Positions 1 through 64,000 of a stretch of 64,000 nucleotides of DNA are shown piece after piece. How positions within the stretch are numbered: the stretch's first letter is position 1; each line of letters opens with the position of its first letter. Made by a program: the position numbers and the translations under genes. This DNA is from Leptotrichia buccalis C-1013-b. Lineage in GTDB: Bacteria > Fusobacteriota > Fusobacteriia > Fusobacteriales > Leptotrichiaceae. Under the pieces are notes generated by a model that searched no databases, was not told the origin of the DNA, and saw only the letters and a program-made list of their open reading frames with translations. The stretch covers positions 434,001 through 498,000 of the forward strand of contig NC_013192.1 of the NCBI RefSeq assembly GCF_000023905.1, read 5' to 3'.

Positions 1-1
1 A

Positions 2-205
2 TTAATGAATTTTCTAATTTTGAATCTAATTAATCTTATTTTTCCAAATATTTTTAATTTAAGTGATATACAATTTTTTTCGTTAATTTCATTAATTTTT
101 ATTTTTATGTATAATGGTGGAAAGGGAAGAAGTATGAAATACTTTTTTTATTTATTTTATCCGTTACATTTTTTTATTTTGGAAATAATAAAAACTATTC
201 AATAA
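2..205 (+). CDS. TraX family protein, C-terminal end (cut by window edge)
   Basis: The reading frame is open to the left edge, so only the last ~67 residues are visible. They are almost entirely hydrophobic, with a short hydrophilic turn (YNGGKGRSMKYFFYLFYPLH) followed by a last membrane helix. This turn is the typical C-terminal signature of TraX-family integral membrane proteins, named after the F-plasmid pilin acetylase but common on chromosomes with no conjugation role. The first ATG at base 5 is probably internal. It ends 15 bp before endonuclease III, so the two may be co-transcribed. The family call rests on this short tail only. Confidence 0.6.
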   Translation, partial: LMNFLILNLINLIFPNIFNLSDIQFFSLISLIFIFMYNGGKGRSMKYFFYLFYPLHFFILEIIKTIQ

Positions 206-220
206 ATTTGGGGAGAAAAA

Positions 221-880
221 ATGACAAAAAAAGAAAGATTAAAAAAAATATTTCCAATATTAAAAGAAAAATTTGGTGAGCCAAAAGCAGCACTTGAATT
301 TGAAACACCTTATCAGCTTATGGTAGCAGTAATTTTGTCAGCTCAATGTACTGATGCACGTGTAAATATTGTTACAAAAGAACTGTTTAAAGTGGTAAAA
401 GAACCAGCAGATATAAGGAAAATGAATCAGGAAACTCTTGAAAAATACATAAAATCTACTGGTTTTTATAAAAATAAGGCTAAAAATATAAAATTAAATG
501 CTGAAATGATGCTGGATAAATATAAAGATATAATTCCGAAAAAACTTGAAGAATTAATAGAACTCCCTGGTGTTGGAAGAAAAACAGCAAACGTTGTTTT
601 AGGGGAACTTTGGAACATTCGGGAAGGAATTGTTGTAGACACTCACGTCAAAAGATTATCCAATCGGATAGGCTTTGTAAAAAACGACAATCCAGAAATT
701 ATTGAACGTGAACTTATGAAATTTATTCCTAAAAAATACTGGTTTGTATATTCACATTATTTAATTTTACATGGACGGGATAAATGTATCGCAAGAAAGC
801 CCAAATGCGAAATATGTGAAATTAGAGATTATTGTAAATATAATGAAGAAAATTTAAAAAAAAGCAAAATTAACAACTAA
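221..880 (+). CDS. nth: Endonuclease III (DNA glycosylase/AP lyase)
   Basis: Removes oxidised pyrimidines from DNA and cleaves the abasic site in base excision repair. The helix-hairpin-helix reads LPGVGRKTANVV and carries the catalytic lysine (K121). The catalytic aspartate is D140 in VVDTHVKR. The C-terminus has the complete 4Fe-4S cluster motif C189-X6-C196-X2-C199-X5-C205. At 219 residues it has the normal family length (211 in E. coli). A GGGGAG ribosome-binding site precedes the ATG. It follows the TraX-like gene by 15 bp. The next gene (carboxypeptidase) starts 55 bp downstream and may be read through from the same transcript. Confidence 0.97.
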   Translation: MTKKERLKKIFPILKEKFGEPKAALEFETPYQLMVAVILSAQCTDARVNIVTKELFKVVKEPADIRKMNQETLEKYIKSTGFYKNKAKNIKLNAEMMLDKYKDIIPKKLEELIELPGVGRKTANVVLGELWNIREGIVVDTHVKRLSNRIGFVKNDNPEIIERELMKFIPKKYWFVYSHYLILHGRDKCIARKPKCEICEIRDYCKYNEENLKKSKINN

Positions 881-934
881 ATATAACAATAATATATATC
901 ATATACAATAAAAAATAATATAGAAAGGAAAAAA

Positions 935-2392
935 ATGTTTAAAAAAGGAAGAAGAATTTTAATTTTAGGGGTATTATTTACAGTTTTACTGTATGCAGAA
1001 GGTGAACAAGAAAATAGTGGTGGATCTACTCCAAAAGAAAGTGAAGTAACTATTAAGGAAGAAAGAAGAAAAACACCCGCTGTAAAAGAAAATGAAAGTC
1101 GTAATGAAGTAGAACAAGTATCAGGACGGTCAAGTTCAAAATATTCTGATCACAATAGCAAAAGAAATAAACATCAAAAACATGAAGGAAATACTGTATC
1201 AAAAGGTGAACTAACATCTACTAATAGTAAAGAAAAAAATATTTCAACAAAAAATAACAATAATAAACCTATACAAAAGAAAAAATTTGTAAAGGCGATT
1301 GAACGTGAAAAAGAGGGAGAATCTGAATATCAAGGGGAAGTGATAAAATTTATTGCAACTACCGATGGGAAAATTTTAAAAGATAAAATGTCAAGACAGC
1401 AACATCCGATTGCATCTCTTACAAAAGTTATGAATATTCTAGTAGCGCTTGATCAAATAGACAGAGGAAATGCAAAAATTGACGATAAGGTATGTTTTAC
1501 TCCTGATACTGTAAATATGGGAGGAAGCTGGTTAAATGCCAAAGCTGGAGATTGTTACACATTAAAAGATTTGCTTCGTGCAGAAATTATATATTCGGCA
1601 AATAATGCGGCATATATGGTAGCTAAACATATTGGAAAAGGAAATCTTGATAATTTTGTAAAACTTATGAATCAAAAAGCAAAAGAACTAGGAATGAACG
1701 ATACGCACTATTACACTCCTGCAGGACTTCCAACTTCAATGACAAACAAAGGTATGGACACTTCTACAGCCTATGATATGTATCTGCTTGGAAGAAGAGC
1801 TATAAGAGATGAAAGACTTAAGGCATGGATGAAGGAATCTGAATTGGTTTTACAAAATTCTGAAGGTGAAGACGTTATTTATAATAACAGGAATCATTTA
1901 TTAAATAAATTTGGAATTTATGGATTAAAAACAGGATTCCATGTACAAGCTGGATATAATATGATTGTTTCAAGTAAAATAGGAAATCTTGAAATTATCT
2001 CAGTTACACTTGGAAATAAAAGTGATGACGCAAGAACCAAAGATCAAACGCAAGAGTTTACTCAGCTTGAAAAACGTATGATTCCAGTCTACAAGGCAGG
2101 ACAGGAAATTGGAAATAAATTTAGAATAAAAGGCACAAAAGAGAAAAAAATAGCAGGTGTATTATCAACTAACGTGTATCAGATTGATAATACAAACTAT
2201 AAATTTGAAGTGAAAGATCTAAAAATTACAACTGAAAATGGTATTTCAAAAGGAGATGTAATTGGTAAGCTGGAAGTTTTGTCAAATGATAATGAACTTG
2301 TAAATACAGTTGACATTATAGCATCAAATGATTATAAACAATTATCAGTATTTGGACGTATTTTAAGATTCGTAACATTTGGATTAGCATAA
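935..2392 (+). CDS. D-alanyl-D-alanine carboxypeptidase (peptidase S11, PBP5-like)
   Basis: Serine D,D-carboxypeptidase that trims the terminal D-Ala from peptidoglycan stem peptides. All three penicillin-binding motifs are present in order: S161-L-T-K164, S221-A-N223 and K332-T-G. There is an N-terminal signal peptide (basic start, then ILGVLFTVLLYA). Residues ~22-140 between the signal and the catalytic domain form a low-complexity linker rich in Lys, Glu, Asn and Ser, which is unusual for the family. After the catalytic domain comes a beta-rich C-terminal region like that of PBP5 (~385-470). The protein ends in a short hydrophobic/aromatic stretch (FGRILRFVTFGLA) that could anchor it in the membrane as an amphipathic helix. 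A strong terminator follows. Confidence 0.92.
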   Translation: MFKKGRRILILGVLFTVLLYAEGEQENSGGSTPKESEVTIKEERRKTPAVKENESRNEVEQVSGRSSSKYSDHNSKRNKHQKHEGNTVSKGELTSTNSKEKNISTKNNNNKPIQKKKFVKAIEREKEGESEYQGEVIKFIATTDGKILKDKMSRQQHPIASLTKVMNILVALDQIDRGNAKIDDKVCFTPDTVNMGGSWLNAKAGDCYTLKDLLRAEIIYSANNAAYMVAKHIGKGNLDNFVKLMNQKAKELGMNDTHYYTPAGLPTSMTNKGMDTSTAYDMYLLGRRAIRDERLKAWMKESELVLQNSEGEDVIYNNRNHLLNKFGIYGLKTGFHVQAGYNMIVSSKIGNLEIISVTLGNKSDDARTKDQTQEFTQLEKRMIPVYKAGQEIGNKFRIKGTKEKKIAGVLSTNVYQIDNTNYKFEVKDLKITTENGISKGDVIGKLEVLSNDNELVNTVDIIASNDYKQLSVFGRILRFVTFGLA

Positions 2393-2400
2393 AAAATAAT

Positions 2401-2455
2401 AAAAAACCTCTAAATAATATATGAAAAATAAATATATATATCTAGAGGTTTTTTT
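2401..2455 (+). terminator. Rho-independent terminator after the carboxypeptidase gene
   Basis: Perfect 12-bp inverted repeat (AAAAAACCTCTA ... TAGAGGTTTTTT) with an AT-rich loop, starting 9 bp after the stop codon and ending in a T run. The A run on the left arm means it could also stop transcription from the right. Confidence 0.85.
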
Positions 2456-2551
2456 CAATAAGATTTTAAAACATTAGCAACAGATTTAATATTCAACAGT
2501 TTCTGAAACTCTTTAATAAAATTAAATAACTTTAGAGTTAAGTATTATAAA

Positions 2552-3073
2552 TTACATAAACTTTATTTCAATACGTCTATTTACTGATCTTCCTTCCTCA
2601 GTATCATTTGAAGCAATTGGGTTAGCATCTCCATTTCCTTTGGTTTCTATTATTTTTTCAGGAGCAAGACCTAATTCTATTAATTTTTCTTCTACACTTT
2701 CGGCTCTTCTTAACGATAATTCTCTGTTGTACTCTTTAGTACCTTTAGAATCAGTATATCCAGTAATCGAAATTTTATGATTTTTACTCTCAATATAATT
2801 TTTTAATTTTTCTAGTACAGGAGTATATTCTTCTTTTATCGTAGCACTATTAAAATCAAATTTTAACGCATTTGCATCTAATACGATAATGTCATTCTCT
2901 TTAATCTTATCTTCTTTAGTATTTAAATCATCTATATTTACTCCTTCTATTTCAACAGCAGTTGTTTTCATTGCATTATTACGTAAATTTGATGTTGTAA
3001 TTTTTTTAGCTGTTGATGGTGCGGACACTAATAATACAGATAACATTGCAGTTATTTTTGATTTTTTTTCCAT
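2552..3073 (-). CDS. OmpA-family peptidoglycan-binding protein
   Basis: Exported protein that links the outer membrane or periplasm to peptidoglycan. The N-terminus is a plausible signal peptide (MEKKSKITAMLSVLLVSAPSTA). Residues ~60-173 form an OmpA C-terminal domain: FDFNSATI, then ITGYTDSKGTKEYNRELSLRRAESV, and NRRIEIKF at the end, with the Asp and Arg residues that hold diaminopimelate. At 173 residues it lacks a beta-barrel and is closer to Pal-like or FadA-neighbour OmpA proteins than to full OmpA. There is no lipobox cysteine, so it is not a Pal lipoprotein. The start is supported by GAGAGGGAAAAT upstream. A plus-strand reading frame overlapping its 5' end is a shadow. Confidence 0.9.
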   Translation of the reverse strand: MEKKSKITAMLSVLLVSAPSTAKKITTSNLRNNAMKTTAVEIEGVNIDDLNTKEDKIKENDIIVLDANALKFDFNSATIKEEYTPVLEKLKNYIESKNHKISITGYTDSKGTKEYNRELSLRRAESVEEKLIELGLAPEKIIETKGNGDANPIASNDTEEGRSVNRRIEIKFM

Positions 3074-3341
3074 ATTTTCCCTCTCTTTCTTTTCTATTAT
3101 TTATTTATTTTTTTATTTAATTATTACTTTCTAATAATAATTGTAACATATTTTTTTTAATTTTCATAGTAATTTTTTCAGAATTATAATTATTTTAATT
3201 ATTAAATATTTATATGTTTAAGTTCTTTTAATATCAAATTATTTAAACAAATCTATCATCTGAATAAAAAATAATTAAGATATTCAAGTTTAACTTTAAA
3301 GTAAGTTTTATATATGAAAGTTTTTTTATATATTTCAAAAA

Positions 3342-3390
3342 TAAAAAACATTAGATTATATCAATTTTCTTGATTTTCCAATGTTTTTTA
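3342..3390 (-). terminator. Terminator downstream of lptD
   Basis: Inverted repeat of 11 bp (TAAAAAACATT / AATGTTTTTTA) with a second, inner stem (ATCAA/TTGAT), lying directly after the lptD stop and ending in a T-rich stretch on the minus strand. Confidence 0.65.
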
Positions 3391-3394
3391 TATT

Positions 3395-6300
3395 TTATAG
3401 CCCCGCCCCAAATTCAAATCCTTTTCCAGAATATTTAAATTGTGCGTTCTTTTCTGGGAATGGTGTCACTCCAAATTTTAATGAAACTACTGGATAATAA
3501 CCTAGTTTTTTGTTATTTGGCTTATCCCATTTCATTCCTGCTCCGATTTCCCATTCTATATTTTCAAATCTATGACTTAAAGTTGCCATTCCTAATGTCA
3601 ACTTATTAACTTTTTTTGCATACCATGAACTTTCGTAAATTTCTGGATCTGATGCTTTTGAAGCTCCATTTTGAACATATTGGAATGTTCCTCCAATCCA
3701 CCACGGTTTATCAGGATCCCTTGAAAACATATATTTTCCTTCAAATTCGTGTTTTCTAAAATCAAATGTGCTGTTACGAGTTGAAGCTTTTCTGTAAATT
3801 CTATCTGGACGTTCCATTATAAAAGCATATCTTAAAAACATTTTTTCCAAATATCCACCTTCAACTTTGAAACTTAAATCATTAATTCTTTTAACACCTT
3901 TCATTCCAGTCGGATTTGTCGCGTCTGAACCATCAATTTGCATATCCATTCCTATTTGAAAATATTTTTTCTGACTTCTCAAATTTTGTAATTTTGTATT
4001 AAAATCATTTAAACTAAATTTATTTTGACGGTAGTTTTCTTCTTCCACAAAACTTTTATATGCTTCTTCTTCTTCATTGCTTAAAAATAGCCTGTCATCA
4101 CTATTAACAACAATTTTATCAATAGCAGATTTATTTGAATTATTAATAGAAAATTCCTGTGTATTAGAATTTTTTACCATATTAATATTGTTTATTTGAT
4201 TCTCAATTTCAGAAATCTCAGTTTTCTTTGTTGTTTCTTTTTTTTCTAAATCAGCTGCAAATCTAGGTTTGGCATTATTTTCATATTTATATAAAAATCC
4301 AATCGTTGTATAGTCCTTTCCACGAATATATCTGTCATCTGCCGCGTTCATCGGCGTATTATTAATATCCCTGTATTCTTTTTTACCAAATCCAAAATTT
4401 ATTTTGAAATAATGATCTGATTCAAATTTTTTATTTTTCATTTTTGAAGTATCGTAAACAAATCCAAATCTGTTGTAGTCTGTTTTTAATTTTAAGGCTG
4501 GATAACCAAAAGTAGCATTATTCCCAAAAATATCATTTGTTTTATTTCTAGATTTTGTATATTCAACTCCCCATTCATTAAAATTAACTCCAAGACTTCT
4601 TTCTTTTAAAGATTCCTTATATATTCTTTGATTCCATCCAAGACTTGTATTATACGGGAATAATTGTTTATTTTTATCTGTAAATTTATATAAAAAATTA
4701 TCTCCCGCATTTGACAAATATCCGTATTGAATTTCCCTATTAAAGTTTCTTTCTGATCTGAAGTTTTCAAATTCATATTCTTCATTATTTTCAAAATCAA
4801 AACTAACAAATCTTTTATTTGCGATATCAGCTTTCAAATAATTTCTAACATATCTATTTTTTAACCAGTCATATTTAAAATGCCTGTCATCTCTCATTGT
4901 TAAATTATAATTAAAAGTAACATTTCCAATATGATAATTAAAATTATTTTTAAATCCTAATGCATTTGTTGGAACTTCTACGATATCATAGCCATTATAT
5001 GTTGCACTTCCTGCATTTGTCCTTTGAAGAGTTAATATTGCATCATTTGTGACTTTTACATCATATTTATTATTTCTTTTGGCTGTATTGTCAAAAAATG
5101 TTGTATACAATCTTGTATCAAGGGTAAAAATTGTCATTGATGGACTTTGTTTTATTGTGTCTCCGCTGGCATCTCTTGCAACCTTATAACCTGACTTAGA
5201 ATCTAGATCTTCAACTTTTCGTCCATTTACAAAATCTGGTACTGCCAAATTGCTATAATCACGATTTTCAAATGCCATATTGTATCCAATAAAAGAATCC
5301 TTGAATGGAATATCAATTCTGTCATTTCCTACGTTAAATTTTTGCGATCTGTATTTTTCGTAAATAATCTTTTTGGGACGACGAATTTTTTCATTATCTT
5401 CGTATATTTCATAAATTCTGCTTTCATCAGTCGTTAATGGGTTTAAGAATAATGCGTTATAATTTTCATTATCACGTGTATAATCATATTCGTATTCTTT
5501 CTTTCTTATATCAATCTGTTTCACTTGTGCACCAAAATATAAAGTATTTGTCAAATTTTGATACTGTGTTCTAGGTTTGTAACCAAAAAAGTCGCTTTCC
5601 TTGAATGGATAATAATTTCCGAAAGTCAATCCCCATTCATTTCTTCTGTCATAAGCAACATTTTGTACCCAGTGAATAGTTTTATCATCACCACGATCAC
5701 GCATTCCTTTAAGTTCACCATATTCATCCTTATCTGAATCCAAATAATTAAATTTTATTTTGGGTCCTCTAAGATTAATTTCATAACTTCTTTTTTTTCT
5801 GTATGAATTTAAATCTCCAACATATCCTGGATTAATATCACGAAAATCTTCATTATCGATTGTTATTCCCATATCCTTGTTTCCATTTGTATATTTTATA
5901 CTTTTGTATAAATCGACATCGGTTCTACGTGGATCTAGATCTTCGTCTTTCATAATTTTATCATTTATTTCGGTTAGAGCTTTAAGTGCATGCTTATCTT
6001 GAGTCCAGTAATATTTAGCATTTAGTTCTCCATTTTGTCCGAGTTCCTGATTTATGTTAAAATCCCAGAAACCAATATGTTTATATTTATCTACAAATGC
6101 AGTATAATCATCTTTTAATTCTGTTCCATTTACTGCATACATCAAATTTGTTGTAATATTTTGATAATTTAAATTCCAGATTCCATATCCTGCATCATAA
6201 AATTTCATATTTTCTTTTTCTTTTTTGGGAGTATTTTTCACTTTATGATTCCATTTGAAATCCCATTCCTTTTTATGATTTCCTATAGGAACTACAACCC

Positions 6301-7075
6301 TATTTATAAATATATTTCCAGAATTATTTCCCCAAAAAGAATAATCATTTGAAAATTTTAATGCTAATTTCTTTTTAGTACTTAGCTCAAAATCTACAAA
6401 TCCTTGAGCGAGCGGACCTAAATCATAGTCAAATCCCATAATTCCAAAAAAACCTCTATCACTATCCATACCAATATATGGAAATAATGTTGCCCTTTGT
6501 GTATAAGGCTTTAATGAAGTTACATAATATGGCAATTTTAACCACGTCTTTCCACCTGCAACAATTCCAATATTTCTAGCTATAGCTTTTCTGTTTGGAT
6601 AAATTTCGAGTTCTTCTGCATTTATTTTATAACTTGGGTTTTCATAAGGACTCGTTGTAAACCATCCATTTTTTATAAAAATCCGTTTATTTCCTTCAGC
6701 CAAAGTTTCTTCTCCGCCATAACGTAATTTTAAATTAGTGTCATAACTTTCAGAATTAAATATTTTGGCTAATTTTGTATCCATATCAAAAATAAGGTTA
6801 TCAGCTTTTATAATCTGAGAACCTTGAGTAAATTCAACATTTCCGGATCCTGAAATAATATTTCTATTAGCAATCTTTTTTAGTTTATCTGCATTTATTG
6901 TATAGTCTCCGTATCTTACAGTAACGTTACCTTCAGTCTCTATTTCTTCTGTTTCCAGATTTATTGTAGATTTTTCTGTTTCCAAATCTATAATTTCTCC
7001 AGCTGCCTTTAATTCGCTGAAAAGTATAATATAAAACAGTAAAATAAACAATCCTTTATATTTTATTCTTTTCAT
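3395..7075 (-). CDS. lptD: LPS-assembly protein LptD (OstA)
   Basis: Outer-membrane beta-barrel that inserts lipopolysaccharide into the outer leaflet. Residues 1-25 are a signal peptide. Residues ~30-110 are an OstA/LptA-like beta-jellyroll with its repeating pattern (EIETEGNVTVRYGDY, then SGSGNVEF and KADNLIFD). Next comes a long region of alternating aromatic beta-strands ending in GFEFGAGL, a typical barrel C-terminus. At 1226 residues it is much longer than E. coli LptD (784). The extra length includes a Glu/Lys/Asn-rich insert around residues 945-1025. I find no cysteine in the whole protein, so the disulfide maturation known from E. coli cannot apply. It stands alone, with no lptE-like gene beside it. 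Confidence 0.88.
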   Translation of the reverse strand: MKRIKYKGLFILLFYIILFSELKAAGEIIDLETEKSTINLETEEIETEGNVTVRYGDYTINADKLKKIANRNIISGSGNVEFTQGSQIIKADNLIFDMDTKLAKIFNSESYDTNLKLRYGGEETLAEGNKRIFIKNGWFTTSPYENPSYKINAEELEIYPNRKAIARNIGIVAGGKTWLKLPYYVTSLKPYTQRATLFPYIGMDSDRGFFGIMGFDYDLGPLAQGFVDFELSTKKKLALKFSNDYSFWGNNSGNIFINRVVVPIGNHKKEWDFKWNHKVKNTPKKEKENMKFYDAGYGIWNLNYQNITTNLMYAVNGTELKDDYTAFVDKYKHIGFWDFNINQELGQNGELNAKYYWTQDKHALKALTEINDKIMKDEDLDPRRTDVDLYKSIKYTNGNKDMGITIDNEDFRDINPGYVGDLNSYRKKRSYEINLRGPKIKFNYLDSDKDEYGELKGMRDRGDDKTIHWVQNVAYDRRNEWGLTFGNYYPFKESDFFGYKPRTQYQNLTNTLYFGAQVKQIDIRKKEYEYDYTRDNENYNALFLNPLTTDESRIYEIYEDNEKIRRPKKIIYEKYRSQKFNVGNDRIDIPFKDSFIGYNMAFENRDYSNLAVPDFVNGRKVEDLDSKSGYKVARDASGDTIKQSPSMTIFTLDTRLYTTFFDNTAKRNNKYDVKVTNDAILTLQRTNAGSATYNGYDIVEVPTNALGFKNNFNYHIGNVTFNYNLTMRDDRHFKYDWLKNRYVRNYLKADIANKRFVSFDFENNEEYEFENFRSERNFNREIQYGYLSNAGDNFLYKFTDKNKQLFPYNTSLGWNQRIYKESLKERSLGVNFNEWGVEYTKSRNKTNDIFGNNATFGYPALKLKTDYNRFGFVYDTSKMKNKKFESDHYFKINFGFGKKEYRDINNTPMNAADDRYIRGKDYTTIGFLYKYENNAKPRFAADLEKKETTKKTEISEIENQINNINMVKNSNTQEFSINNSNKSAIDKIVVNSDDRLFLSNEEEEAYKSFVEEENYRQNKFSLNDFNTKLQNLRSQKKYFQIGMDMQIDGSDATNPTGMKGVKRINDLSFKVEGGYLEKMFLRYAFIMERPDRIYRKASTRNSTFDFRKHEFEGKYMFSRDPDKPWWIGGTFQYVQNGASKASDPEIYESSWYAKKVNKLTLGMATLSHRFENIEWEIGAGMKWDKPNNKKLGYYPVVSLKFGVTPFPEKNAQFKYSGKGFEFGAGL

Positions 7076-7098
7076 ATTTTCAACCTTTTATTATTAAA

Positions 7099-7220
7099 TG
7101 TAGTAGTCATTTTAAAATCAAACTTAAAATTATAACCATTCTACCTAAACCCCAAGGTTATTTATTTAGTAGATCGATTTTCAGGGGTGTGAGTGTAGTT
7201 CGATTTTGATAGGATTAGAG
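7099..7220 (-). repeat. Dispersed ~100-bp intergenic repeat, copy E
   Basis: Read on the minus strand it contains GGGGTTTAGGTAGAAT...TTATAATTTTAAGTTTGATTTTAAAA, matching the order of blocks in the copies at 19.2 and 30.9 kb (GGGTTTGAGTAAAATAGTCATA, then GAGTTCGGTTTTAAAG). It lies between lptD and ktrA, in the lptD leader. It is more diverged than the 19.2 and 30.9 kb pair. Confidence 0.5.
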
Positions 7221-7300
7221 CATAATTTGCTAAATTATACCATATTTTTATTGTTATAACAATTTATTTTATATTTGAAACTTTTTAAGTAATTTTATTC

Positions 7301-7963
7301 TTACAAATTATATTTTTTCCAAAATAATGCCATTTTTTCTATATTTGCAATTACTAATAATATATCACTTTCACTTATTGCAGTATTTGGAAGAGGCATA
7401 ATATTTAATTCTTCTTTGCTTTTTATTCCAATAATATTCATTTCGTACTTATTTCTCAAATTTAATTCTATAAGATTTTTCCCAACAAAATCCTTTGGTG
7501 CTTTTATTTCAAACATTCTATATTTTTCTGAAAACTTAAAATGTTCTGTTATATTTGGTCTTATTACTCCAAGTGCTGTTTCTTTGGCCATTGTTTCTTC
7601 TGGGTAAACAACCGATGTCGCTCCAATTTTTTTTAAAATTTTACCTTGTAATTCATTCTTTGCTTTGCAAATTATTGTTTTTATTCCTATTTCCTTTAAA
7701 ATTACAGTAATAAATACGCTAGACTGAGTATTTTTGCCAATGCATACAAAAGCCGTATTAAAATCATCATTAACAACCTTTTTGATTGAATTTTCGTCTG
7801 TTACATCCAATGTAATTGCATCACTTGCAATTTCATCATCAATTACTTTTTGCACACGTTCTTCCTGTTGATCTATCGCGAGTACCATTTTACCATTTTC
7901 ATATAATGTCTGTGCTATACTTCTACCAAATGTTCCGAGTCCAATTACTAAGTATCCTGCCAT
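7301..7963 (-). CDS. ktrA: Potassium uptake regulatory subunit KtrA (RCK protein)
   Basis: Cytoplasmic gating ring of the KtrAB potassium transporter; binds ATP/ADP or NAD(H) and opens the channel. The Rossmann nucleotide-binding motif is GLGTFGRSIA at residues ~8-17, with an acidic ribose-binding position at the end of beta-2 (AIDQQEE). Residues ~140-218 form the RCK-C (TrkA-C) domain. At 220 residues it is a single RCK unit, as in KtrA, and not the doubled form of TrkA. It follows ktrB by 14 bp with a good GAGGTG ribosome-binding site, so the two form one operon. Confidence 0.92.
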   Translation of the reverse strand: MAGYLVIGLGTFGRSIAQTLYENGKMVLAIDQQEERVQKVIDDEIASDAITLDVTDENSIKKVVNDDFNTAFVCIGKNTQSSVFITVILKEIGIKTIICKAKNELQGKILKKIGATSVVYPEETMAKETALGVIRPNITEHFKFSEKYRMFEIKAPKDFVGKNLIELNLRNKYEMNIIGIKSKEELNIMPLPNTAISESDILLVIANIEKMALFWKKYNL

Positions 7964-7977
7964 TTTTCACCTCTTTT

Positions 7978-9315
7978 TTATCCTATCAAAATATCTTCTT
8001 TTGGATAAACATATCTTCCTTTTGAATTTTTAACTTTAGACAATGCCAATGCTATTGTTAATGGTCCTACTCTTCCAACAAACATTGTAATCATAATTAA
8101 TAATTTAGAAATATCCGATAATTGTGGTGTTAAATCTCGCGATAATCCCACCGTTCCAAAAGCAGATACTAATTCAAATCCTAATTCTATAACTCTTATA
8201 TCTTCTAGCCAAATTAATAAAAATAATATTACAACAACATACATAATTGATATAAAAACAATAACCATAGCTTTATTATATATTTTCCAGCTAATTCTTC
8301 TCTTATTGTATTCCAAATGTTCCTTATTTTTTATAGTTGTAACTATCCCAAAAAGTATCAATCCAACTGTAGTAGTTTTTATCCCACCACCTGTTGAGCC
8401 AGGTGAGGCTCCAATAAACATTAATACTACAAACAAAAAAACTGTAGGTTCCCGCAGTTCAGCTATGGAAATTGTATTAAATCCAGCTGTTCTTGTTGTT
8501 ACACTTTGAAAAAAAGCAGCTCCTATTTTTTCAAAAAATGGCAATGTTCCTAATGTTTTATTATTTGAATACTCTAAAATAAATGTTAAAATTGTCCCAA
8601 ATATTATTAGAAAAATTGACATTTTTATAGCTATTCTTGTTGTTGTTGTAAGCCTTCTATCTTTTTTTAGAAAATATTGATAAATATTAAGAATTGCTGC
8701 AAAACCTATTCCGCCAAAAAAAATTAACAATGGAATTATAGTATTTATGATTACACTGTTTTTAAAATCACTTAAATTATTTGTAAATAATGCAAATCCA
8801 GCATTACAGAATGCAGAAATAGAATGAAATATTGAATAATAAATCGCTTTCTTATAATCAAATATTTGTATAAATTTTAAAAACAATATTGCAGCCCCGA
8901 TAATTTCTATTGTAAAAACTGTTATCAAAACTTTTTTTACAAATTTTTGTATTTCAAATGTCGTATTAGCATTTATATCTTCCTGTATCAGCTTTTTTGT
9001 AAAATATCCCATTTTTTTAGAAATCATCATTACAACTATTGCTGAAAATGTGATAATTCCTATTCCGCCAAGCTGAATTAATATCATAATAACTGTTTTT
9101 CCAAATAAATTATAGACTTTGCTCACATCATTTACTGTAAGCCCTGTTACACAGACAGCCGATGTTGCAGTAAACATACCCTCAAGCAAATTTGTCTTTT
9201 GTCCATTTTCTGTTGCAATTGGTAAAGAAAGTAAAAAGCCGCCTATTAATATAATTATTATAAATGACGCTAATATTATTATATATGGTGATATTTCCTT
9301 TTGTTTCTTTAACAT
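7978..9315 (-). CDS. ktrB: Potassium transporter membrane subunit KtrB (TrkH/KtrB family)
   Basis: Pore-forming subunit of a K+ (possibly Na+-coupled) uptake system. The four non-identical pore loops are visible with their filter glycines: AVCVTGL, FCNAGFA, RTAGFNT and GTVGLS. The flexible gate region PGSTGGGIKTTT is also present. At 445 residues with many hydrophobic helices the length matches KtrB (about 450). It is the first gene of the ktrBA operon. The ribosome-binding site before the ATG is weak, so an alternative nearby start cannot be excluded. The C-terminus (YVYPKEDILIG) matches the conserved KtrB end. Confidence 0.93.
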   Translation of the reverse strand: MLKKQKEISPYIIILASFIIIILIGGFLLSLPIATENGQKTNLLEGMFTATSAVCVTGLTVNDVSKVYNLFGKTVIMILIQLGGIGIITFSAIVVMMISKKMGYFTKKLIQEDINANTTFEIQKFVKKVLITVFTIEIIGAAILFLKFIQIFDYKKAIYYSIFHSISAFCNAGFALFTNNLSDFKNSVIINTIIPLLIFFGGIGFAAILNIYQYFLKKDRRLTTTTRIAIKMSIFLIIFGTILTFILEYSNNKTLGTLPFFEKIGAAFFQSVTTRTAGFNTISIAELREPTVFLFVVLMFIGASPGSTGGGIKTTTVGLILFGIVTTIKNKEHLEYNKRRISWKIYNKAMVIVFISIMYVVVILFLLIWLEDIRVIELGFELVSAFGTVGLSRDLTPQLSDISKLLIMITMFVGRVGPLTIALALSKVKNSKGRYVYPKEDILIG

Positions 9316-9372
9316 CAGAATCGCCTAACTTTCTTTTTTAAAAACTTTTTTCGATTTCCAATTTTTAATTTT

Positions 9373-9858
9373 TTAAATAACCCAGAAATCAAATTCTTCA
9401 ATCATATTTTCATATGTTTTGTCTTTTGCCAGTAAATTTGTAAATTCCCTAAAATCTTCGCCAGTTTTTCTTAGATATTCATCATTTCCAACCAGTTCTT
9501 CAATTTTATCTCCTATTCTTTTCCATGCCTTATTAAGCTCAGGTATGACTTTTAGCCCTTCTTCTGTTATCTTAGTAAAAGAATTCTTTCCTGATTTTTC
9601 TCTTTCTACATATCCTTTTGAAACTAATTTATCTACAAACCTTGTAACTGTTGATGGAGCTATTGCTAAAGCTTCTGATATTTGATTTACTGTGAGACCA
9701 TTCTTTTCTTCTTTTAATATAATCATTAAAAAAGCATGAGTTGGATAAATACCCAGATTTTCAAATGATTCTTCTGCTATTTTGTTAACCATTCTAAACA
9801 TTTTTGAAATCGTAAAATAAATACACTTTTGAATTTCTATCGTTCCTTTGCTATTCAT
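9373..9858 (-). CDS. MarR-family transcriptional regulator
   Basis: Winged-helix dimeric repressor of 161 residues. The DNA-binding part is seen at ~55-105: VNQISEALAIAPSTVTRFVDKL (recognition helix), then GYVEREKSGKNSF (wing). The ends supply the dimerisation helices. The start is supported by AAAGGAG upstream. It lies between ktrB and an AI-2E-family permease gene on the same strand (gap to the permease 27 bp). That places it in the same transcription unit as the permease, but its targets cannot be told from the sequence. Confidence 0.88.
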   Translation of the reverse strand: MNSKGTIEIQKCIYFTISKMFRMVNKIAEESFENLGIYPTHAFLMIILKEEKNGLTVNQISEALAIAPSTVTRFVDKLVSKGYVEREKSGKNSFTKITEEGLKVIPELNKAWKRIGDKIEELVGNDEYLRKTGEDFREFTNLLAKDKTYENMIEEFDFWVI

Positions 9859-9885
9859 AAATTTTTTTACTCCTTTATTTTTTAT

Positions 9886-11001
9886 TTATTTATTTTTTAC
9901 TATATATTTTTCCCAACAGAATACCCATGTTAATTTAATAATAATATACACAGGAATCGCAATAAATGCACCGCTGATTCCAAATAATGCCCCTCCAATC
10001 AAAACTACCAGAAGTGTTGTAATTGGATGCATTTCCACTGATTTTCCTGTAAGCCATGGTTTTACAATGTTCGCTTCTATTGTCTGAACAATTGTAATTA
10101 AGACCACTATCAAAATTACCAGCTTGAATGATTTTGTAAAAGCATACAGTATTGCTGGAATCAATCCAATAAATGGTCCTATAAACGGAATTACATTTCC
10201 AAATCCTACTATTACTGAAAAAAGCATACTGTAGTCCATTTTCAGAAAATAAAAAATTATAAATGATATAATTCCTACAATCATACTGTCTAACGCAGTT
10301 ACTAGAATATATTTTCCAATAGTTTCATCCATATTTTTTATTAAAATAATCAAATCTTCTCTTCCAATATTTCTAAAAAAACGTTTGACTCCATTTTCAA
10401 TATTATCATAACTGAAAATTAACATTATTGTAAAAATAGGTGTCATAAATAACAGACTGAATGTACTGCTTATTAAGGAAAAACTTGAACCTAAAACTTT
10501 TATGGCATTTGATATAATTATATCTTTAGAACTCATAAGAGAACTTCGTAAATCAATATTGTTACTTTCTAAAAATCCAAAAAAGTTATTTTGCAGTTTA
10601 TCCTGATTTTTTAAAAGGAAATCTATAAGACTGGAAACTTGTTTTGTAATAATTGGTACAATTGTTAAGATTATATATAGGAAAATTATGAAAAATACTG
10701 ATAAAACCAGTAAAATCGCAAATGTCCTATTTAATTTTATTTTTTTCTTTCCTTTATGTTTATTATCTGTTTCAAAGCCAGCAACTTCCTTTTTTTCACT
10801 TATCATGTCTATAAATGGCATAAGACAATATACTATTACAAATGACAAGATAAACGGGAAAATCGTACTTATTACCAGTCTTATCGGTTTTGCAAAATAA
10901 TCATAAACTTTGAAAAACAGCAATATCGCCAGAAGTACCAATACTGCTATAATTAAAAGATTTCTTAACTTCAGAAAATTTTTTTCATCATAAAATTTCA
11001 T
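9886..11001 (-). CDS. AI-2E family transporter (PerM/YdiK/TqsA-like permease)
   Basis: Integral membrane protein of 371 residues with about eight hydrophobic segments and the family pattern: an N-terminal pair of helices, a long soluble stretch in the middle, and then the conserved block GFGNVIPFIGPFIGLIPA near residue ~270, followed by GALFGISGAFIAIPV. Proteins of this family have been linked to autoinducer-2 export, Na+/H+ exchange or sporulation channels; the substrate here is unknown. The start is backed by GGAAGGA. It lies 22 bp downstream of der on the same strand. Confidence 0.88.
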   Translation of the reverse strand: MKFYDEKNFLKLRNLLIIAVLVLLAILLFFKVYDYFAKPIRLVISTIFPFILSFVIVYCLMPFIDMISEKKEVAGFETDNKHKGKKKIKLNRTFAILLVLSVFFIIFLYIILTIVPIITKQVSSLIDFLLKNQDKLQNNFFGFLESNNIDLRSSLMSSKDIIISNAIKVLGSSFSLISSTFSLLFMTPIFTIMLIFSYDNIENGVKRFFRNIGREDLIILIKNMDETIGKYILVTALDSMIVGIISFIIFYFLKMDYSMLFSVIVGFGNVIPFIGPFIGLIPAILYAFTKSFKLVILIVVLITIVQTIEANIVKPWLTGKSVEMHPITTLLVVLIGGALFGISGAFIAIPVYIIIKLTWVFCWEKYIVKNK

Positions 11002-11023
11002 TTAATTTTTTATCCTTCCGTTT

Positions 11024-12349
11024 TTATCCAAATGATTTTTCACTTTTCCTATTAAATACAATATCAATCGGACATCCTTCAAATCCGAAATATTCCCTTA
11101 ATTTATTTTCAATGTATCTTTGATAAGAAAAATGTATAAGTTCTGGATTGTTTGCAAAAAATACGAATTTTGGTGGTGCCTGACTTACCTGTGTAGCATA
11201 ATTTATTTTTACAGCTCTTCCTTTTCTTGTAGGCACTGGATTCTGTGCTATCATTTCAGCTAAGATCTGATTTAACAATCCTGTTGTTATTTTTTTGTGA
11301 TATTCTTCGTTAATAAATTTAGCTTGCTCCAGAATATTTAATGTTCTTTTCCCTGTCAATGCTGAAATTGTAACAATTGGCGCATAATCCAGAAATGCCA
11401 AGTCAGCTTTTACAAGCTCAGTAAACTCTTTCACACTATTGTTATTTTTTTCAATCAAATCCCATTTATTAACTGCAATAATAATGGGCTTTCTCTCCTC
11501 ATAAATCATTCCTGCAATTCTTTTGTCCTGATCTGTCAAAAGCTCTGTCGCATCAAGCATCAGCACACAGACATCAGCCCTTTTTATCGCTTTCATTGCC
11601 CGAAGTATGCTGTAATATTCGATATCATCTTCCACTTTGGATTTTCTACGAATTCCAGCTGTATCAATTAAAGTATAAGTTTCTCCATTGTATCTAAGGC
11701 TTGAATCAATTGAATCTCTTGTAGTTCCCGCAATATCACTTACAATCGAACGTTCTTCATTCAAAAGTTTATTTACAAGCGAAGATTTACCAGCATTTGG
11801 TCTACCAAGAATCGCAATATTAAGTCCATCTTCAATTTGTTTTATTTTTTTATCTTCAAACTTTTCAATTACTGCGTCCAGTAAATCTCCCAAATTTGTC
11901 TTATGTTCCCCAGAAATTCCGATAACTTCCTCAAATCCTAATCCATAAAACTCAAAAATATTTTCCTGATCACGCAGATAATTGTCAATTTTGTTTACAG
12001 CGACAACAACTTTCTTATCCTGTCTTCTAAGTACTGTTGCCACATCTTCGTCAAGTCCAGTAATTCCAGCTTTTCCATCTACCAGAAATATAATCACATC
12101 CGCCTCGTCAATTGCAACTTGTGCCTGCTGCTTAATTTTCCCCATCATAAAATCTTCTGTCCTAGGCTCAAGACCTCCAGTATCCACCAGAATAAATTCC
12201 TTTCCTGACCATTCTATTTCACGATATAGCCTGTCTCTTGTAACTCCAGGCTCATCTTTTACGATGGATAGCCTATCTCCCACCAACTTATTAAATAACG
12301 TTGATTTTCCCACATTAGGTCTGCCAACAATTGCTACAGTGTGTTTCAT
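11024..12349 (-). CDS. der: Ribosome-assembly GTPase Der (EngA)
   Basis: Essential GTPase of 50S subunit maturation. It contains two tandem G domains: the first with GRPNVGKST (residues ~8-16), DTGG and NKID, the second with GRPNAGKSS (~182), DTAG and NKWD. A C-terminal KH-like domain follows (VNEE... to the end, with VFFANNPELIHFSYQRY). At 441 residues it has the normal length. A GGAGG ribosome-binding site lies before the ATG and a plausible promoter lies 20-50 bp upstream. The downstream permease gene is close enough to be co-transcribed. Confidence 0.97.
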   Translation of the reverse strand: MKHTVAIVGRPNVGKSTLFNKLVGDRLSIVKDEPGVTRDRLYREIEWSGKEFILVDTGGLEPRTEDFMMGKIKQQAQVAIDEADVIIFLVDGKAGITGLDEDVATVLRRQDKKVVVAVNKIDNYLRDQENIFEFYGLGFEEVIGISGEHKTNLGDLLDAVIEKFEDKKIKQIEDGLNIAILGRPNAGKSSLVNKLLNEERSIVSDIAGTTRDSIDSSLRYNGETYTLIDTAGIRRKSKVEDDIEYYSILRAMKAIKRADVCVLMLDATELLTDQDKRIAGMIYEERKPIIIAVNKWDLIEKNNNSVKEFTELVKADLAFLDYAPIVTISALTGKRTLNILEQAKFINEEYHKKITTGLLNQILAEMIAQNPVPTRKGRAVKINYATQVSQAPPKFVFFANNPELIHFSYQRYIENKLREYFGFEGCPIDIVFNRKSEKSFG

Positions 12350-12367
12350 TTTTCCTCCATTTTATTA

Positions 12368-12396
12368 TATATATTTTATGTCTTAATAATTCTCAA
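12368..12396 (-). promoter_or_regulatory. Predicted sigma70-type promoter of der
   Basis: On the minus strand TTGAGA (12391-12396) is followed after 17 bp by TATATA (12368-12373), about 20 bp before the der start codon. The surroundings are AT-rich, so a chance match is possible. Confidence 0.45.
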
Positions 12397-12742
12397 AAAC
12401 AATATTATATTTATTTTATCATATTTTTGGCATTTTTATTAGTTTTTTTTAACGAAAAGAAAAACTTTTAGAAATTATTCGGAATCTTTTTTTATTGAAC
12501 TAATGGAATTAAGTGTCTTTAAAGTTTGTATACACACTTTGATTTTATAACATTAATCTGATAAAACTAAATAAATATACAATTTTGCTATATATTTTAT
12601 ACTATTTCCCGTTTAAATAGCGAATGTTTAATAAATTTTGAATTACATACATTTAGTAAGGAATTAAAACTTTTTGTCCTTAACATAGTTTCTATTTTAT
12701 AATGGGATTTAGTATTAATTTTATTTTTCACTATTCAGTTAG

Positions 12743-12788
12743 TAAAAAACTGCACCTCCAATCTTTATCCCAGATTTTCAGGTACAGT
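12743..12788 (-). terminator. Terminator after the UPF0756 gene (repeated terminator type)
   Basis: On the minus strand ACTGTACCTGAAAATCT ... AGATTGGAGGTGCAGT, followed by a run of six T. The same blocks (ACCT-AAAATCT ... GGTGCAGTTTTTT) recur in the terminator at 28250-28296, so this is a repeated terminator sequence. The rest of the 458-bp space between the UPF0756 gene and der holds only AT-rich DNA without a convincing gene. Confidence 0.75.
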
Positions 12789-12807
12789 AAATTAATTAAA
12801 AATAATT

Positions 12808-13302
12808 TTATTTTTTGAAAAATAATTCAATAACTCTCAAAATACAAAAAGTAATTCCGCTAGCAATAACAGGCCCTGCCGCAATTCCTTTGAAAAACAC
12901 AACTCCCATTATTGTTCCAATTACTAGAGCGACTGTAATTTCAGGCTGCCCCGAGAGTAATCCTACTCCTTTTGAAGAAAGGATGGAAACAGAAATTCCA
13001 CTTATAATCGCAACCCATCCAATCGGAGATTTAAAGGCATTTAATAAATGAGAAAAACCAATTTCTCCTGTAGCAATAGGAATTAAAATAGCAACTGTGA
13101 TTACTAAAACACCCCAATTTATACCTTCTTTTCTAAATTGAATCATAAAATTTTGAATATCAATTCCTTTTAATTTATAATTTTCTGTGATATTAAATAA
13201 AACTTTTAAAATTAACACAAAAATTGTTGCATAAACTATAGATTTATTCTGTGTAATTGCACCAACTAATAAAATTAGCCCTAAAAAAATAAAACTTTCC
13301 AA
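12808..13302 (-). CDS. UPF0756 (DUF441) family membrane protein
   Basis: A 164-residue membrane protein of unknown function. It has four to five hydrophobic segments and family-typical glycine/serine-rich stretches (SILSSKGVGLLSGQPE and VFFKGIAAGPVIASG). The start codon is TTG with GAAAGGAA upstream; no ATG is available nearby, so TTG is the best choice. It stands as a single gene between the DUF4132 protein and der, and has its own terminator. No function can be inferred from the neighbours. Confidence 0.85.
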   Translation of the reverse strand: MESFIFLGLILLVGAITQNKSIVYATIFVLILKVLFNITENYKLKGIDIQNFMIQFRKEGINWGVLVITVAILIPIATGEIGFSHLLNAFKSPIGWVAIISGISVSILSSKGVGLLSGQPEITVALVIGTIMGVVFFKGIAAGPVIASGITFCILRVIELFFKK

Positions 13303-13448
13303 AATTTTTCCTTTCTATTTTTGTTATTTTATACTAAATTCCATTTAAAAAATAAAAATTATATTTTAATTATTTGATAACAAAAGACCAAGAATCCCTT
13401 GCTAAAAAAAATTTTAATAAATTCATTATTTACAATGGGAAAATAGTA

Positions 13449-16400
13449 CTATTTAATTTGTTCTAAAATAAACGGATCCTTTATTTTAGTGTCTTCTGCA
13501 AATAAAATGATTTTACTCATAATTTCAGCTGTTTTGGGATCTTCATCAACAAATGGTAGAAATATCCTTCCTCTATGCTGAGAATGTATTGGAAGTACAT
13601 TTATTTCAGCTCCTGCTCTCTGATGAACTACTCCACTTCCCAGATGAACTGTGTATTCTGCACGTTCGCCTTTTATTATAGCATGTTTTTCAGTAAATGT
13701 AATATTTTTAAGTTTAAATAATTTAAGATTAAACTCAACAATAGCTTTTCTCATTTCAACAGTCGAATGACTAGCTTCAGGATCAACACCGCCAACATGA
13801 GCTACACTTACAGCCAGATCCACATCTCTCATTACTTCTGTAAAGATTAAATCAGGAATATCATCTATAAGCATCGGTTTAAAGGTCTTTCTGTCGTAAA
13901 AACAAACCCATTCAAGTGTTGGAGCTTCAATATCAGATGGAGAAAACCAGTCTGCCATTGCATAAATTTTTGCTATAATATTATTTTTATAATAAATTTT
14001 TTGCAGCCCTTCTTCATAATCAGCAACCCATCTTCTATTTTTTAGTACAGCAACAGTTTTATTTGGCTGAATTTGATGTCCAGCATATCTTAATGAATTT
14101 TCCTTGCCTTTTTCATCCTGAGTTTTTATATAAATTTCTCTAAATATCTGTTTAAACGGCTGTTTTATCTGTTTTGTGAATAGGTCTTGCTGGTACTCGC
14201 TCCATTTTCCACTGTTATACAAATCAAGAGCATGAGCAATTTTTAACACTTGACTTTCTTCAAGTTCAAGAATTTCTCCATTTACAGTTACAAGAGTACC
14301 ATCACTGTAGTAACCAAGATTGTTTTCAGATTTGAAAACGAGAGTGTCCAGCAATGGTGAAATTACAGGATTTTCCATTAGATTTTTTATTTCATAATTG
14401 TAGAATTCTGTACCGTCTTCCATTGCCTCTTCTAGCATTTTTTTAGAACGTCTATATTGTTCCTTCAAATTTTTATTAACTTCCTTAATTTCTTCAATAT
14501 ATTTATTTTTCTTTAGTTTTACTGGCATTGTTTTCAAAGTTTTTCCATTTTTTTCAAAAACTGTTTTAGTTTGTCCAAATTCATCAATTTTTATAAACAC
14601 CGATATTTCGTCAATTATTTTTGGCTCAAAATATTTTTGCATTTCATTAATTAAAGCTGTTTCCATACTCCAAATTAAACGAATTACATCTGAATATCCA
14701 GCATTTCTTGATAAATTTTCAAGCGATATTTCAAAAGCCTTTGCCTCGCTTGCCCGACGCTGAGCTCCAAACTGCTTACTTTCTTTTAGAAATTTCTGCA
14801 AAAATTTGTACCTATGAAGTAAATCTTTGTCACGAGCCTTTTTTAATGGAATTAATGAATAGCTAGCAACCAAGTCTTTATTTCTCTTGTCTTGAATCTT
14901 TGTTTCAGTTTCCTTTAATTTTAACTTTCCTTGTACAGCGTCTGCAAACATTCTTGCCCGTGAATGCTTTGCTCCATCTGATACATATTTTGCCGCCTCA
15001 TAAAGCATCTCAAATCGTTTTTTCCCCAATTCTTTATAAGCAGACTTGAACCAGTCAATATCAAAAGCTCCCACAGCCAAATCTTCAACTGAAATAGGAG
15101 TATATTTGGCAAATAGACTTTCCATATTTTTAGACACATCACTTATATGAGCATGAAAATAGTAACAGGCACTTTCCATTCCTTTCCAGCCTAAATATTT
15201 CTGAATAAGTGGTATCCAACGTGGTGCATACATTGCCACTTCTATAAGCCGCTGTTGACTAATTTTGCTTCCTTTTATTTTTTTAGCAAATAGTTCACTG
15301 GTATCTGTTTTATCAGGAATACTGTTTTTCAAAAGATGACTCAAATTTGATTTTTTGGAATCATCACTGTAATAATAGGAATAATAACCACCTCTTTCCA
15401 GCTTTTCATTACCCAGTGCCATCAAAATCTTGATAAGATTGTCAACACCTTTTACAATCGGTATCTGATGAATCGTATTTGAGTATTCCACAGGATTCTC
15501 CCCTCTTTTAAACTCTGAATCCAAAATGTAGTCAATTATTTTTTGCCCTTCTGTTCTAAAAAATTCCATAACTTTCTGTTCATCTTGATTTTTTTTAGAA
15601 TCTTCATTATTATAAATAAAATTACACAAAGTTCTTATATTATCCTTTACGTTTCCGCGATTAAGTACTTCAATATAAAACTCGTCTTTTGTAATAATTC
15701 CTTTTGTTACAGCAAAAGCAAATTCATAAAGTGAAATGAGTTCGCCATTTAATTCTCCATTTTTCTTTTGTATATAATTGTACATTTTTTTATAAATTTC
15801 ATATTTTAGGATAAACTGCTCACCAAATTCCTTCTCATTTGGATAATATCCCATATTATTTTTAGCCTCTCGAAAAATTAGGTTATTGTCAAAAATGCTT
15901 GAATACATTTCTTTGGCGTCATCTCTTCCCCAATGATTTTTCCCCTGCTTTGTCAAAATCTTGCTTTCATCCAAGTGATTGTAAACATAAGAAAATACAG
16001 TTTTTCCAAATTTATAACAATATTTTTTATTTTTTTCTTCATTTTTGTATTCATTTATAAGCAGATGTATAATTTGAGATATTTTTCCAACTGAATAATA
16101 ATATCCTTTATTTACCTCAAAATGTTTTAAATCATTATTTTTTCTTTGCTCAAATATTATTTTTTCAATTAGGTTATTTGCACCAAATCCAAGCATTTCA
16201 TTCGTATAGTTTAAATATTCCTTTGCTGAAAATCTTTCCTTTGTGAATAAATACAGCTGATATAGCGTTTTAAAATCCTTAATTTCTGTTTTGTAAAATT
16301 CCCGCCATACTTCCTCCAGTGGATAATCCTCTAATTTCTGATTTCCATAATCGTATTTTCTATCCGAAGAAAAAATAGGAGAAAATGTATTAGAAAGCAA

Positions 16401-18458
16401 AGCTTCTTCTCCATAAACAGTTTTGTACTCATAATTTTCGTATTTCACATACAAATCGTTTAATTTTTTTACAATTTCCAAAAGTTCATCAATAGACTTT
16501 GTAAATATTTTTTTTATATCTAATTTTTCCTCTAAAAATTCTTTATTTTCAAAATTTGGCTCATAATCAGTGTTATATTTAAGTGCCTCATTAACAGCTT
16601 TTTTCTCTTCCCTATTAATTTCATTAATTAAAACAATTTCACTTGAAGTAGGCTCTTTCACAAGGTTTACATACTTTTTCAATGTTTTCACATCGTCTTT
16701 TTTCTCATTTTTAGCCTTCAAAATCAAGTCAAATGCAGCGAGTCGTTTATTTACATCCTTTGTCTTTATAAGATTTTCAACACTTTCATAAAATGCCGTC
16801 TTTTTCTGCAAATAAAGTAAATTAATCAGATTTTTACGAACTTCTGAAGTTTTTAACTTTAGCATTCCTTCCATTTCTTTACAATATTTTTGGACTAAAT
16901 TATGTTTTTTAGCTATTTCAAAGGCTTTATTAGTTACTGCACCGTCTTTTAAACTATCAATCACAAATTTTGCATGATTTTCATTCTCAAATTTTTGAGC
17001 AACAAGCTGTAGAATATCCTCTTTTGTATAATAATTAAGAAATTTTGCATAATCCAAAATTTTATCAATATATTCACCTTTCAAAAATAGCGATATTATA
17101 GCCATTTTATCAGCAATTGCCACTTTATACAAAGTAACTGAATACCATGGAAAAATACAAGGCGAAAAATCCTTTCTAACTTTTGTCATTTGTTTAACTA
17201 AATTTTCAAATATTCCAAAAAACTCTTTTGCCTCATCTTCATTTTCAAAAAAATCAGTCAATTTAACTTTTCCATTATTTATTCTCTGAAAAATTTGATA
17301 AGTATTTACATTTCCCACAAGATTCCCTGAATAACATGCATAAATTTCCAAATCATCGGGATTTTTCTGAATAACTTTTTTTGCAATTTTTTGAGATAAT
17401 TTTGGATTTTGAATAATATCAAGGTAGTAGGAAGCAAGCAAAACAGTGTGGCGTTTTCCAGTATTTATAAGTTTTTCAATCGCTTTTACAGCCATCGAAA
17501 CATCTTCTCTTCCTTTTTGCCAAAGCCCTAGCAAAACTTCCACATTGTCCTCACTTTTCAAAAGCTCATCAGCATATTTCGGATTTTCCACGAGTTTATT
17601 GATAATCTCAATTTCCTTTTTGCTAACTCTGTCTGCATACATTTCTCCAATTCCAGTCCATGTTGCCAAAGCTCTTTTTACTGATGAAAAACGTAATAAA
17701 TCATTATCATAAACAATTTTAAACATATAATCAAAGTTTTCAGCAGTTCCACCATCCATCGTTTCGCATATAGCCTGTCGTAGCCCTTCCTGAAGCTTTG
17801 CAGCCAATAGTAATTTCCCAACTAATTCTACAAGCTCGCGATTATTTGACGAAAAAATTGCCCTAAAAGTTGTATAATCTAATACAAATGTATTGTTATC
17901 ACTCAAAATCATTTCTTTCAAAAACTCAATAACTTCTTTATTGCTTCTATTAATTTCAGCTAAAAGATAAGATTCTGCGTCAATATTCCCATACTGTTTC
18001 GTATCATACTCTTTTTTCAAAATTTTCATAATATCCAATTCCAAAATATGGAATTCCACAAAACGTGTCAAAATATCCCACATATCCCGCAAATGATCTC
18101 TATAATTTGAACTTAGTATCATTTTTCTATAATATCCTTTTGTATAAGGAGTTTGTACAGTTTTTTCACAAACTTCAATAAAAAGTTCCCTAAAATACTT
18201 TCCTATCATCACATCCAAAGCAGGATAAATTTCTTTTGGAAAAATATCTTCAAGCCTAACATTTTTAACATTTTTAATTTTCTTTTTTATTTCTACAAGC
18301 GCAAAAATTTCATACTCATATTCTCCAGTTTTAACAGTACCTTTCAATGCATTTTCAATAAATTTTCGACTTTCTGAATTTAATTTTTCCTTTTCCTTTG
18401 ACAATTTCATTCTGTAACTATTTTTCAATTTGTCAGGAATACTGTAATCTATTACCAT
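13449..18458 (-). CDS. Giant DUF4132 domain protein (YehI/MolR-like)
   Basis: A 1669-residue soluble protein, one of the longest in the window. The first ~1100 residues are mostly alpha-helical and Lys/Glu-rich and look like HEAT/ARM-type solenoid. The C-terminal ~450 residues match the DUF4132 family, known from E. coli YehI and MolR. Recognisable pieces are the region around APTLEWVCFYDR, then DVDLAVSVAHVGGVDPEASHS, and near the end GSGVVHQRAGAEINVLPIHS followed by GRIFLPFVDEDP. No signal peptide or membrane segment is seen. The ATG has a strong AAGGAG site. It lies 131 bp downstream of a small beta-grasp-like protein gene and is probably co-transcribed with it. The biochemical role of the family is not established. 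Confidence 0.8.
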   Translation of the reverse strand: MVIDYSIPDKLKNSYRMKLSKEKEKLNSESRKFIENALKGTVKTGEYEYEIFALVEIKKKIKNVKNVRLEDIFPKEIYPALDVMIGKYFRELFIEVCEKTVQTPYTKGYYRKMILSSNYRDHLRDMWDILTRFVEFHILELDIMKILKKEYDTKQYGNIDAESYLLAEINRSNKEVIEFLKEMILSDNNTFVLDYTTFRAIFSSNNRELVELVGKLLLAAKLQEGLRQAICETMDGGTAENFDYMFKIVYDNDLLRFSSVKRALATWTGIGEMYADRVSKKEIEIINKLVENPKYADELLKSEDNVEVLLGLWQKGREDVSMAVKAIEKLINTGKRHTVLLASYYLDIIQNPKLSQKIAKKVIQKNPDDLEIYACYSGNLVGNVNTYQIFQRINNGKVKLTDFFENEDEAKEFFGIFENLVKQMTKVRKDFSPCIFPWYSVTLYKVAIADKMAIISLFLKGEYIDKILDYAKFLNYYTKEDILQLVAQKFENENHAKFVIDSLKDGAVTNKAFEIAKKHNLVQKYCKEMEGMLKLKTSEVRKNLINLLYLQKKTAFYESVENLIKTKDVNKRLAAFDLILKAKNEKKDDVKTLKKYVNLVKEPTSSEIVLINEINREEKKAVNEALKYNTDYEPNFENKEFLEEKLDIKKIFTKSIDELLEIVKKLNDLYVKYENYEYKTVYGEEALLSNTFSPIFSSDRKYDYGNQKLEDYPLEEVWREFYKTEIKDFKTLYQLYLFTKERFSAKEYLNYTNEMLGFGANNLIEKIIFEQRKNNDLKHFEVNKGYYYSVGKISQIIHLLINEYKNEEKNKKYCYKFGKTVFSYVYNHLDESKILTKQGKNHWGRDDAKEMYSSIFDNNLIFREAKNNMGYYPNEKEFGEQFILKYEIYKKMYNYIQKKNGELNGELISLYEFAFAVTKGIITKDEFYIEVLNRGNVKDNIRTLCNFIYNNEDSKKNQDEQKVMEFFRTEGQKIIDYILDSEFKRGENPVEYSNTIHQIPIVKGVDNLIKILMALGNEKLERGGYYSYYYSDDSKKSNLSHLLKNSIPDKTDTSELFAKKIKGSKISQQRLIEVAMYAPRWIPLIQKYLGWKGMESACYYFHAHISDVSKNMESLFAKYTPISVEDLAVGAFDIDWFKSAYKELGKKRFEMLYEAAKYVSDGAKHSRARMFADAVQGKLKLKETETKIQDKRNKDLVASYSLIPLKKARDKDLLHRYKFLQKFLKESKQFGAQRRASEAKAFEISLENLSRNAGYSDVIRLIWSMETALINEMQKYFEPKIIDEISVFIKIDEFGQTKTVFEKNGKTLKTMPVKLKKNKYIEEIKEVNKNLKEQYRRSKKMLEEAMEDGTEFYNYEIKNLMENPVISPLLDTLVFKSENNLGYYSDGTLVTVNGEILELEESQVLKIAHALDLYNSGKWSEYQQDLFTKQIKQPFKQIFREIYIKTQDEKGKENSLRYAGHQIQPNKTVAVLKNRRWVADYEEGLQKIYYKNNIIAKIYAMADWFSPSDIEAPTLEWVCFYDRKTFKPMLIDDIPDLIFTEVMRDVDLAVSVAHVGGVDPEASHSTVEMRKAIVEFNLKLFKLKNITFTEKHAIIKGERAEYTVHLGSGVVHQRAGAEINVLPIHSQHRGRIFLPFVDEDPKTAEIMSKIILFAEDTKIKDPFILEQIK

Positions 18459-18589
18459 AATAAATTCTCCTTATAAATTATTTATTAAATATTTATTTTA
18501 AAACATTTTTCTCAATCTAGTTTTTAAACTACTTTATTTAATAACAGTTTTTCCTAATATTTTTTATTTTAATCATTGGCGAATATTAA

Positions 18590-19009
18590 TTACCACATTC
18601 TCCCAGCTAACATCGTAAGTCTAACAAATGTCAACTCGTCATTCTCGTTCAAATTTACCTCACTATGTATTTCTCCCACTTCTTCATCATTCACAAAAAT
18701 TCTGTAAATTCCATCTTCATAACTTTGCAGTGCATTTTCAATCGCCTTTTCCAAATCCTGCTTTTGTTCATTATAATCTACCCCAAACGAAATTTTTCCA
18801 GCATCCGACAAATCATTAATTTTCTTATCAGTCAAATACGGAACAATGTCGTTTTCAGTAGAACCTTCATTAAATTTTTTCACATTTATTGTAACAAATT
18901 CTGTCAAAAGTTCCTTTACAGTCTTTATTTCTTCATTAATTTCGTATTCTTTCTTATCAATTTTATTTTTTTTCTTTCCAATTTGTTTTACATTTACATA
19001 AACTTTCAT
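18590..19009 (-). CDS. Small acidic protein with beta-grasp (ubiquitin/MoaD-like) appearance
   Basis: 139 residues, not assignable to a named family by eye. The N-terminus (MKVYVNVKQIG ... TVKELLTEFV) has the strand-strand-helix pattern of a ubiquitin-like fold. The C-terminus reads IFVNDEEVGEI ... LNENDELTFVRLTMLAGRMW, strikingly like the last part of ThiS/MoaD sulfur carriers (VNGE ... L..GDEV.......GG). However, there is no terminal Gly-Gly, and RMW follows the last glycine. It precedes the DUF4132 gene on the same strand, so the two may work together. The fold is an inference from pattern only. Alternatives are an unrelated small adaptor or an antitoxin-like protein. Confidence 0.55.
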   Translation of the reverse strand: MKVYVNVKQIGKKKNKIDKKEYEINEEIKTVKELLTEFVTINVKKFNEGSTENDIVPYLTDKKINDLSDAGKISFGVDYNEQKQDLEKAIENALQSYEDGIYRIFVNDEEVGEIHSEVNLNENDELTFVRLTMLAGRMW

Positions 19010-19099
19010 ATTTTTTCATTCACTTTCATTATTTTTTTATATTTTATCATATATTCCTGTTATTTAACATTGCGAAAACTTTTAAAATAAGCTCGAATT

Positions 19100-19185
19100 T
19101 TCATAACTATAGAAAAAATATTTTAAAACCGAACTCAAAAATTATAACGATATTATTCAAAATCTAAGATTGTTTTATTTTTACG
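19100..19185 (-). repeat. Dispersed intergenic repeat, inverted copy A'
   Basis: Read on the minus strand it gives TTTTGAATAATATCGTTATAA, then TTTTTGAGTTCGGTTTTAAA, the same block order as copy A, which lies next to it on the plus strand. A' and A thus form an inverted pair between the small beta-grasp-like gene and the metal permease operon. Confidence 0.5.
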
Positions 19186-19195
19186 AGTTTAATTA

Positions 19196-19303
19196 TATAC
19201 TCGAACCCTTTTAAAATAGAACTGCTAAAAATTGAAAAATCTAGGGTTTGAGTAAAATAGTCATATCTTTTGAGTTCAGTTTTAAGGCAGTTTTACTATA
19301 AAA
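19196..19303 (+). repeat. Dispersed ~105-bp intergenic repeat, copy A
   Basis: Starts TATACTCGAACCCTTTTAAAA and ends GTTTTAAGGCAGTTTTACTATAAA. It contains two interleaved near-palindromes: ACTCGAACCC pairs with GGGTTTGAGT, and TTTTAAAATAGAACT with AGTTCAGTTTTAAGG. Copy B at 30826-30934 matches it over its whole length with few differences. Confidence 0.75.
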
Positions 19304-19324
19304 CAAGAATTTAAAAATACTTAT

Positions 19325-19354
19325 AAAAAAATCAGCCTTCATACAAAGACTGAT
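19325..19354 (-). terminator. Terminator of the metal ABC transporter operon
   Basis: On the minus strand ATCAGTCTT ... AAGGCTGAT (one G-U pair) followed by seven T, 10 bp after the stop of the last permease gene. Confidence 0.85.
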
Positions 19355-19363
19355 AATTAATTA

Positions 19364-20464
19364 TTATTTATTGTTTAGCTGTAAATATTTTTCTCCTTTT
19401 TCAGAAAGTTTATAAACCGTGCTATCCACATAAATATATTTTTCCTTTTTAGCTTTTTCAATAACTTTATTTAAAAATCCTTTATTCCAACGTAAATGAT
19501 TATCAATAGTGTCAATTCCACATTCATCTTTTTCCTGCTTAGTATTTACATGGTTTGATAAATGGATTAGCAAAATTCTGACAGAAAAAGTCATTTTTTG
19601 AGTTCTTTTTCGATTTATTGTAAAAATAAGTCCTTTTTTGGGAGAAAAAATTAGTGTTAAAAGGAAAATTACTCCGATTGCAACTGCGATACTTCCTGCA
19701 ATTGAAATGTCAAAAAATCTTGCAAAATGAAATCCAATGATACTTGCCACAGCTCCCAAAACGAGACTTAATCCTATCATTACTTTTAGCTTATCTGTTA
19801 ATAAATACGCTGTAATTGGAGGCCCAATCATAAATGCAACCACCAGTATTGAACCTACTGCCTCAAATGAGGATACTGCTGTCATTGACACAAGCGACAT
19901 TAGCATATAGTGAATTAATACTGGCTTCATTCCAAGTGTTATTGCAAGAGCCTTATCAAATACTGATATTTTTAATTCCTTGAAAAAAATAACGACAAAA
20001 GATAAGTTTATTAAAAATATTACAAAAGTTGTAACTAGCCCTTTTGCAACACTAAAACCAAATATCTGTACCCGATTAAATGGTGCGAATGCCAGTTCTC
20101 CCAATAATACCGAATCAACGTCCAAATGTACATTTCCAGCATATTTTGAAATCAAAATTACGGCAATACTGAATAGCAACGGGAAAACCACTCCAATTGC
20201 AGAATCTTCCTTAACAAGCCTTGTCGAATTAAGAAGTTCCACAAGGTAAACTGTTAAAACTCCAACTATTCCTGCACCTACTATTAACAAAGGAGAATTC
20301 AAATCATGAACTGCAAAAAATGCAACTACAATTCCAAGTAAGATAGTATGCGTAATCGCATCTGAAACCATCGCCATACTTTTTAAAACCAGAAATGTTC
20401 CCAAAATTGAGCAGGCACTTGCCACCATTATTGCAATTAACTGTATTTCAATTGAAAAATCCAT
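19364..20464 (-). CDS. Metal (Mn/Zn/Fe) ABC transporter permease with C-terminal winged-helix extension
   Basis: Membrane subunit of an ABC-3 family metal importer. Residues 1-~275 carry the usual seven to nine helices with family motifs (KSMAMVSDAITHTILLG near residue 30 and SFEAVGSILVVAFMIGP near 195). Residues ~285-366 are soluble and end in a helix-turn-helix-like stretch plus wing (FLNKVIEKAKKEKYIYVD, then KLSEKGEKYL) resembling a DtxR-type winged helix. Similar tails are known in the MntC type of permease. It starts 3 bp after the previous permease with a strong AAGGGGGAAA site, and is the last gene of the operon. Confidence 0.88.
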   Translation of the reverse strand: MDFSIEIQLIAIMVASACSILGTFLVLKSMAMVSDAITHTILLGIVVAFFAVHDLNSPLLIVGAGIVGVLTVYLVELLNSTRLVKEDSAIGVVFPLLFSIAVILISKYAGNVHLDVDSVLLGELAFAPFNRVQIFGFSVAKGLVTTFVIFLINLSFVVIFFKELKISVFDKALAITLGMKPVLIHYMLMSLVSMTAVSSFEAVGSILVVAFMIGPPITAYLLTDKLKVMIGLSLVLGAVASIIGFHFARFFDISIAGSIAVAIGVIFLLTLIFSPKKGLIFTINRKRTQKMTFSVRILLIHLSNHVNTKQEKDECGIDTIDNHLRWNKGFLNKVIEKAKKEKYIYVDSTVYKLSEKGEKYLQLNNK

Positions 20465-20467
20465 AAT

Positions 20468-21424
20468 TTATTTCCCCCTTTCCAAATTATTTATTTTAAA
20501 ATTATTTAATCCAGCTTTTTTATTTTCAAGTTTTTCTCTAAATTCTTTTTTTCTTTTCTGATTTCTTATAATTTTAAATACAATCCCTCTTTTATTTGAA
20601 AAAAGAATACTAATAATTACGATTATGCTTATAATTATAACGATAACAGGCCCGGTAGGCAAATTACTTTCACTTATACTAATCAAAGTTCCAAGCAAAC
20701 CTGATATTCCTCCAAAAAATGCTGCCAAAATTACCATGATTGAAAGTTTGTCTGTCCATTGCCGTGCAGCAACTGCTGGAGAAATAAGCATCGCACTTAT
20801 TAAAATTACTCCTGCCGCCTGAATACCGATTATTACAGTAGTTACAATCAATATGGAAATCAATATTTCAATTTTTTTACTTGGAAATCCCAATGTTTTG
20901 GCAAAATCAGAGTCAAACGAAACAATTTTAAATTCCTTCCAGAAAAGAATAATTATAATTAAAAGAATAATCCCTGTAATGAAGATAATATTTACATCTC
21001 TTTTAATAAATGTCGATGCTTGCCCAAAAATAAATTTATTTAATCCCGATTTATTTGCACCTGGCAATTTATTCAAATAAGAAAGTAAAACTAATCCTAA
21101 CCCAAAAAATACCGATAAAATCAATGCTAAAGCACTATCAAATTTTATTTTTGTATAATTTTGAATTAATTGAATTAAACCAATACATACAATTCCTGTT
21201 ATTAAAGCACCTAGCAGTAAAATTTCTGTATTTTTTACATTTGTAAATAAAAAAGCTAAGCAAACTCCAGGAAGTGAAGCATGAGAAACGGCATCTCCCA
21301 ATAAACTTTGCTTTCTTAAAACTGCAAAACAGCCAAGTATTCCTGAAACCATTCCAAGCAATAGACAACCAAGTGCAACTGTTCTGAATGTATGATCTGT
21401 TATAAGAAGATTTAATATATTCAT
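20468..21424 (-). CDS. Metal (Mn/Zn/Fe) ABC transporter permease
   Basis: First of two ABC-3 family permeases (318 residues from the chosen start). It has seven to nine hydrophobic helices and the motif KQSLLGDAVSHASLPGVCLAF, which faces the ATPase, and GVILISAMLISPAVAA. The frame is open upstream to 21499, but the ATG at 21424 is preferred: AAAGGAGCG lies just upstream, and the extra upstream residues overlap the ATPase gene and are hydrophilic. It begins 1 bp after the ATPase stop codon, so the genes are translationally close. The C-terminus is Lys-rich. Confidence 0.9.
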   Translation of the reverse strand: MNILNLLITDHTFRTVALGCLLLGMVSGILGCFAVLRKQSLLGDAVSHASLPGVCLAFLFTNVKNTEILLLGALITGIVCIGLIQLIQNYTKIKFDSALALILSVFFGLGLVLLSYLNKLPGANKSGLNKFIFGQASTFIKRDVNIIFITGIILLIIIILFWKEFKIVSFDSDFAKTLGFPSKKIEILISILIVTTVIIGIQAAGVILISAMLISPAVAARQWTDKLSIMVILAAFFGGISGLLGTLISISESNLPTGPVIVIIISIIVIISILFSNKRGIVFKIIRNQKRKKEFREKLENKKAGLNNFKINNLERGK

Positions 21425-21425
21425 T

Positions 21426-22202
21426 TTATCGCTCCTTTTCAATTTCAGACAGATTTCCATTATTTTGAGTTGCTTTTTTACTCTTATATGTTTTTTCAAT
21501 ATTTTCAGGAGTAAAAATTTCTTCCACAGGTCCAGAAGCTATAACAGACACATTTATAAATGTCACATAATCAAAATAATCCTTTACCGTCTGCAAATCA
21601 TGATGAACAGCAATTACAGTTTTTTTCTCATCTCGCAATTTTTTTAAAATATTTACAATAGATTTTTCCGTTTTACTGTCGACACCTTGAAACGGCTCGT
21701 CCATAAAATATATTTCAGCATCCTGCACTAATGCCCGTGCCAAAAACACCCTTTGCTGTTGTCCCCCTGACAGCTGGCTTATCTGTCTGTCTGAAAACTC
21801 ATCCATTTCCACCTTATGAATTGCTTCTTTCGTCTTTTCCTTATCAATTTTTCTAACTTTCTTTAACCACCCGACTTTTCCATAACGCCCCATTTCCACA
21901 ACATCAAATACAGTAGTGGGAAAATCCCAGTCAACACTTCCTCTTTGTGGTACATAAGCTATCTTATCCCGCACTTTGCTATATTTTTCATCATAAAATT
22001 TTACTTCTCCAGTAACAGGCTTTAGCAAATCAAGCATTGCTTTAATTAAAGTAGATTTTCCAGCCCCATTCGGGCCTACTATAGCCATAAGAATCCCTTT
22101 TTTAATATCAAGCTCAACATCCCATAAAACAGGTTTATCCTCATAAGCTATCGTCAAATCTTCAACTCTTATAATAATATCATCAGAAACATTTTGATTC
22201 AT
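21426..22202 (-). CDS. Metal ABC transporter ATP-binding protein
   Basis: ATPase subunit (258 residues) that powers the metal importer. Walker A is GPNGAGKST (~43-51), the signature is LSGGQQQR, Walker B is IYFMDEP, and the switch histidine follows in AVHHDLQTV. The Q-loop is AYVPQRGSVDWDFP, typical of Mn/Zn transporters. An AGGAG site precedes the ATG. It is separated from the upstream binding-protein gene by 152 bp containing a long hairpin, which may set the relative expression levels. Confidence 0.95.
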   Translation of the reverse strand: MNQNVSDDIIIRVEDLTIAYEDKPVLWDVELDIKKGILMAIVGPNGAGKSTLIKAMLDLLKPVTGEVKFYDEKYSKVRDKIAYVPQRGSVDWDFPTTVFDVVEMGRYGKVGWLKKVRKIDKEKTKEAIHKVEMDEFSDRQISQLSGGQQQRVFLARALVQDAEIYFMDEPFQGVDSKTEKSIVNILKKLRDEKKTVIAVHHDLQTVKDYFDYVTFINVSVIASGPVEEIFTPENIEKTYKSKKATQNNGNLSEIEKER

Positions 22203-22235
22203 TTTATTTTTCTCCTAAATTCTAAAAAGTATAAC

Positions 22236-22311
22236 ATAGCAAAACAACTTCTCAAGAATTTTTTATATTTATACAATAAAATAGGAATAATAAACAAAGT
22301 TGTTCTGCTAT
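22236..22311 (-). promoter_or_regulatory. Long intra-operon hairpin between binding protein and ATPase
   Basis: Two 15-base arms (22236-22250 and 22297-22311) are complementary at 14 of 15 positions (ATAGCAAAACAACTT / AAGTTGTTCTGCTAT). The hairpin lies after the binding-protein stop and before the ATPase start. It could be a partial terminator or an mRNA-stabilising structure that keeps the binding protein in excess. Confidence 0.6.
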
Positions 22312-22354
22312 ATTTTTTAATTATTTATATATTATTAATAAAAATAATTACCGA

Positions 22355-23290
22355 TTATTTTAACGCATTTACAATTGTATCAGCATTTGCCTTAACTGTT
22401 TTAATATAAGTTTCAGAATTATGTGCTTTATCTCCCAATGAGTCTGAATACAATTCTCCACCTATCTTAACTTCTTTTCCTCTAGCTTTTACAGCTTCCT
22501 GCAATGCTTCTATACTTTTTTTCGGAACAGAAGATTCTACAAATATTGCTTTTATATTTCTTTGAACAATGAAATTAGCTAAGTCGCTTATGTTTTTTGT
22601 ACCAGTTTCAGAATCTGTAGAAACTCCTTGTATTGCTTTTACTTGTAGTCCAAATTGTTCTCCAAAGTAGTTGAATGCATCGTGAGCTGTTACAAGAACT
22701 CTGCTTTTTTCAGGAATTTCATTAATTCTTGTTTTTACATAAGTTGTAAGTTCATTTAGTTCAGCTTTATATTTTTTTAGATTTTCTTTGTAGTAGTCGC
22801 TATTTTTAGGGTCAAATTTACTTAATTCAGCTTCTACAGCTTCAGCTTCTTTTTCCCATAATTCTGTATTGAACCATACATGCGGATCAGGAGTATTTTG
22901 GTCAACTAGATGAATTTTACTTTTATCCAGTTTATCTCCAACATTTAATATATTTTTGTTTTGAGAAGTTAATTTTTCAAAAATTTCTGTCATTTTACCT
23001 TCCAAATGTAGTCCACCATAGACTATAATGTCAGCATTTCCAAGTTTTTCAATATCTCCTGCACTAGCACTATACAAATGTGGATCTACTCCTTCTCCCA
23101 TAAGTCCAGTAACTTCGACTTTATCTCCACCAATTGTTTTTACAAGATCAGAAAGCATTGTCGTTGTTGTCGTAACTTTTATTTTTTTACCGGATGTAGC
23201 TCCACCTTTTCCACAAGATATTAGTAGCATCATTGCTACACATACTGCGATTACTAAGTTTAATTTTGTTAATACGTTGTTTTTACTCAT
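22355..23290 (-). CDS. Metal-binding lipoprotein of ABC transporter (ZnuA/TroA/MntA-like)
   Basis: Extracytoplasmic solute-binding protein that captures Mn2+, Zn2+ or Fe2+ for the importer. From the chosen start (311 residues) the N-terminus is a lipoprotein signal with lipobox LISC. Metal ligands expected for cluster A-I proteins are seen: GVDPHLY, GGLHLEG, DPHVWFN and GELYSDSLG. The frame extends to 23332, but the ATG at 23290 has a perfect GGAGGAG site. It overlaps the end of the DtxR gene by 8 bp (ATGAGTAA), so regulator and transporter are translationally coupled. No His-rich loop is present, which slightly favours Mn/Fe over Zn. Confidence 0.93.
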   Translation of the reverse strand: MSKNNVLTKLNLVIAVCVAMMLLISCGKGGATSGKKIKVTTTTTMLSDLVKTIGGDKVEVTGLMGEGVDPHLYSASAGDIEKLGNADIIVYGGLHLEGKMTEIFEKLTSQNKNILNVGDKLDKSKIHLVDQNTPDPHVWFNTELWEKEAEAVEAELSKFDPKNSDYYKENLKKYKAELNELTTYVKTRINEIPEKSRVLVTAHDAFNYFGEQFGLQVKAIQGVSTDSETGTKNISDLANFIVQRNIKAIFVESSVPKKSIEALQEAVKARGKEVKIGGELYSDSLGDKAHNSETYIKTVKANADTIVNALK

Positions 23291-23957
23291 TATCTGTCTC
23301 CTCCAAATCTTTATTTTTTTTATAAACCTCAATCATATCTGCTGCATTAAAAGCCACTATTTTTTCATTATTTTGCTCACTTTTCAAATATATTGGTCCA
23401 TTAAACGGATCTTTTCTTTCTACAATATATTTTTCTTTTAAATTTATATCCAAATCCCGTAGATAATCATATAATTCTATATTATCCTCCACACTTAATA
23501 TAACAATTTCATCATCTTCCTCAGCTTCAGATAATTTTATAATATTTTCTTCATCCAAGTTTTCCAAATCATAGAAAATTGGACTGCCATGTGGACATTC
23601 CTTAGGATAAAATAAAAATTTTTCCAGTTTTTGGAGAAGTTTATCGCTCGTTACATGTTCCAGAATTTCTGCTTCTTTATGTACATCTTCTTTCTCATAT
23701 CCTAGTTTTTCAAATAAAAAAACTTCCCAAACACGGTGTTTACGTATAATGTCTAATGCAAAATTATTTCCCTTTTCAGTAAGTTTTACTGTTTTTTTGT
23801 CAATAGTTAAATATTCATCATTTACCAGCTTTTTTATCATTTCGCTGACTGAAGCTGGAGAGATATTTAAATATTCTGCAAGTTTTTTATTGGAATATTC
23901 CTTTTTTTTCTTCAGAGTGTATATTCCCTTTAAATAATCTTCTATACTTCTGCTCAT
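23283..23957 (-). CDS. DtxR/MntR-family metal-dependent repressor
   Basis: A 224-residue metal-sensing repressor at the head of the transporter operon. Residues 1-~65 form the winged helix (LAEYLNISPASVSEMIKKL recognition region, then YLTIDKKTVKLTEKG). Residues ~70-140 form the metal-binding dimerisation domain, with HRVWEVFLFEKLGY and EAEILEHV, plus a CPHG motif. Residues ~145-215 look like the FeoA/SH3-like third domain. It very likely autoregulates: two DtxR-type boxes overlie its transcription start region. Confidence 0.93.
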   Translation of the reverse strand: MSRSIEDYLKGIYTLKKKKEYSNKKLAEYLNISPASVSEMIKKLVNDEYLTIDKKTVKLTEKGNNFALDIIRKHRVWEVFLFEKLGYEKEDVHKEAEILEHVTSDKLLQKLEKFLFYPKECPHGSPIFYDLENLDEENIIKLSEAEEDDEIVILSVEDNIELYDYLRDLDINLKEKYIVERKDPFNGPIYLKSEQNNEKIVAFNAADMIEVYKKNKDLEETDNE

Positions 23958-23976
23958 CCCAACTCCTTTCTATTTA

Positions 23977-24014
23977 TTTAGCCTAGCCTAACCATATATT
24001 TAGGTCAGCCTAAC
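23977..24014 (-). promoter_or_regulatory. Two DtxR-type operator boxes
   Basis: Box 1 (23977-23992) and box 2 (23999-24014) read TTTAGCCTAGCCTAAC and TTTAGGTCAGCCTAAC on the plus strand. These are close to the established DtxR-family consensus with TTAGG...CCTAA half sites. They lie 22 bp apart, centre to centre (about two helical turns), and just downstream of the -10 box, a position that would block transcription when the metal-loaded repressor binds. Confidence 0.85.
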
Positions 24015-24023
24015 AACAATATT

Positions 24024-24052
24024 ATATTACCACCATATATTTAAATTGTCAA
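24024..24052 (-). promoter_or_regulatory. Promoter of the DtxR-regulated metal transporter operon
   Basis: TTGACA (24047-24052), 17-bp spacer, TAATAT (24024-24029) on the minus strand. Perfect -35 and good -10. Transcription would begin near 24015, at the edge of the operator boxes. The 24060-24282 stretch holds nothing recognisable beyond a small hairpin near 24090-24113. Confidence 0.8.
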
Positions 24053-24282
24053 GATAGATTTAATAATTTTTTCAGATTTCAAAAAAAGCACACTTGCATT
24101 ATTAAATGCTTGTGTACTTAAATAACAGAAAAATAAAATATTTAAAACTTAGATAAAACATGATTTCGAATGAATTATCCAAGTTTTTTATATAACTTTC
24201 TAAATCAATTTTAATGTTAATTTTCTCCATTTTTATTTTACAACATTTTTTTAAAATAAAGTGTAACTTTGGTTACAATAAA

Positions 24283-24325
24283 AAAATTCCTATTTTAAAT
24301 TTTACTAAAAAATAATAGGAATTTT
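24283..24325 (-). terminator. Terminator downstream of bioY
   Basis: 12-bp perfect inverted repeat AAAATTCCTATT / AATAGGAATTTT with an A/T-rich loop, followed on the minus strand by TTTTTTTA. It lies ~110 bp after the bioY stop. Confidence 0.7.
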
Positions 24326-24435
24326 ATTATATATTCAAAACTAGTTTGGTTTTATGGATATTTTACCATATTTTTATAATATTTACTAAAAATTTGTAGA
24401 AACAATTTTCATTTGAATTTTTTTTGTCTCATAAA

Positions 24436-25026
24436 TTAATTCTTTTCATCATTATTATTTTTTGGAATAAATTTCCATAATGTTGGAACAAGCAATGTTA
24501 CAGCAGTTGATTTTAATGCATCTCCTGGAAGGAAAGGCAATACACCAACCATGAATGCATTTTTACCTGGTAAAAATAATGATAATTGCAATGCACCTAA
24601 TATCAAGATAATTGTACTAGAAAGTATTAATGAAAGAATTGTTTTTACGTAAGATTTTGTAACTCCTTTATCAGCTAAATATCCTAAAAGAATTGTAGAA
24701 ACAATATATCCTAAAATATACCCTCCTGTTGGTGAAAATAAAGAACCTGCTTTAGCACCAGCAAAAATTGGAGCACCTAAACTACCTGCCGCAACATAGG
24801 AAAGGATTGTTGCAGTTCCTAATTTTCTGCCATATAGTAACGCCATTAATGTAACTCCAAATGTTCCAAGTGTTATTGGTACTGGAGTATAAGGTAATGG
24901 AATCATAACTTGAGCCATTAAACTCAAAAATGCTACTCCACCTAATACTAAAAGAACATTTTTTAAAATTTCTTTTTCTTTTGATTCAATTTTTACAATA
25001 TTGCTAATTAAAGTATTTTGCTTCAT
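24436..25026 (-). CDS. bioY: Biotin transporter BioY (ECF S component)
   Basis: Membrane substrate-binding subunit for biotin uptake, 196 residues with six hydrophobic helices. Family signatures are PLPYTPVPITLGTFGV (~46-61), the AGSLGAPIFAG region, and PTGGYILGYI. No ECF ATPase or EcfT gene is nearby, so it either works alone or shares a distant energising module; both modes are known for BioY. The ATG is preceded by GGAGG. It has its own promoter with a palindrome overlapping the -10 box and its own terminator. Confidence 0.94.
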   Translation of the reverse strand: MKQNTLISNIVKIESKEKEILKNVLLVLGGVAFLSLMAQVMIPLPYTPVPITLGTFGVTLMALLYGRKLGTATILSYVAAGSLGAPIFAGAKAGSLFSPTGGYILGYIVSTILLGYLADKGVTKSYVKTILSLILSSTIILILGALQLSLFLPGKNAFMVGVLPFLPGDALKSTAVTLLVPTLWKFIPKNNNDEKN

Positions 25027-25117
25027 AAGAAAACCTCCATAAATTTTATTTTTGTCAAATATTCCATAAATTGAATATACAAATGATTCATGAAATAATT
25101 TCCAAATTTTTCATTGT

Positions 25118-25146
25118 ATTATAACACTTGTTATATAAAAAGTCAA
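25118..25146 (-). promoter_or_regulatory. bioY promoter with overlapping palindrome
   Basis: TTGACT (25141-25146), 17-bp spacer, TATAAT (25118-25123) on the minus strand. The spacer and -10 contain the perfect palindrome TATAACA-CT-TGTTATA (25120-25135), a likely repressor site. It is not a clear match to the BirA operator as I know it. The remaining ~300 bp up to the sppA promoter are AT-rich, with no gene seen. Confidence 0.7.
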
Positions 25147-25461
25147 TTATATTTTGAGATAGAAATGAAGTCAAATACTTAAGAGCAAACAATAAAAATC
25201 ACACTAAATTTCTCTTGGCTCTTTTTTTGAAATATTTTTGTTTGTGAGAGTTTTTCAATGTTTTTTTATTGGATTTCTACTTTGTCTTAAAAACAGAATA
25301 TTAAAAAACTCTCTTTATAAGAAACGAAAAATCTGTTATTTAAATGGTAGAAAAAAATACTTTTCAATAAGATTTGTTGATTATATTCTAGATGATTTTC
25401 TCTAGTTAAGTACAAATTATTTGACCCTAAACATTTTATTCTATCTTGAAAAATAATATAA

Positions 25462-25490
25462 TTGCTATTTGTTAGTTAAAATGATATAAT
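25462..25490 (+). promoter_or_regulatory. sppA promoter
   Basis: TTGCTA (25462-25467), 17-bp spacer, TATAAT (25485-25490), 56 bp before the sppA start codon. Confidence 0.6.
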
Positions 25491-25545
25491 TTGGACTAAC
25501 TAATAATCTTAACAATATGTAAATCTATGAGGAGGAAAATAAAAA

Positions 25546-27330
25546 ATGAAATTTTTAGACTTTTTGAAAAAATTTTTGATATTTTCATTAAAAGAAATAT
25601 ATTCATTCTTTTTAAAGATGTCGCTATTTATATTTGTAATTTTTATTATTGGAATTTCTGCAATTGCAATTTTTAGTTCCAAAGATAAAAATGAAAAAAT
25701 GAAAAAAAGCTATGAATATATACTTTTTAATGTTTCTGACGTTACAGAAGATAAAATTGTCGGTTCAAATTTTTTATCAGATGAAAAATTATCATACATG
25801 GATATTTTAAATAGTTTGGATGATATTAAAAATAATAATCAAGTAAAAGGTGTTGTTATTGCTTTAGACACTATAAACTTATCATCTGCTAAAATTGAGG
25901 AACTAATTAAAAAATTTGAAGAATTAAAAGCAAATAATAAAAAAGTATATGCTTTTGGTGCTTATATCACAAATTCCAATTATAAACTGGCTTCCATAGC
26001 AGATGAAGTTGTTATGGTACCGTCCGCTTCAGCAAGCCTAGATTTGACAGGATATCATTATTCAGATCTTTATTATAAGGGGCTATTTGATAAGATTGGA
26101 GTAAATATGGAAGTTGTCCGTATTGGAAACTATAAGTCTTATGGGGAAGAATATATTGGAAATGATATGACGCCGGAATTACGTTCTGAATTGACAAGAA
26201 TTTTGGAAAACAGATACAACAAATTTATTACTGATGTTGCTAAAAACCGTAAAGTTGATAAAAATGCTTTGAATAACGATATTGTAAATGGAAATATTAC
26301 TAATTTAACACCATTTTCAGCACGTGATAAAGGTTTAGTTGATAAATTGGAACAATTTTCTACTTTTACAGAACGATTGAATATTCGTGAAGATAATATT
26401 GCAGATATTACAGATTACTATCAAAAAAGAGTACAATATGAAAAAACTGGAAATTCAAGAAATGGAACTATCGCTGTAATTTATGCTGAAGGTTCGATTT
26501 TATATGATGCAAACGGCGTTACAGAAGGAACTATTACACCTGACAATATTCTTCAAAAAATTGAAAAAGCTACACAAACTAAAAATTTAAAAGGGATTGT
26601 ACTTCGTGTAAATTCAGGTGGAGGTTCGGCACTTGCTTCTGAAGTGATTTATCAGGAACTGTCAAAACTGAAGATTCCAGTTTATGTTTCAATGGCGGAT
26701 ACTGCTGCTTCTGGAGGTTATTATATCTCAACGGCAGGAAAAAAAGTCTTTGCAAACAGTGCTACGATTACTGGCTCAATCGGTGTAGTTTCAATGCTGC
26801 CTAAATTATACAATGCCCAAGATAAATATGGGGTTCGTTCAAATTCAATATCAAAAGGAAGATATTCCGATATTAATGATAGTTTTGCTCCATTATCAGA
26901 GGAATCACGTGCTAAAATCAGTCAATCAATGGAAGAAACATACAAAGAATTTAAATCACGAGTTTCCAAAAATCGTAAAATTGATGAAAATACTCTTGAA
27001 AATTATGCACAAGGGAAAATTTGGCTTGGAGATGAAGCTAAGGATATAAAACTGGTTGATGGGATTGCGAGCCTTGATGAAGTTATAAAAATTATGGCAA
27101 AAGATTTGAACTTACGTAAGAATTATGCTGTGGAAAATATTTATCTGGAAGAAGATTTTTCTCAAAAATTAAAATCCCTTTCAAATATGATTACAGCAAA
27201 ATTCAATTTATCTGCACAACTGGAAAAAAGTATTCCACAAGCTAAAAAAGCATTTAATGAATACGATTTTGCAATGCAAAATCAAAATAAACCATTGTAT
27301 TATTTAACATACAAATTAAATTTATACTAA
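25546..27330 (+). CDS. sppA: Signal peptide peptidase SppA (67-kDa type)
   Basis: Membrane-anchored serine protease that degrades cleaved signal peptides. At 594 residues it is the double-domain form, as in E. coli (618). One N-terminal membrane segment (residues ~20-48) is followed by two crotonase-like S49 domains. The general-base lysine is K197 (GNYKSYGEE) in the first half and the nucleophile S389 (AASGGYYIS) in the second half, matching K209/S409 of E. coli. An excellent GAGGAGG ribosome-binding site lies upstream. The gene has its own promoter and terminator. Confidence 0.95.
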   Translation: MKFLDFLKKFLIFSLKEIYSFFLKMSLFIFVIFIIGISAIAIFSSKDKNEKMKKSYEYILFNVSDVTEDKIVGSNFLSDEKLSYMDILNSLDDIKNNNQVKGVVIALDTINLSSAKIEELIKKFEELKANNKKVYAFGAYITNSNYKLASIADEVVMVPSASASLDLTGYHYSDLYYKGLFDKIGVNMEVVRIGNYKSYGEEYIGNDMTPELRSELTRILENRYNKFITDVAKNRKVDKNALNNDIVNGNITNLTPFSARDKGLVDKLEQFSTFTERLNIREDNIADITDYYQKRVQYEKTGNSRNGTIAVIYAEGSILYDANGVTEGTITPDNILQKIEKATQTKNLKGIVLRVNSGGGSALASEVIYQELSKLKIPVYVSMADTAASGGYYISTAGKKVFANSATITGSIGVVSMLPKLYNAQDKYGVRSNSISKGRYSDINDSFAPLSEESRAKISQSMEETYKEFKSRVSKNRKIDENTLENYAQGKIWLGDEAKDIKLVDGIASLDEVIKIMAKDLNLRKNYAVENIYLEEDFSQKLKSLSNMITAKFNLSAQLEKSIPQAKKAFNEYDFAMQNQNKPLYYLTYKLNLY

Positions 27331-27342
27331 AAATAAATTTTT

Positions 27343-27387
27343 AAACGGAGAAAATAAAAATTATTTATTAAAACTCCGTTTTTTATT
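27343..27387 (+). terminator. Terminator after sppA
   Basis: AAACGGAG ... CTCCGTTTTTTATTT: 8-bp perfect stem, then a T run, 12 bp after the sppA stop. Confidence 0.88.
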
Positions 27388-27418
27388 TGATTTATAAAAA
27401 TTAAAGGAAGTAAAATTA

Positions 27419-28171
27419 ATGAAAATTCAAAATAAAACTGGTATTTATACAATAAATTATGATAAAATTGTAGGTTTTAAAGAGAGGGTAACGAGGTTTA
27501 CAGTCAAATTTAGCTTTAAAAAAAATTTAAATTCTAAAGAAAATCCGAAAGAAGATTTTGCACATTTACACGATACGGGACGATTAACAGAATTACTTAT
27601 TGATGGAGCTGAACTACTGATAAAAGAAGCAGACAGAAAAAATCTGAAACGTAAGACAAAATGGGATGTTATTGCGGTAAAAGTTCATGGAGAAATTATT
27701 CTTATAAATACAGCTTTTCATCGTTATATTACAGAATCAATATTTCATAATGAAAAAATTTCTCCTTTTGAAAAACCTTTATATATAAAGCCAGAAATTA
27801 AATATAACAACAGCAAATTGGACTTTTATCTGGAAACTGAAAAAGATAAAATTTACATTGAAGTAAAAGGCTGTACTTTAGTAAATGGCAATACTGCCCA
27901 ATTTCCAGGCTCTCCTTCCACAAGGGCAATAAAACATTTAAAAGAATTGATAGAACTTAAAAAAGAAGGTTTTAGAACAGCTGTGATAATTTTAATATTC
28001 AGGAAATCAGAAATCTTTGCTCCTGAACACACTATAGATAAGAAATTTTCAGAAACTTTTTATGAAGCATTGGAAAATGGAGTGGAAATTTATCCTATTC
28101 TATTAAAGTATGGAGAAGATGGAAATGTATATTTTGAAAAAAATGTAGAAATAGCTGAAAAATCATTTTAA
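27419..28171 (+). CDS. sfsA: SfsA family protein (sugar fermentation stimulation A homologue)
   Basis: 250 residues with an N-terminal OB-like part and a C-terminal nuclease-like fold. Family motifs are AHLHDTGRLTELL (~49-61), YIEVKGCTLV with the acidic residues of a PD-(D/E)XK-like site (~147-156), and FPGSPSTRAIKHLKEL. Named for an E. coli phenotype in maltose metabolism; family members bind DNA and the true activity is uncertain. AAAGGAAG precedes the ATG. It stands between two terminators and is probably monocistronic. Confidence 0.93.
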   Translation: MKIQNKTGIYTINYDKIVGFKERVTRFTVKFSFKKNLNSKENPKEDFAHLHDTGRLTELLIDGAELLIKEADRKNLKRKTKWDVIAVKVHGEIILINTAFHRYITESIFHNEKISPFEKPLYIKPEIKYNNSKLDFYLETEKDKIYIEVKGCTLVNGNTAQFPGSPSTRAIKHLKELIELKKEGFRTAVIILIFRKSEIFAPEHTIDKKFSETFYEALENGVEIYPILLKYGEDGNVYFEKNVEIAEKSF

Positions 28172-28249
28172 TATTAATTTTAAAAAAGTTTACCATATCA
28201 ATAAATTTAAGCTGTTTTGTGTTCAAATTCTAAAATATAATTTAAAATA

Positions 28250-28296
28250 AAAAAAACTGCACCTTCTGTTTTGTGTCTAAGATTTTAGGTGTAGTT
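28250..28296 (-). terminator. Terminator after the small secreted peptide gene (repeated type)
   Basis: On the minus strand AACTACACCTAAAATCT ... GAAGGTGCAGTT followed by a long T run. Shares its conserved blocks with the terminator at 12743-12788. Because it lies between converging genes it may also stop sfsA transcripts. Confidence 0.7.
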
Positions 28297-28367
28297 CATT
28301 TATTTTTGGTACAGTCTTTTTTGAGCAATATGATGTAAAGATTCTATATTTAAATATTTTTATTCTA

Positions 28368-28601
28368 TTATTTCTTTCTTCTTCTTTGAGATTCCTCTTT
28401 TTTTACTGGATGTTGTTTTATAAAGTTTTTAATTCTTTTATCGTCTTTACCTGGTGATTTCTTTTTAGGCGGTAATTTCTTTTTGGGTTGACTAATATTA
28501 GTTTTTGGTTTTCGTATATTTGTAGGCGGAACAGCAAATGACACTATTGATATTCCTGTAATTCCTAAAACTGCGATTATTTTCTTTAAAGTATTTTTCA
28601 T
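28368..28601 (-). CDS. Small lysine/proline-rich secreted protein
   Basis: 77 residues from the chosen ATG. An in-frame ATG 18 bp upstream is less likely because the GGAGTG ribosome-binding site for the chosen start lies between the two. A signal peptide (MKNTLKKIIAVLGITGISIVSFA) is followed by a ~54-residue, very basic mature part with PP, KKK and SQPKKKLPPKKKSP stretches ending in RRRKK. No domain recognised. The charge suggests binding to anionic envelope polymers or nucleic acid, or simply a disordered peptide. It is the only minus-strand gene between sfsA and the cassette that begins with the J-domain protein. Confidence 0.65.
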   Translation of the reverse strand: MKNTLKKIIAVLGITGISIVSFAVPPTNIRKPKTNISQPKKKLPPKKKSPGKDDKRIKNFIKQHPVKKEESQRRRKK

Positions 28602-28749
28602 ATAAATCACTCCATTCAAATTTTTATTTCTTTTCTAGAACACTAATATAGTATCATTTAATTTTGTCAAAATTATGTAAAATTTATGTCTTTTTTGTGA
28701 AGTTTAAAAATTTATTTTTTTAAATATAAAAATATGATTAAAAAATAAT

Positions 28750-28778
28750 TGACAAAAGTTAAAAAATATAGTATTATT
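28750..28778 (+). promoter_or_regulatory. Promoter of the J-domain/FHA/kinase cassette
   Basis: TTGACA (28750-28755), 17-bp spacer, TATTAT (28773-28778), 40 bp before the J-domain gene. The best promoter in front of the cassette. Confidence 0.7.
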
Positions 28779-28817
28779 TAAATATAGTTAAAATAAAATT
28801 AATAAAAAGGAAGGAAA

Positions 28818-29252
28818 ATGGATTATTATAGAATACTAGAAATAAAAGAAGATGCCGATTTTTCAGAAATAAAGAAGAAATATAGAAAATTGGCGATAAA
28901 ATATCATCCTGACAAAAATCCTGGAGATGATGAAGCTGTAAAAAAGTTTCGGGAAATAACAGAGGCTTATGAAGTTCTTGGAGATGAGAAAAAGAGGAAG
29001 GAGTATGACAACAAGAGAAAATTTAAAAATGGACAGGAAAATAATAAAAATAAAAATTTAAAAAATAAAAATAATTTTTCTGATAATAATTTCTCGTTTG
29101 GAAAAGAATTTTTTAAAAGTGCGAGTGAAATGAAAGAAATGTTTGAAAATAGTTTTAATTTGAATAAGATGGGGAAGAAAAAGGTGGAGATGGAAAAGGA
29201 GAATATTAAAGGGCGGTTTGAAAATTTTTTTGATATGCAGAGTAAAAAATAA
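28818..29252 (+). CDS. Short J-domain (DnaJ-like) co-chaperone
   Basis: 144 residues. Residues 1-~68 are a complete J domain: [20 protein letters not shown], then the catalytic HPD in [11 protein letters not shown], and KREYD-like KRKEYDNKR at the end. The rest is a Lys/Asn/Phe-rich tail without zinc finger or client-binding domains, so this is a class III J protein. J domains stimulate the ATPase of Hsp70 proteins. The obvious partner is the Hsp70/actin-fold ATPase encoded 7 kb downstream in the same direction. It is the first gene after a good promoter. Confidence 0.9.
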
Positions 29253-29324
29253 AATTATATTTTTGAAAAGGCAAGTTTTATTTAATTTGTATAATTTGCA
29301 ATTTATATGGAAAGGAAAGTAATT

Positions 29325-30143
29325 ATGTTTTGGATTTTTAGGAGAATTTTTGGAAATTTTAGGAATATTTTTAGAAAACCGCTTGGTCGTGGGAGTATTT
29401 ATAGGCTCGAAAGATTAAGAAGTGTTACAGGAATTAAAAAAAATAAAAATTTTAATATTGAAAAAAATAGCATTAGTGTGGATAAGGGAATTAAAAAATA
29501 TGAAAAACGGAAATTAAATGCTAGAAACCAGAAAAGTTACAAGTTTTTGAGCCTAAAAAATATTTTAATAATGTTAATTTTGATTATTACATTTGTTTTT
29601 GTACATTTTTCTGGATATTCAACAAAGAGCCTTTATCTTTCAATATTTGTTTACATTGGAGTTACACTTTATTTACTTATTGTGGAAAGATTTTTTGAGA
29701 AAGTTGAAGTGGAGGAGGAAATTAGAAATATAAAGAACGAGCGGGAAAGAGAGCATAGTGTGTTTTTAGAAAGAGTCAAGGAAATAGAGAATTTAGAGAA
29801 AAAGCAGATTGAGCATATATTTTTGAAAGATTCAGAAGATTATGATATGAAAATCTGGAAAGTTGGAAGAGCGACTTCACTTCTGATTGGAAAAGAAACG
29901 CCTAGAAATCGGGTGGATATAGATGTGAGTGAAGGAATTTATTCTAACTTGGTTAGCAGAGCTCACGGGATTTTAAATCGAGTGAATGGAATTTGGTATT
30001 ACGAAGATTTAGGTTCTCAGAATGGAAGTGGAATCGAGAGAAATTTAGACAAGCGAAAAATGAAATTAAAGAAAAATATACCAGTAAAAGTAGAATCTGG
30101 AGATATAATTTATTTGGCGACTACAAAAATATTATTAAAGTAA
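29325..30143 (+). CDS. Membrane-bound FHA domain protein
   Basis: 272 residues from the ATG at 29325. The in-frame ATG at 29307 is rejected because GGAAAGGAAAG, the ribosome-binding site, lies between them. The N-terminus is aromatic and basic (MFWIFRRIFGNFRNIFR) and may lie on the membrane. Two hydrophobic helices span ~84-130, then a charged helix (~135-165), then a C-terminal FHA domain (~180-272) with KVGRA, the phosphothreonine-binding core SRAHGILN, and DLGSQNGSG. FHA domains bind phosphothreonine peptides, so it should read out the kinase encoded downstream. 34 bp separate it from the next gene. Confidence 0.88.
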   Translation: MFWIFRRIFGNFRNIFRKPLGRGSIYRLERLRSVTGIKKNKNFNIEKNSISVDKGIKKYEKRKLNARNQKSYKFLSLKNILIMLILIITFVFVHFSGYSTKSLYLSIFVYIGVTLYLLIVERFFEKVEVEEEIRNIKNEREREHSVFLERVKEIENLEKKQIEHIFLKDSEDYDMKIWKVGRATSLLIGKETPRNRVDIDVSEGIYSNLVSRAHGILNRVNGIWYYEDLGSQNGSGIERNLDKRKMKLKKNIPVKVESGDIIYLATTKILLK

Positions 30144-30177
30144 TTTAAAAATGAATAAATAGGAGGAAAAATTTAAA

Positions 30178-30810
30178 ATGAAGTTGGATAGATGTAAAAA
30201 TGGACATATGTATGATGTTTCAAGATATAGCTTGTGTCCGTACTGCAAATCTGAAGGATTGGAAACAGAAGTTCTGGAAGATAAAATTAATTTAGTGGAA
30301 GAAATGGAAGATGAGGATAGAACGACTGCATATTGGTCAAAAGATAGCGTGGTTGACCCTGTTGTGGGATGGATTACGTGTATTGAAGGACATGACAAGG
30401 GGAAAGACTACAGGATTGTGAGCGAAAGGAATTTTATTGGACGTGGTGAGAATATGAATATTCAAATTTTAGGAGACAGCATGATTTCAAGAAAAAATCA
30501 TTGTTCAATAAGCTATAATCCTAAACAGCGAAAATTTATGCTAACTCCTGGAGATGCCAACGGACTTATATATTTGAACGGAGAAGCTGTTTATAATACA
30601 GTTGAGTTGCGGGCTTATTCAGTTATGGAAATGGGAGAAAGTAAATTTGTGTTTGTGAATTTGTGTGGAGATTATTTTGACTGGGAAAAGGAGAAATCGA
30701 GAGAAGACGATTCTGAAAAATTCAGAAATAAAAATTTTAGGAAAAAAAGTAGTAAAAAGGGAAATTTAGAAGTAAAAATTGAAGATTATGAAGAAATGTT
30801 TCAAAACTAA
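30178..30810 (+). CDS. Zinc-ribbon/FHA domain protein
   Basis: 210 residues, no membrane segment. The N-terminus has C6, H10 and C20-P-Y-C23, a small zinc ribbon. Residues ~65-165 form an FHA domain: FIGRGENMNIQI, then SMISRKNHCSI with the Arg, Ser-equivalent and His contacts, and NGLIYLNGE. The C-terminal ~40 residues are Lys/Glu-rich and disordered-looking. The zinc-ribbon plus FHA architecture recurs in bacterial phospho-signalling loci next to PP2C and kinase genes. GGAGGAAAAA precedes the ATG. Followed by a 212-bp gap containing repeat copy B. Confidence 0.88.
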   Translation: MKLDRCKNGHMYDVSRYSLCPYCKSEGLETEVLEDKINLVEEMEDEDRTTAYWSKDSVVDPVVGWITCIEGHDKGKDYRIVSERNFIGRGENMNIQILGDSMISRKNHCSISYNPKQRKFMLTPGDANGLIYLNGEAVYNTVELRAYSVMEMGESKFVFVNLCGDYFDWEKEKSREDDSEKFRNKNFRKKSSKKGNLEVKIEDYEEMFQN

Positions 30811-30825
30811 GTTGGAAAAATCTAA

Positions 30826-30934
30826 ATATACTCGAACCTATTTAAAATTGAACTATTAAAAATTATATAAACTCAGGGTTTGAGTAAAATAGTCATAGCC
30901 TTTGAGTTCGGTTTTAAAGTAATTTTACTATAAA
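30826..30934 (+). repeat. Dispersed ~105-bp intergenic repeat, copy B
   Basis: TATACTCGAACC ... GGGTTTGAGTAAAATAGTCATA ... TTGAGTTCGGTTTTAAAGTA ... TTTTACTATAAA. Nearly the same sequence as copy A (19.2 kb). It lies inside the cassette, between the zinc-ribbon/FHA gene and the PP2C-like gene. Confidence 0.75.
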
Positions 30935-31022
30935 TTTAGAATTTTGATAAAAAGCTATAATTTTAGAAAAAAATGATTTTACTTAAAAAATTAAAAATAA
31001 ATATAAGGGGAGAAATTGGGGA

Positions 31023-33392
31023 ATGAGGAAAGATGAAGCAAAATTTATTACAAAATTTTTGAGTGAAGCTGGAACAAAGGCTGAAAATAGTGATTTTTTT
31101 GGATATGTTTTGCTTGATAATTATGCAATCTGGGTTGTGGCGGATGGATTTGATGAAGAAAATGGGGCAAAGATAGCTGCAAAAATAGCAGTAGAATCTG
31201 TAATCGAATATTTTATGCTACGTCCACGATTTAACTATGAAGTAATAAAGGAAATGATGAACTATGCAAATCTGAAAGTAAAGGAAAAACAGGAAGAAAC
31301 TCAAAAATATTCTCTTATGCACACTTCCCTATTAATTATTATCAGCAATTACAATTCAATTTTATATGGAAATATAGGAAACACAAGATTTTATCACATT
31401 AGAGGAGGCTATATCGTTTCTCAGAGCAGTGATGATACGATTGCACAGCTTCTGGTAGAAGAAAAAGCGTTAAATACATCCGATATGCGATTTCATAGGC
31501 AAAGAAATGATTTGCTGCAGGCAATTGGAGATTTTGGAAAAATTAAGCCAAATATTATAAAAGAGCCGATTGAACTGCTTGAAAAAGATATTTTTTGTAT
31601 GACAACAGTTGGTTTTTGGGAAAATATTGACGATTACGATATGGAAAATGATTTATCTCGGTTTGAAGATAAGAAGCAATGGCTAAATTCGTTGGAAAAA
31701 CGGATACTTGCATCTTTAAGGGAGAATATTGAAAATTATACAATTGCAGGAGTGGAAATTCAGGCTGTTGCAAGTAAGGAGCCAATGGAAAAAGATAAAG
31801 CTAAAATTATAAAAAAGATAGCTTTGGGAGTATTAATTGCAGTTGTAATTATTTTATTTATTGTGATTTGGAATGTAAAAAGGAGAAATAATATTTTACA
31901 GGCGGCAACACAGTATGAAAAGCTGGCAGATGAGGAAGTAATAAGGAAAAATTTTAATAATTCGATTGATAATTTGAAATTGGAAATTGGAGAATATGAA
32001 AAGTTAAAGCCGAAAAGCAGAGGAGTAATAGGCTTCCTTACAAATGCTGAAAATAAGAGAATGGAAGCGGATAAAAAAATTAAGGAAATAAGCAAAAAAA
32101 TTGATGAAACTGAAAAATTGAAAAGGGCGTTTTCGGATATTAATGAAGGAAATGAAATGTTTAACAGCGGAAATTATGATGAAGCAAATGTAAAATATCA
32201 GCAAGCTAAGTATAATTTGAATGAGAACAGCTATAAAAGAGATGAATTGAATACAGAAGAAATCTTAACCACATTAGATTCGCGGATAAATTCGACTGTT
32301 AAATTAAAGGAAGCAAAAAGTTTGGAAACCGCTGGAGATAATGCAGTTACTCAAGGAAGCTATAATTTGGCAAAAGTAAGCTATAAAAATGCGTCTGACA
32401 TGTATTTGGAAAATGGGCGTGCTGATTATGTTTCACAAGTTGAAAAAAAGCTGGAAAATATAGCAGAGAAAGAAAAAACTGCATATAGTGGAGCAATGCT
32501 GGCAGAAAATAAGGGTGATTCCTTGGCACAAAGCAACATAAATTCATCAAGAGAAGCATATTATCAGGCACGACAAATGTATCAGGTATTAGGCGATACT
32601 GTGAAAGTCGGGGAAATTGACAATAAAATTCAGGAATTAAATTCGCAGCAAAATGCTGAACTGCAAACTGCAAATAACCTTGTTCAGGAAGGGCTTTCCC
32701 AAATAACAGCCAACAATCCTGCTCAAGCAATAAGCATTTTCACGCAGGCAAAAAATATTTATCGTAAAATGAAAGATGAAAATAATGCAAAAGCTGTGGA
32801 AAAATTCATAAATCAGGCACAGGAATTTATAAAGTTTGAAAGCCAGAATGCCGAAAAACTGAAACAGCAGGAAATAGAATATTCAGAACAGTTAAAACAG
32901 CAACAAATGCAAGCACAACAGGAATTATCAATAAAAGAAACGGAAATCAAGGCACAGCAGCAGGAAATGGAAAAGGAACGGGAAAGACGAGAAGAAATAT
33001 CCAGAAAAATGGAAAATGCGATAAATCTGGAAATACAAGCTGATACGATGGTTATAAACGGAAATTACGAAGAAAGTATTTCAAAATATGAAAATGCTAA
33101 AAAAATACTTGAAGAAATTAATGAAACAGGAAATTTTGGAAATCAGATGGCTAAAATTGAAGATTTGAATAAAAAAATAGGAAAAAGTGAAGGATATTTA
33201 TTAAAACAGAAGGGGGATGAAAATTTTAAAAATAAAAAGTGGAAGGAAGCTGTGGAAGAGTTTAAAGGTGCAAAGGATAATTTGCAAAAGAATGGGGCAA
33301 AAAAGGAAGAGATAGAGGAAATCGAAAAAAAATTGAAAAAGGCTGAAAAAAAAGCAAATAGGAAGTGGTGGCAATTTTGGAAAATCTTTTAG
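31023..33392 (+). CDS. PP2C-like domain / transmembrane / TPR repeat protein
   Basis: 789 residues. Residues ~8-245 match the PP2C phosphatase fold: AENSDF in place of the usual NED motif, VVADGF (D41, G42), GNTRFYHIRGG in place of GDSR, and ENYTIAGVEI. The usual SDG metal ligand is replaced (CMTTVGFW) and DN of the last motif is EN, so catalysis is doubtful. A single membrane helix follows at ~263-285. The rest is extracytoplasmic by topology: six TPR-like units (e.g. FNSGNYDEANVKYQQAK and INGNYEESISKYENAK), broken by a Gln/Glu/Lys coiled coil at ~615-665. The last residues are WWQFWKIF. Probably a sensor that couples envelope protein contacts to the kinase/FHA circuit. Confidence 0.8.
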   Translation: MRKDEAKFITKFLSEAGTKAENSDFFGYVLLDNYAIWVVADGFDEENGAKIAAKIAVESVIEYFMLRPRFNYEVIKEMMNYANLKVKEKQEETQKYSLMHTSLLIIISNYNSILYGNIGNTRFYHIRGGYIVSQSSDDTIAQLLVEEKALNTSDMRFHRQRNDLLQAIGDFGKIKPNIIKEPIELLEKDIFCMTTVGFWENIDDYDMENDLSRFEDKKQWLNSLEKRILASLRENIENYTIAGVEIQAVASKEPMEKDKAKIIKKIALGVLIAVVIILFIVIWNVKRRNNILQAATQYEKLADEEVIRKNFNNSIDNLKLEIGEYEKLKPKSRGVIGFLTNAENKRMEADKKIKEISKKIDETEKLKRAFSDINEGNEMFNSGNYDEANVKYQQAKYNLNENSYKRDELNTEEILTTLDSRINSTVKLKEAKSLETAGDNAVTQGSYNLAKVSYKNASDMYLENGRADYVSQVEKKLENIAEKEKTAYSGAMLAENKGDSLAQSNINSSREAYYQARQMYQVLGDTVKVGEIDNKIQELNSQQNAELQTANNLVQEGLSQITANNPAQAISIFTQAKNIYRKMKDENNAKAVEKFINQAQEFIKFESQNAEKLKQQEIEYSEQLKQQQMQAQQELSIKETEIKAQQQEMEKERERREEISRKMENAINLEIQADTMVINGNYEESISKYENAKKILEEINETGNFGNQMAKIEDLNKKIGKSEGYLLKQKGDENFKNKKWKEAVEEFKGAKDNLQKNGAKKEEIEEIEKKLKKAEKKANRKWWQFWKIF

Positions 33393-33408
33393 AAGAAATG
33401 GAGGTAAA

Positions 33409-34683
33409 ATGGTAAAAAATATCAAACTGGACACTTATTTTTTTAAGGAATACGAGAAAATAGTTGAAAAAAATACATATTCTGCATATGTTCCGAATGG
33501 AAATAAGGGGATTTGGAGTATAGCTAGCTATAATGAAGGTAAAAAAAAGAAGAATAGTAATTTTGAAAAAATAAATTTAGCACAGATTGGAGTGCGGAAA
33601 ACTATTGAGAAATATTTTGAAAATAATGATTTTTCAATTGAAAATATGGAAAAAATAATGAAAAATTCTAGTAAAAAAGTTATTTTTGAGAAAATGAATT
33701 TAGAAAAAAATATTGAAAATTTAGAAAGAATTGAATCTGAAAGTTTATATTCTCAGTTAAATATTATGATTGATAAAGATAATATAATTGTTGGAAATTC
33801 AGGAAAAACAGCGTTTATTTTATATCGTGGAAATAAAATTTTTGGAAAAATAAGTGAGGAAGAAATAAAAAATATAAAATTAGAGAAAAATGATTATTTA
33901 CTGGCTGGGAGTCCTGAGTTTTGGGAGGTTATTGATGAAAATGAACTTACGGAGATTCATATTGATAAGAAAAGTAAGGAGAATATTGAAAAAAATTTAA
34001 GTGAAAAAGTAAAAAAATTTGAGAAGAAAATAAATAAAGTTATTCCATTTTTTTCGATTTTTGTCGAAGAGATTGAGAATATTGAAGAAAATAATTTGGA
34101 AGATATTGAAAATCGTAAGGGTAATAATCATGAAAAAATATTCTCAAAATATTTGTTTTTAGCTATAGTATTTATTTTTATGTTTGTTTCAGTTGGAAAA
34201 AATATTCAGAAAAATCATTTGAAAAGTTCAAAAAATCCTGTTATTAAAAACAAGGTTTCTAATAAAAATTTTACAATAAATAATTTTATTAAAAGCAATC
34301 TGAGCATTGTAAAGAAAGTAAAAAATGATGATTTTGAAAAGGTAAAAATTAAGTTTGGAAACGATTTTTTTGAGAATGAAGAAATAAAAAAGGAAACTAA
34401 AATAGAAAAAGAGAAAAAAGAAAAAACTAAATTTAAAAATAATTTCAAAAGAAATATTGAAAATATGATAATTTCTAAAAATAAAAATGTGGACAACAAA
34501 ATGGAGAAACAATATAAAAGTGTGAAAAAATCGAAATATAAGCGAATTAGAAATAAAAATTTATATGTGGAAAATAAAAATTTTAAAGATGAAAAAAATA
34601 ATAAAATTTCAGAATTGGAAAAAGAAATCGAAAAAAACTGGGAAATTCTTGGAAGAGATAGAAATGGGAATGTTTTAGGATAG
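33409..34683 (+). CDS. Degenerate PP2C-like (pseudophosphatase) membrane protein
   Basis: 424 residues, 16 bp after the previous gene. Unrecognised at first sight, but the order of blocks mirrors its neighbour's PP2C domain: an initial sheet with GIWSIASY, IIVGNSGKTAFILYRGNKIFG in the place of GNIGNTRFYHIRGG, and LEKNDYLLAGSPEFWEVIDE in the place of LEKDIFCMTTVGFWENID. None of the metal-binding aspartates survives. One membrane helix (~246-263: FLAIVFIFMFVSVG) is followed by an extremely Lys/Asn-rich tail of ~160 residues. I infer a paralogous pseudophosphatase. It is followed by repeat copy C. Confidence 0.6.
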   Translation: MVKNIKLDTYFFKEYEKIVEKNTYSAYVPNGNKGIWSIASYNEGKKKKNSNFEKINLAQIGVRKTIEKYFENNDFSIENMEKIMKNSSKKVIFEKMNLEKNIENLERIESESLYSQLNIMIDKDNIIVGNSGKTAFILYRGNKIFGKISEEEIKNIKLEKNDYLLAGSPEFWEVIDENELTEIHIDKKSKENIEKNLSEKVKKFEKKINKVIPFFSIFVEEIENIEENNLEDIENRKGNNHEKIFSKYLFLAIVFIFMFVSVGKNIQKNHLKSSKNPVIKNKVSNKNFTINNFIKSNLSIVKKVKNDDFEKVKIKFGNDFFENEEIKKETKIEKEKKEKTKFKNNFKRNIENMIISKNKNVDNKMEKQYKSVKKSKYKRIRNKNLYVENKNFKDEKNNKISELEKEIEKNWEILGRDRNGNVLG

Positions 34684-34708
34684 AAATTAAATTTTTAGTT
34701 TTTTTAGA

Positions 34709-34815
34709 TATATTTGAATATTCGAATGTTTAATTGTAAAAAATTAAACGAGTCCAAAGTTTGAGTAGAATTTTCATAACTTTTGGATTTTGTTTTAAAG
34801 CGGTATCGCTATAAT
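34709..34815 (+). repeat. Dispersed intergenic repeat, copy C (diverged)
   Basis: Contains GAATATTCGAATGTTTAATTG, then AAAGTTTGAGTAGAATTTTCATAA and TTTGGATTTTGTTTTAAAGCGGTATCGCTATAA, in the block order of copies A and B. It lies inside the cassette, in the 170-bp gap before the kinase gene. Confidence 0.6.
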
Positions 34816-34853
34816 ATTATTAAAAATTACTGTATAAAAAGGAAAAAAATAAA

Positions 34854-35774
34854 ATGAATTTTTTATCAAAAGGAACCAGACTTAAAAAAAAATATAAAAT
34901 TATAAATTATGTAGCAAAGAGCAAACTTTCAAATATTTATTTGGCGAAAAATGAAAAAAATGAGAAAGTAATTATTAAGGAATGTTTTCCAGAAGAAATT
35001 GTTATTCGGAATGGGAGATATGTTTTTACTAATAAATATAAAAAAGACTTTGAAAACTTTAAGAAAAATTTTTTTAAAGAGAAATGTATTTTGGAAAGAT
35101 TTTTGAAAAAATCTAAAAAGCGAAAAACGAAAAATGAAAGTGGAATTGTAAAAATTGTTGATTTTTTTAGTGAAAATGACACAAATTATATTGTTACAGA
35201 ATATTTTTGCGGAATTACTTTGAAAAAATATATTTTGGAAAATAGAATTGGAAAAAAAGGGCTGGAAGTAAATGAGATTTTGAAAATATTTTTTAAAATT
35301 GCAGATTTAGTTTGCCAAATTCATAAAAAAAATATTATTCATTGTGATTTAAAGCCTTCAAATATTTTGATTAATGTTAGGGGAAATATAAAGATTATTG
35401 ATCTTGGAACTAGTGTGGAAAAAGGTGGAAAAATTGAATTTATAAAGGTTTCGGAAGGATATTCGCCGATTGAAATTTATTCTGAAAAAATAAAGATTGA
35501 TGAAAGAAGTGATGTTTACTCGCTAATGGCAATTTTGTACTTTATGTTCTGTGGAAAAAAAGTGGATGGAGTAATTGAGAGATTTTATAAGCCAGAATTG
35601 GAATTTGAGCGGGAAGTTATTTTGGGATTTGAAAAGATTGAAAAATTTAAGAAAATGGAAGAAGTTATAAAAAAGGGGCTTGAGTATGAAAGGGAAAAAA
35701 GATTTGGGAGCGTTAAGGAAATGGTGGAAGAAATAAAAAAATTTGAGCCAAAAGTTTTGAAAAATTGTAAATGA
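34854..35774 (+). CDS. Eukaryotic-type Ser/Thr protein kinase, soluble
   Basis: 306 residues, kinase domain only, no membrane segment. Visible motifs: VIIKECFP with the ATP-anchoring K42, an alpha-C glutamate candidate E81, catalytic loop H163-C-D165-L-K167-P-S-N170, metal-binding D183 in IIDLGTS, and GYSPIEIYS (the APE region of the GYAPPEQY type). The nucleotide-binding loop reads VAKSKLSNIYLA and has no glycine, which is unusual. The arginine of HRD is replaced by Cys, so activation-loop phosphorylation is probably not needed. Substrates are likely the neighbouring FHA-linked proteins. The stop codon overlaps the start of the Hsp70-like gene (ATGA), implying coupled translation. Confidence 0.9.
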   Translation: MNFLSKGTRLKKKYKIINYVAKSKLSNIYLAKNEKNEKVIIKECFPEEIVIRNGRYVFTNKYKKDFENFKKNFFKEKCILERFLKKSKKRKTKNESGIVKIVDFFSENDTNYIVTEYFCGITLKKYILENRIGKKGLEVNEILKIFFKIADLVCQIHKKNIIHCDLKPSNILINVRGNIKIIDLGTSVEKGGKIEFIKVSEGYSPIEIYSEKIKIDERSDVYSLMAILYFMFCGKKVDGVIERFYKPELEFEREVILGFEKIEKFKKMEEVIKKGLEYEREKRFGSVKEMVEEIKKFEPKVLKNCK

Positions 35775-38476
35775 AAGGGAAAAAGTTAAAAATGAAACTG
35801 TTTTATGAGGAAGAATTAAGAAAGAAATCCTATTATGAAATGTATCAGATTGCGATTGAGGAAAATTTGGTAAATGTTCATCTGGAAACTCCTACAAGGG
35901 AGGAATTAATTGCTCTTCTGATGAAATATAGGGGAGTCAAGGAAAATTACTGCATAGATGAATACAATAAAAATGGACTTGCGAACGTTCAGCATTTATT
36001 TGACAGTAAACTTGGGGAAAGGATTCATAATGAGAATAAAATAAAAGTTCCACATAAAATTATTTTGTATAAGGAACTTGACTTGATGAAGGAAGATAAC
36101 TATAAAATCGAAATTCCTGAAAACGTAAGCAGTGCAAATGTTTTTCTTATAAATGCAAATAATTATCTATGTGGAATTTTCCAGCTGGAAAAGGATTTAA
36201 AAAGTAGAAATAAATATTTTTTAATAAGCAGGAAAAAATTTTTTAGAGTTGAAAAATTGAGAAATAATAAATTTTCATTTTTGTTTTTTAAAGAAAGTGA
36301 TTTAAAATTTATTCATAAATTCTATAATTTAAAGGAAGATGAATTGGAACCGCTTTATCCGTACCAAATGGATTATTACAAAGTTGAAATTGAAAATTTT
36401 ATTGTAAGAAATCTAGAAATGACAAATACTCCGCTTTGTATTGATTTTGGAACTGTAAATACCGCTGTAGGAGCATACTTAGATAAAAATTACGTGAAAG
36501 AGCTGCCAACTAATGATATTTTAAATGGAAATGTTGTGATTGATGCGATAAATTATGTGAAATTTGATGATGGAGAAAGACATTACCGTGAGATTTTTCC
36601 AACACTTGTTTATGTGGATGATTGCAGCGATTCTAAAAATATAAAATATTCGTTTGGTTATGATGTTTTGAGAAAATTGGAAAAAAATGACTATATTGTC
36701 AATGGTTCGATTTTTTATAGCTTAAAAAGGTGGGTTCATGAACATAATAAACTTGAGAAAATTAATGATGAATTTGGAAATATTTTGTATGTGAAAAGGA
36801 AGGATATAATAAAGGCGTATTTGAAATATGTTGTAAATCGTGCGGAATATATGTTCAAATGTAAATTTAAAAAGATTCACGCTTCCAGTCCTGTAAAATT
36901 GAAGGAACAGTTTTTGACAATGTTTCAGGAAATTTTTACAGTGGAAAATAATTACAGGAGAAAAAATTCTAAAAATAAGGAAAATTTTGAAAAAGAAATT
37001 AACGAAAGTAATAAATTCTCCAATGAAAGACATTATGAATATGAAATTATTCGTGAAAATGCAATGGATGAAGCAATCGCAGTGCTTTACAATACGATTG
37101 AAATACAGATAAAAAAGGGAAGATATAAGGAAAATGAGGAATATAGCGCATTAATTATTGACTGTGGCGGTGGAACTACAGACTTAGCGGCTTGTAAATA
37201 TGTAATTAATAGAGACAGGATTTCATATTATCTGGATATAAGGACAAGTTTTGAAAATGGAGATGAAAATTTTGGCGGGAATGATTTGACTTATAGAATT
37301 ATGCAGTTTTTGAAAATTGTGCTGGGAGCAAAATATTCTAAAAATCAGATTATTTCAATTAATGATTTGATAAAATATGACAATGATATGATTTATAAAG
37401 TAATTGATGATGGCGGAGTTGAAAAAATTTTTGAAAAAATGAATTTGGAATATGAAAAATATGAGAACATAATTCCAACAAAGTATTCACATTTTGAAAA
37501 TAAAATGAGTGAAGAGTATAGAAAAATACGGAATAATTTTTATATGTTATGGGAAGCCGCTGAAAATTTGAAAAAGGAATTTTTTACATCTGATGGAAGA
37601 CTGCGAACTCGTTTTGATATTCCAAGAAATTATGAAAAACGGAACGATATTCATATAACTCAGTTAAAAAGCTGGAAAATACATACTTACGAAAATAGAA
37701 TTTTTCATACGATAACGGATTACCCAAAAAATATTTTTACAATAAAAGAAATCGAAAAAATAGTAAAAGCAGATATTTACGGGATGCTCAGAAAGTTTTT
37801 GAATACTTATTACAAAGAAGGTCTGCTTTTTGAATATTCATTGATAAAATTGAGCGGTCAGTCAACGAAAATCAGTACATTTCAGGAAGTATTAAAGGAA
37901 TTTGTACCAGGAAAAATGATTGAATATAAGGAATTGAGTCACCGTGATGATTATGAGCTGAAACTGAACTGTTTGGATGGAGCTATAAAATACCTTGACT
38001 ATAAAAGGTTTGGGCATATGGATGTGGAAATTGTGAATGAAGTTCCGCTTGTGCCGTATTCGGTGTGGGTGGAAAAATATGACGGAGAAAAAGTCGAGAT
38101 GATACAGACTTCACGAAAAGCTGATATTTTGATAGGGCAAATTGATAAAAAAATATCTGCGGAAGAATTGAAAATTTATGTTTATAATGCTGAAGGTGAA
38201 TTGAAAAAGGAAATGATTTATAAAAATGAAGATGACTATGAAGAGATGGATGCAGAAGAAATTTTACCTGAATTTACAAACATAATTTCTCAAAATGATA
38301 CAGATACAATTCAAAACAATACAGTAAGATTTTTCGTTTATACGGATTTGAATAACTGGGGATTTTTTATCGTTCCAATTCAAAGGAAAGCCGATCAGCT
38401 TTATCTGGGACGTAAGGAGTATTTCCCTTATGAAGATAATTTAAGTGAAAATTCTTATTTTGATGGAAATCATTAG
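35771..38476 (+). CDS. Hsp70/actin-fold ATPase of unusual architecture
   Basis: 901 residues (894 if the ATG at 35792 with its own GAAAGGGA site is used). Residues 1-~215 show no known domain. Then comes an actin-like ATPase core: phosphate-1 CIDFGTVNTAVGAY (~221-234), phosphate-2 LIIDCGGGTTDLAA (~459-472), and an adenosine motif IKLSGQSTKISTFQEVLKEF (~697-716), all Hsp70-like. There is no Hsp70 substrate-binding domain. The last ~150 residues are a separate, acidic beta-rich region. The protein is soluble. J-domain, FHA and kinase genes in the same run suggest it is the effector ATPase of the system. SrfB-type virulence-associated ATPases are a possible distant comparison. Confidence 0.8.
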   Translation: MKGKKLKMKLFYEEELRKKSYYEMYQIAIEENLVNVHLETPTREELIALLMKYRGVKENYCIDEYNKNGLANVQHLFDSKLGERIHNENKIKVPHKIILYKELDLMKEDNYKIEIPENVSSANVFLINANNYLCGIFQLEKDLKSRNKYFLISRKKFFRVEKLRNNKFSFLFFKESDLKFIHKFYNLKEDELEPLYPYQMDYYKVEIENFIVRNLEMTNTPLCIDFGTVNTAVGAYLDKNYVKELPTNDILNGNVVIDAINYVKFDDGERHYREIFPTLVYVDDCSDSKNIKYSFGYDVLRKLEKNDYIVNGSIFYSLKRWVHEHNKLEKINDEFGNILYVKRKDIIKAYLKYVVNRAEYMFKCKFKKIHASSPVKLKEQFLTMFQEIFTVENNYRRKNSKNKENFEKEINESNKFSNERHYEYEIIRENAMDEAIAVLYNTIEIQIKKGRYKENEEYSALIIDCGGGTTDLAACKYVINRDRISYYLDIRTSFENGDENFGGNDLTYRIMQFLKIVLGAKYSKNQIISINDLIKYDNDMIYKVIDDGGVEKIFEKMNLEYEKYENIIPTKYSHFENKMSEEYRKIRNNFYMLWEAAENLKKEFFTSDGRLRTRFDIPRNYEKRNDIHITQLKSWKIHTYENRIFHTITDYPKNIFTIKEIEKIVKADIYGMLRKFLNTYYKEGLLFEYSLIKLSGQSTKISTFQEVLKEFVPGKMIEYKELSHRDDYELKLNCLDGAIKYLDYKRFGHMDVEIVNEVPLVPYSVWVEKYDGEKVEMIQTSRKADILIGQIDKKISAEELKIYVYNAEGELKKEMIYKNEDDYEEMDAEEILPEFTNIISQNDTDTIQNNTVRFFVYTDLNNWGFFIVPIQRKADQLYLGRKEYFPYEDNLSENSYFDGNH

Positions 38477-38493
38477 AGAAGGAGAGCAGATTT

Positions 38494-39753
38494 TTGAGAA
38501 AAAAAGATGAAATAATTTGGATTTTACCTACAATATTAATTTTTATTCTTCTCTTAATGATAAAATTCTGTATTCCGAAAATTAATAAAAAATATGTAAT
38601 CGAAAAGATAACACGTGAAAATATTGAGTTATTTGTAGATATGAAGGGAACTGCTGTTGCAAGTAATGTTACTAAAATAGGAATAAATTTAAATCTTTCT
38701 GTCGATGATGTTTACTATAAGACAGGAGATTTTGTGAAAAAGGGCGATATAATAGTAAAATTTAGCGATTATCAGAAAAATAATATCAATGAGAAAAAAA
38801 TGCTGCTTGCAATTAAAAGTTCACAATTAAGAAATTTAGAAAAACAGAAAAAATTAGGAGCCGACGTTAATCAGAAAATTCAGGAATTGCAAGGAGAAAT
38901 TTCGGCACTAAAACTAGAAATACAGCAAGAATTAAAAAATATGCCATTAATTCAAAGAGTTGTAAGAAGTCCATTTGATGCCTATATTGTGAAAATTAAT
39001 GCTTTAAAGGGAGGAATTACAAATGAAAATGAACCGGTATTGATTTTGGCAAGGAAAGAAAATTTAAAAATAGTTAGTGAAAGTGTAGTGAATGAAAAAG
39101 TAAAAAATTTAAATATTGGGAATATTGCAGAAATTGGTATTTCTAAAAGAGAAAATAAAAAAGCTGGTAAAGAAAAGACACTCGAAAAGTTAGTAAAAAT
39201 TGAAGACGGAAAAAATAAGGAAATTTTATCAAATAAGAATTTAAAAGAAAGTTCAGATTTATATTCAGAAAAGAAAATTGTTGAAGGAAAACTCTTTAAA
39301 ATTAATAAAATTAATAATATGAGTATATTTGAATTTTTTCTAGATTCGTTTAAAGAATTATTTTTGAATGAAAATGTGGATATTCGTGTATTTTATCAAA
39401 AGAAGGAAAATATTCTGACAGTTCCTAAACAAGCTGTTGTCTTAAAAAATAAGAAGAGTTATATTTATTTGATTGATAAAAATAATTTGGTTAAAGAAAG
39501 GGAAGTTTTGGTTGGAATTGATAATGGGGAAAAAATTGAAGTTTTGGGGACTGATATTGAGGAAGGAATGGAAATTGTTGGAAATCCTGATGAAAAGATT
39601 GGGAATAATGTAATTGTGGAACGGAAAAAAATTCAGGATGAAGAACTGGAGAATAAAAGAAGGTTGGAAAAACTTGAGAAAGAAAATGAAAAATTAGAGA
39701 ATAGAATGAATGAAAATGAAAGGGAAATTATTAGATTAAAAAGAAAACAATAA
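38494..39753 (+). CDS. HlyD-type periplasmic adaptor (membrane fusion protein), orphan
   Basis: 419 residues. Starts at TTG (GAGAAGGAGAG upstream; no better ATG near). An N-terminal membrane helix (~9-27) is followed by a beta-barrel/lipoyl pattern (DVYYKTGDFVKKGDIIVKF), a short coiled-coil hairpin (~95-150), the returning lipoyl half (RSPFDAYIVKINALKGG), a beta-barrel domain, and a C-terminal coiled coil very rich in Glu, Lys and Asn. Such adaptors normally pair with an ABC or RND pump, but none is encoded nearby. Here it begins 17 bp after the Hsp70-like gene, so it belongs to the cassette and may be a structural or sensing partner in the periplasm. Confidence 0.75.
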   Translation: MRKKDEIIWILPTILIFILLLMIKFCIPKINKKYVIEKITRENIELFVDMKGTAVASNVTKIGINLNLSVDDVYYKTGDFVKKGDIIVKFSDYQKNNINEKKMLLAIKSSQLRNLEKQKKLGADVNQKIQELQGEISALKLEIQQELKNMPLIQRVVRSPFDAYIVKINALKGGITNENEPVLILARKENLKIVSESVVNEKVKNLNIGNIAEIGISKRENKKAGKEKTLEKLVKIEDGKNKEILSNKNLKESSDLYSEKKIVEGKLFKINKINNMSIFEFFLDSFKELFLNENVDIRVFYQKKENILTVPKQAVVLKNKKSYIYLIDKNNLVKEREVLVGIDNGEKIEVLGTDIEEGMEIVGNPDEKIGNNVIVERKKIQDEELENKRRLEKLEKENEKLENRMNENEREIIRLKRKQ

Positions 39754-39785
39754 AAAATCAGGATAAAAGCTACCCTGATTGTTAA
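39754..39785 (-). terminator. Terminator between convergent genes (HlyD-type / CapA-like)
   Basis: AATCAGG ... CCTGATT, 7-bp perfect stem extended by A/T pairs. A T run follows on the minus strand (GATTTTTTATTG), so it mainly ends the capA-like transcript and probably the cassette too. Confidence 0.7.
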
Positions 39786-39795
39786 AAAGATTATT

Positions 39796-40953
39796 TTAAT
39801 TAGAGCTGTCAGATTTTAAAATTTTTCCGTCTTCATTAACAGAAAGCCCATTTCCTTTAGGAAAGTCAGATTTATTTAATGAGATGATTTTCTTAATAAC
39901 CGATTTTTCATTGTCTACAAAAGGACCAAAACTTCCATGAGTTTGTCTTACGGGAATAATTTCTCCAGAAATGAAGTTACCTTTGTCATCTGTTTTTATT
40001 TTAAAAATAGGAGCAAGTCCCATAGAACCAGAAATATTAATTTTCCCATAAGTTGCAAAATTTCCACCGCTATAGGAAATAAATTTGTTTTTATAAAGTT
40101 CAATTGCACGTGTAACATGAGGGCCTTGACCGAAAATAATATCAGCTCCATTATCTATCGCAAAATGAGCAAATTCGTAGACATTTCCACGATTTTCACC
40201 ATGAAAAATTTCATCTTTTCTTGGAATATGTTCTGCACCCGCACCTTCAGCACCACCATGAAACATAACAACTAATATGTCAACTTTTGGTCTTAAATCA
40301 GTTAAAAGTTTTTTTACATAACTGTAATCACTTAATTTTACAGTAACTAAATTGGGAGCAAAAGAAACAAATCCAAATTTTTTGCCATCTTTTTCTAAAA
40401 CTGCGCTTTCAACGATTCCTTTTATTCCCGCATATTTTATACCTAAACTATCTAAATTTTTCATAGTTTCCCTGATTCCAGTTTCTCCAAAATCATTACT
40501 GTGATTATTAGCGATACTTAGATAGTCAAATCCAGCTTCCTTAAAATACTTTCCATATCTGGATGGACTTCGGAAAACATAGCAGACACTCGGATTACCA
40601 CAGCTTTTAGGCTTTCCGCCAGTATCAAATAATGTACCTTCAAGATTTCCGACAGTTATATCTGCATTGTGTAAAATATCTTGTGTATTTTGAAGAATGT
40701 TTGCATCATTTTTAGGAAGCAAATCTTGAGATGGATAATTTGAGCCAAGCATTATATCTCCGACACCGATTATTGTAAATTCTTTTTTTTCATCATTTTT
40801 GTTAGCGGCATTTTGTTGATTGTTAAAATTTTTTTCAGAATTAATAAATTTTGTTATAAAGTCTTTAAAATCAGAATTTGTACTAATAGCTGCAAATGAC
40901 AGGACTAAAAAAACAGAAATACTCAATAAAATTAATAAAATATATTTTTTCAT
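39796..40953 (-). CDS. CapA family protein (poly-gamma-glutamate synthesis-type metallophosphatase fold)
   Basis: 385 residues with an N-terminal signal anchor (ILLILLSISVFLVLSFAA). The PGA_cap fold is seen through VGDIMLGSNYP (~67), VGNLEGTLFD, SIANNHSNDFGETGI, MFHGGAEGAG and GQGPHVTRAIELYKNK, which hold the metal-binding Asp, Asn and His residues. Although named after capsule genes, most homologues stand alone with unknown substrates, and no capB/capC is present here. The gene ends at a terminator shared with the opposite cassette and is preceded by repeat copy D. Confidence 0.9.
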   Translation of the reverse strand: MKKYILLILLSISVFLVLSFAAISTNSDFKDFITKFINSEKNFNNQQNAANKNDEKKEFTIIGVGDIMLGSNYPSQDLLPKNDANILQNTQDILHNADITVGNLEGTLFDTGGKPKSCGNPSVCYVFRSPSRYGKYFKEAGFDYLSIANNHSNDFGETGIRETMKNLDSLGIKYAGIKGIVESAVLEKDGKKFGFVSFAPNLVTVKLSDYSYVKKLLTDLRPKVDILVVMFHGGAEGAGAEHIPRKDEIFHGENRGNVYEFAHFAIDNGADIIFGQGPHVTRAIELYKNKFISYSGGNFATYGKINISGSMGLAPIFKIKTDDKGNFISGEIIPVRQTHGSFGPFVDNEKSVIKKIISLNKSDFPKGNGLSVNEDGKILKSDSSN

Positions 40954-40967
40954 AAATTCCTTTCCTA

Positions 40968-41070
40968 ATATACTCGAATACCTTTAAAATCAAACTGATA
41001 AAATTGCTTGAGTATATTGTTTTCAGCAGATAATTATAATTTTTTAAGTTTGACAGGTATTACTATAAAT
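40968..41070 (+). repeat. Dispersed intergenic repeat, copy D
   Basis: TATACTCGAATACCTTTAAAATCAAACTGATAAAA ... TTTAAGTTTGACAGGTATTACTATAAA. Keeps both ends of the A/B repeat (TATACTCGAA and TTACTATAAA) but is diverged in the middle. It lies upstream of the CapA-like gene. Confidence 0.6.
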
Positions 41071-41414
41071 GTTTTTTGATTTGTTTAGTATATTTTACAC
41101 ATTTTTAGTATAAAAAGCAATACGTCTTTTAGGAATTTAGGACAATAGCATGTTGAAATTTCCTTTTTTCAGTTAGTAACAAACAATTAACAAAGAGAGA
41201 CTGCTAAATTTTAAATATTTTTTATATTGTATTGTTATTTGGATAATCTTTTTTACTATTCAATTTTTCATCAAATTTTATTATAATTTAACAACATTTT
41301 CCTACTTAGTAAAGAAAATAAATTTATATTTTCTTATATTATCAAAAAATATGCATAATAAATCAATTGTATAAAAAAAATATTGATAATAATTTCTAAA
41401 ACGTGGATACCGCA

Positions 41415-41525
41415 ATGATAAAATTCTCAAATACTCACTTTAAGTTTACATACTGGACAGTAAAAGTGATTCCTTCTAAAAGTTTTGTACATCTGTCTCT
41501 GATAGAAGTAGTGTCTTAACATAGC
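41415..41525 (-). pseudogene. Remnant reading frame with CPxC motif
   Basis: On the minus strand the translation reads RHYFYQRQMYKTF, then HFYCPVCKL and, after an in-frame stop, FYHCGIHV. The CPVC and the well-formed amino-acid pattern suggest a decayed zinc-knuckle protein, perhaps a transposase. The family is not recognised. Confidence 0.3.
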
Positions 41526-41699
41526 AATATTTTTTTAAAATCAATCGTATTTGAAGTTTATACTTAGAAAAAATATATACAAGTTTACCATTTTAAAATG
41601 TTTAGGCATAAGATGGATTAAGATTTATGAAATAAATTTTTCAATGGGCATAGTAATATAAGTTTTTTTATCGTTATTCAGGTTATTAAATAAAGAAAG

Positions 41700-42283
41700 A
41701 GACTTTATCATTCAAGTAATATCAGTAATTCCGTATTCAGTAATAAGGTATTTTTCAAGGACTTGAGAATGCTTTTGTGCTGTTGATGGTGTATTACCGA
41801 CATTTAAAGAAGAATCTTTTATTTTCCTTGAAAAGGCTTGTGGCAGTATTTTTAAATAGCTTTTTTTAATTTTTGTTAGGATAGTTATTGCTTTCAATAA
41901 TTTTAAGGAGATAGTATTTTCATTGTTTTGCGATAGTGTTAACGTTAAGATCTCATTTTTTGAACGTAAAATCGCTTAAGGAAACGATGGCATAGACATG
42001 TAGATTGTATTTCAAGTTTCTTTTGAAAATATGAATAGCAGAAATCAGTTCATAGTAAAAATGTCAGAGTTAGTGCTGAATACTTCGGGATTTTCTTTTT
42101 TCTCTTTTTTTTCTTACTAAATATTTATAAAAAATAAATTTGGATACTTAATTAACAGCAGAAGAAAATTTTAACAAATTCTTTAGAGATATTCTTGCAA
42201 GTGAGGAATTTGTGAATAAAAAGTTTAATGAATCCAAAATGTTAGAAATTAATAATTTTTTTATAAAATTTGAAGGAATTTAG
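41700..42283. other. Decayed intergenic DNA with two gene remnants
   Basis: A 61-residue minus-strand frame at 41712-41897 has a helix-turn-helix-like stretch (GNTPSTAQKHSQVLEKYLI), and a start-less plus-strand frame at 42152-42283 reads LTAEENFNKFFRDILASEEF. Both look like pieces of former proteins with no ribosome-binding site. I see no functional gene. The flanking DNA 41077-41415 and 42284-42600 is AT-rich and featureless. Confidence 0.35.
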
Positions 42284-42604
42284 TAAACTCTGATTGTTAC
42301 TAAAGATATATTTTAGTTTGTTTTGTATAAAGTATTTATTGTATAATACTATACAAAAAATCAGAGGACAAAATGCTAAAAAAATGCATAGAACTAAATA
42401 TTTAAAAGTCGGATATCCGCCAAAACTGTCACTTTTTGATTTGTAATTATGTTGCTCTATTATCGTAACTACATAACCATGGAAACATTTTTGACTACGG
42501 TGTTGTCAAATTCTTTATATTTTTCCATTTTTTAACAACAGCATTTCTATATATAAAAAAATAATTTTAAATATCTTCTTACATTTAATGATATAATATA
42601 TTTT

Positions 42605-43271
42605 TTATTATCCTACTAAATTTCTTTCTAAATTCTTTGGCATCTAAAATAGTCCTCCAATATCTTCTTTTAAAGCCTTTTGACTTCCCTTTACTTGAAG
42701 GTAAAAGTATTCCTCTTCTTGATTTTCTTTATGATTTCTTTTTAAGTTCCTATTACATCTATTATCACTACGCATTCTTTTAGTGATATTTTATCAAGCA
42801 GCCGCAATATTACTTCTATTTCCTTTCTTTTTCCTTCCGCCGCTACTTGTGAATAACAGATTCCATCTTCTTCAGAATATGCAGACATTATGTCTAACGG
42901 AGCATTATTTTTCATTCCGTTTAAAAATTTTCCATCAATATTAAGTATTTTTCTTATTTTTTATTTTCTCCGGAAATTTTTAGCTCTATCTATTTTCTTA
43001 AAAGAACTTCTATTGTTTCAGACTCTATTGTAATCATAACTCTTTAAATTGTATCATGTGAAGGTATGCCGTTTGGTAGTTCCAGGTATCTTTTAATGTC
43101 TTGAAATACATCTTTGCAAATTTTTCAATCTTTTTCCGGTATTCAAAATTCGCAAGGAGTAATTATGACAATATCAGTCAATTTATGTTTTATTTTAGAA
43201 AATTACCTTTCATCCTCTATTTGAGTAATGTATATTAACAATTCTTTTAGATTTAGTTTATCTTCTAACAT
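42605..43271 (-). pseudogene. ISAs1-family transposase, degraded
   Basis: Minus-strand translation with frameshifts follows the ISAs1 transposase from start to two thirds: MLEDKLNLKELL, then KHKLTDIVIITPCEF, ELPNGIPSHDTI, NIDGKFLNGMKNNAP, IMSAYSEEDGICYSQVAAEG, LLDKISLKECVVIIDVIGT, a stop in place of the expected Gln, then KEIIKKI. The order and spacing are those of the family (DDE-type, H-repeat-associated). Several stops and shifts make it inactive. No terminal inverted repeats were identified. Confidence 0.75.
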
Positions 43272-43364
43272 CTTTACTAGTTTCTTTCTTAAGATACATT
43301 AATATTACACCTCTTTTTTTAGATTTCTTTCATGCGTTTGTCGTGAAAAGTTGAAAAAAAGTAG

Positions 43365-43393
43365 TTGACAAATAAATTTAATTATGATAATAT
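43365..43393 (+). promoter_or_regulatory. rRNA operon promoter
   Basis: TTGACA (43365-43370), 17-bp spacer, TAATAT (43388-43393), about 155 bp before the mature 16S end. A second upstream promoter was not found. Confidence 0.8.
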
Positions 43394-43432
43394 ATATCTT
43401 GTCGATACAAAAAGGTATCAAAGGACAATGAT

Positions 43433-43458
43433 ATAAGAATAGAAGAAGCAATAAGTGT
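43433..43458 (+). other. 16S processing stem, left arm
   Basis: ATAAGAATAGAAGAAGCAATAAGTGT pairs, with small bulges, with ACACTGCTTCTTCTTAT at 45075-45091, just after 16S. Expected RNase III-type processing stem. Confidence 0.6.
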
Positions 43459-43548
43459 AAAAGATAAATATTAATGTCAAGAACTCTTGTCTATAAGATA
43501 AGATTCTCGTCAAGACAAAAGGTGAAATTAAATATATGTAAAATATAT

Positions 43549-45061
<1,513 letters not shown>

Positions 45062-45109
45062 TAAGGAGTAACAAACACTGCTTCTTCTTATGTCTATGTT
45101 CATTATTAG

Positions 45110-45142
45110 GACAATGGGAAATGAATAGTAGGTAAAAGATTA
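45110..45142 (+). other. 23S processing stem, left arm
   Basis: GACAATGGGAAATGAATAGTAGG...AAAAGATTA is nearly complementary to 48079-48113, right after 23S. The two arms bracket 23S as an RNase III-type processing stem. The 110-bp 16S-23S spacer carries no tRNA gene. Confidence 0.75.
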
Positions 45143-45171
45143 CAATAAACTAGAGTAAAAGTTATTCTGGA

Positions 45172-48078
<2,907 letters not shown>

Positions 48079-48138
48079 TAATCTTTTACTACTACTATTT
48101 ATTTCTCATTGTCTTAATTAGACAATTTAATTTTTGAA

Positions 48139-48253
48139 GTTTGGTGATGTTAGCAGCAGGGATACACCCGGTTACATTTCGAACCCGGCAGTTAAGTCTG
48201 TTTACGCCTAAAATACTTGGATTCGTCCCGGGAAAATAGGTAGTTGCCAAACT
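48139..48253 (+). rRNA. rrf: 5S ribosomal RNA
   Basis: GTTTGGTGATG ... GTAGTTGCCAAAC: the two ends are complementary (stem I), and the middle has CACCCGGTTACATTTCGAAC followed by GGCAGTTAAG, the usual 5S core. It lies 60 bp after 23S. Confidence 0.93.
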
Positions 48254-48267
48254 TTTTTCTTTTGTGT

Positions 48268-48344
48268 GTCTCCGTAGCTCAGCCGGTTAGAGCATCTGAC
48301 TGTTAATCAGAGGGTCGTTGGTTCGAGTCCAACCGGGGACGCCA
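48268..48344 (+). tRNA. tRNA-Asn (anticodon GTT)
   Basis: 77 nt cloverleaf: acceptor GTCTCCG/CGGGGAC, D-arm GCTCAGCCGGTTAGAGC, anticodon stem TCTGA/TCAGA with loop CTGTTAA, T-arm GTTGG TTCGAGT CCAAC, discriminator G and encoded CCA. It follows 5S by 14 bp and is part of the rRNA operon transcript. Confidence 0.97.
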
Positions 48345-48468
48345 TTTTTTTTAATTTTTCTTTCCTGTAATTTCACTTCATAGCATATCATTTACAGTTA
48401 GTTATTTTTTAAATAGTTACTATCAAAAAAAGAAAAGTAAATTTATGTTTTTTTATACATAATGATTA

Positions 48469-48617
48469 GGCTGTGTGTGAAAACTTGAAATCTATGTTAT
48501 TTTTAATGTTTTTTTGATTTTATAAATTTACAAATCACGATAAAATCTGTGTTTATTATTTTGATTTTAGAAAAATTTGTTAAAAATTCATCATTTTTAG
48601 AGTTTTCAGACACGCCC
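48469..48617. mobile_element. MITE copy 1 (TA-flanked, ~149 bp)
   Basis: Ends GGCTGTGTGTGAAAACT and AGTTTTCAGACACGCCC are terminal inverted repeats of ~17 bp, bordered on each side by TA (48467-48468 and 48618-48619). The interior is about 80-90% identical to copy 2 at 52744-52894 and has no coding capacity. A TA target duplication points to an IS630/Tc1-mariner-type source. The DNA from 48620 to 49050 holds only scraps of old coding sequence (e.g. LKEATRKWIELIPKKLDIKF in one frame). Confidence 0.85.
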
Positions 48618-49061
48618 TAAGTGAATATTTGATGAATTTTAAAAGAAGCGACGAGAAAATGGATTGAATTGATCCCTAAAAAGTTAGACATAAAATTTAA
48701 TTAGTCAGCAATGGGAGTTAATCCTTTTGATTTTTCTCTTATTCAAAAATATGGTTGATAAAATGATTGAAAAAATATTAATAATACTTTCTAAGAGATG
48801 GATACCTGGTAAAATTTACAGACAAAAAAAGAGAAGAAATTATCTCAAAAGATTTCTACTTCTGCTTCTGAAAGTATCAATTGTTTTTTTAAACTTGTTG
48901 GAAAACTGTAATATGATTAATATGATTTTTTAGAATGAATGATAAAAAAGATGCTCATAAGGTTGAATATAAAAGATAAAACTAGAGTTGAGTATATCTA
49001 AACTTGGGATTTTTTATTTCCTTTATTTAAGTATACTCAGTAATATAGGACTTTAAATAGT

Positions 49062-49439
49062 TTATTTGTTTTTTTTAAATAGATTAAATATGTTTTTCAT
49101 GGACAATAAAGGCTTATTTCGTACGATTTTTTCATTTCCTAAGAAATCACGCATGATTTTTAACGTCTTTCCAGCATTTTTTACAACAAAATTATATGTT
49201 CCAGCATTTTTTGTATCTATGAAAAAACCACGAATATACTTGTCTTTGAAAAAAAGCTGAGCTCTTACTCTTATAATCTCATTCCAAGGGATTTGGATAT
49301 AATCTTCAGGATTACGACTGTTATAAAATTCAAAAGCATTGTTTCCTACAAGAATATTTCCATTTTTATTGCCAAACATTCCATTTAATGTGTTTGCTTT
49401 TGTTGTATACAGAACTTTTGTATTCATTGAAATAGCCAA
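49062..49439 (-). CDS. DUF956 family protein (mannose PTS-associated)
   Basis: 125 residues, soluble. DUF956 proteins are almost always encoded beside mannose-family PTS genes, as here (last gene after IID), and some act as regulators of the Man PTS (ManO in lactic acid bacteria). Recognisable pieces: MNTKVLYTTKANTLNGMFGN, GNNAFEFYN, and IQIPWNEIIRVRAQ. A terminator lies between IID and this gene, so its expression may be lower than that of the PTS or driven separately. Confidence 0.88.
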   Translation of the reverse strand: MAISMNTKVLYTTKANTLNGMFGNKNGNILVGNNAFEFYNSRNPEDYIQIPWNEIIRVRAQLFFKDKYIRGFFIDTKNAGTYNFVVKNAGKTLKIMRDFLGNEKIVRNKPLLSMKNIFNLFKKNK

Positions 49440-49473
49440 TTTTATTCCTCATTTCTTTTTCATTTTTTTATTA

Positions 49474-49511
49474 GAAAAAAAGCTGGATTTTTAATTCCAA
49501 CTTCTTTTTTT
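49474..49511 (-). terminator. Terminator between PTS IID and DUF956 gene
   Basis: On the minus strand AAGTTGGA ... TCCAGCTT with a single mismatch, then seven T. It may allow partial read-through into the DUF956 gene. Confidence 0.65.
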
Positions 49512-49532
49512 GTATAAAATCATTATAGTTGT

Positions 49533-50450
49533 TTAAAATATTCCAACTAAGTGTCCTAAAATTCCCACTGCAAATAATCCAAATATAATTACAATTGGAC
49601 TTACTTTTCTCTTAAGCAACCACATACATAGGAAAGTCAATAGTAAAGCCGCTAATCCTGGTACTAGTTGATTTAAGTTATCTTGTAAAGTTGTTACTTT
49701 TTCTGGAGAAAGCGATAGTCCTTTTGCTACATCTCCAAGAATTTTTTGTAACTGAGTACCGTCTACAGAACCTTTTGGAAATTCTATATAAGCCCCTTTT
49801 GCTAAAGGAACTTTTGATACAACCATTGGGAAATTAATTGTTGTCCAACGTTGAACTAGTATTCCCATAACGAACATTCCTAAAATGGATGCTCCTTTAG
49901 TAATAGTTTGTAATAAACCACCTGATAAGTCTTTTGTAATTTCAGCACCTTTTTGGTAACCAAATTCTTGAGTATACCATAAGAAAGCCACACGAATTAC
50001 ATTCCATACAATGAAGAAAAATAAAGGAGCTATAAGTGATCCATCTGCCGCCAATGAAGCCGCAATTGCTCCTAAAATTGGACGTACTGTAAACCAGAAT
50101 ACTGGATCTCCAATTCCTGCAAGTGGTCCCATCATTCCAACTTTTACCCCTTGGATAGCCGCATCATCAACTGGAGCCCCATTAGCTCTTTCTTCTTCCA
50201 GAGCTAAAGTTACTCCTAAAATAGGCGCGGCAATATATGGGTGAGTATTAAAGAATTCCATATGTCTTTTTAAAGCTGCTGAAGCATCATCTTTATTTGG
50301 ATATAGTTTTTTTAATGCAGGAATTATAGCGTAAGCCCATCCTCCATTTTGCATACGTTCATAGTTCCAAGAACCTTGAAGAAATTGTGAACGTAACATT
50401 ATATTAAAACGATCTGATTTTTCTAATTTTACTTTCTTATTTTCTGCCAT
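49533..50450 (-). CDS. manZ: Mannose-family PTS component IID
   Basis: Membrane subunit of the mannose/glucose/glucosamine PTS, 305 residues. Family features are LRSQFLQGSWNYERMQNGGW near the N-terminus, GDPVFWFTVRPILGAIAASLA (~115-135), and hydrophobic helices to the C-terminal VGILGHLVGIF. It works together with IIC in sugar translocation. GGAGGAATACG lies before the ATG, 18 bp after IIC. Confidence 0.95.
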   Translation of the reverse strand: MAENKKVKLEKSDRFNIMLRSQFLQGSWNYERMQNGGWAYAIIPALKKLYPNKDDASAALKRHMEFFNTHPYIAAPILGVTLALEEERANGAPVDDAAIQGVKVGMMGPLAGIGDPVFWFTVRPILGAIAASLAADGSLIAPLFFFIVWNVIRVAFLWYTQEFGYQKGAEITKDLSGGLLQTITKGASILGMFVMGILVQRWTTINFPMVVSKVPLAKGAYIEFPKGSVDGTQLQKILGDVAKGLSLSPEKVTTLQDNLNQLVPGLAALLLTFLCMWLLKRKVSPIVIIFGLFAVGILGHLVGIF

Positions 50451-50468
50451 TTCGTATTCCTCCTTTAA

Positions 50469-51275
50469 TTAATAGTCATTTAAAATGTCACCTAACGGAT
50501 CTCCAGAAGAAGATGCTCCTCCGTCTCCTCCACCGTTACCTTTGTTGTTTGTAACATTTAAGTAGATAATAGCTGCAGCAACACCAATAATTCCTGTAGC
50601 AATTAATGTAAGCTCTTTTACTGGTGCTAATGCAAAACCTAGGAAGAAGAATGGCCATACTTCTTTAGTTGCCATTAAGTTAATAACCATTGCATATCCT
50701 ACTGCTACAACGAATCCACCACCAATACTCATTCCCTTAGTAAACCATTCTGGCAGTGCTCCTAGAGCTCCTTGGATAATAGAAGGATCAAGAAATACTA
50801 ATAAAAGAGCAGGTATCACGATACGTAAACCTTGACACGCAAGTGCTATCATATGCCATAATTCAACACCTTTAAAGTTACCTTTTTCTGCTTCTCTATC
50901 AGCTTGGTGAACAATAACTACTGATAAAGTTCGAACAACCATAGTTAAAACTAGTCCCGCAGTTGCAAGAGCGACAGCTGTTCCAATTACGGTACCTTGA
51001 TCTTTAAAATTATTTTTTGCAAAAATTATAGCTGAAGCTACAGAAGCAAGAGCCGCATCAGGCGCAACAGCCGCTCCTACATTTGCCCAACCTAAAGCCA
51101 TTAATTGTAAAACTCCACCTAGCATAACACATTCTTTTATGTGCCCTGTCGCAATTCCAATTAACGAACATGCAATAATTGGCTGATGGAATTGGAACTG
51201 ATCAAGGATTCCTTCCATTCCTGCTAGAAATGCGACGATTAATATTAAAATAATTGATAAAATATTAAAATCCAT
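50469..51275 (-). CDS. manY: Mannose-family PTS component IIC
   Basis: Membrane translocation subunit, 268 residues. Starts MDFNILSIILILIVAFLAGMEGILDQFQFHQP, followed by GLALIG-like helices and GGVLQLMALGWANVGAAVAPD, both typical of the family. The C-terminal tail is Gly/Asn/Asp-rich (GNGGGDGGASSSGD), longer and more polar than in E. coli ManY. A TTAGGAGG ribosome-binding site is seen. Second gene of the operon. Confidence 0.95.
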   Translation of the reverse strand: MDFNILSIILILIVAFLAGMEGILDQFQFHQPIIACSLIGIATGHIKECVMLGGVLQLMALGWANVGAAVAPDAALASVASAIIFAKNNFKDQGTVIGTAVALATAGLVLTMVVRTLSVVIVHQADREAEKGNFKGVELWHMIALACQGLRIVIPALLLVFLDPSIIQGALGALPEWFTKGMSIGGGFVVAVGYAMVINLMATKEVWPFFFLGFALAPVKELTLIATGIIGVAAAIIYLNVTNNKGNGGGDGGASSSGDPLGDILNDY

Positions 51276-51290
51276 AATAACCTCCTAAAA

Positions 51291-52280
51291 TTAAAGTTTT
51301 AATCCTTCGTTTTGTTTTTCTGAAATTAGTTTAAATAAGTCTGCTCTCTTGTCAGCAGCAACTTTTCTTACATCAAATTGAACACCTAAATCTCTAAGTT
51401 TCTTATAAGTGTCAACATCATTTTGATCCATTGAAAGTACATTATTTACCATAACTTTTCCAACAGTATGTGCCATTGAACCTACATTTAATTCCTTGAT
51501 TTCTACACCTCTTTCAATTACATAAAGTGCATCCTGAGGGTTTTCAAATAGCAATAATGCTTTTGTATTTCCGAATCTTGGATCTTTTGAAACTTCTACT
51601 AATTTGTCAAGCGGAATAACATGTGCACGTACACCTGGAGGTGCTGCCTGCTCGATTAATTTTTTACGTAGTTCATCTTTTGAAACTGTGTCTGAAACAA
51701 CAATAATTCTGTTTGGATTAGTTGCTTTTGTCCAGCTTGTTGCTACTTGTCCATGTAATAGACGAGTATCAATACGTGCTAATACAAATTTAATTTTTCC
51801 ATCTCCAATAACTGTTCCTTCTGGAATGGCACCTTTAGGTGTATCATCCTGTGCTACAGCTTTTGGACCTTCATCTTTAGGTTGCAGACTTTCTGGACGA
51901 ACTCTGATTTGATCTTTTCCTTCTGGAACAATAGCTTCTGCTACTTCGTGAGCTGTTTCCATATCTTCTCTTTCTGATAAGGCAGCTAGAAGCATTGGTA
52001 AATTAAGTCCTGCAACAATAGCTCTTGTTTCAGGTGCTTCTTCAAAGAAACGGTTTGACTGATTAAAAGGACTTCCTCCCCATAAATCAACAATAAATAG
52101 AACTTCTTCAGTTCCTAATTTTGTAATGGCATCCTGAATTTTTTTGTATAAATCATCAGGACCTTCACTTGGCATAAAGACAACTGATTCAAGTGCTTCT
52201 GTTTCACCTAGAATCATTGAAGCTGACTGTTTTATACCAGCTGCGAATTCACCGTGACTTGCAATGATAATTCCTACCAT
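51291..52280 (-). CDS. manX: Mannose-family PTS component IIAB
   Basis: Fused phosphotransfer protein, 329 residues. It takes phosphate from HPr onto H9 of the IIA domain (IIASHGEFAAG) and passes it to H176 of the IIB domain (RIDTRLLHGQVA), from which the sugar is phosphorylated. The linker (~118-160) is rich in Lys, Pro and Asp. The frame is open to 52319, but the ATG at 52280 is preferred because GAAGGAGG lies 6-13 bases before it and because the protein then begins with the conserved MVGIIIASHG. First gene of the IIAB-IIC-IID operon. Confidence 0.96.
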   Translation of the reverse strand: MVGIIIASHGEFAAGIKQSASMILGETEALESVVFMPSEGPDDLYKKIQDAITKLGTEEVLFIVDLWGGSPFNQSNRFFEEAPETRAIVAGLNLPMLLAALSEREDMETAHEVAEAIVPEGKDQIRVRPESLQPKDEGPKAVAQDDTPKGAIPEGTVIGDGKIKFVLARIDTRLLHGQVATSWTKATNPNRIIVVSDTVSKDELRKKLIEQAAPPGVRAHVIPLDKLVEVSKDPRFGNTKALLLFENPQDALYVIERGVEIKELNVGSMAHTVGKVMVNNVLSMDQNDVDTYKKLRDLGVQFDVRKVAADKRADLFKLISEKQNEGLKL

Positions 52281-52391
52281 TTTGAACCTCCTTCTAAATA
52301 AAATATTTTTTTTATTCACTTATAATTTTAATTTTTTCATAAATTTTAAGGACTTTTTATAAAAATTAAAAATGAATAATCTCATAGTATA

Positions 52392-52419
52392 AGTGTACCA
52401 CATTTTTTTAGATTTTCAA
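52392..52419 (-). promoter_or_regulatory. Possible promoter of the mannose PTS operon
   Basis: TTGAAA (52414-52419), 16-bp spacer, TACACT (52392-52397) on the minus strand, ~112 bp before the IIAB start. Weak match. No clear catabolite-response element was seen. Confidence 0.4.
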
Positions 52420-52544
52420 GTGTATTATTTAAATTTTAAAAAAATAATTTCAGTACACTTTTTATTAGTTTATAATACTGAAATAAATACATTTTAATAG
52501 CTTAATAGCATAAATAATTTTTGATAGTATATATAGGATGTTAA

Positions 52545-52743
52545 GATAATAAATATCTTTTAAAAAGAAATAATTATGAAATTCTGATTTTATTAAAAAA
52601 AACAGTTATCGCTGCATTAGATGATTTAATTGGAGCCTTCTATAAGAAGGAATCTTTTCATGAAGATAAACTTGTAATATTAAAGTTATTTGAAGGGAAA
52701 ATTTTGAAAAATAGATTTGTTTTTAAATATTCTGAATTATATA
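52545..52743 (+). pseudogene. Start-less coding remnant ending in the MITE
   Basis: An open frame without a start codon reads KTVIAALDDLIGAFYKKESF, then LVILKLFEGKILK and VFKYSELY, and runs straight into MITE copy 2. Well-formed sequence, family not recognised. Probably the middle of a former gene, cut by the MITE insertion. Confidence 0.4.
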
Positions 52744-52894
52744 GGCTGTGTCTGAAAACTCAAAATCTATGTTATTTTTAATGTTTTTTTGATTTTACAA
52801 ATTATACAAATTACGATAAAATCAATGTTTATTATTTTTGATTTTCGAAAAATTTGTTAAAAATTCATTATTTTGATAGTTTTCAGACACACCC
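52744..52894. mobile_element. MITE copy 2 (TA-flanked, ~151 bp)
   Basis: GGCTGTGTCTGAAAACT at one end and AGTTTTCAGACACACCC at the other (17-bp inverted repeats with one mismatch), TA on both sides (52742-52743 and 52895-52896). The interior contains CTATGTTATTTTTAATGTTT and ATTTGTTAAAAATTCAT, shared with copy 1. No transposase. Confidence 0.88.
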
Positions 52895-52954
52895 TAATAA
52901 AAAAAAAACTATTTTATAAAAATAAAATAGTAATATGAGTGATTTTTATGAAAT

Positions 52955-53030
<76 letters not shown>

Positions 53031-53092
53031 AAAAAATTAACAAAATTATTATAACGAATTTTTTTTTAAATGTCAAGGAATTTTTGTTTTTA

Positions 53093-53121
53093 TTGAAAGA
53101 AATTTTTTTTAATGATATAAT
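53093..53121 (+). promoter_or_regulatory. Promoter of the DUF2207-type gene
   Basis: TTGAAA (53093-53098), 17-bp spacer, TATAAT (53116-53121), 49 bp before the start codon. Confidence 0.65.
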
Positions 53122-53170
53122 TGTGATAAATATTTGGCTGTTTGGAAGGTAGATATTAAGGAGTTTACTG

Positions 53171-54214
53171 ATGAATAAATTTTATGTTATTATAATCGAG
53201 ATTACTGTGGTTGTACTTGCTGGAATATATTCTATCTTAACGTGGCATTTTTTTGGAAGAGATCCCAAAAGAAAAGCTATTGTTCCTGAATTTACGGAGT
53301 CAGATTATATTTCTGCAATGTTTGTGGCATATATTAATGGCGAGAGAGATTCAAAGGAAATATTGAAATTAGGGGTATTATCATTAATGTTGAAGGGTTA
53401 TATTTCTGAAGTTGCTGAAAATGGCACAGGAAATAGGAAATATGTTTTGAATCTGAAAAATAGGGATAATTTGAGATTGAGAAGGGAAACTTTGTTTGAA
53501 GAGGAAAATAACTTGCTGGATGTTCTTTCGGAAAATGAATTGTTTGAAAATAAACTGGGAATTATCAGATATAAAAATCGTATTGTATATTTTTTGGAAA
53601 AGAAATATAAAAGGATAATTTATAAAAACAATTATATATTTTTTATTCCAATAATATTTGGAATAGGAGTTTCTATAGTTTTTATCTTATTAGAATTATT
53701 ACAAGGAAATCTTGAAAGTGCAATTATCGGAACAATGTTTATATTTATATGGCTTGAGTATGTACATGGAATGTCTAGAGGAATTTTAAAATTTTTATAT
53801 ACAATAGTTATGCTTGGAATAATTGTTGCTGTAATGGTGTATATGGAGATTTATTTGGGATTAAACCTATTTATTTTGGGAATAATGTTTTTAATTTATG
53901 AAAAGGTAATAGGAAAATATACAGTTTCAGGACAACGGAAAATGGAGTATATTGAAGGGCTTAAAATGTATTTTGAAACTGCAGAGAAAAATAGGATGGA
54001 TAAATTTGAAACAGAAGAAGAGAAAATTAATTATTTCACTCAAATATACCCATATGTTATTGCACTTAAAATGAAAGATAAAAAAATAGGAATTTTTAAA
54101 GATTCTTTAGATTTTGTGAATACGATGGGAAGTTATGCTGACGCTCAATATTATGTTAACGAATATATAGAAGCACAATTTCCAATTCTTAGAAAACGAC
54201 ATATATTTTGGTAA
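53171..54214 (+). CDS. DUF2207-type membrane protein, C-terminal half only
   Basis: 347 residues. An N-terminal membrane helix is followed by WHFFGRDPKRKAIVPEFTE, the block that starts the cytoplasmic part of DUF2207 proteins, then a winged-helix-like region (SKEILKLGVLSLMLKGYISE), two to four membrane helices (~155-235), and the conserved EGLKMYFETAEKNRM...INYFTQIYPYVIALKM. The large extracytoplasmic N-terminal domain of ordinary DUF2207 proteins (~200 residues with a signal peptide) is absent. It has its own promoter and an AAGGAG site, so it looks like a genuine short version and not a truncated gene. Function unknown. Confidence 0.75.
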   Translation: MNKFYVIIIEITVVVLAGIYSILTWHFFGRDPKRKAIVPEFTESDYISAMFVAYINGERDSKEILKLGVLSLMLKGYISEVAENGTGNRKYVLNLKNRDNLRLRRETLFEEENNLLDVLSENELFENKLGIIRYKNRIVYFLEKKYKRIIYKNNYIFFIPIIFGIGVSIVFILLELLQGNLESAIIGTMFIFIWLEYVHGMSRGILKFLYTIVMLGIIVAVMVYMEIYLGLNLFILGIMFLIYEKVIGKYTVSGQRKMEYIEGLKMYFETAEKNRMDKFETEEEKINYFTQIYPYVIALKMKDKKIGIFKDSLDFVNTMGSYADAQYYVNEYIEAQFPILRKRHIFW

Positions 54215-54273
54215 GACAAGTGAACGATTGAAAAGATAAGAAATAACAAATTAAAAGGAGAAGAAATTTAAAA

Positions 54274-55413
54274 ATGAAAATAGTGTATTTGGATAATGCA
54301 GCAACTACAAAAATGTCAGATAAAGTAATAAATGAGATGACGAAATCATTTAGCGAAAATTATGGAAATCCATCGTCTGTACATACATTAGGGCAACGTG
54401 CAAAATCGACTGTGGAGAATGCAAGACATATTGTTGCAAAAAATTTGAAAGCAGAAACAACTGAAATTGTGTTCACATCTGGTGGAGCTGAAGGGAATAA
54501 TCTTGTGATAAGGGGATTTTTGAAAGCGAATAAGGATAAGGAGAAACATATCATAACGTCTAAAATAGAGCATTCTACGATTTTGAAGACCTTTGAACAA
54601 TTAGAAAAAGAAGGATATGAAGTTTCGTATATTGGCGTTAATGAAACTGGAGTTGTAGATATCGAGGAATTGAAACGGGAATTGAGGGAAGATACGGCAC
54701 TTGTTTCAATAATGTTTGTGAATAATGAAACTGGAGTTATTCAGCTAATTAAGGAAATTGGAGAAATTTTGGCAGAGAGAAATATATTTTTTCATACGGA
54801 TGCAGTTCAGGCAATAGGAAAATTGAAAATTTTGCCAAAAGATTTGAAGATAAATGCTTTGACAGCAACAGCTCATAAATTTTACGGGCCTAAGGGAGCA
54901 GGATTTGTATTTATTGATAAAAAATATTCAGTTGAAAAGGAAATCTGGGGTGGCTCGCAGGAAAGGAACAGACGGGCTGGAACAGAAAATGTTCACGGAA
55001 TTTTGGGACTTGGTGTGGCACTTGAGGAAGTTTATGAAAATTTGGAAGAAATATCAGAAAAAGAAAATAAACTGCAAAATTATCTAGAAAATAAACTGAA
55101 AATTGAAATTGAAAAACTTGGAAAAAAAATAAAAATAAATGGAGAAAAAGCTAATAGAATAAAAACAACAACGAATGTATACATAGAAGGAGTGGATATT
55201 CAAATGCTGCTAGTAGCACTAGATTTGAGAGGAATCTGTATAAGCGGCGGTTCTGCGTGTATGTCAGGCTCGCTTGAAAATTCACACGTTTTGAAGGCTA
55301 TGGGACTTACTGACGAGGAATTGAAAGGTTCGTTTAGAATTAGTATTGGTAAAGATACTACTATTGAAGAAATAGATTATTTTGTAGAAAATTTAATTGA
55401 AGTTATTTTATAA
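54274..55413 (+). CDS. Cysteine desulfurase (NifS/IscS family)
   Basis: PLP enzyme that takes sulfur from cysteine for Fe-S cluster or tRNA thiolation, 379 residues. The PLP lysine is K202 (TATAHKFYGPKG), PLP-contacting residues are in HTDAVQA, and the active-site cysteine is C329 in GGSACMSGS. The N-terminus YLDNAATTKMS is standard. AAAGGAGAAG precedes the ATG. No IscU or MnmA gene follows, so the sulfur acceptor cannot be named. The ~240 bp after the gene contain no gene. Confidence 0.94.
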   Translation: MKIVYLDNAATTKMSDKVINEMTKSFSENYGNPSSVHTLGQRAKSTVENARHIVAKNLKAETTEIVFTSGGAEGNNLVIRGFLKANKDKEKHIITSKIEHSTILKTFEQLEKEGYEVSYIGVNETGVVDIEELKRELREDTALVSIMFVNNETGVIQLIKEIGEILAERNIFFHTDAVQAIGKLKILPKDLKINALTATAHKFYGPKGAGFVFIDKKYSVEKEIWGGSQERNRRAGTENVHGILGLGVALEEVYENLEEISEKENKLQNYLENKLKIEIEKLGKKIKINGEKANRIKTTTNVYIEGVDIQMLLVALDLRGICISGGSACMSGSLENSHVLKAMGLTDEELKGSFRISIGKDTTIEEIDYFVENLIEVIL

Positions 55414-55652
55414 ATTAGTTTTTAATATTTCAACCAAAAGATTTCTTCATAATCTTAAATTCTATTTATTAATTTTTTATTTTGATATATTTTGATTAAT
55501 AATTATTTTTTCGTTTATATTTTAATTTCTTTTAACGTAAAGGTATTATTCTTTTTATATTAAAAAAACATAAAAATTAATAAAAAGTATTTATTGACAA
55601 CAGCTCATTTTATAAAATAAAAAAACATATTTAAAATTGGAGATTAAAATAA

Positions 55653-56270
55653 ATGAAAAAAAATGAGAAGAAAAAGAAAAAATATAAATTTTTGTGTGTG
55701 AGTGATATTGAGATTTTGGCGGATATGGAAGAGGAGTTTTTGAAGCAGAGGTTTAAGGATGTGGATTTTATAATGTCTGCTGGAGATGTTTCCAATAATT
55801 ATCTGGATTATCTTGTTTCGGTGCTAAATAAGGATTTGATTTGTGTTAATGGGAATCACACTTATAATAAGGATTACCCGCTGGGATTTGCGAAAGTGAT
55901 TAATGGGAAATTTATAAAATATAAGGGGCTTCGGATATTGGGACTTGATGGGAGCAAAGTTTATTCGTTTCAGGAACATCAGTATAGTGAAAGTCAGATG
56001 AAAATGAAAATTTTGAAAAATATTTTTTTTCTTCGTAAAGGAGTTGACATTGTTTTGAGCCATGCTTCTCCAGAGGGAATACACGACAGGGATGACGGAG
56101 TTCATAACGGATTTAAGGTTTTTCATAAGGTTATACAGCATTTTAAGCCAAAATTGTGGATTCATGGGCATATACATTTGTCTAATTTTATGAATTATCA
56201 GGATACGCTGGTTGGAGAGACGATGGTATCGAATACGTTTGGGTATAGAATATTTACGATTGAAAAATAG
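55653..56270 (+). CDS. Calcineurin-like metallophosphoesterase
   Basis: 205 residues. Metal-binding motifs in order: CVSDIE (D, with the usual D-x-H His missing), SAGDVSNN, GNHTYNKDY, SHASPEG and HGHIHLSNF. Without signal peptide, so cytosolic. The loss of the His in the first motif is common in this small subgroup. It is followed 53 bp later by a ParB-like protein gene on the same strand and probably co-transcribed. Substrate unknown. The N-terminus is very Lys-rich (KKNEKKKKKYKF). Confidence 0.85.
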   Translation: MKKNEKKKKKYKFLCVSDIEILADMEEEFLKQRFKDVDFIMSAGDVSNNYLDYLVSVLNKDLICVNGNHTYNKDYPLGFAKVINGKFIKYKGLRILGLDGSKVYSFQEHQYSESQMKMKILKNIFFLRKGVDIVLSHASPEGIHDRDDGVHNGFKVFHKVIQHFKPKLWIHGHIHLSNFMNYQDTLVGETMVSNTFGYRIFTIEK

Positions 56271-56323
56271 ATTTAGATTTTGATTCAGGAAAAGGATATT
56301 TTATTTGGATGTTTGGAGGAAAA

Positions 56324-58096
56324 ATGGAAAATAGGACTTTGATGAGTGTGATGGAGGCGGAAGAGGCTTATAAAAAATTTTTGAAGTCGGCAAGAGGGAT
56401 ATTTGGTTTTAGTTTTAAGAAAAAGGAAAATCTGAAGTCGTTTTCGGAAATTCAGAAGGAAGAAAATGCCTATAATAGCGTTAATTTGGGAATAAAGGAA
56501 GTTTCACTTGATAAAATTGTAGGAAGTGTTGAAAAATATGCAGATTTTGATAAAAATTTTGTTCCTAAAAATAATGTTGTAAAGCAGAGATGGATAAATA
56601 TTTACATTGGATATACATCGGATAGTATGCTTCCGATGGTTATTCTTTATAAAATAAAGGATAATTACTATGTTTACGACGGCAATCACAGAGTTTCGGT
56701 TGCGAAATTTCTAAATTTTGCGACTATTGAGGCACAGGTGGAGGAATTTTTGCCGACAAAGGATACGAAGGATAAGGTTATTTATCGGGAACGTATGATT
56801 TTTGAGAAAGAAACAGGGCTTTCTGATATTTCACTTTCAGAGCCGATAAAATATAAATATTTGCAAGAAGAAATTGAAAGCTATAAAATTCTTTTGAATA
56901 AGAGAAAAATTGAAAATACGGATCTGAAGGAAGCATCGAAAAAATGGTATGTAAATGTATTTTTACCAATAAAAACAATACTTTCAAAAAATGAAATAAT
57001 TAAAAATTATAAGGGAAATCTGGATGATGTTTTTTTGTCTTTTTTAGAGCATAAATATTATTTGAGTAAAAATATTGGAAAAAATGTGGGATATTTGTAT
57101 AGCATGATTAATTTTATAAATCTTGTAAAAACAAACGAAAATAGGGATTTGGAAAATATTTGTGAAATTCAGACGCAGGAATTGATGGAAAAATATAAAA
57201 AATTGGAAAAGATTGATAATGAACTTATAAATACAGATTTTAAAAAGAAAATGGGGAAAAATAAACTTTTGAAAAATAAAATAATAAATTATTTTTCGCA
57301 AGGAATAGAAAAATTACCTAACAAATATTCTGAATATTTATTTAAGAATGAGGAAGTTGCAAATGACGCTGTGTTGGAGAAGTTTGGTAATTATATTTTA
57401 AATTATGTGAAAATTTTGGATGCTCAAAAGAATAATAACTTGAATAATGAAAATAAAGTTTTGGAAAAAAGTGAAGATACTCTTGATGAAATAGAAGTAA
57501 ATAAGGAAAAAAGTGAATTTGAGAATGTTGAAACTGATGTGTTGAATTATATACTTGAAATATTTTTGCCGATTGCTGAAATATTTTTGGAAATAAATGA
57601 AAAAGATGGATTTATTTTCAATGAATACGAAAAATTGCAAAATGAGTTTTTTAATTTGTTAAAATTGAAAAATTTACTTGAAGCAGAGGGAAAATTTGTA
57701 AAATACGAAAATATAATGAGTGAAAGTATAAAACTTGCCATTGATACAAAAAATAAAAAAATGCTTACTGGAGTTCAGGAATTTCTTGTTTCAGAAAAGA
57801 AAAAAGAATTTTTGAAAAACTTGAAAAAGCCAGAAATTTTTCAGGAAATACTGGAAAAATATGGAGAAATAAAAAAATACGAAACTTATGTAAAATTTTT
57901 TATAGCACTTGATAATTTTGGAGAAGAGGAATTTTTGAATAATTTGGAAAAAGATTTAAAAGAATTTTATTTGCAAGATGATAATGTGGTTGAGTATAAG
58001 ACGGAAAAAGTTATGAAAATTGAAAATAGCAGCATTTTTGAAGATGATTATGAAATTGGATTTATAGATTTTTTTTGTAATAAATTTGTTTGGTAA
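56324..58096 (+). CDS. Large protein with N-terminal ParB/sulfiredoxin-like domain
   Basis: 590 residues from the ATG at 56324, which has TGGAGG in front; the frame is open from 56309, but that start lacks a site. Residues ~55-145 resemble a ParB/Srx-type nuclease/NTPase domain: VSLDKIVGSVEKY, then YVYDGNHRVSVAKFL (the DGNHR block) and IEAQVEEFLP. The remaining ~440 residues are helical, charged and not recognisable. It follows a metallophosphoesterase gene and precedes a HAD phosphatase gene. A phosphotransfer or nucleotide-related role could be imagined but is not shown. No HTH for DNA binding was seen, so it is not a partition protein. Confidence 0.6.
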   Translation: MENRTLMSVMEAEEAYKKFLKSARGIFGFSFKKKENLKSFSEIQKEENAYNSVNLGIKEVSLDKIVGSVEKYADFDKNFVPKNNVVKQRWINIYIGYTSDSMLPMVILYKIKDNYYVYDGNHRVSVAKFLNFATIEAQVEEFLPTKDTKDKVIYRERMIFEKETGLSDISLSEPIKYKYLQEEIESYKILLNKRKIENTDLKEASKKWYVNVFLPIKTILSKNEIIKNYKGNLDDVFLSFLEHKYYLSKNIGKNVGYLYSMINFINLVKTNENRDLENICEIQTQELMEKYKKLEKIDNELINTDFKKKMGKNKLLKNKIINYFSQGIEKLPNKYSEYLFKNEEVANDAVLEKFGNYILNYVKILDAQKNNNLNNENKVLEKSEDTLDEIEVNKEKSEFENVETDVLNYILEIFLPIAEIFLEINEKDGFIFNEYEKLQNEFFNLLKLKNLLEAEGKFVKYENIMSESIKLAIDTKNKKMLTGVQEFLVSEKKKEFLKNLKKPEIFQEILEKYGEIKKYETYVKFFIALDNFGEEEFLNNLEKDLKEFYLQDDNVVEYKTEKVMKIENSSIFEDDYEIGFIDFFCNKFVW

Positions 58097-58133
58097 GTTA
58101 TTTTAAAATTTGTTAATAGGGAAGGGAATTAAA

Positions 58134-58925
58134 ATGAATAATATAAAAGCGATATTTATGGATTTGGATGGAACAGTGCTGACAAGTGAGCATAAAGTTT
58201 CGGAAAATTTGATAAAAAAATTGAGAGAATTGGAAGAAAAGGGAGTGAAAACATTTATTGCAACTGGGAGAACCTTTATTTCTTCAAAGCCTTTTGTGGA
58301 AATGCTGGAGATAAAAAATCCAGTAATTAACTATAATGGAGGAAGAGTTACAAATCCGTTAAATAATGAAGTTATCTTTGAGAAACCTGTTGAGGCACAA
58401 GATGTTAAGGAACTTATTAAAGTTTCGAGAGAAAAGGGAATTCACTTAAATTTATATATGGATGACAAGTTATATATTGAAAATGAAACAGATGAAGGTA
58501 AAAAATATTCAGAAAGTGTCGAAATTCCATATTATGTTAAAAATTTTGATGAATTCATTGGAAAAACTTCTACAAAAGCATTATTTATTACAGAAAATTC
58601 GATTTTACTGGAGTTGAAAAAGGAGCTGGAAGAAAAATTGCCACATATAAATTTTGTATTTTCAAAGCCACATTATCTAGAATGCTTGAATAAGGAAGTA
58701 AATAAAGGACTGGCAATAAAGGAACTGTTGAAAAAATATGATATTTCTCCAGAAGAAACAATGGCATTTGGGGATCAGTGGAATGATTTGGAAATGTTGA
58801 AGTTTGTGAAATATGGGTATCTTATGGGAAATGCCACGGAAGAACTAAAACAGGAATTTTCAAAAGATAAAATAACTCTGTCAAATGATGAAGATGGGAT
58901 TTATGAAGTGATAAAGGCACTTTAG
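58134..58925 (+). CDS. HAD-superfamily Cof-type phosphatase
   Basis: 263 residues from the ATG at 58134 (GGGAAGGGA in front; a TTG 24 bp earlier is less likely). Motif I is FMDLDGTVLTS, motif II is FIATGRT, motif III lysine K in the NKGLAIKEL region, and motif IV is GDQWNDLEML. The type IIB cap domain (~85-190) identifies the Cof subfamily, which hydrolyses sugar phosphates, pyridoxal phosphate or FMN. Located 37 bp after the ParB-like gene and 34 bp before dnaE. Confidence 0.94.
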   Translation: MNNIKAIFMDLDGTVLTSEHKVSENLIKKLRELEEKGVKTFIATGRTFISSKPFVEMLEIKNPVINYNGGRVTNPLNNEVIFEKPVEAQDVKELIKVSREKGIHLNLYMDDKLYIENETDEGKKYSESVEIPYYVKNFDEFIGKTSTKALFITENSILLELKKELEEKLPHINFVFSKPHYLECLNKEVNKGLAIKELLKKYDISPEETMAFGDQWNDLEMLKFVKYGYLMGNATEELKQEFSKDKITLSNDEDGIYEVIKAL

Positions 58926-58959
58926 GTATTTTTATAAAAATAGAAATTAGGTAGAAATT

Positions 58960-61900
58960 ATGGAAAATAAATTTGTACATTTGAAATTGCATACGGAGTA
59001 TTCACTGCTTGAAGGAGTAGGGAAAATAGATGAATATGTTGAAAAGGCTAAGAAAACAGGAGTAAAAGCACTTGCAATTACTGATACTTCGATGTTTGGG
59101 GCAATCGAGTTTTTTAAGAAGTGTAAAAATGCTGGAATAAAGCCGATTATTGGACTTGAGGTGTTTCTTGACGGACTGGAGAAAGTGGGGGAATTTTCGC
59201 TTACTTTACTTGCTAAAAATCAGAATGGGTATAAAAATTTATCAAAATTGTCGTCAATTTCATATAGCAGGTTTACACGGAATAGGAATAAGATTAAGTA
59301 TGACGAATTGAAAAAATATTCGGATGACTTATATATTTTGTCGGGCGGGATAAATAGTGAAGTTGTAAAGGGTATTCTAGATTTGGAAAACACTCAGGTT
59401 AGAAGGGTTGTTGAAAAACTTGGTAAAGATTTTGGGGATAATTTTTTTATTGAAGTTCCTGCTGTGGAAAGGCTGGAAAAGGCTAGGAAAATGCTTTTTG
59501 ACATTGTGCGTAAAAATAAATTTGATAATTTTGTTATTACGAATGATGTTTATTATCCAAATCGGAAAGATGCAGTTTTGCAGAAAATCGTGGAGTCGAT
59601 AAAAGAGGGAAGCAAAATTGATACAGAAAAATCGGAAAATAGTGAAATTTTGTATGATGATCTGTATTTAAAATCTGAAAATGAAATAGAAAAAAGTTTT
59701 GAAAATAAGGAATATAGTGAATTTTATGAAACTGGAATTAATAATGTGGAAAAAATTATGGAAAACTGCAATGTTGATTTTGAGTTTCATCATTTTAAAT
59801 TTCCAAAATATTCGTTGCCGCAAAATATAAGTGAAAAGGAGTTTTTACGAAATCTAGTATTTGAGGGGCTTTTTCACAAATATTTGAAAAAATCTGTTTC
59901 AGATTCTGAAAAATTGCAGTTGGATAAAAATTTTGAGATAATTCAAAAAGAGATTGCAAAAGATGAAATTGCTGGGCAGAAATTGAAAGAAGTTAAAATT
60001 CGGGAAGAATTATTAAAGAATAATTTGGAAAATGTTTTGGAGCGTGCAGAGTATGAGCTGGAAATTATTGATAAAATGGGATACAATGGATATTTTATCA
60101 TTGTCTGGGATTTTATAAAATTCTCACGTGAAAATGGGGTTTATGTTGGGCCTGGAAGGGGTTCTGCGGCTGGGAGCATTGTTTCGTATGCCTTGAATAT
60201 TACAGAAATTGACCCGCTTGAATATAACTTGATTTTTGAACGTTTTTTGAATCCTGAACGTATTTCGATGCCTGATATTGACATAGATTTTGATCAGGAA
60301 CAGCGGGAAATTGTTATAAATTATGTGGTGAATAAATACGGGGCAGAGTATGTGGCACATATTATTACGTTTGGAACGCTAAAGGCTAGGCTTGCGATTC
60401 GTGATGTGGGACGTGTGTTAAATGTTTCGCTTGTAAAAGTCGATAAAATCGCTAAAATGATACCGTTTAATACGGAACTGAAAGATGCTCTGAACAATAT
60501 TCCTGAATTTAGGAAAATGTATGGAACTGACAGGGAAATAAAAAAGGTGATTGATTATTCGCTTAAATTGGAGGGGAAAGTGCGACACGCCTCTGTTCAT
60601 GCGGCTGGAGTCGTTATTTCCAAAGATGTGCTAAGTGATGAGATTCCGACTTATTCTGATGGGAAGACAAAGATTGTTTCGACGCAGTATCAGATGAAGG
60701 AACTGGAAGAGCTGGGAATTTTAAAAATGGATTTTCTTGGCTTGAAAAATCTCACGATTTTGCGGAAAACTGTGGAAAATATTGAGAAAAGACGAAAAAC
60801 AAAAATTGTATTAAATGATATTCCTCTAAATGATGAAAAAACGTATGAATTGCTTACAAAGGCTGATACAATGGGAGTTTTCCAATGTGAGTCGGCTGGA
60901 ATCAGAAGCCTTATGAAGAAAATGAAAATTGAAAAATTTGAGGACATAATCGCATTGCTTGCACTGTACCGTCCAGGACCTTTGCGAAGTGGAATGGTGG
61001 ATGATTTTATTAATGTGAAAAATAACAGGACTGAGATAAAATATATTGATGATTCGCTAAAATACATACTTGAGGAAACTTATGGAATAATTTTGTATCA
61101 GGAGCAGGTTATGAAAATTGTGAGTGAAATGGCAAATTATTCACTTGGAGAAGCTGATGAGCTACGGCGTGCAATTGGAAAGAAAAATCCTGAACTAATG
61201 AAGAAAAATCGTGAAAAATTTGTAACAAATGCTGAAAAAAACGGAGTTTTTTCGAAAAAGGCAAATGAAATTTATGATTTAGTGGAAAAATTTGGTGGAT
61301 ATGGATTTAATAAGTCACATTCGGCGGCTTATGCCTTGATTGTTTACTGGACAGCGTATTTTAAGGCAAATTATCCATTGGAATTTTTTGCTGCGATAAT
61401 AACAACCGAAGTGCATAATCTGGATAGATTTGTTGTTTTTGTGAATGAAGCGAAAGAAAAAGGAATTAATATATTTTTACCAGATGTGAATTTGTCTGAT
61501 TATGATTTTGAAATTGAAGAAAGTTTTGAAAATAATAACGAAATAAAAAAAATGGGAATTAGATTTGGACTATTTGCGGTAAAAGGTATTGGAGCGGCTT
61601 TAATTAATGAAATAAAAAAAGAAAGAGAAAATGGGGATTTTTCCTCTTATGAAGATTTTGTTTATCGGATGAAGCAAAATGGGATTACGAAAAAGCAGTT
61701 GGAATCGTTTATTTTATCAGGAGCTTTGGATAAATTAAACGGGAATAGATTTGAAAAATACAAGTCTATTGATAAAATTTTAGAATATAGCCAGAAAAAA
61801 TATGAATCTGAAGAGGATTTGCAAATGATTTTATTTAGTGGCGAGAAGAAATTTAAAGGTAAGTTTGAAATGGAAAAGGCTGATGAATTTCCTCAAAAAG

Positions 61901-62517
61901 TTTTGCTTGAAAATGAGAAGGAATATCTTGGAATTTATGTTTCAAGCCATCCGTTAAATGAGAAAAAAAGATTGATAAATATAATTTCCCATAATAAAAT
62001 ATCAGAAATTTCACAAAAGGAGTTAAAAAAAGTACGAATTATTGGAATAGTAAAAAATGTAAAAAAATTTGCAACACGAGCTGGAAAAGAGCCGATGGTA
62101 AAATTTGAAATGGAAGATTTTCAAAAAAACATTGAAGTTGTTTGTTTTCCAAGAGAATACGTAACTTTTGGCTATAAAATTACGGAAGGGCAGATTATGG
62201 TGCTGGAAGGAATTGTAAATTCTGAGCAAAATAAAAATACAGTTATTTTAAATAATATTTGTAACATTGAAAATCTGGAAGAAAATAAAAATCTAAAATT
62301 ATACATCTTAATTGACGAAGAAGTGAAAGAAAAAAATCAAAAACTAAAAGAAATTATTTTAAAAAATAAAGGAGATAATCAAGTATTTTTGGCATTTAAA
62401 ACGAATGAGAAAAAGGAAGTTGTGAAATTATCTAAGAAATATAATGTGAATTTGTCGCTGAAATTTATTAGGAAAGTTGCAAAATTATTTGGAATTGAGA
62501 GAATAAAATTAAGATAA
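58960..62517 (+). CDS. dnaE: DNA polymerase III subunit alpha
   Basis: Replicative DNA polymerase, 1185 residues. PHP domain at the N-terminus (HLKLHTEYSLLEGVGKIDEY), the palm with the catalytic aspartates in MPDIDIDFD (~440-448), GPGRGSAAGSIVSYAL in front of it, then fingers (ALYRPGPLRSGM) and the tandem HhH region. An OB fold lies at ~1025-1100 (VRIIGIVKNVKKFATRAGKEP). Its length and domain order are those of DnaE1/DnaE, not PolC. The PHP histidines are conserved in part, so a proofreading role is possible. No dnaQ is nearby. Confidence 0.97.
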   Translation: MENKFVHLKLHTEYSLLEGVGKIDEYVEKAKKTGVKALAITDTSMFGAIEFFKKCKNAGIKPIIGLEVFLDGLEKVGEFSLTLLAKNQNGYKNLSKLSSISYSRFTRNRNKIKYDELKKYSDDLYILSGGINSEVVKGILDLENTQVRRVVEKLGKDFGDNFFIEVPAVERLEKARKMLFDIVRKNKFDNFVITNDVYYPNRKDAVLQKIVESIKEGSKIDTEKSENSEILYDDLYLKSENEIEKSFENKEYSEFYETGINNVEKIMENCNVDFEFHHFKFPKYSLPQNISEKEFLRNLVFEGLFHKYLKKSVSDSEKLQLDKNFEIIQKEIAKDEIAGQKLKEVKIREELLKNNLENVLERAEYELEIIDKMGYNGYFIIVWDFIKFSRENGVYVGPGRGSAAGSIVSYALNITEIDPLEYNLIFERFLNPERISMPDIDIDFDQEQREIVINYVVNKYGAEYVAHIITFGTLKARLAIRDVGRVLNVSLVKVDKIAKMIPFNTELKDALNNIPEFRKMYGTDREIKKVIDYSLKLEGKVRHASVHAAGVVISKDVLSDEIPTYSDGKTKIVSTQYQMKELEELGILKMDFLGLKNLTILRKTVENIEKRRKTKIVLNDIPLNDEKTYELLTKADTMGVFQCESAGIRSLMKKMKIEKFEDIIALLALYRPGPLRSGMVDDFINVKNNRTEIKYIDDSLKYILEETYGIILYQEQVMKIVSEMANYSLGEADELRRAIGKKNPELMKKNREKFVTNAEKNGVFSKKANEIYDLVEKFGGYGFNKSHSAAYALIVYWTAYFKANYPLEFFAAIITTEVHNLDRFVVFVNEAKEKGINIFLPDVNLSDYDFEIEESFENNNEIKKMGIRFGLFAVKGIGAALINEIKKERENGDFSSYEDFVYRMKQNGITKKQLESFILSGALDKLNGNRFEKYKSIDKILEYSQKKYESEEDLQMILFSGEKKFKGKFEMEKADEFPQKVLLENEKEYLGIYVSSHPLNEKKRLINIISHNKISEISQKELKKVRIIGIVKNVKKFATRAGKEPMVKFEMEDFQKNIEVVCFPREYVTFGYKITEGQIMVLEGIVNSEQNKNTVILNNICNIENLEENKNLKLYILIDEEVKEKNQKLKEIILKNKGDNQVFLAFKTNEKKEVVKLSKKYNVNLSLKFIRKVAKLFGIERIKLR

Positions 62518-62714
62518 ATAGTTTTATAAAATAGATTTTATTATAAAAATTATGGTTAAGAAAATTTAAAAATAATTTAATTAAATAGGAATAAGTTTAA
62601 TCTTAATTTTTTTTAATGAAATTAAAATTTATATTATTGAATAGTTCTGATATATTTATTTGATTTTAAGAAGAATTAGTTATATAATAAGAAAAAATTT
62701 AAAGGAGCGAGAAG

Positions 62715-63482
62715 ATGAATTTTTTTGCAAAAAAATTGAAAAACTTTTTTTCAGTAATATTTGTTATCGCGATATTTATTACATTTACTGTTCTAACGTT
62801 TTCAGAAAATTCAGAATTTCTGGCAATTGGGAATTTAAAAATTGTACGGCAAGAGCCATTAGTAATAAAAAGGGAGGATTTAAATATTACAATTGAAAAA
62901 AATAGGACAATAAAAGTAAATAGTGTCTATACATTTGAAAACATTGGAAATTACAATGTAAAATCAACATTTATGTTTTGGCTTGATACAAATGTGGAAA
63001 AGACTGATAAAAAGGATTTTAGTAATAAAAATACAAATAATCGAGGAAAATTTGTAAAAAACATAAAATTTTTGACAGATTATAAAAAAGCACAAAGTCT
63101 GCGAGCAGTCATTAACTTTGATGAAAGTATTTATGAAAATCAGGTTACAGACAATATTCAGCGTGAATGGTTTGCCATTTCAAAAGTAATTCCATCAATG
63201 GAAGAAGGAAAAGTGGCTGTTTATTATGACTTAATAAATACTAAATTTTCAAGAAATAAAGATTTTGTGTATAGTTTTGATTTAGTGGAAAACTTTTTTA
63301 ATAAGAACAAAGCAGAAGTTTTATACGTAAATATTTATAATAAATCAGATTTAAAAATTAAGAATATAGATTTTAAAGGTTATGAATTTAAAAATATCAG
63401 TAAAAATAATAAAAAAGAGCATTACCAGCTGCTTGAAGGCGGCGTAAACTTAGATGGAAAACTTGTAATAAAATTTGAGTAG
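62715..63482 (+). CDS. Secreted DUF4424-like protein
   Basis: 255 residues. Signal peptide (FFSVIFVIAIFITFTVLTFSENS) then a beta-rich domain. The start AIGNLKIVRQEPLVIKREDL ... KVNSVYTFENIGNYNVKSTFMFWLD resembles the N-terminal part of DUF4424 proteins (a fully extracytoplasmic domain with unknown job). The C-terminal half is less clear. A GGAGCGAGAAG site supports the ATG at 62715; an overlapping frame from 62660 is a shadow. The region 62518-62714 holds no gene. Confidence 0.6.
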   Translation: MNFFAKKLKNFFSVIFVIAIFITFTVLTFSENSEFLAIGNLKIVRQEPLVIKREDLNITIEKNRTIKVNSVYTFENIGNYNVKSTFMFWLDTNVEKTDKKDFSNKNTNNRGKFVKNIKFLTDYKKAQSLRAVINFDESIYENQVTDNIQREWFAISKVIPSMEEGKVAVYYDLINTKFSRNKDFVYSFDLVENFFNKNKAEVLYVNIYNKSDLKIKNIDFKGYEFKNISKNNKKEHYQLLEGGVNLDGKLVIKFE

Positions 63483-63535
63483 ATTTTAAATTTATTTGAG
63501 ATAAAAATTAAATATAAAAAACGAAAAGAGGAAAA

Positions 63536-64000
63536 ATGAGAATTGTAGCAGGAGTACTGAAAAATAGGAGAATAAAATCAAGGGAAGGAAGAGAAACTAG
63601 ACCTACGCTAGAAAGAATAAAAGAGGCAATTTTCAGCATAATTGGAGAAAAAGTTGCAGATGCCAAATTTTTGGATTTGTATTCAGGAACTGGGAATGTT
63701 TCGTTTGAAGCACTTAGCCGTGGGGCAAAAAGAGCAATTATGATTGAGGAAGATAAGGAGGCTCTTAGAATAATTATTGAAAATGTAAATCATTTAGGCA
63801 TAGAAGAAAAATGTCGTGCCTATAAAAATGATGTTTCTCGTGCGATAGAAATTCTAGCGAGAAAAAATGAAATATTTGACATAATATTTTTGGATCCGCC
63901 TTACAAGGAAAATATTTCAACAAAAACGATTGAAAAAATATCAGAAGAAAATCTTTTGGAACGAGATGGAATTATAATTTCAGAACACAGCACGTATGAG
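63536..64000 (+). CDS. rsmD: 16S rRNA (guanine966-N2)-methyltransferase RsmD, N-terminal part
   Basis: The frame runs off the right edge after 155 residues. It begins MRIVAGVLKNRRIKSREGRETRPTLER-like (MRIVAG, then R.TLERIKEAIFSII), which is the RsmD start. The SAM-binding motif is FLDLYSGTGNVSFEAL, and the catalytic DPPY is in IIFLDPPYKE. It methylates G966 of 16S rRNA in the 30S subunit. AGAGGAAAA precedes the ATG. Confidence 0.95.
   Translation, partial: MRIVAGVLKNRRIKSREGRETRPTLERIKEAIFSIIGEKVADAKFLDLYSGTGNVSFEALSRGAKRAIMIEEDKEALRIIIENVNHLGIEEKCRAYKNDVSRAIEILARKNEIFDIIFLDPPYKENISTKTIEKISEENLLERDGIIISEHSTYE

Follow-up and report, generated by a model that had tools for sequence, protein, structure and literature searches.

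A kinase, FHA and Hsp70-like gene cassette of Leptotrichia buccalis as a probable control and chaperone module of an Hcp/VgrG/PAAR-like injection machine

Type VI secretion systems of the T6SS-i kind that carry PpkA, Fha and PppA are the described machines closest to the locus analyzed here; for the roles of threonine phosphorylation and of ClpV in T6SS we draw on excerpts of two papers (PMC10482370; PMC10433429). The machine to which we connect the locus shares with T6SS-i a tentatively Hcp-like protein, VgrG, a PAAR-like tip, a Ser/Thr kinase, FHA and PP2C proteins, and a gene (S720) that precedes the Hcp-like gene as sheath genes do in some T6SS loci. It differs in that TssC and ClpV were not detectable in the L. 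buccalis genome and that TssB, E, F, G, K, J, and L were unrecognised among its family proteins by tests that are weak. The cassette also has two FHA proteins (one with a zinc ribbon), an apparently dead membrane PP2C/TPR protein, a J protein, and an Hsp70-like ATPase, and its machine occurs in Bacillota as well as Fusobacteriota. In the Francisella T6SS, the DUF4280 PAAR-like tip (IglG) is a point of likeness, whereas its TssB/C homologues IglA/B are a point of difference (PMC5349215). DUF4280 in Gram-positives was noted in that paper in 2016, and a phage-like translocation system there was raised as a possibility; a kinase/FHA/Hsp70 module was not described in it and the Gram-positive machine genes were not named. 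A table excerpted from PMC3482391 includes Firmicutes among the phyla with T6SS (VgrG, PAAR, Hcp1), so T6SS-like parts in that phylum are no new sighting. The ATPases that the excerpts name for those Firmicutes T6SS toxins are ClpV-like AAA+ proteins and not Hsp70/J, and DnaJ and PP2C have 0 mentions in the paper's text. Contractile injection machines are likewise already known in Gram-positives from Streptomyces and other eCIS (PMC12237407).

No published description of the cassette or its machine was found in the literature searched; the listed papers holding both "Leptotrichia" and "type VI secretion" are general microbiome papers, as judged by title and start of abstract. A TerY-P triad consists of a VWA (TerY) protein together with a PP2C and a kinase. 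Such triads and the GTPase/Hsp70/kinase/PP2C conflict systems of PMC7159879 also bring kinase, PP2C, and sometimes Hsp70, DnaJ, and VWA into one locus, but they are centred on MoxR-VWA or GTPases, and VgrG occurs 0 times in that paper. The eight proteins of the cassette gave no Pfam match to VWA or GTPase families (0 VWA matches at E≤0.1), and the view of an earlier note, made from the sequence alone, that this is no TerY-P triad holds for the cassette. A divergent variant in genome G291, unlike the cassette, does carry an Hsp70-VWA fusion.

All coordinates refer to the window, a 64,000-nt stretch of the oral bacterium Leptotrichia buccalis C-1013-b (NC_013192.1, 434,001 to 498,000). The eight co-directional genes that the earlier note had placed at 28818-39753 were recovered as eight ORFs at those positions (Table 1). 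Its range of 16-212 bp for the gaps was also borne out (54, 34, 212, 16, 170, -4, and 17 bp), and the kinase/ATPase overlap, ATGA, is literally present. Met8 of the ATPase may be the true start, given an AAGGAA-type site read by eye before it; no clear ribosome-binding site was seen upstream of 29307 for FHA1. An identical eight-gene order was found in nine Leptotrichia relatives with a window-type copy, which removes the concern that the synteny might be confined to one strain, and because order is also kept in other genera and in Bacillota, the gene row is more than chance. FHA domains were matched in two of the eight proteins (Pfam), HPD was present in 73/75 J-family ORFs of the fetched loci, and the HlyD/RND-type adaptor is lineage-specific (17/35 fusobacterial loci). 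In reduced-genome relatives, no J gene was seen within the cassette locus.

Table 1. Features of the cassette and its surroundings, in window coordinates.
Feature	Coordinates	Strand	Evidence or remark
Promoter-like TTGACA-17-TATTAT (predicted)	28749..28777	+	40 bp before J gene; consensus scan, 11/12 matches
J protein, 144 aa, J domain with HPD	28818..29252	+	PF00226 E 1.3e-27
Membrane FHA protein (FHA1), 278 aa, two predicted TM segments	29307..30143	+	PF00498 E 5.2e-7; hydrophobicity scan
Zinc-ribbon FHA protein (ZnFHA), 210 aa	30178..30810	+	PF16697 E 5.7e-8, PF00498 E 2.4e-6; CxNGH...CPYC seen directly
Dispersed-repeat copy, family D1	30859..30944	+	in gap where other lineages have a separate PP2C gene
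PP2C-like/TPR membrane protein (PP2Ctpr), 789 aa, TM 266-284	31023..33392	+	PF13672 (PP2C_2) E 1.2e-8
PP2C-like membrane protein (PP2Clike), 424 aa	33409..34683	+	lineage-specific, 15/35 fusobacterial loci (profile search)
Dispersed-repeat third copy, family D1	34740..34825	+	65% to reference copy
Ser/Thr protein kinase, 306 aa, HCDLKPSN and DLG	34854..35774	+	PF00069 E 9.2e-25
Hsp70-like ATPase, 901 aa	35771..38476	+	AlphaFold2 model and fold comparison
HlyD/RND-type adaptor, 419 aa, TTG start	38494..39753	+	TIGR01730 RND_mfp E 1.3e-19, under curated cut-off
Terminator-like hairpin	39756..39780	-	between HlyD gene and convergent PGA_cap gene; T tail on - strand

The earlier note described a pair of PP2C-like proteins and used the term pseudophosphatase for the cassette. 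PP2Ctpr is PP2C-like by its PP2C_2 match; its TPR match was sub-threshold (Pfam/NCBIfam). For the 424-aa protein, which had no Pfam match at E≤0.1, likeness to PP2C was seen by eye only. PP2Ctpr has VADG, but TTVGFWEN stands in place of the expected SDG, a reading that backs the term pseudophosphatase, and the protein is probably catalytically dead. The DG(x)GG pattern was found in 0/102 PP2Ctpr and 0/18 PP2Clike ORFs, fragments included. Judged by these motifs, neither of the window's PP2C proteins looks active, and the cassette appears to be without an active PP2C; elsewhere in the L. buccalis genome, one more PP2C is encoded at 1.084 Mb. Genomes G084, G090, and G063 and most Bacillota loci have a separate PP2C gene at the position of the repeat-bearing gap, and its motifs look intact in the single sequences read from loci L133, L058, L209, and L210. 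DG(x)GG was present in only 7/69 members of this separate family because many read DGISG. Kinase, FHA, and PP2C are encoded together (Pfam), the combination of the T6SS threonine-phosphorylation pathway. A kinase gene was found in 15/78 Bacillota loci (9/60 among those of at least 22 kb), and one Paenibacillus had none in the 15 kb that precede S720; since it is missing from most Bacillota loci, not all members of that phylum may have the phospho-switch. PADLOC also matched the kinase to PD-T4-6/mad6, which we discounted as similarity common to kinases in general.

The 901-aa ATPase matched no Pfam family at E≤0.1, and hence no Pfam HSP70 profile, and its 14-row profile found no Hsp70 among matches to PDB sequences at E≤10. 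It carries the motifs DFGTVNT (225), DCGGGTTD (464), and SGQS (695). Its AlphaFold2 model (pLDDT 81.6, pTM 0.80) consists of an N-terminal extension (~1-215), an Hsp70 nucleotide-binding domain (NBD) fold (~217-752), and an SBDbeta-like domain (~752-886). Foldseek matched the model to BiP/DnaK with E down to 3.4e-21, and VIA-align gave Z 27.5 against the DnaK NBD (rmsd 3.2, 362 aligned) and Z 26.0 for residues 215..886 against BiP (rmsd 5.2, 465 aligned). Alignment Z scores were 26-28, several rows included the beta domain (rmsd 4.6-9.6), and identity to Hsp70 in the listed alignments was 13-19%. On the strength of the model, the ATPase is Hsp70-like, with a predicted NBD fold and a predicted substrate-binding beta domain, and, as with DnaK/BiP, there is a partner J protein with HPD. 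It differs from Hsp70 in its ~215-residue N-terminal extension and in a model without long C-terminal lid helices. The family, which the Pfam models used here do not recognise, now has a function-linked context.

In Fusobacteriaceae and Bacillota, the J, FHA, ZnFHA, PP2C, and ATPase genes are found together with H142 (TssD/Hcp-like), VgrG, DUF4280, and S720 in a single locus. When 250 genomes were sampled from the Lysinibacillus order, an identical set of 32 carried ATPase, S720, and DUF4280, and the other 218 had none of them. The ATPase and S720 of Lysinibacillus, used as queries, gave no match on plasmids. Among 98 genomes of Fusobacteriota, the ATPase was matched in 32 and S720 in 34. One ATPase match (G047; 83 residues, E 2e-4) was set aside, its stretch L077 being without cassette genes; equally weak matches in G094-G096 were kept since their loci carry the gene row. 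All 31 accepted fusobacterial ATPase genomes have S720, as do 7/7 Bacillota genomes tested, in two of which it lies on a different contig from the ATPase. Synteny was counted in loci chosen for the ATPase (78 of Bacillota type, 35 fusobacterial), taking consecutive family members less than 1500 bp apart as adjacent. In Bacillota-type loci, B430-C230 and C230-ATPase were each adjacent in 75/78, and J-FHA1, FHA1-ZnFHA, ZnFHA-PP2C, and PP2C-PP2Ctpr each in 67/78; STK-ATPase was adjacent in 29/35 fusobacterial loci. S720 and H142 were adjacent in every S720-holding Bacillota locus (66/66) and in 18/18 fusobacterial ones. The divergent G291 variant has S720, H142, and VgrG adjacent and carries two additional genes that are clearly HSP70. 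The Leptotrichia chromosome has the machine genes scattered over at least four places, unlinked to the cassette, with B430-C230 on the VgrG side. Both the S720 and the ATPase tree part a window-type clade (ten Leptotrichia) from a second type. These trees, given with no support values, disagree at deeper branches. These findings strongly support the link of the cassette to an injection machine.

Outside the cassette, the L. buccalis genome encodes an H142 family member, VgrG-like proteins, and a DUF4280 PAAR-like protein. VgrG profiles were matched above cut-off in Lysinibacillus (PF05954 and PF04717) and in the relative G070 (PF05954), and just under the cut-offs by the second-cluster VgrG of L. 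buccalis (E 5.6e-6 and 6.2e-5); its system-1 VgrG is split over two ORFs, and this strain may thus have a damaged machine. DUF4280 was matched in Lysinibacillus with E 1.6e-35 and in the 1331-aa L. buccalis protein with E 4e-14. By these matches, a predicted VgrG spike and PAAR-like tip are present, as in T6SS and contractile injection systems. In local hhalign comparisons, VgrG against E. coli VgrG (93%) was the only positive among the family proteins compared. Hence the Hcp-likeness of H142 rests on its TssD row: PF17642 was its only Pfam family, matched by 6/9 members (best E 0.0013, scores seen below the curated cut-off), with no Pfam match for the L. buccalis member alone and a negative hhalign result against a 6-member Hcp profile. 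C230- and H142-like genes were also seen in genomes G068 and G088, where S720 and the ATPase were not.

S720 is a highly conserved 720-aa protein with no match to Pfam or to PDB sequences; S720, H142, and the ATPase gave chance matches only against the latter. Its AlphaFold2 model had a pLDDT of 38 from 47 alignment rows, of which one shared 51% identity with the first and the others 72-97%. Against an 11-member TssC profile and a 9-member TssB profile, hhalign gave probabilities of 0.3% and 3.4% (noise level) by a method that is weak, the positive control of FHA1 against TagH having also failed, and a two-member TssE profile gave no positive. In an insensitive test, S720, H142, B430, C230, and D260 did not match single E. 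coli SE11 TssE, F, G, K, J, or L, and no membrane complex was recognised among the family proteins. A tblastn search with S720 of 50,697 phage records gave no match at E≤1, which leaves a shared fold possible, and no relatives were confirmed in viral contigs. S720 is nevertheless a candidate sheath by its position, size, and conservation. A search of the L. buccalis genome for TssC (PF05943) found no match at E≤10; the control was matched in 4/14 genomes. The best match there to the ClpV model (TIGR03345), at 824 bits under the 885 cut-off, is by our reading ClpB-like.

The cassette probably serves an Hcp/VgrG/PAAR-like injection machine as its control and chaperone module; the machine, shared by Fusobacteriota and Bacillota, would be akin to T6SS in kind. 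The identity of the sheath and the role of the chaperone are what we infer. S720 would be the sheath or a sheath-equivalent, H142 the tube, and B430, C230, and D260 baseplate or tip parts. The kinase would phosphorylate threonine on a machine protein, and FHA1 and ZnFHA would dock there and license assembly, like Fha in T6SS; PP2C would reverse the phosphorylation, while the dead PP2C/TPR proteins in the membrane would sense or scaffold. The J protein would hand its client, S720 most likely, as assemblies or subunits, to a dedicated Hsp70, and the Hsp70-like ATPase would drive assembly or recycling, the job of ClpV (Hsp100) in T6SS. In Leptotrichia, the window would hold the control module and other chromosomal places the machine genes. 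Counting against this reading are the undetected sheath homology of S720, the negative hhalign result for H142, the scarcity of the kinase in Bacillota, the split VgrG, the locus without a J gene in reduced-genome relatives, genomes G068 and G088, the apparent want of an active PP2C, and the discord of the two trees at depth. The logic proposed earlier, in which the kinase writes, FHA reads, PP2C-like proteins sense or scaffold, and J protein and ATPase act as chaperones, fits the results, parallels T6SS threonine phosphorylation, and is partly supported. The accompanying verdict, "not T6SS", survives insofar as the system is non-canonical, with no TssC and no ClpV above cut-off, but has to give way where Hcp-like, VgrG, and DUF4280 genes occur elsewhere in the genome and in the same locus in other genera. 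More tentatively, with the chances in our estimate just short of even, this may be an undescribed contractile injection class of Fusobacteriota and Bacillota, with S720 as a one-chain sheath, Hsp70/J replacing ClpV, and kinase-FHA firing, some variants having several Hsp70-family proteins.

The machine could be as proposed while Hsp70/J acts before firing, folding or loading spike, tube, or effectors, and the sheath is recycled by generic ClpB or not at all, which we regard as less likely than not. The ClpB-like protein of L. buccalis would suit this arrangement, as would the Francisella T6SS, which is without clpV and needs ClpB (excerpts of PMC10433429), and the ATPase gene adjoins B430-C230 in 75/78 Bacillota loci, genes of the VgrG side in Leptotrichia. 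The exceptionless co-occurrence of ATPase and S720 in 250 genomes is instead that of a core part; DUF4280 behaves likewise, so the pattern does not discriminate. It seems unlikely that tube and spike belong to a non-contractile device in which S720 might serve as a scaffold or coat and the Hsp70-like protein would power export by hydrolysing ATP. The absence of sheath homology of S720 in every test, the genome without TssC, and the extra HSP70 genes of G291 are in keeping with such a device; however, the unbroken order of S720 and then the Hcp-like gene recalls tssB-tssC-hcp, seen in 4/8 annotated plasmid T6SS stretches, and S720 is about the size of TssB plus TssC. A stretch of E. coli REL606 had no T6SS annotation. 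We give very little weight to the idea of a general envelope phospho-signalling and chaperone unit that merely shares islands with injection genes: the Leptotrichia cassette is indeed unlinked to machine genes, but co-occurrence is exact over the 250 genomes and, in Fusobacteriota, nearly so despite unlinked genes in some of them, copy types match in the trees, and gene order is conserved.

On the preferred reading of a control and chaperone module, DUF4280 in Gram-positives is now tied to a definite gene set by an exact presence/absence match over 250 genomes. Candidate sheath and tube genes are named, the pointer for the chaperone is to Hsp70/J and not ClpV, and a T6SS-like machine of Bacillota and Fusobacteriota is made directly testable.

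The scan of 28.1-41.1 kb called no + strand terminator-like site inside or after the cassette, and none at repeat copies B and C, where the earlier note had considered that transcripts might end. The one site called in 28100-41100 (3.0 in shuffles) is the hairpin of Table 1, which from its orientation would end the transcript of the convergent - strand PGA_cap gene and not that of the cassette. Promoter-like sites numbered 92 in the same scan and 69.7 in shuffles; such sites are common in the AT-rich DNA of the region. The D1 dispersed repeat had further genome copies among the matches listed.

The eight co-directional genes described in the earlier note, encoding a J protein, two FHA proteins (FHA1 and the zinc-ribbon ZnFHA), PP2Ctpr (789 aa), PP2Clike (424 aa), a kinase, an ATPase (901 aa) and HlyD, were confirmed by ORF coordinates to be arranged as it stated. 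Their significance is wider than was then supposed; a link between this cassette and an Hcp/VgrG/PAAR-like injection machine is well supported. Pfam and NCBIfam searches backed the J, FHA, ZnFHA, PP2C-like/TPR and kinase assignments; the HlyD-type match fell below the cut-off, and neither database gave a trustworthy family match for the 424-aa and 901-aa proteins. One promoter-like site was found upstream of the J gene. The cassette scan called no plus-strand terminator-like sites, and the sole site called was on the minus strand and was assigned to the convergent neighbour. Copies of a dispersed repeat also occur in the window, one occupying the place of the separate PP2C gene of other lineages. 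When the L. buccalis genome was searched (at least 41 matches), the repeat stretch of the query took 37 of the 41 among the matches listed, some of them short.

Features of the window (434001-498000 of a single contig of 2,465,610 bases) and of the remaining L. buccalis genome
Feature	Position	Remarks
Cassette, eight genes, plus strand	window 28818-39753
Dispersed repeat copies	window 19227-19312, 30859-30944, 34740-34825	about 86-110 bp
Second repeat pair	window 48467-48620, 52742-52897	ends 92-94% alike; start TAGGCTGTGT, end ACGCCCTAA or ACACCCTAA
H142	0.888 Mb
Second system copy, decayed (L055, L009, L010)	0.978-1.034 Mb (978-1034 kb)	ATPase, HlyD and PP2Ctpr broken
VgrG, three opposite-strand genes, then B430, C230, second H142-like gene	1.209-1.216 Mb
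S720, D260 and 1331-aa DUF4280 protein	about 1.725-1.733 Mb
1331-aa protein alone	L163:9375-13370 (about 1.73 Mb)	DUF4280 mid-protein; adjoins S720

The structure of the window ATPase, modelled from 50 natural rows (pLDDT 81.6, pTM 0.80), had an Hsp70 fold. The top Foldseek entries were BiP and DnaK (6asy, E 3.4e-21), and VIA-align matched residues 217-749 to the DnaK NBD (5oby; Z 27.5, rmsd 3.2, 362 residues) and residues 215-886 to BiP with the beta domain included (5e84; Z 26.0, rmsd 5.2, 465 residues), matches that scarcely cover the N-terminal ~215 residues. The HPD of the J protein was retained in 73 of 75 family ORFs. With this J protein in the cassette, the natural reading is that it and the Hsp70-like ATPase would form an Hsp70/J pair.

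The ATPase was matched in 32 of the 98 genomes of the phylum. One match (G047), of 83 residues on a stretch without any cassette gene (L077), was dropped; those of G094-G096 were equally weak, yet the gene row was present in their loci. Within Leptotrichia the ATPase was absent from 3 of 13 genomes, and nine relatives with the window-type copy (L042-L050) had all eight genes in the same order, with PP2Clike split over two ORFs in L046 and HlyD over three in L048. HlyD and PP2Clike were lineage-limited (17/35 and 15/35 fusobacterial loci, respectively), and the stretches taken from the reduced-genome relatives G065, G082, G083, G091, G092 and G094-G096 yielded no J gene. Among the matches listed, the nearest named ATPase relatives were those of Leptotrichia sp. 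oral taxon 879 and L. hongkongensis (91%). Genome contigs yielded 348 relatives, the best 80 of which were mostly from Paenibacillus, Lysinibacillus, Brevibacillus and Clostridia.

Several neighbouring families received working names in the present analysis: S720 (a conserved 720-aa protein), H142, B430, C230 and D260. In Lysinibacillus the row was kinase - S720 - H142 - J - FHA1 - ZnFHA - PP2C - PP2Ctpr - B430 - C230 - ATPase, followed by D260 - 233-aa protein - VgrG - pentapeptide protein - 185-aa protein - DUF4280 - VgrG. In Fusobacteriaceae it was S720 - H142 - D260 - J - FHA1 - ZnFHA - PP2Ctpr - kinase - ATPase, then B430 - C230 and, further along, VgrG. The only Pfam match of H142, a weak one, was TssD/Hcp; the VgrG proteins of the Lysinibacillus locus carry phage hub and T6SS injector domains, and its PAAR-like protein is DUF4280. 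In its tip and tube components the system is of a known kind, the Hcp/VgrG/PAAR injection machine. Synteny was counted over 78 Bacillota-type and 35 fusobacterial loci, every one selected for ATPase presence, the 78 taking in L080 (fusobacterial) and L081, a 12,266-base contig labelled as the archaeon Candidatus Methanovirga meridionalis that carries a fusobacterial-like S720-to-ATPase cluster and is probably a binning contaminant. A kinase was found in 15 of the 78 Bacillota-type loci; among the 60 loci with a length of 22 kb or more, 9 had one. Because these stretches begin about 10 kb upstream of the ATPase, kinases further upstream were missed, but in one Paenibacillus the next 15 kb upstream yielded none either.

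In a sample free of this selection, 250 genomes from the order of Lysinibacillus, S720, the ATPase and DUF4280 were each found in the same 32 genomes, and none of the three in the other 218 (Fisher p 4e-41 per pair, relatedness ignored). In the phylum of the window, S720 was present in all 31 accepted ATPase genomes; it occurred without the ATPase in G075 (a remnant), G050 (a fragment) and G093, in whose relatives ATPases are scarcely detectable. H142 was strongly matched in the 32 genomes that carry S720 at full length and also in G050. All seven Bacillota genomes searched had S720, which lay inside the fetched ATPase stretch (L109, L133), some 8-14 kb off (L085, L088), about 60 kb off (L151) or on a different contig (L082, L084). 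Against tight linkage of every part stand G068 and G088, in which C230-like and H142-like genes occur with neither S720 nor the ATPase.

In L. buccalis itself the machine genes are dispersed over the chromosome. The VgrG at 1.209-1.216 Mb comprises two overlapping ORFs, as against one of 513 aa in the related genome G070; the B430 of that region is a single ORF here and three there. The S720 tree and the ATPase tree each grouped ten Leptotrichia as a window-type clade, apart from a clade of the second type. The two trees, which carried no support values, disagreed on the branching of G081, G084 and the second type. As both clades were recovered in both trees, we read the unlinked cassette and machine genes as probably inherited as one set. 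In the decayed copy, a transposase was seen by eye between PP2Ctpr and ZnFHA, and several VgrG genes and repeated lipoprotein-like ORFs are present. The 1331-aa protein, with a DUF5675 match near its end just under the cut-off, looks like a tip protein bearing cargo domains.

The cassette's kinase, two FHA proteins and PP2C resemble the T6SS phospho-pathway, in which, according to passages of PMC10482370, PpkA phosphorylates Fha or TssL to promote assembly, and PppA dephosphorylates Fha in P. aeruginosa and S. marcescens. Sections of PMC10433429 describe contracted sheaths being dissolved by ClpV, an Hsp100, and Francisella without clpV needing ClpB; here ClpV was not seen, and the gene set holds an Hsp70/J pair. 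In the most likely working, the pair would act on S720 or the tube during assembly or recycling. The gene set itself, its co-occurrence, the Hsp70 fold and the domains of VgrG and DUF4280 are observed, and the identity of the sheath, the phospho-targets, the chaperone client and firing are predicted. The L. buccalis genome falls outside the canonical T6SS on TssC and ClpV, and the machine is a candidate, and testable, new contractile class run by Hsp70. A T6SS-like system was raised in 2016 as a possibility for Gram-positive bacteria with DUF4280 proteins (PMC5349215), and a table of PMC3482391 already pairs T6SS parts with Firmicutes. Among the matches listed, titles and abstract openings held no account of the present gene set; preprints and most subscription papers lay outside this search, so absence is unproven. 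A divergent variant from the order of Lysinibacillus (G291:C13, L206-L207) has adjoining S720, H142 and VgrG. It also has DUF4280, an HSP70 protein of 726 aa that gave a weak kinase match, an Hsp70-VWA fusion of 699 aa and a protein of 520 aa that matched HSP70 weakly (E 0.075); this variant suggests that injection loci rich in Hsp70 form a broader family.

Follow-up and report, generated by a model that had tools for sequence, protein, structure and literature searches.

A TA-flanked MITE family in Leptotrichia buccalis and its probable IS5-family mobilising element

Two short repeated elements flank a PTS locus

The L. buccalis C-1013-b genome comprises 2,465,610 bp (PMC3035221). Our genome-wide counts refer to this one 2,465,610-bp contig, and the window, i.e. 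the whole stretch of 64,000 nucleotides that was analysed, represents its positions 434001 to 498000. Between positions 48140 and 53029 of the window, an rRNA operon, a PTS locus, a tRNA-Thr gene and iscS-side genes are adjacent; these are separated or reordered in Leptotrichia relatives. The PTS locus (49062..52319, minus strand) is of the mannose family and codes for EIIAB, with EIIA-man and PTSIIB_sorb domains in one protein, EIIC (EII-Sor), EIID (EIID-AGA) and a separate DUF956 protein, in agreement with the first-pass annotation, which had described it as complete.

The locus lies between two elements in the same orientation. Copy 1 (149 bp, 48469..48617, plus strand) is flanked by TA dinucleotides, its presumed target duplications, at 48467..48468 and 48618..48619, and it is bounded by 17-bp terminal inverted repeats, GGCTGTGTGTGAAAACT on the left (48469..48485, plus strand) and GGGCGTGTCTGAAAACT on the right (48601..48617, minus strand). 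Copy 2 (151 bp, 52744..52894, plus strand) has its TA dinucleotides at 52742..52743 and 52895..52896 and its terminal repeats at 52744..52760 (plus strand) and 52878..52894 (minus strand). The first-pass annotation was thus exact as to coordinates, lengths and TA flanks of both copies. The 17-bp inverted ends that it reported are also present, but they are imperfect, with 3 mismatches in 17 positions between left and right for copy 1 and 1 in 17 for copy 2. The right end of copy 2 is the only one that agrees exactly with the 17-mer end sequence that it gave; with up to three mismatches allowed, the whole window contains five matches versus 0.12 expected. An isolated match to the ends (3 mismatches), with no second end nearby, is found at window positions 21783-21799. 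The two copies are 91% identical, with ~9% of positions differing, and they depart from the family consensus by 8 (copy 1) and 7 (copy 2) differences.

A MITE family dispersed in the genome

The window pair belongs to a family with 27 complete and 2 truncated copies in the whole genome, of which 25 complete and both truncated ones lie beyond the window. Complete copies span 131-152 bp and carry inverted ends (GGCTGTGTCTGAAAACT on the left and GGGCGTGTCTGAAAACT on the right for the family). Each of the 27 is bordered by TA left and right; the frequency of this dinucleotide in the MITE flanks is 0.115 (11.5%). Complete copies devoid of the TA duplication, which according to the first-pass annotation would speak against its proposal, are thus absent from the genome. 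The copies sit in gaps between ORFs, with a few mechanical ORF calls extending slightly into a copy end. The consensus harbours no long ORF, its reading frames being closed or short, and a MITE-encoded peptide was rejected on that ground.

Most copies are close to the consensus, with 12 differences or fewer in 21 of the 27 and a maximum of 25. Four pairs of identical copies are found at unlinked sites (980414/820212, 195907/111337, 2126798/1271986 and 389508/38674).

Empty sites and insertion history

The species comparison covered 13 Leptotrichia genomes, including that of the window (G000). For six MITE sites, the flanks were joined with one TA kept and searched for in related species, and three of these queries gave unbroken matches. 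The 50629 site is empty in G004 (98% over 300/300 ungapped bases), the 1648849 site in G003, G001, G008 and G010 (92-95%, two small gaps), and the 820212 site in G010, G003, G008 and G001 (88-89%). A few junction bases have diverged at the last of these, and judging from the alignments the absence of the insert is clearer there than the exact TA. The extra sequence of a filled site relative to an empty one is the MITE plus one TA. The TA target duplication claimed in the first-pass annotation has thus held, on the basis of both TA/TA at the 27 copies and the empty sites in relatives. The 184445 copy occupies the same position in G004 and is among the most diverged; it is an old copy shared with that genome.

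Insertion with duplication of TA is thus established for the family from three other copies, and the window copies probably arose in the same manner. The check for empty sites suggested in the first-pass annotation was successful for those three and yielded none for the window pair, because the flanks of the latter are rearranged in the relatives. For copy 2, alignment with these genomes is confined to the tRNA-Thr side and begins 2-6 bases past the right end; its left flank does not align. Copy 1 comes after the rRNA operon and a tRNA-Asn gene, whose downstream neighbour varies among species.

Instead of being mobile, the element might conceivably be a selected structured RNA or regulatory sequence, since a single strand forms a long hairpin (z -5.8). 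However, long inverted arms produce such a fold in any element of this sort. Among 23 distinct MITE copies, 24 broken pair cells were counted versus 5 double changes, and no Rfam family matches the MITE. The absence of a long ORF also counts against this explanation, and the tested sites are mostly species-specific, with empty counterparts. A non-coding RNA or Rfam family was rejected given the lack of an Rfam match and the little covariation. A structured interior under selection, the other outcome that the first-pass annotation had considered damaging to its proposal, thus did not materialize, and we regard it as very unlikely.

The PTS locus is probably a bystander

Because the PTS genes are flanked by two like-oriented copies, and because the neighbours of these genes differ in several relatives, the pair could be thought to form a composite transposon with the PTS locus as its cargo. 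Several observations argue otherwise. With 29 random insertions, 1.4 neighbouring pairs are expected within 4.3 kb, and one was seen. For pairs within 7 kb, five were seen versus 2.2 expected for 29 insertions (P 0.06), which indicates at most a weak tendency to cluster. The gene to the right of the PTS locus in the window also comes next to it in G012, where neither a MITE nor tRNA-Thr intervenes. No relative that was read has MITEs around the PTS genes. An empty composite site should bring the rRNA operon close to tRNA-Thr, and none of these relatives shows that arrangement. Furthermore, the ~9% divergence between the copies does not fit a recent matched pair. With chance spacing, the G012 arrangement and relatives devoid of MITEs at the PTS locus, a composite transposon is thus not supported, and we hold it to be highly unlikely. 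Any meaning of the bracketing described in the first-pass annotation is likewise unsupported, as chance alone predicts a pair this close, and the position of the PTS locus between two MITEs is best taken as a coincidence.

A resident IS5-family element is the candidate parent

The first-pass annotation had proposed that a parent element with the same termini resides elsewhere in the genome. A genome search identified a likely one, a 945-bp IS of the IS5 family (IS427 type) with TA at both ends. Of its six full-length copies, which are all TA-flanked and 98-100% identical, five measure 945 bp and one 935 bp; one further copy is degraded. Matches to the ends only, paired ~924 bp apart, are the two ends of this IS. 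Its terminal repeats are 44 bp long and begin with GGGCGTGTCTGAAAACT / GGGCGTGTCTGAAAACTCAAAATCAAT.... Copies 1010256 and 1312424 are identical, and in copy 2288241 ORF A is cut short by the loss of 10 bp.

ORF A codes for 114 residues and matches Pfam DUF4096, and ORF B is an open frame of 148 residues that matches Pfam DDE_Tnp_1. Both match NCBIfam NF033580 (transpos_IS5_3) above cutoff (E 1e-38 and 7e-44) and cover consecutive parts of the profile. The IS5 motif Y-(2)-R-(3)-E-(6)-K can be read in ORF B as YKERHLVECFFNKLK. ORF B was read in four IS copies, 2288241 among them. In each, it is immediately preceded by a stop and opens at an A6 run, its frame being -1 with respect to that of ORF A. 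The two are presumably fused by a -1 frameshift at the A-run.

Elements of the IS630 and Tc1/mariner types typically duplicate TA, and the first-pass annotation had favoured a parent of that type on account of the ends. However, the sole element found in the genome with MITE ends codes for an IS5-family, IS427-like transposase, and no IS630 type is among the profile matches listed for it. Moreover, 2-bp duplications are also known in IS5 elements of the IS427 group, which can have two overlapping ORFs and a frameshift motif (PMC3281130). The resident element has an IS5-type DDE transposase, two ORFs in a frameshift relation and, from the TA flanks of its six full-length copies, an apparent 2-bp target duplication. 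We therefore assigned it to IS5/IS427 rather than to IS630. An IS630 parent was rejected for the resident element, and the origin of the MITE from an IS630/Tc1-mariner-type element is extremely unlikely.

Relation between the MITE and the IS across Leptotrichia

The MITE and the IS share the starting sequence GG..GTGTCTGAAAACT, and their similarity extends inwards, with 86% identity over 51 bp at the left MITE end and 85% over 38-40 bp at the right one. The elements are thus short, have terminal inverted repeats and no transposase gene, occur as many dispersed copies with TA duplication and, for three other copies, empty sites, and have ends in common with an autonomous element of the same genome, as is characteristic of MITEs. 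The MITE interior (approximately positions 56-112) has no match to the present IS, so that a straightforward internal deletion of the latter does not account for the MITE. A sister IS that has since been lost is a possible source.

Among the 13 genomes, a complete transposase frame was found only in G000, where the MITE is abundant. Remnants are present in two relatives, as a broken relative in G010 and a fragment in G012. Near-full-length MITEs number 27 in G000 and 0-6 in the 12 other species: six in G001, three each in G002 and G010, two each in G003 and G008, one each in G004, G006, G007 and G011, and none in G005, G009 and G012. Of the nine relatives with at least one near-complete MITE, G010 alone has a detectable ORF B homologue. 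MITE copy number is thus correlated with the presence of an intact transposase, in keeping with the resident IS mobilising the MITE in trans. A search for the MITE/IS end pattern among genome contigs, a set that may not include the window's own genome, matched one record, from L. hongkongensis, and viral contigs gave no match.

Other repeats with related ends were also noticed. In L. buccalis, more diverged MITE-like ends flank a gene for a 183-residue NAD(P)H-oxidoreductase-like protein (G000, contig C1, 1539800-1541700), and similar end matches lie ~700 bp apart in G003 and G002. These possibly represent a second, older related repeat family. Stretches of ~90 bp, shorter than the MITE and with MITE ends in inverted orientation, occur in G004 (contig C24) and G001 (contig C1, 1545700-1547000); they look like fold-back derivatives.

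Altogether, the window pair very probably represents copies of a non-autonomous Leptotrichia MITE that a resident IS5-family (IS427-type) element mobilises through its transposase, with the PTS locus as a bystander. The transposase would be a D-D-E enzyme made from the two ORFs, presumably joined by the -1 frameshift at the A-run. It would recognise in trans the MITE ends, in which homology to the 945-bp IS runs for ~50 bp on the left, and would insert the MITE at TA in AT-rich intergenic DNA, thereby duplicating TA. We infer that mobilisation in trans is the most likely mode of spread. A tentative proposal, to which we give somewhat less than an even chance, is that the MITE had its origin in a lost sister IS and that a diverged transposase of the IS5 type now cross-mobilises it. 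If true, it would explain why a MITE burst took place in L. buccalis alone and why the other Leptotrichia have few, old copies.

Comparison with known systems

Like IS427-group IS5 elements such as IS1248, the parent IS has two ORFs in different frames that would yield a fused D-D-E transposase, is smaller than 1 kb and has an apparent 2-bp target duplication (PMC3281130). In contrast, its terminal repeats measure 44 bp versus about 13-21 in that group (PMC3281130), and its host is Leptotrichia. The MITE, for its part, differs from these elements by the absence of a transposase. A literature search, with most subscription papers outside its reach, found no description of a Leptotrichia MITE, and a review (PMC10969869) mentions neither Leptotrichia nor IS427. 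The parent IS may already be catalogued. The MITE appears to be a new family of a well-known kind, undescribed in Fusobacteria, and it provides a case in that phylum of a MITE family paired with its probable autonomous parent. It leaves the general understanding of MITEs unchanged, and its insertions provide markers with which strains and species of an oral genus can be compared.

The Correia elements, or NEMIS, of Neisseria are ~100-155 bp long, with long imperfect inverted arms, TA duplication and many intergenic copies. The Leptotrichia MITE resembles them in all these respects, but its end sequence is unrelated and its copies are far fewer. The RUP elements of Streptococcus pneumoniae are short and non-autonomous and duplicate TA, and a resident IS of the IS630 type is believed to mobilise them in trans. 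The Leptotrichia MITE is likewise short and non-autonomous, with TA duplication and a resident IS as its presumed mobiliser, but the linked IS is of the IS5 type, whereas that of RUP is of the IS630 type.
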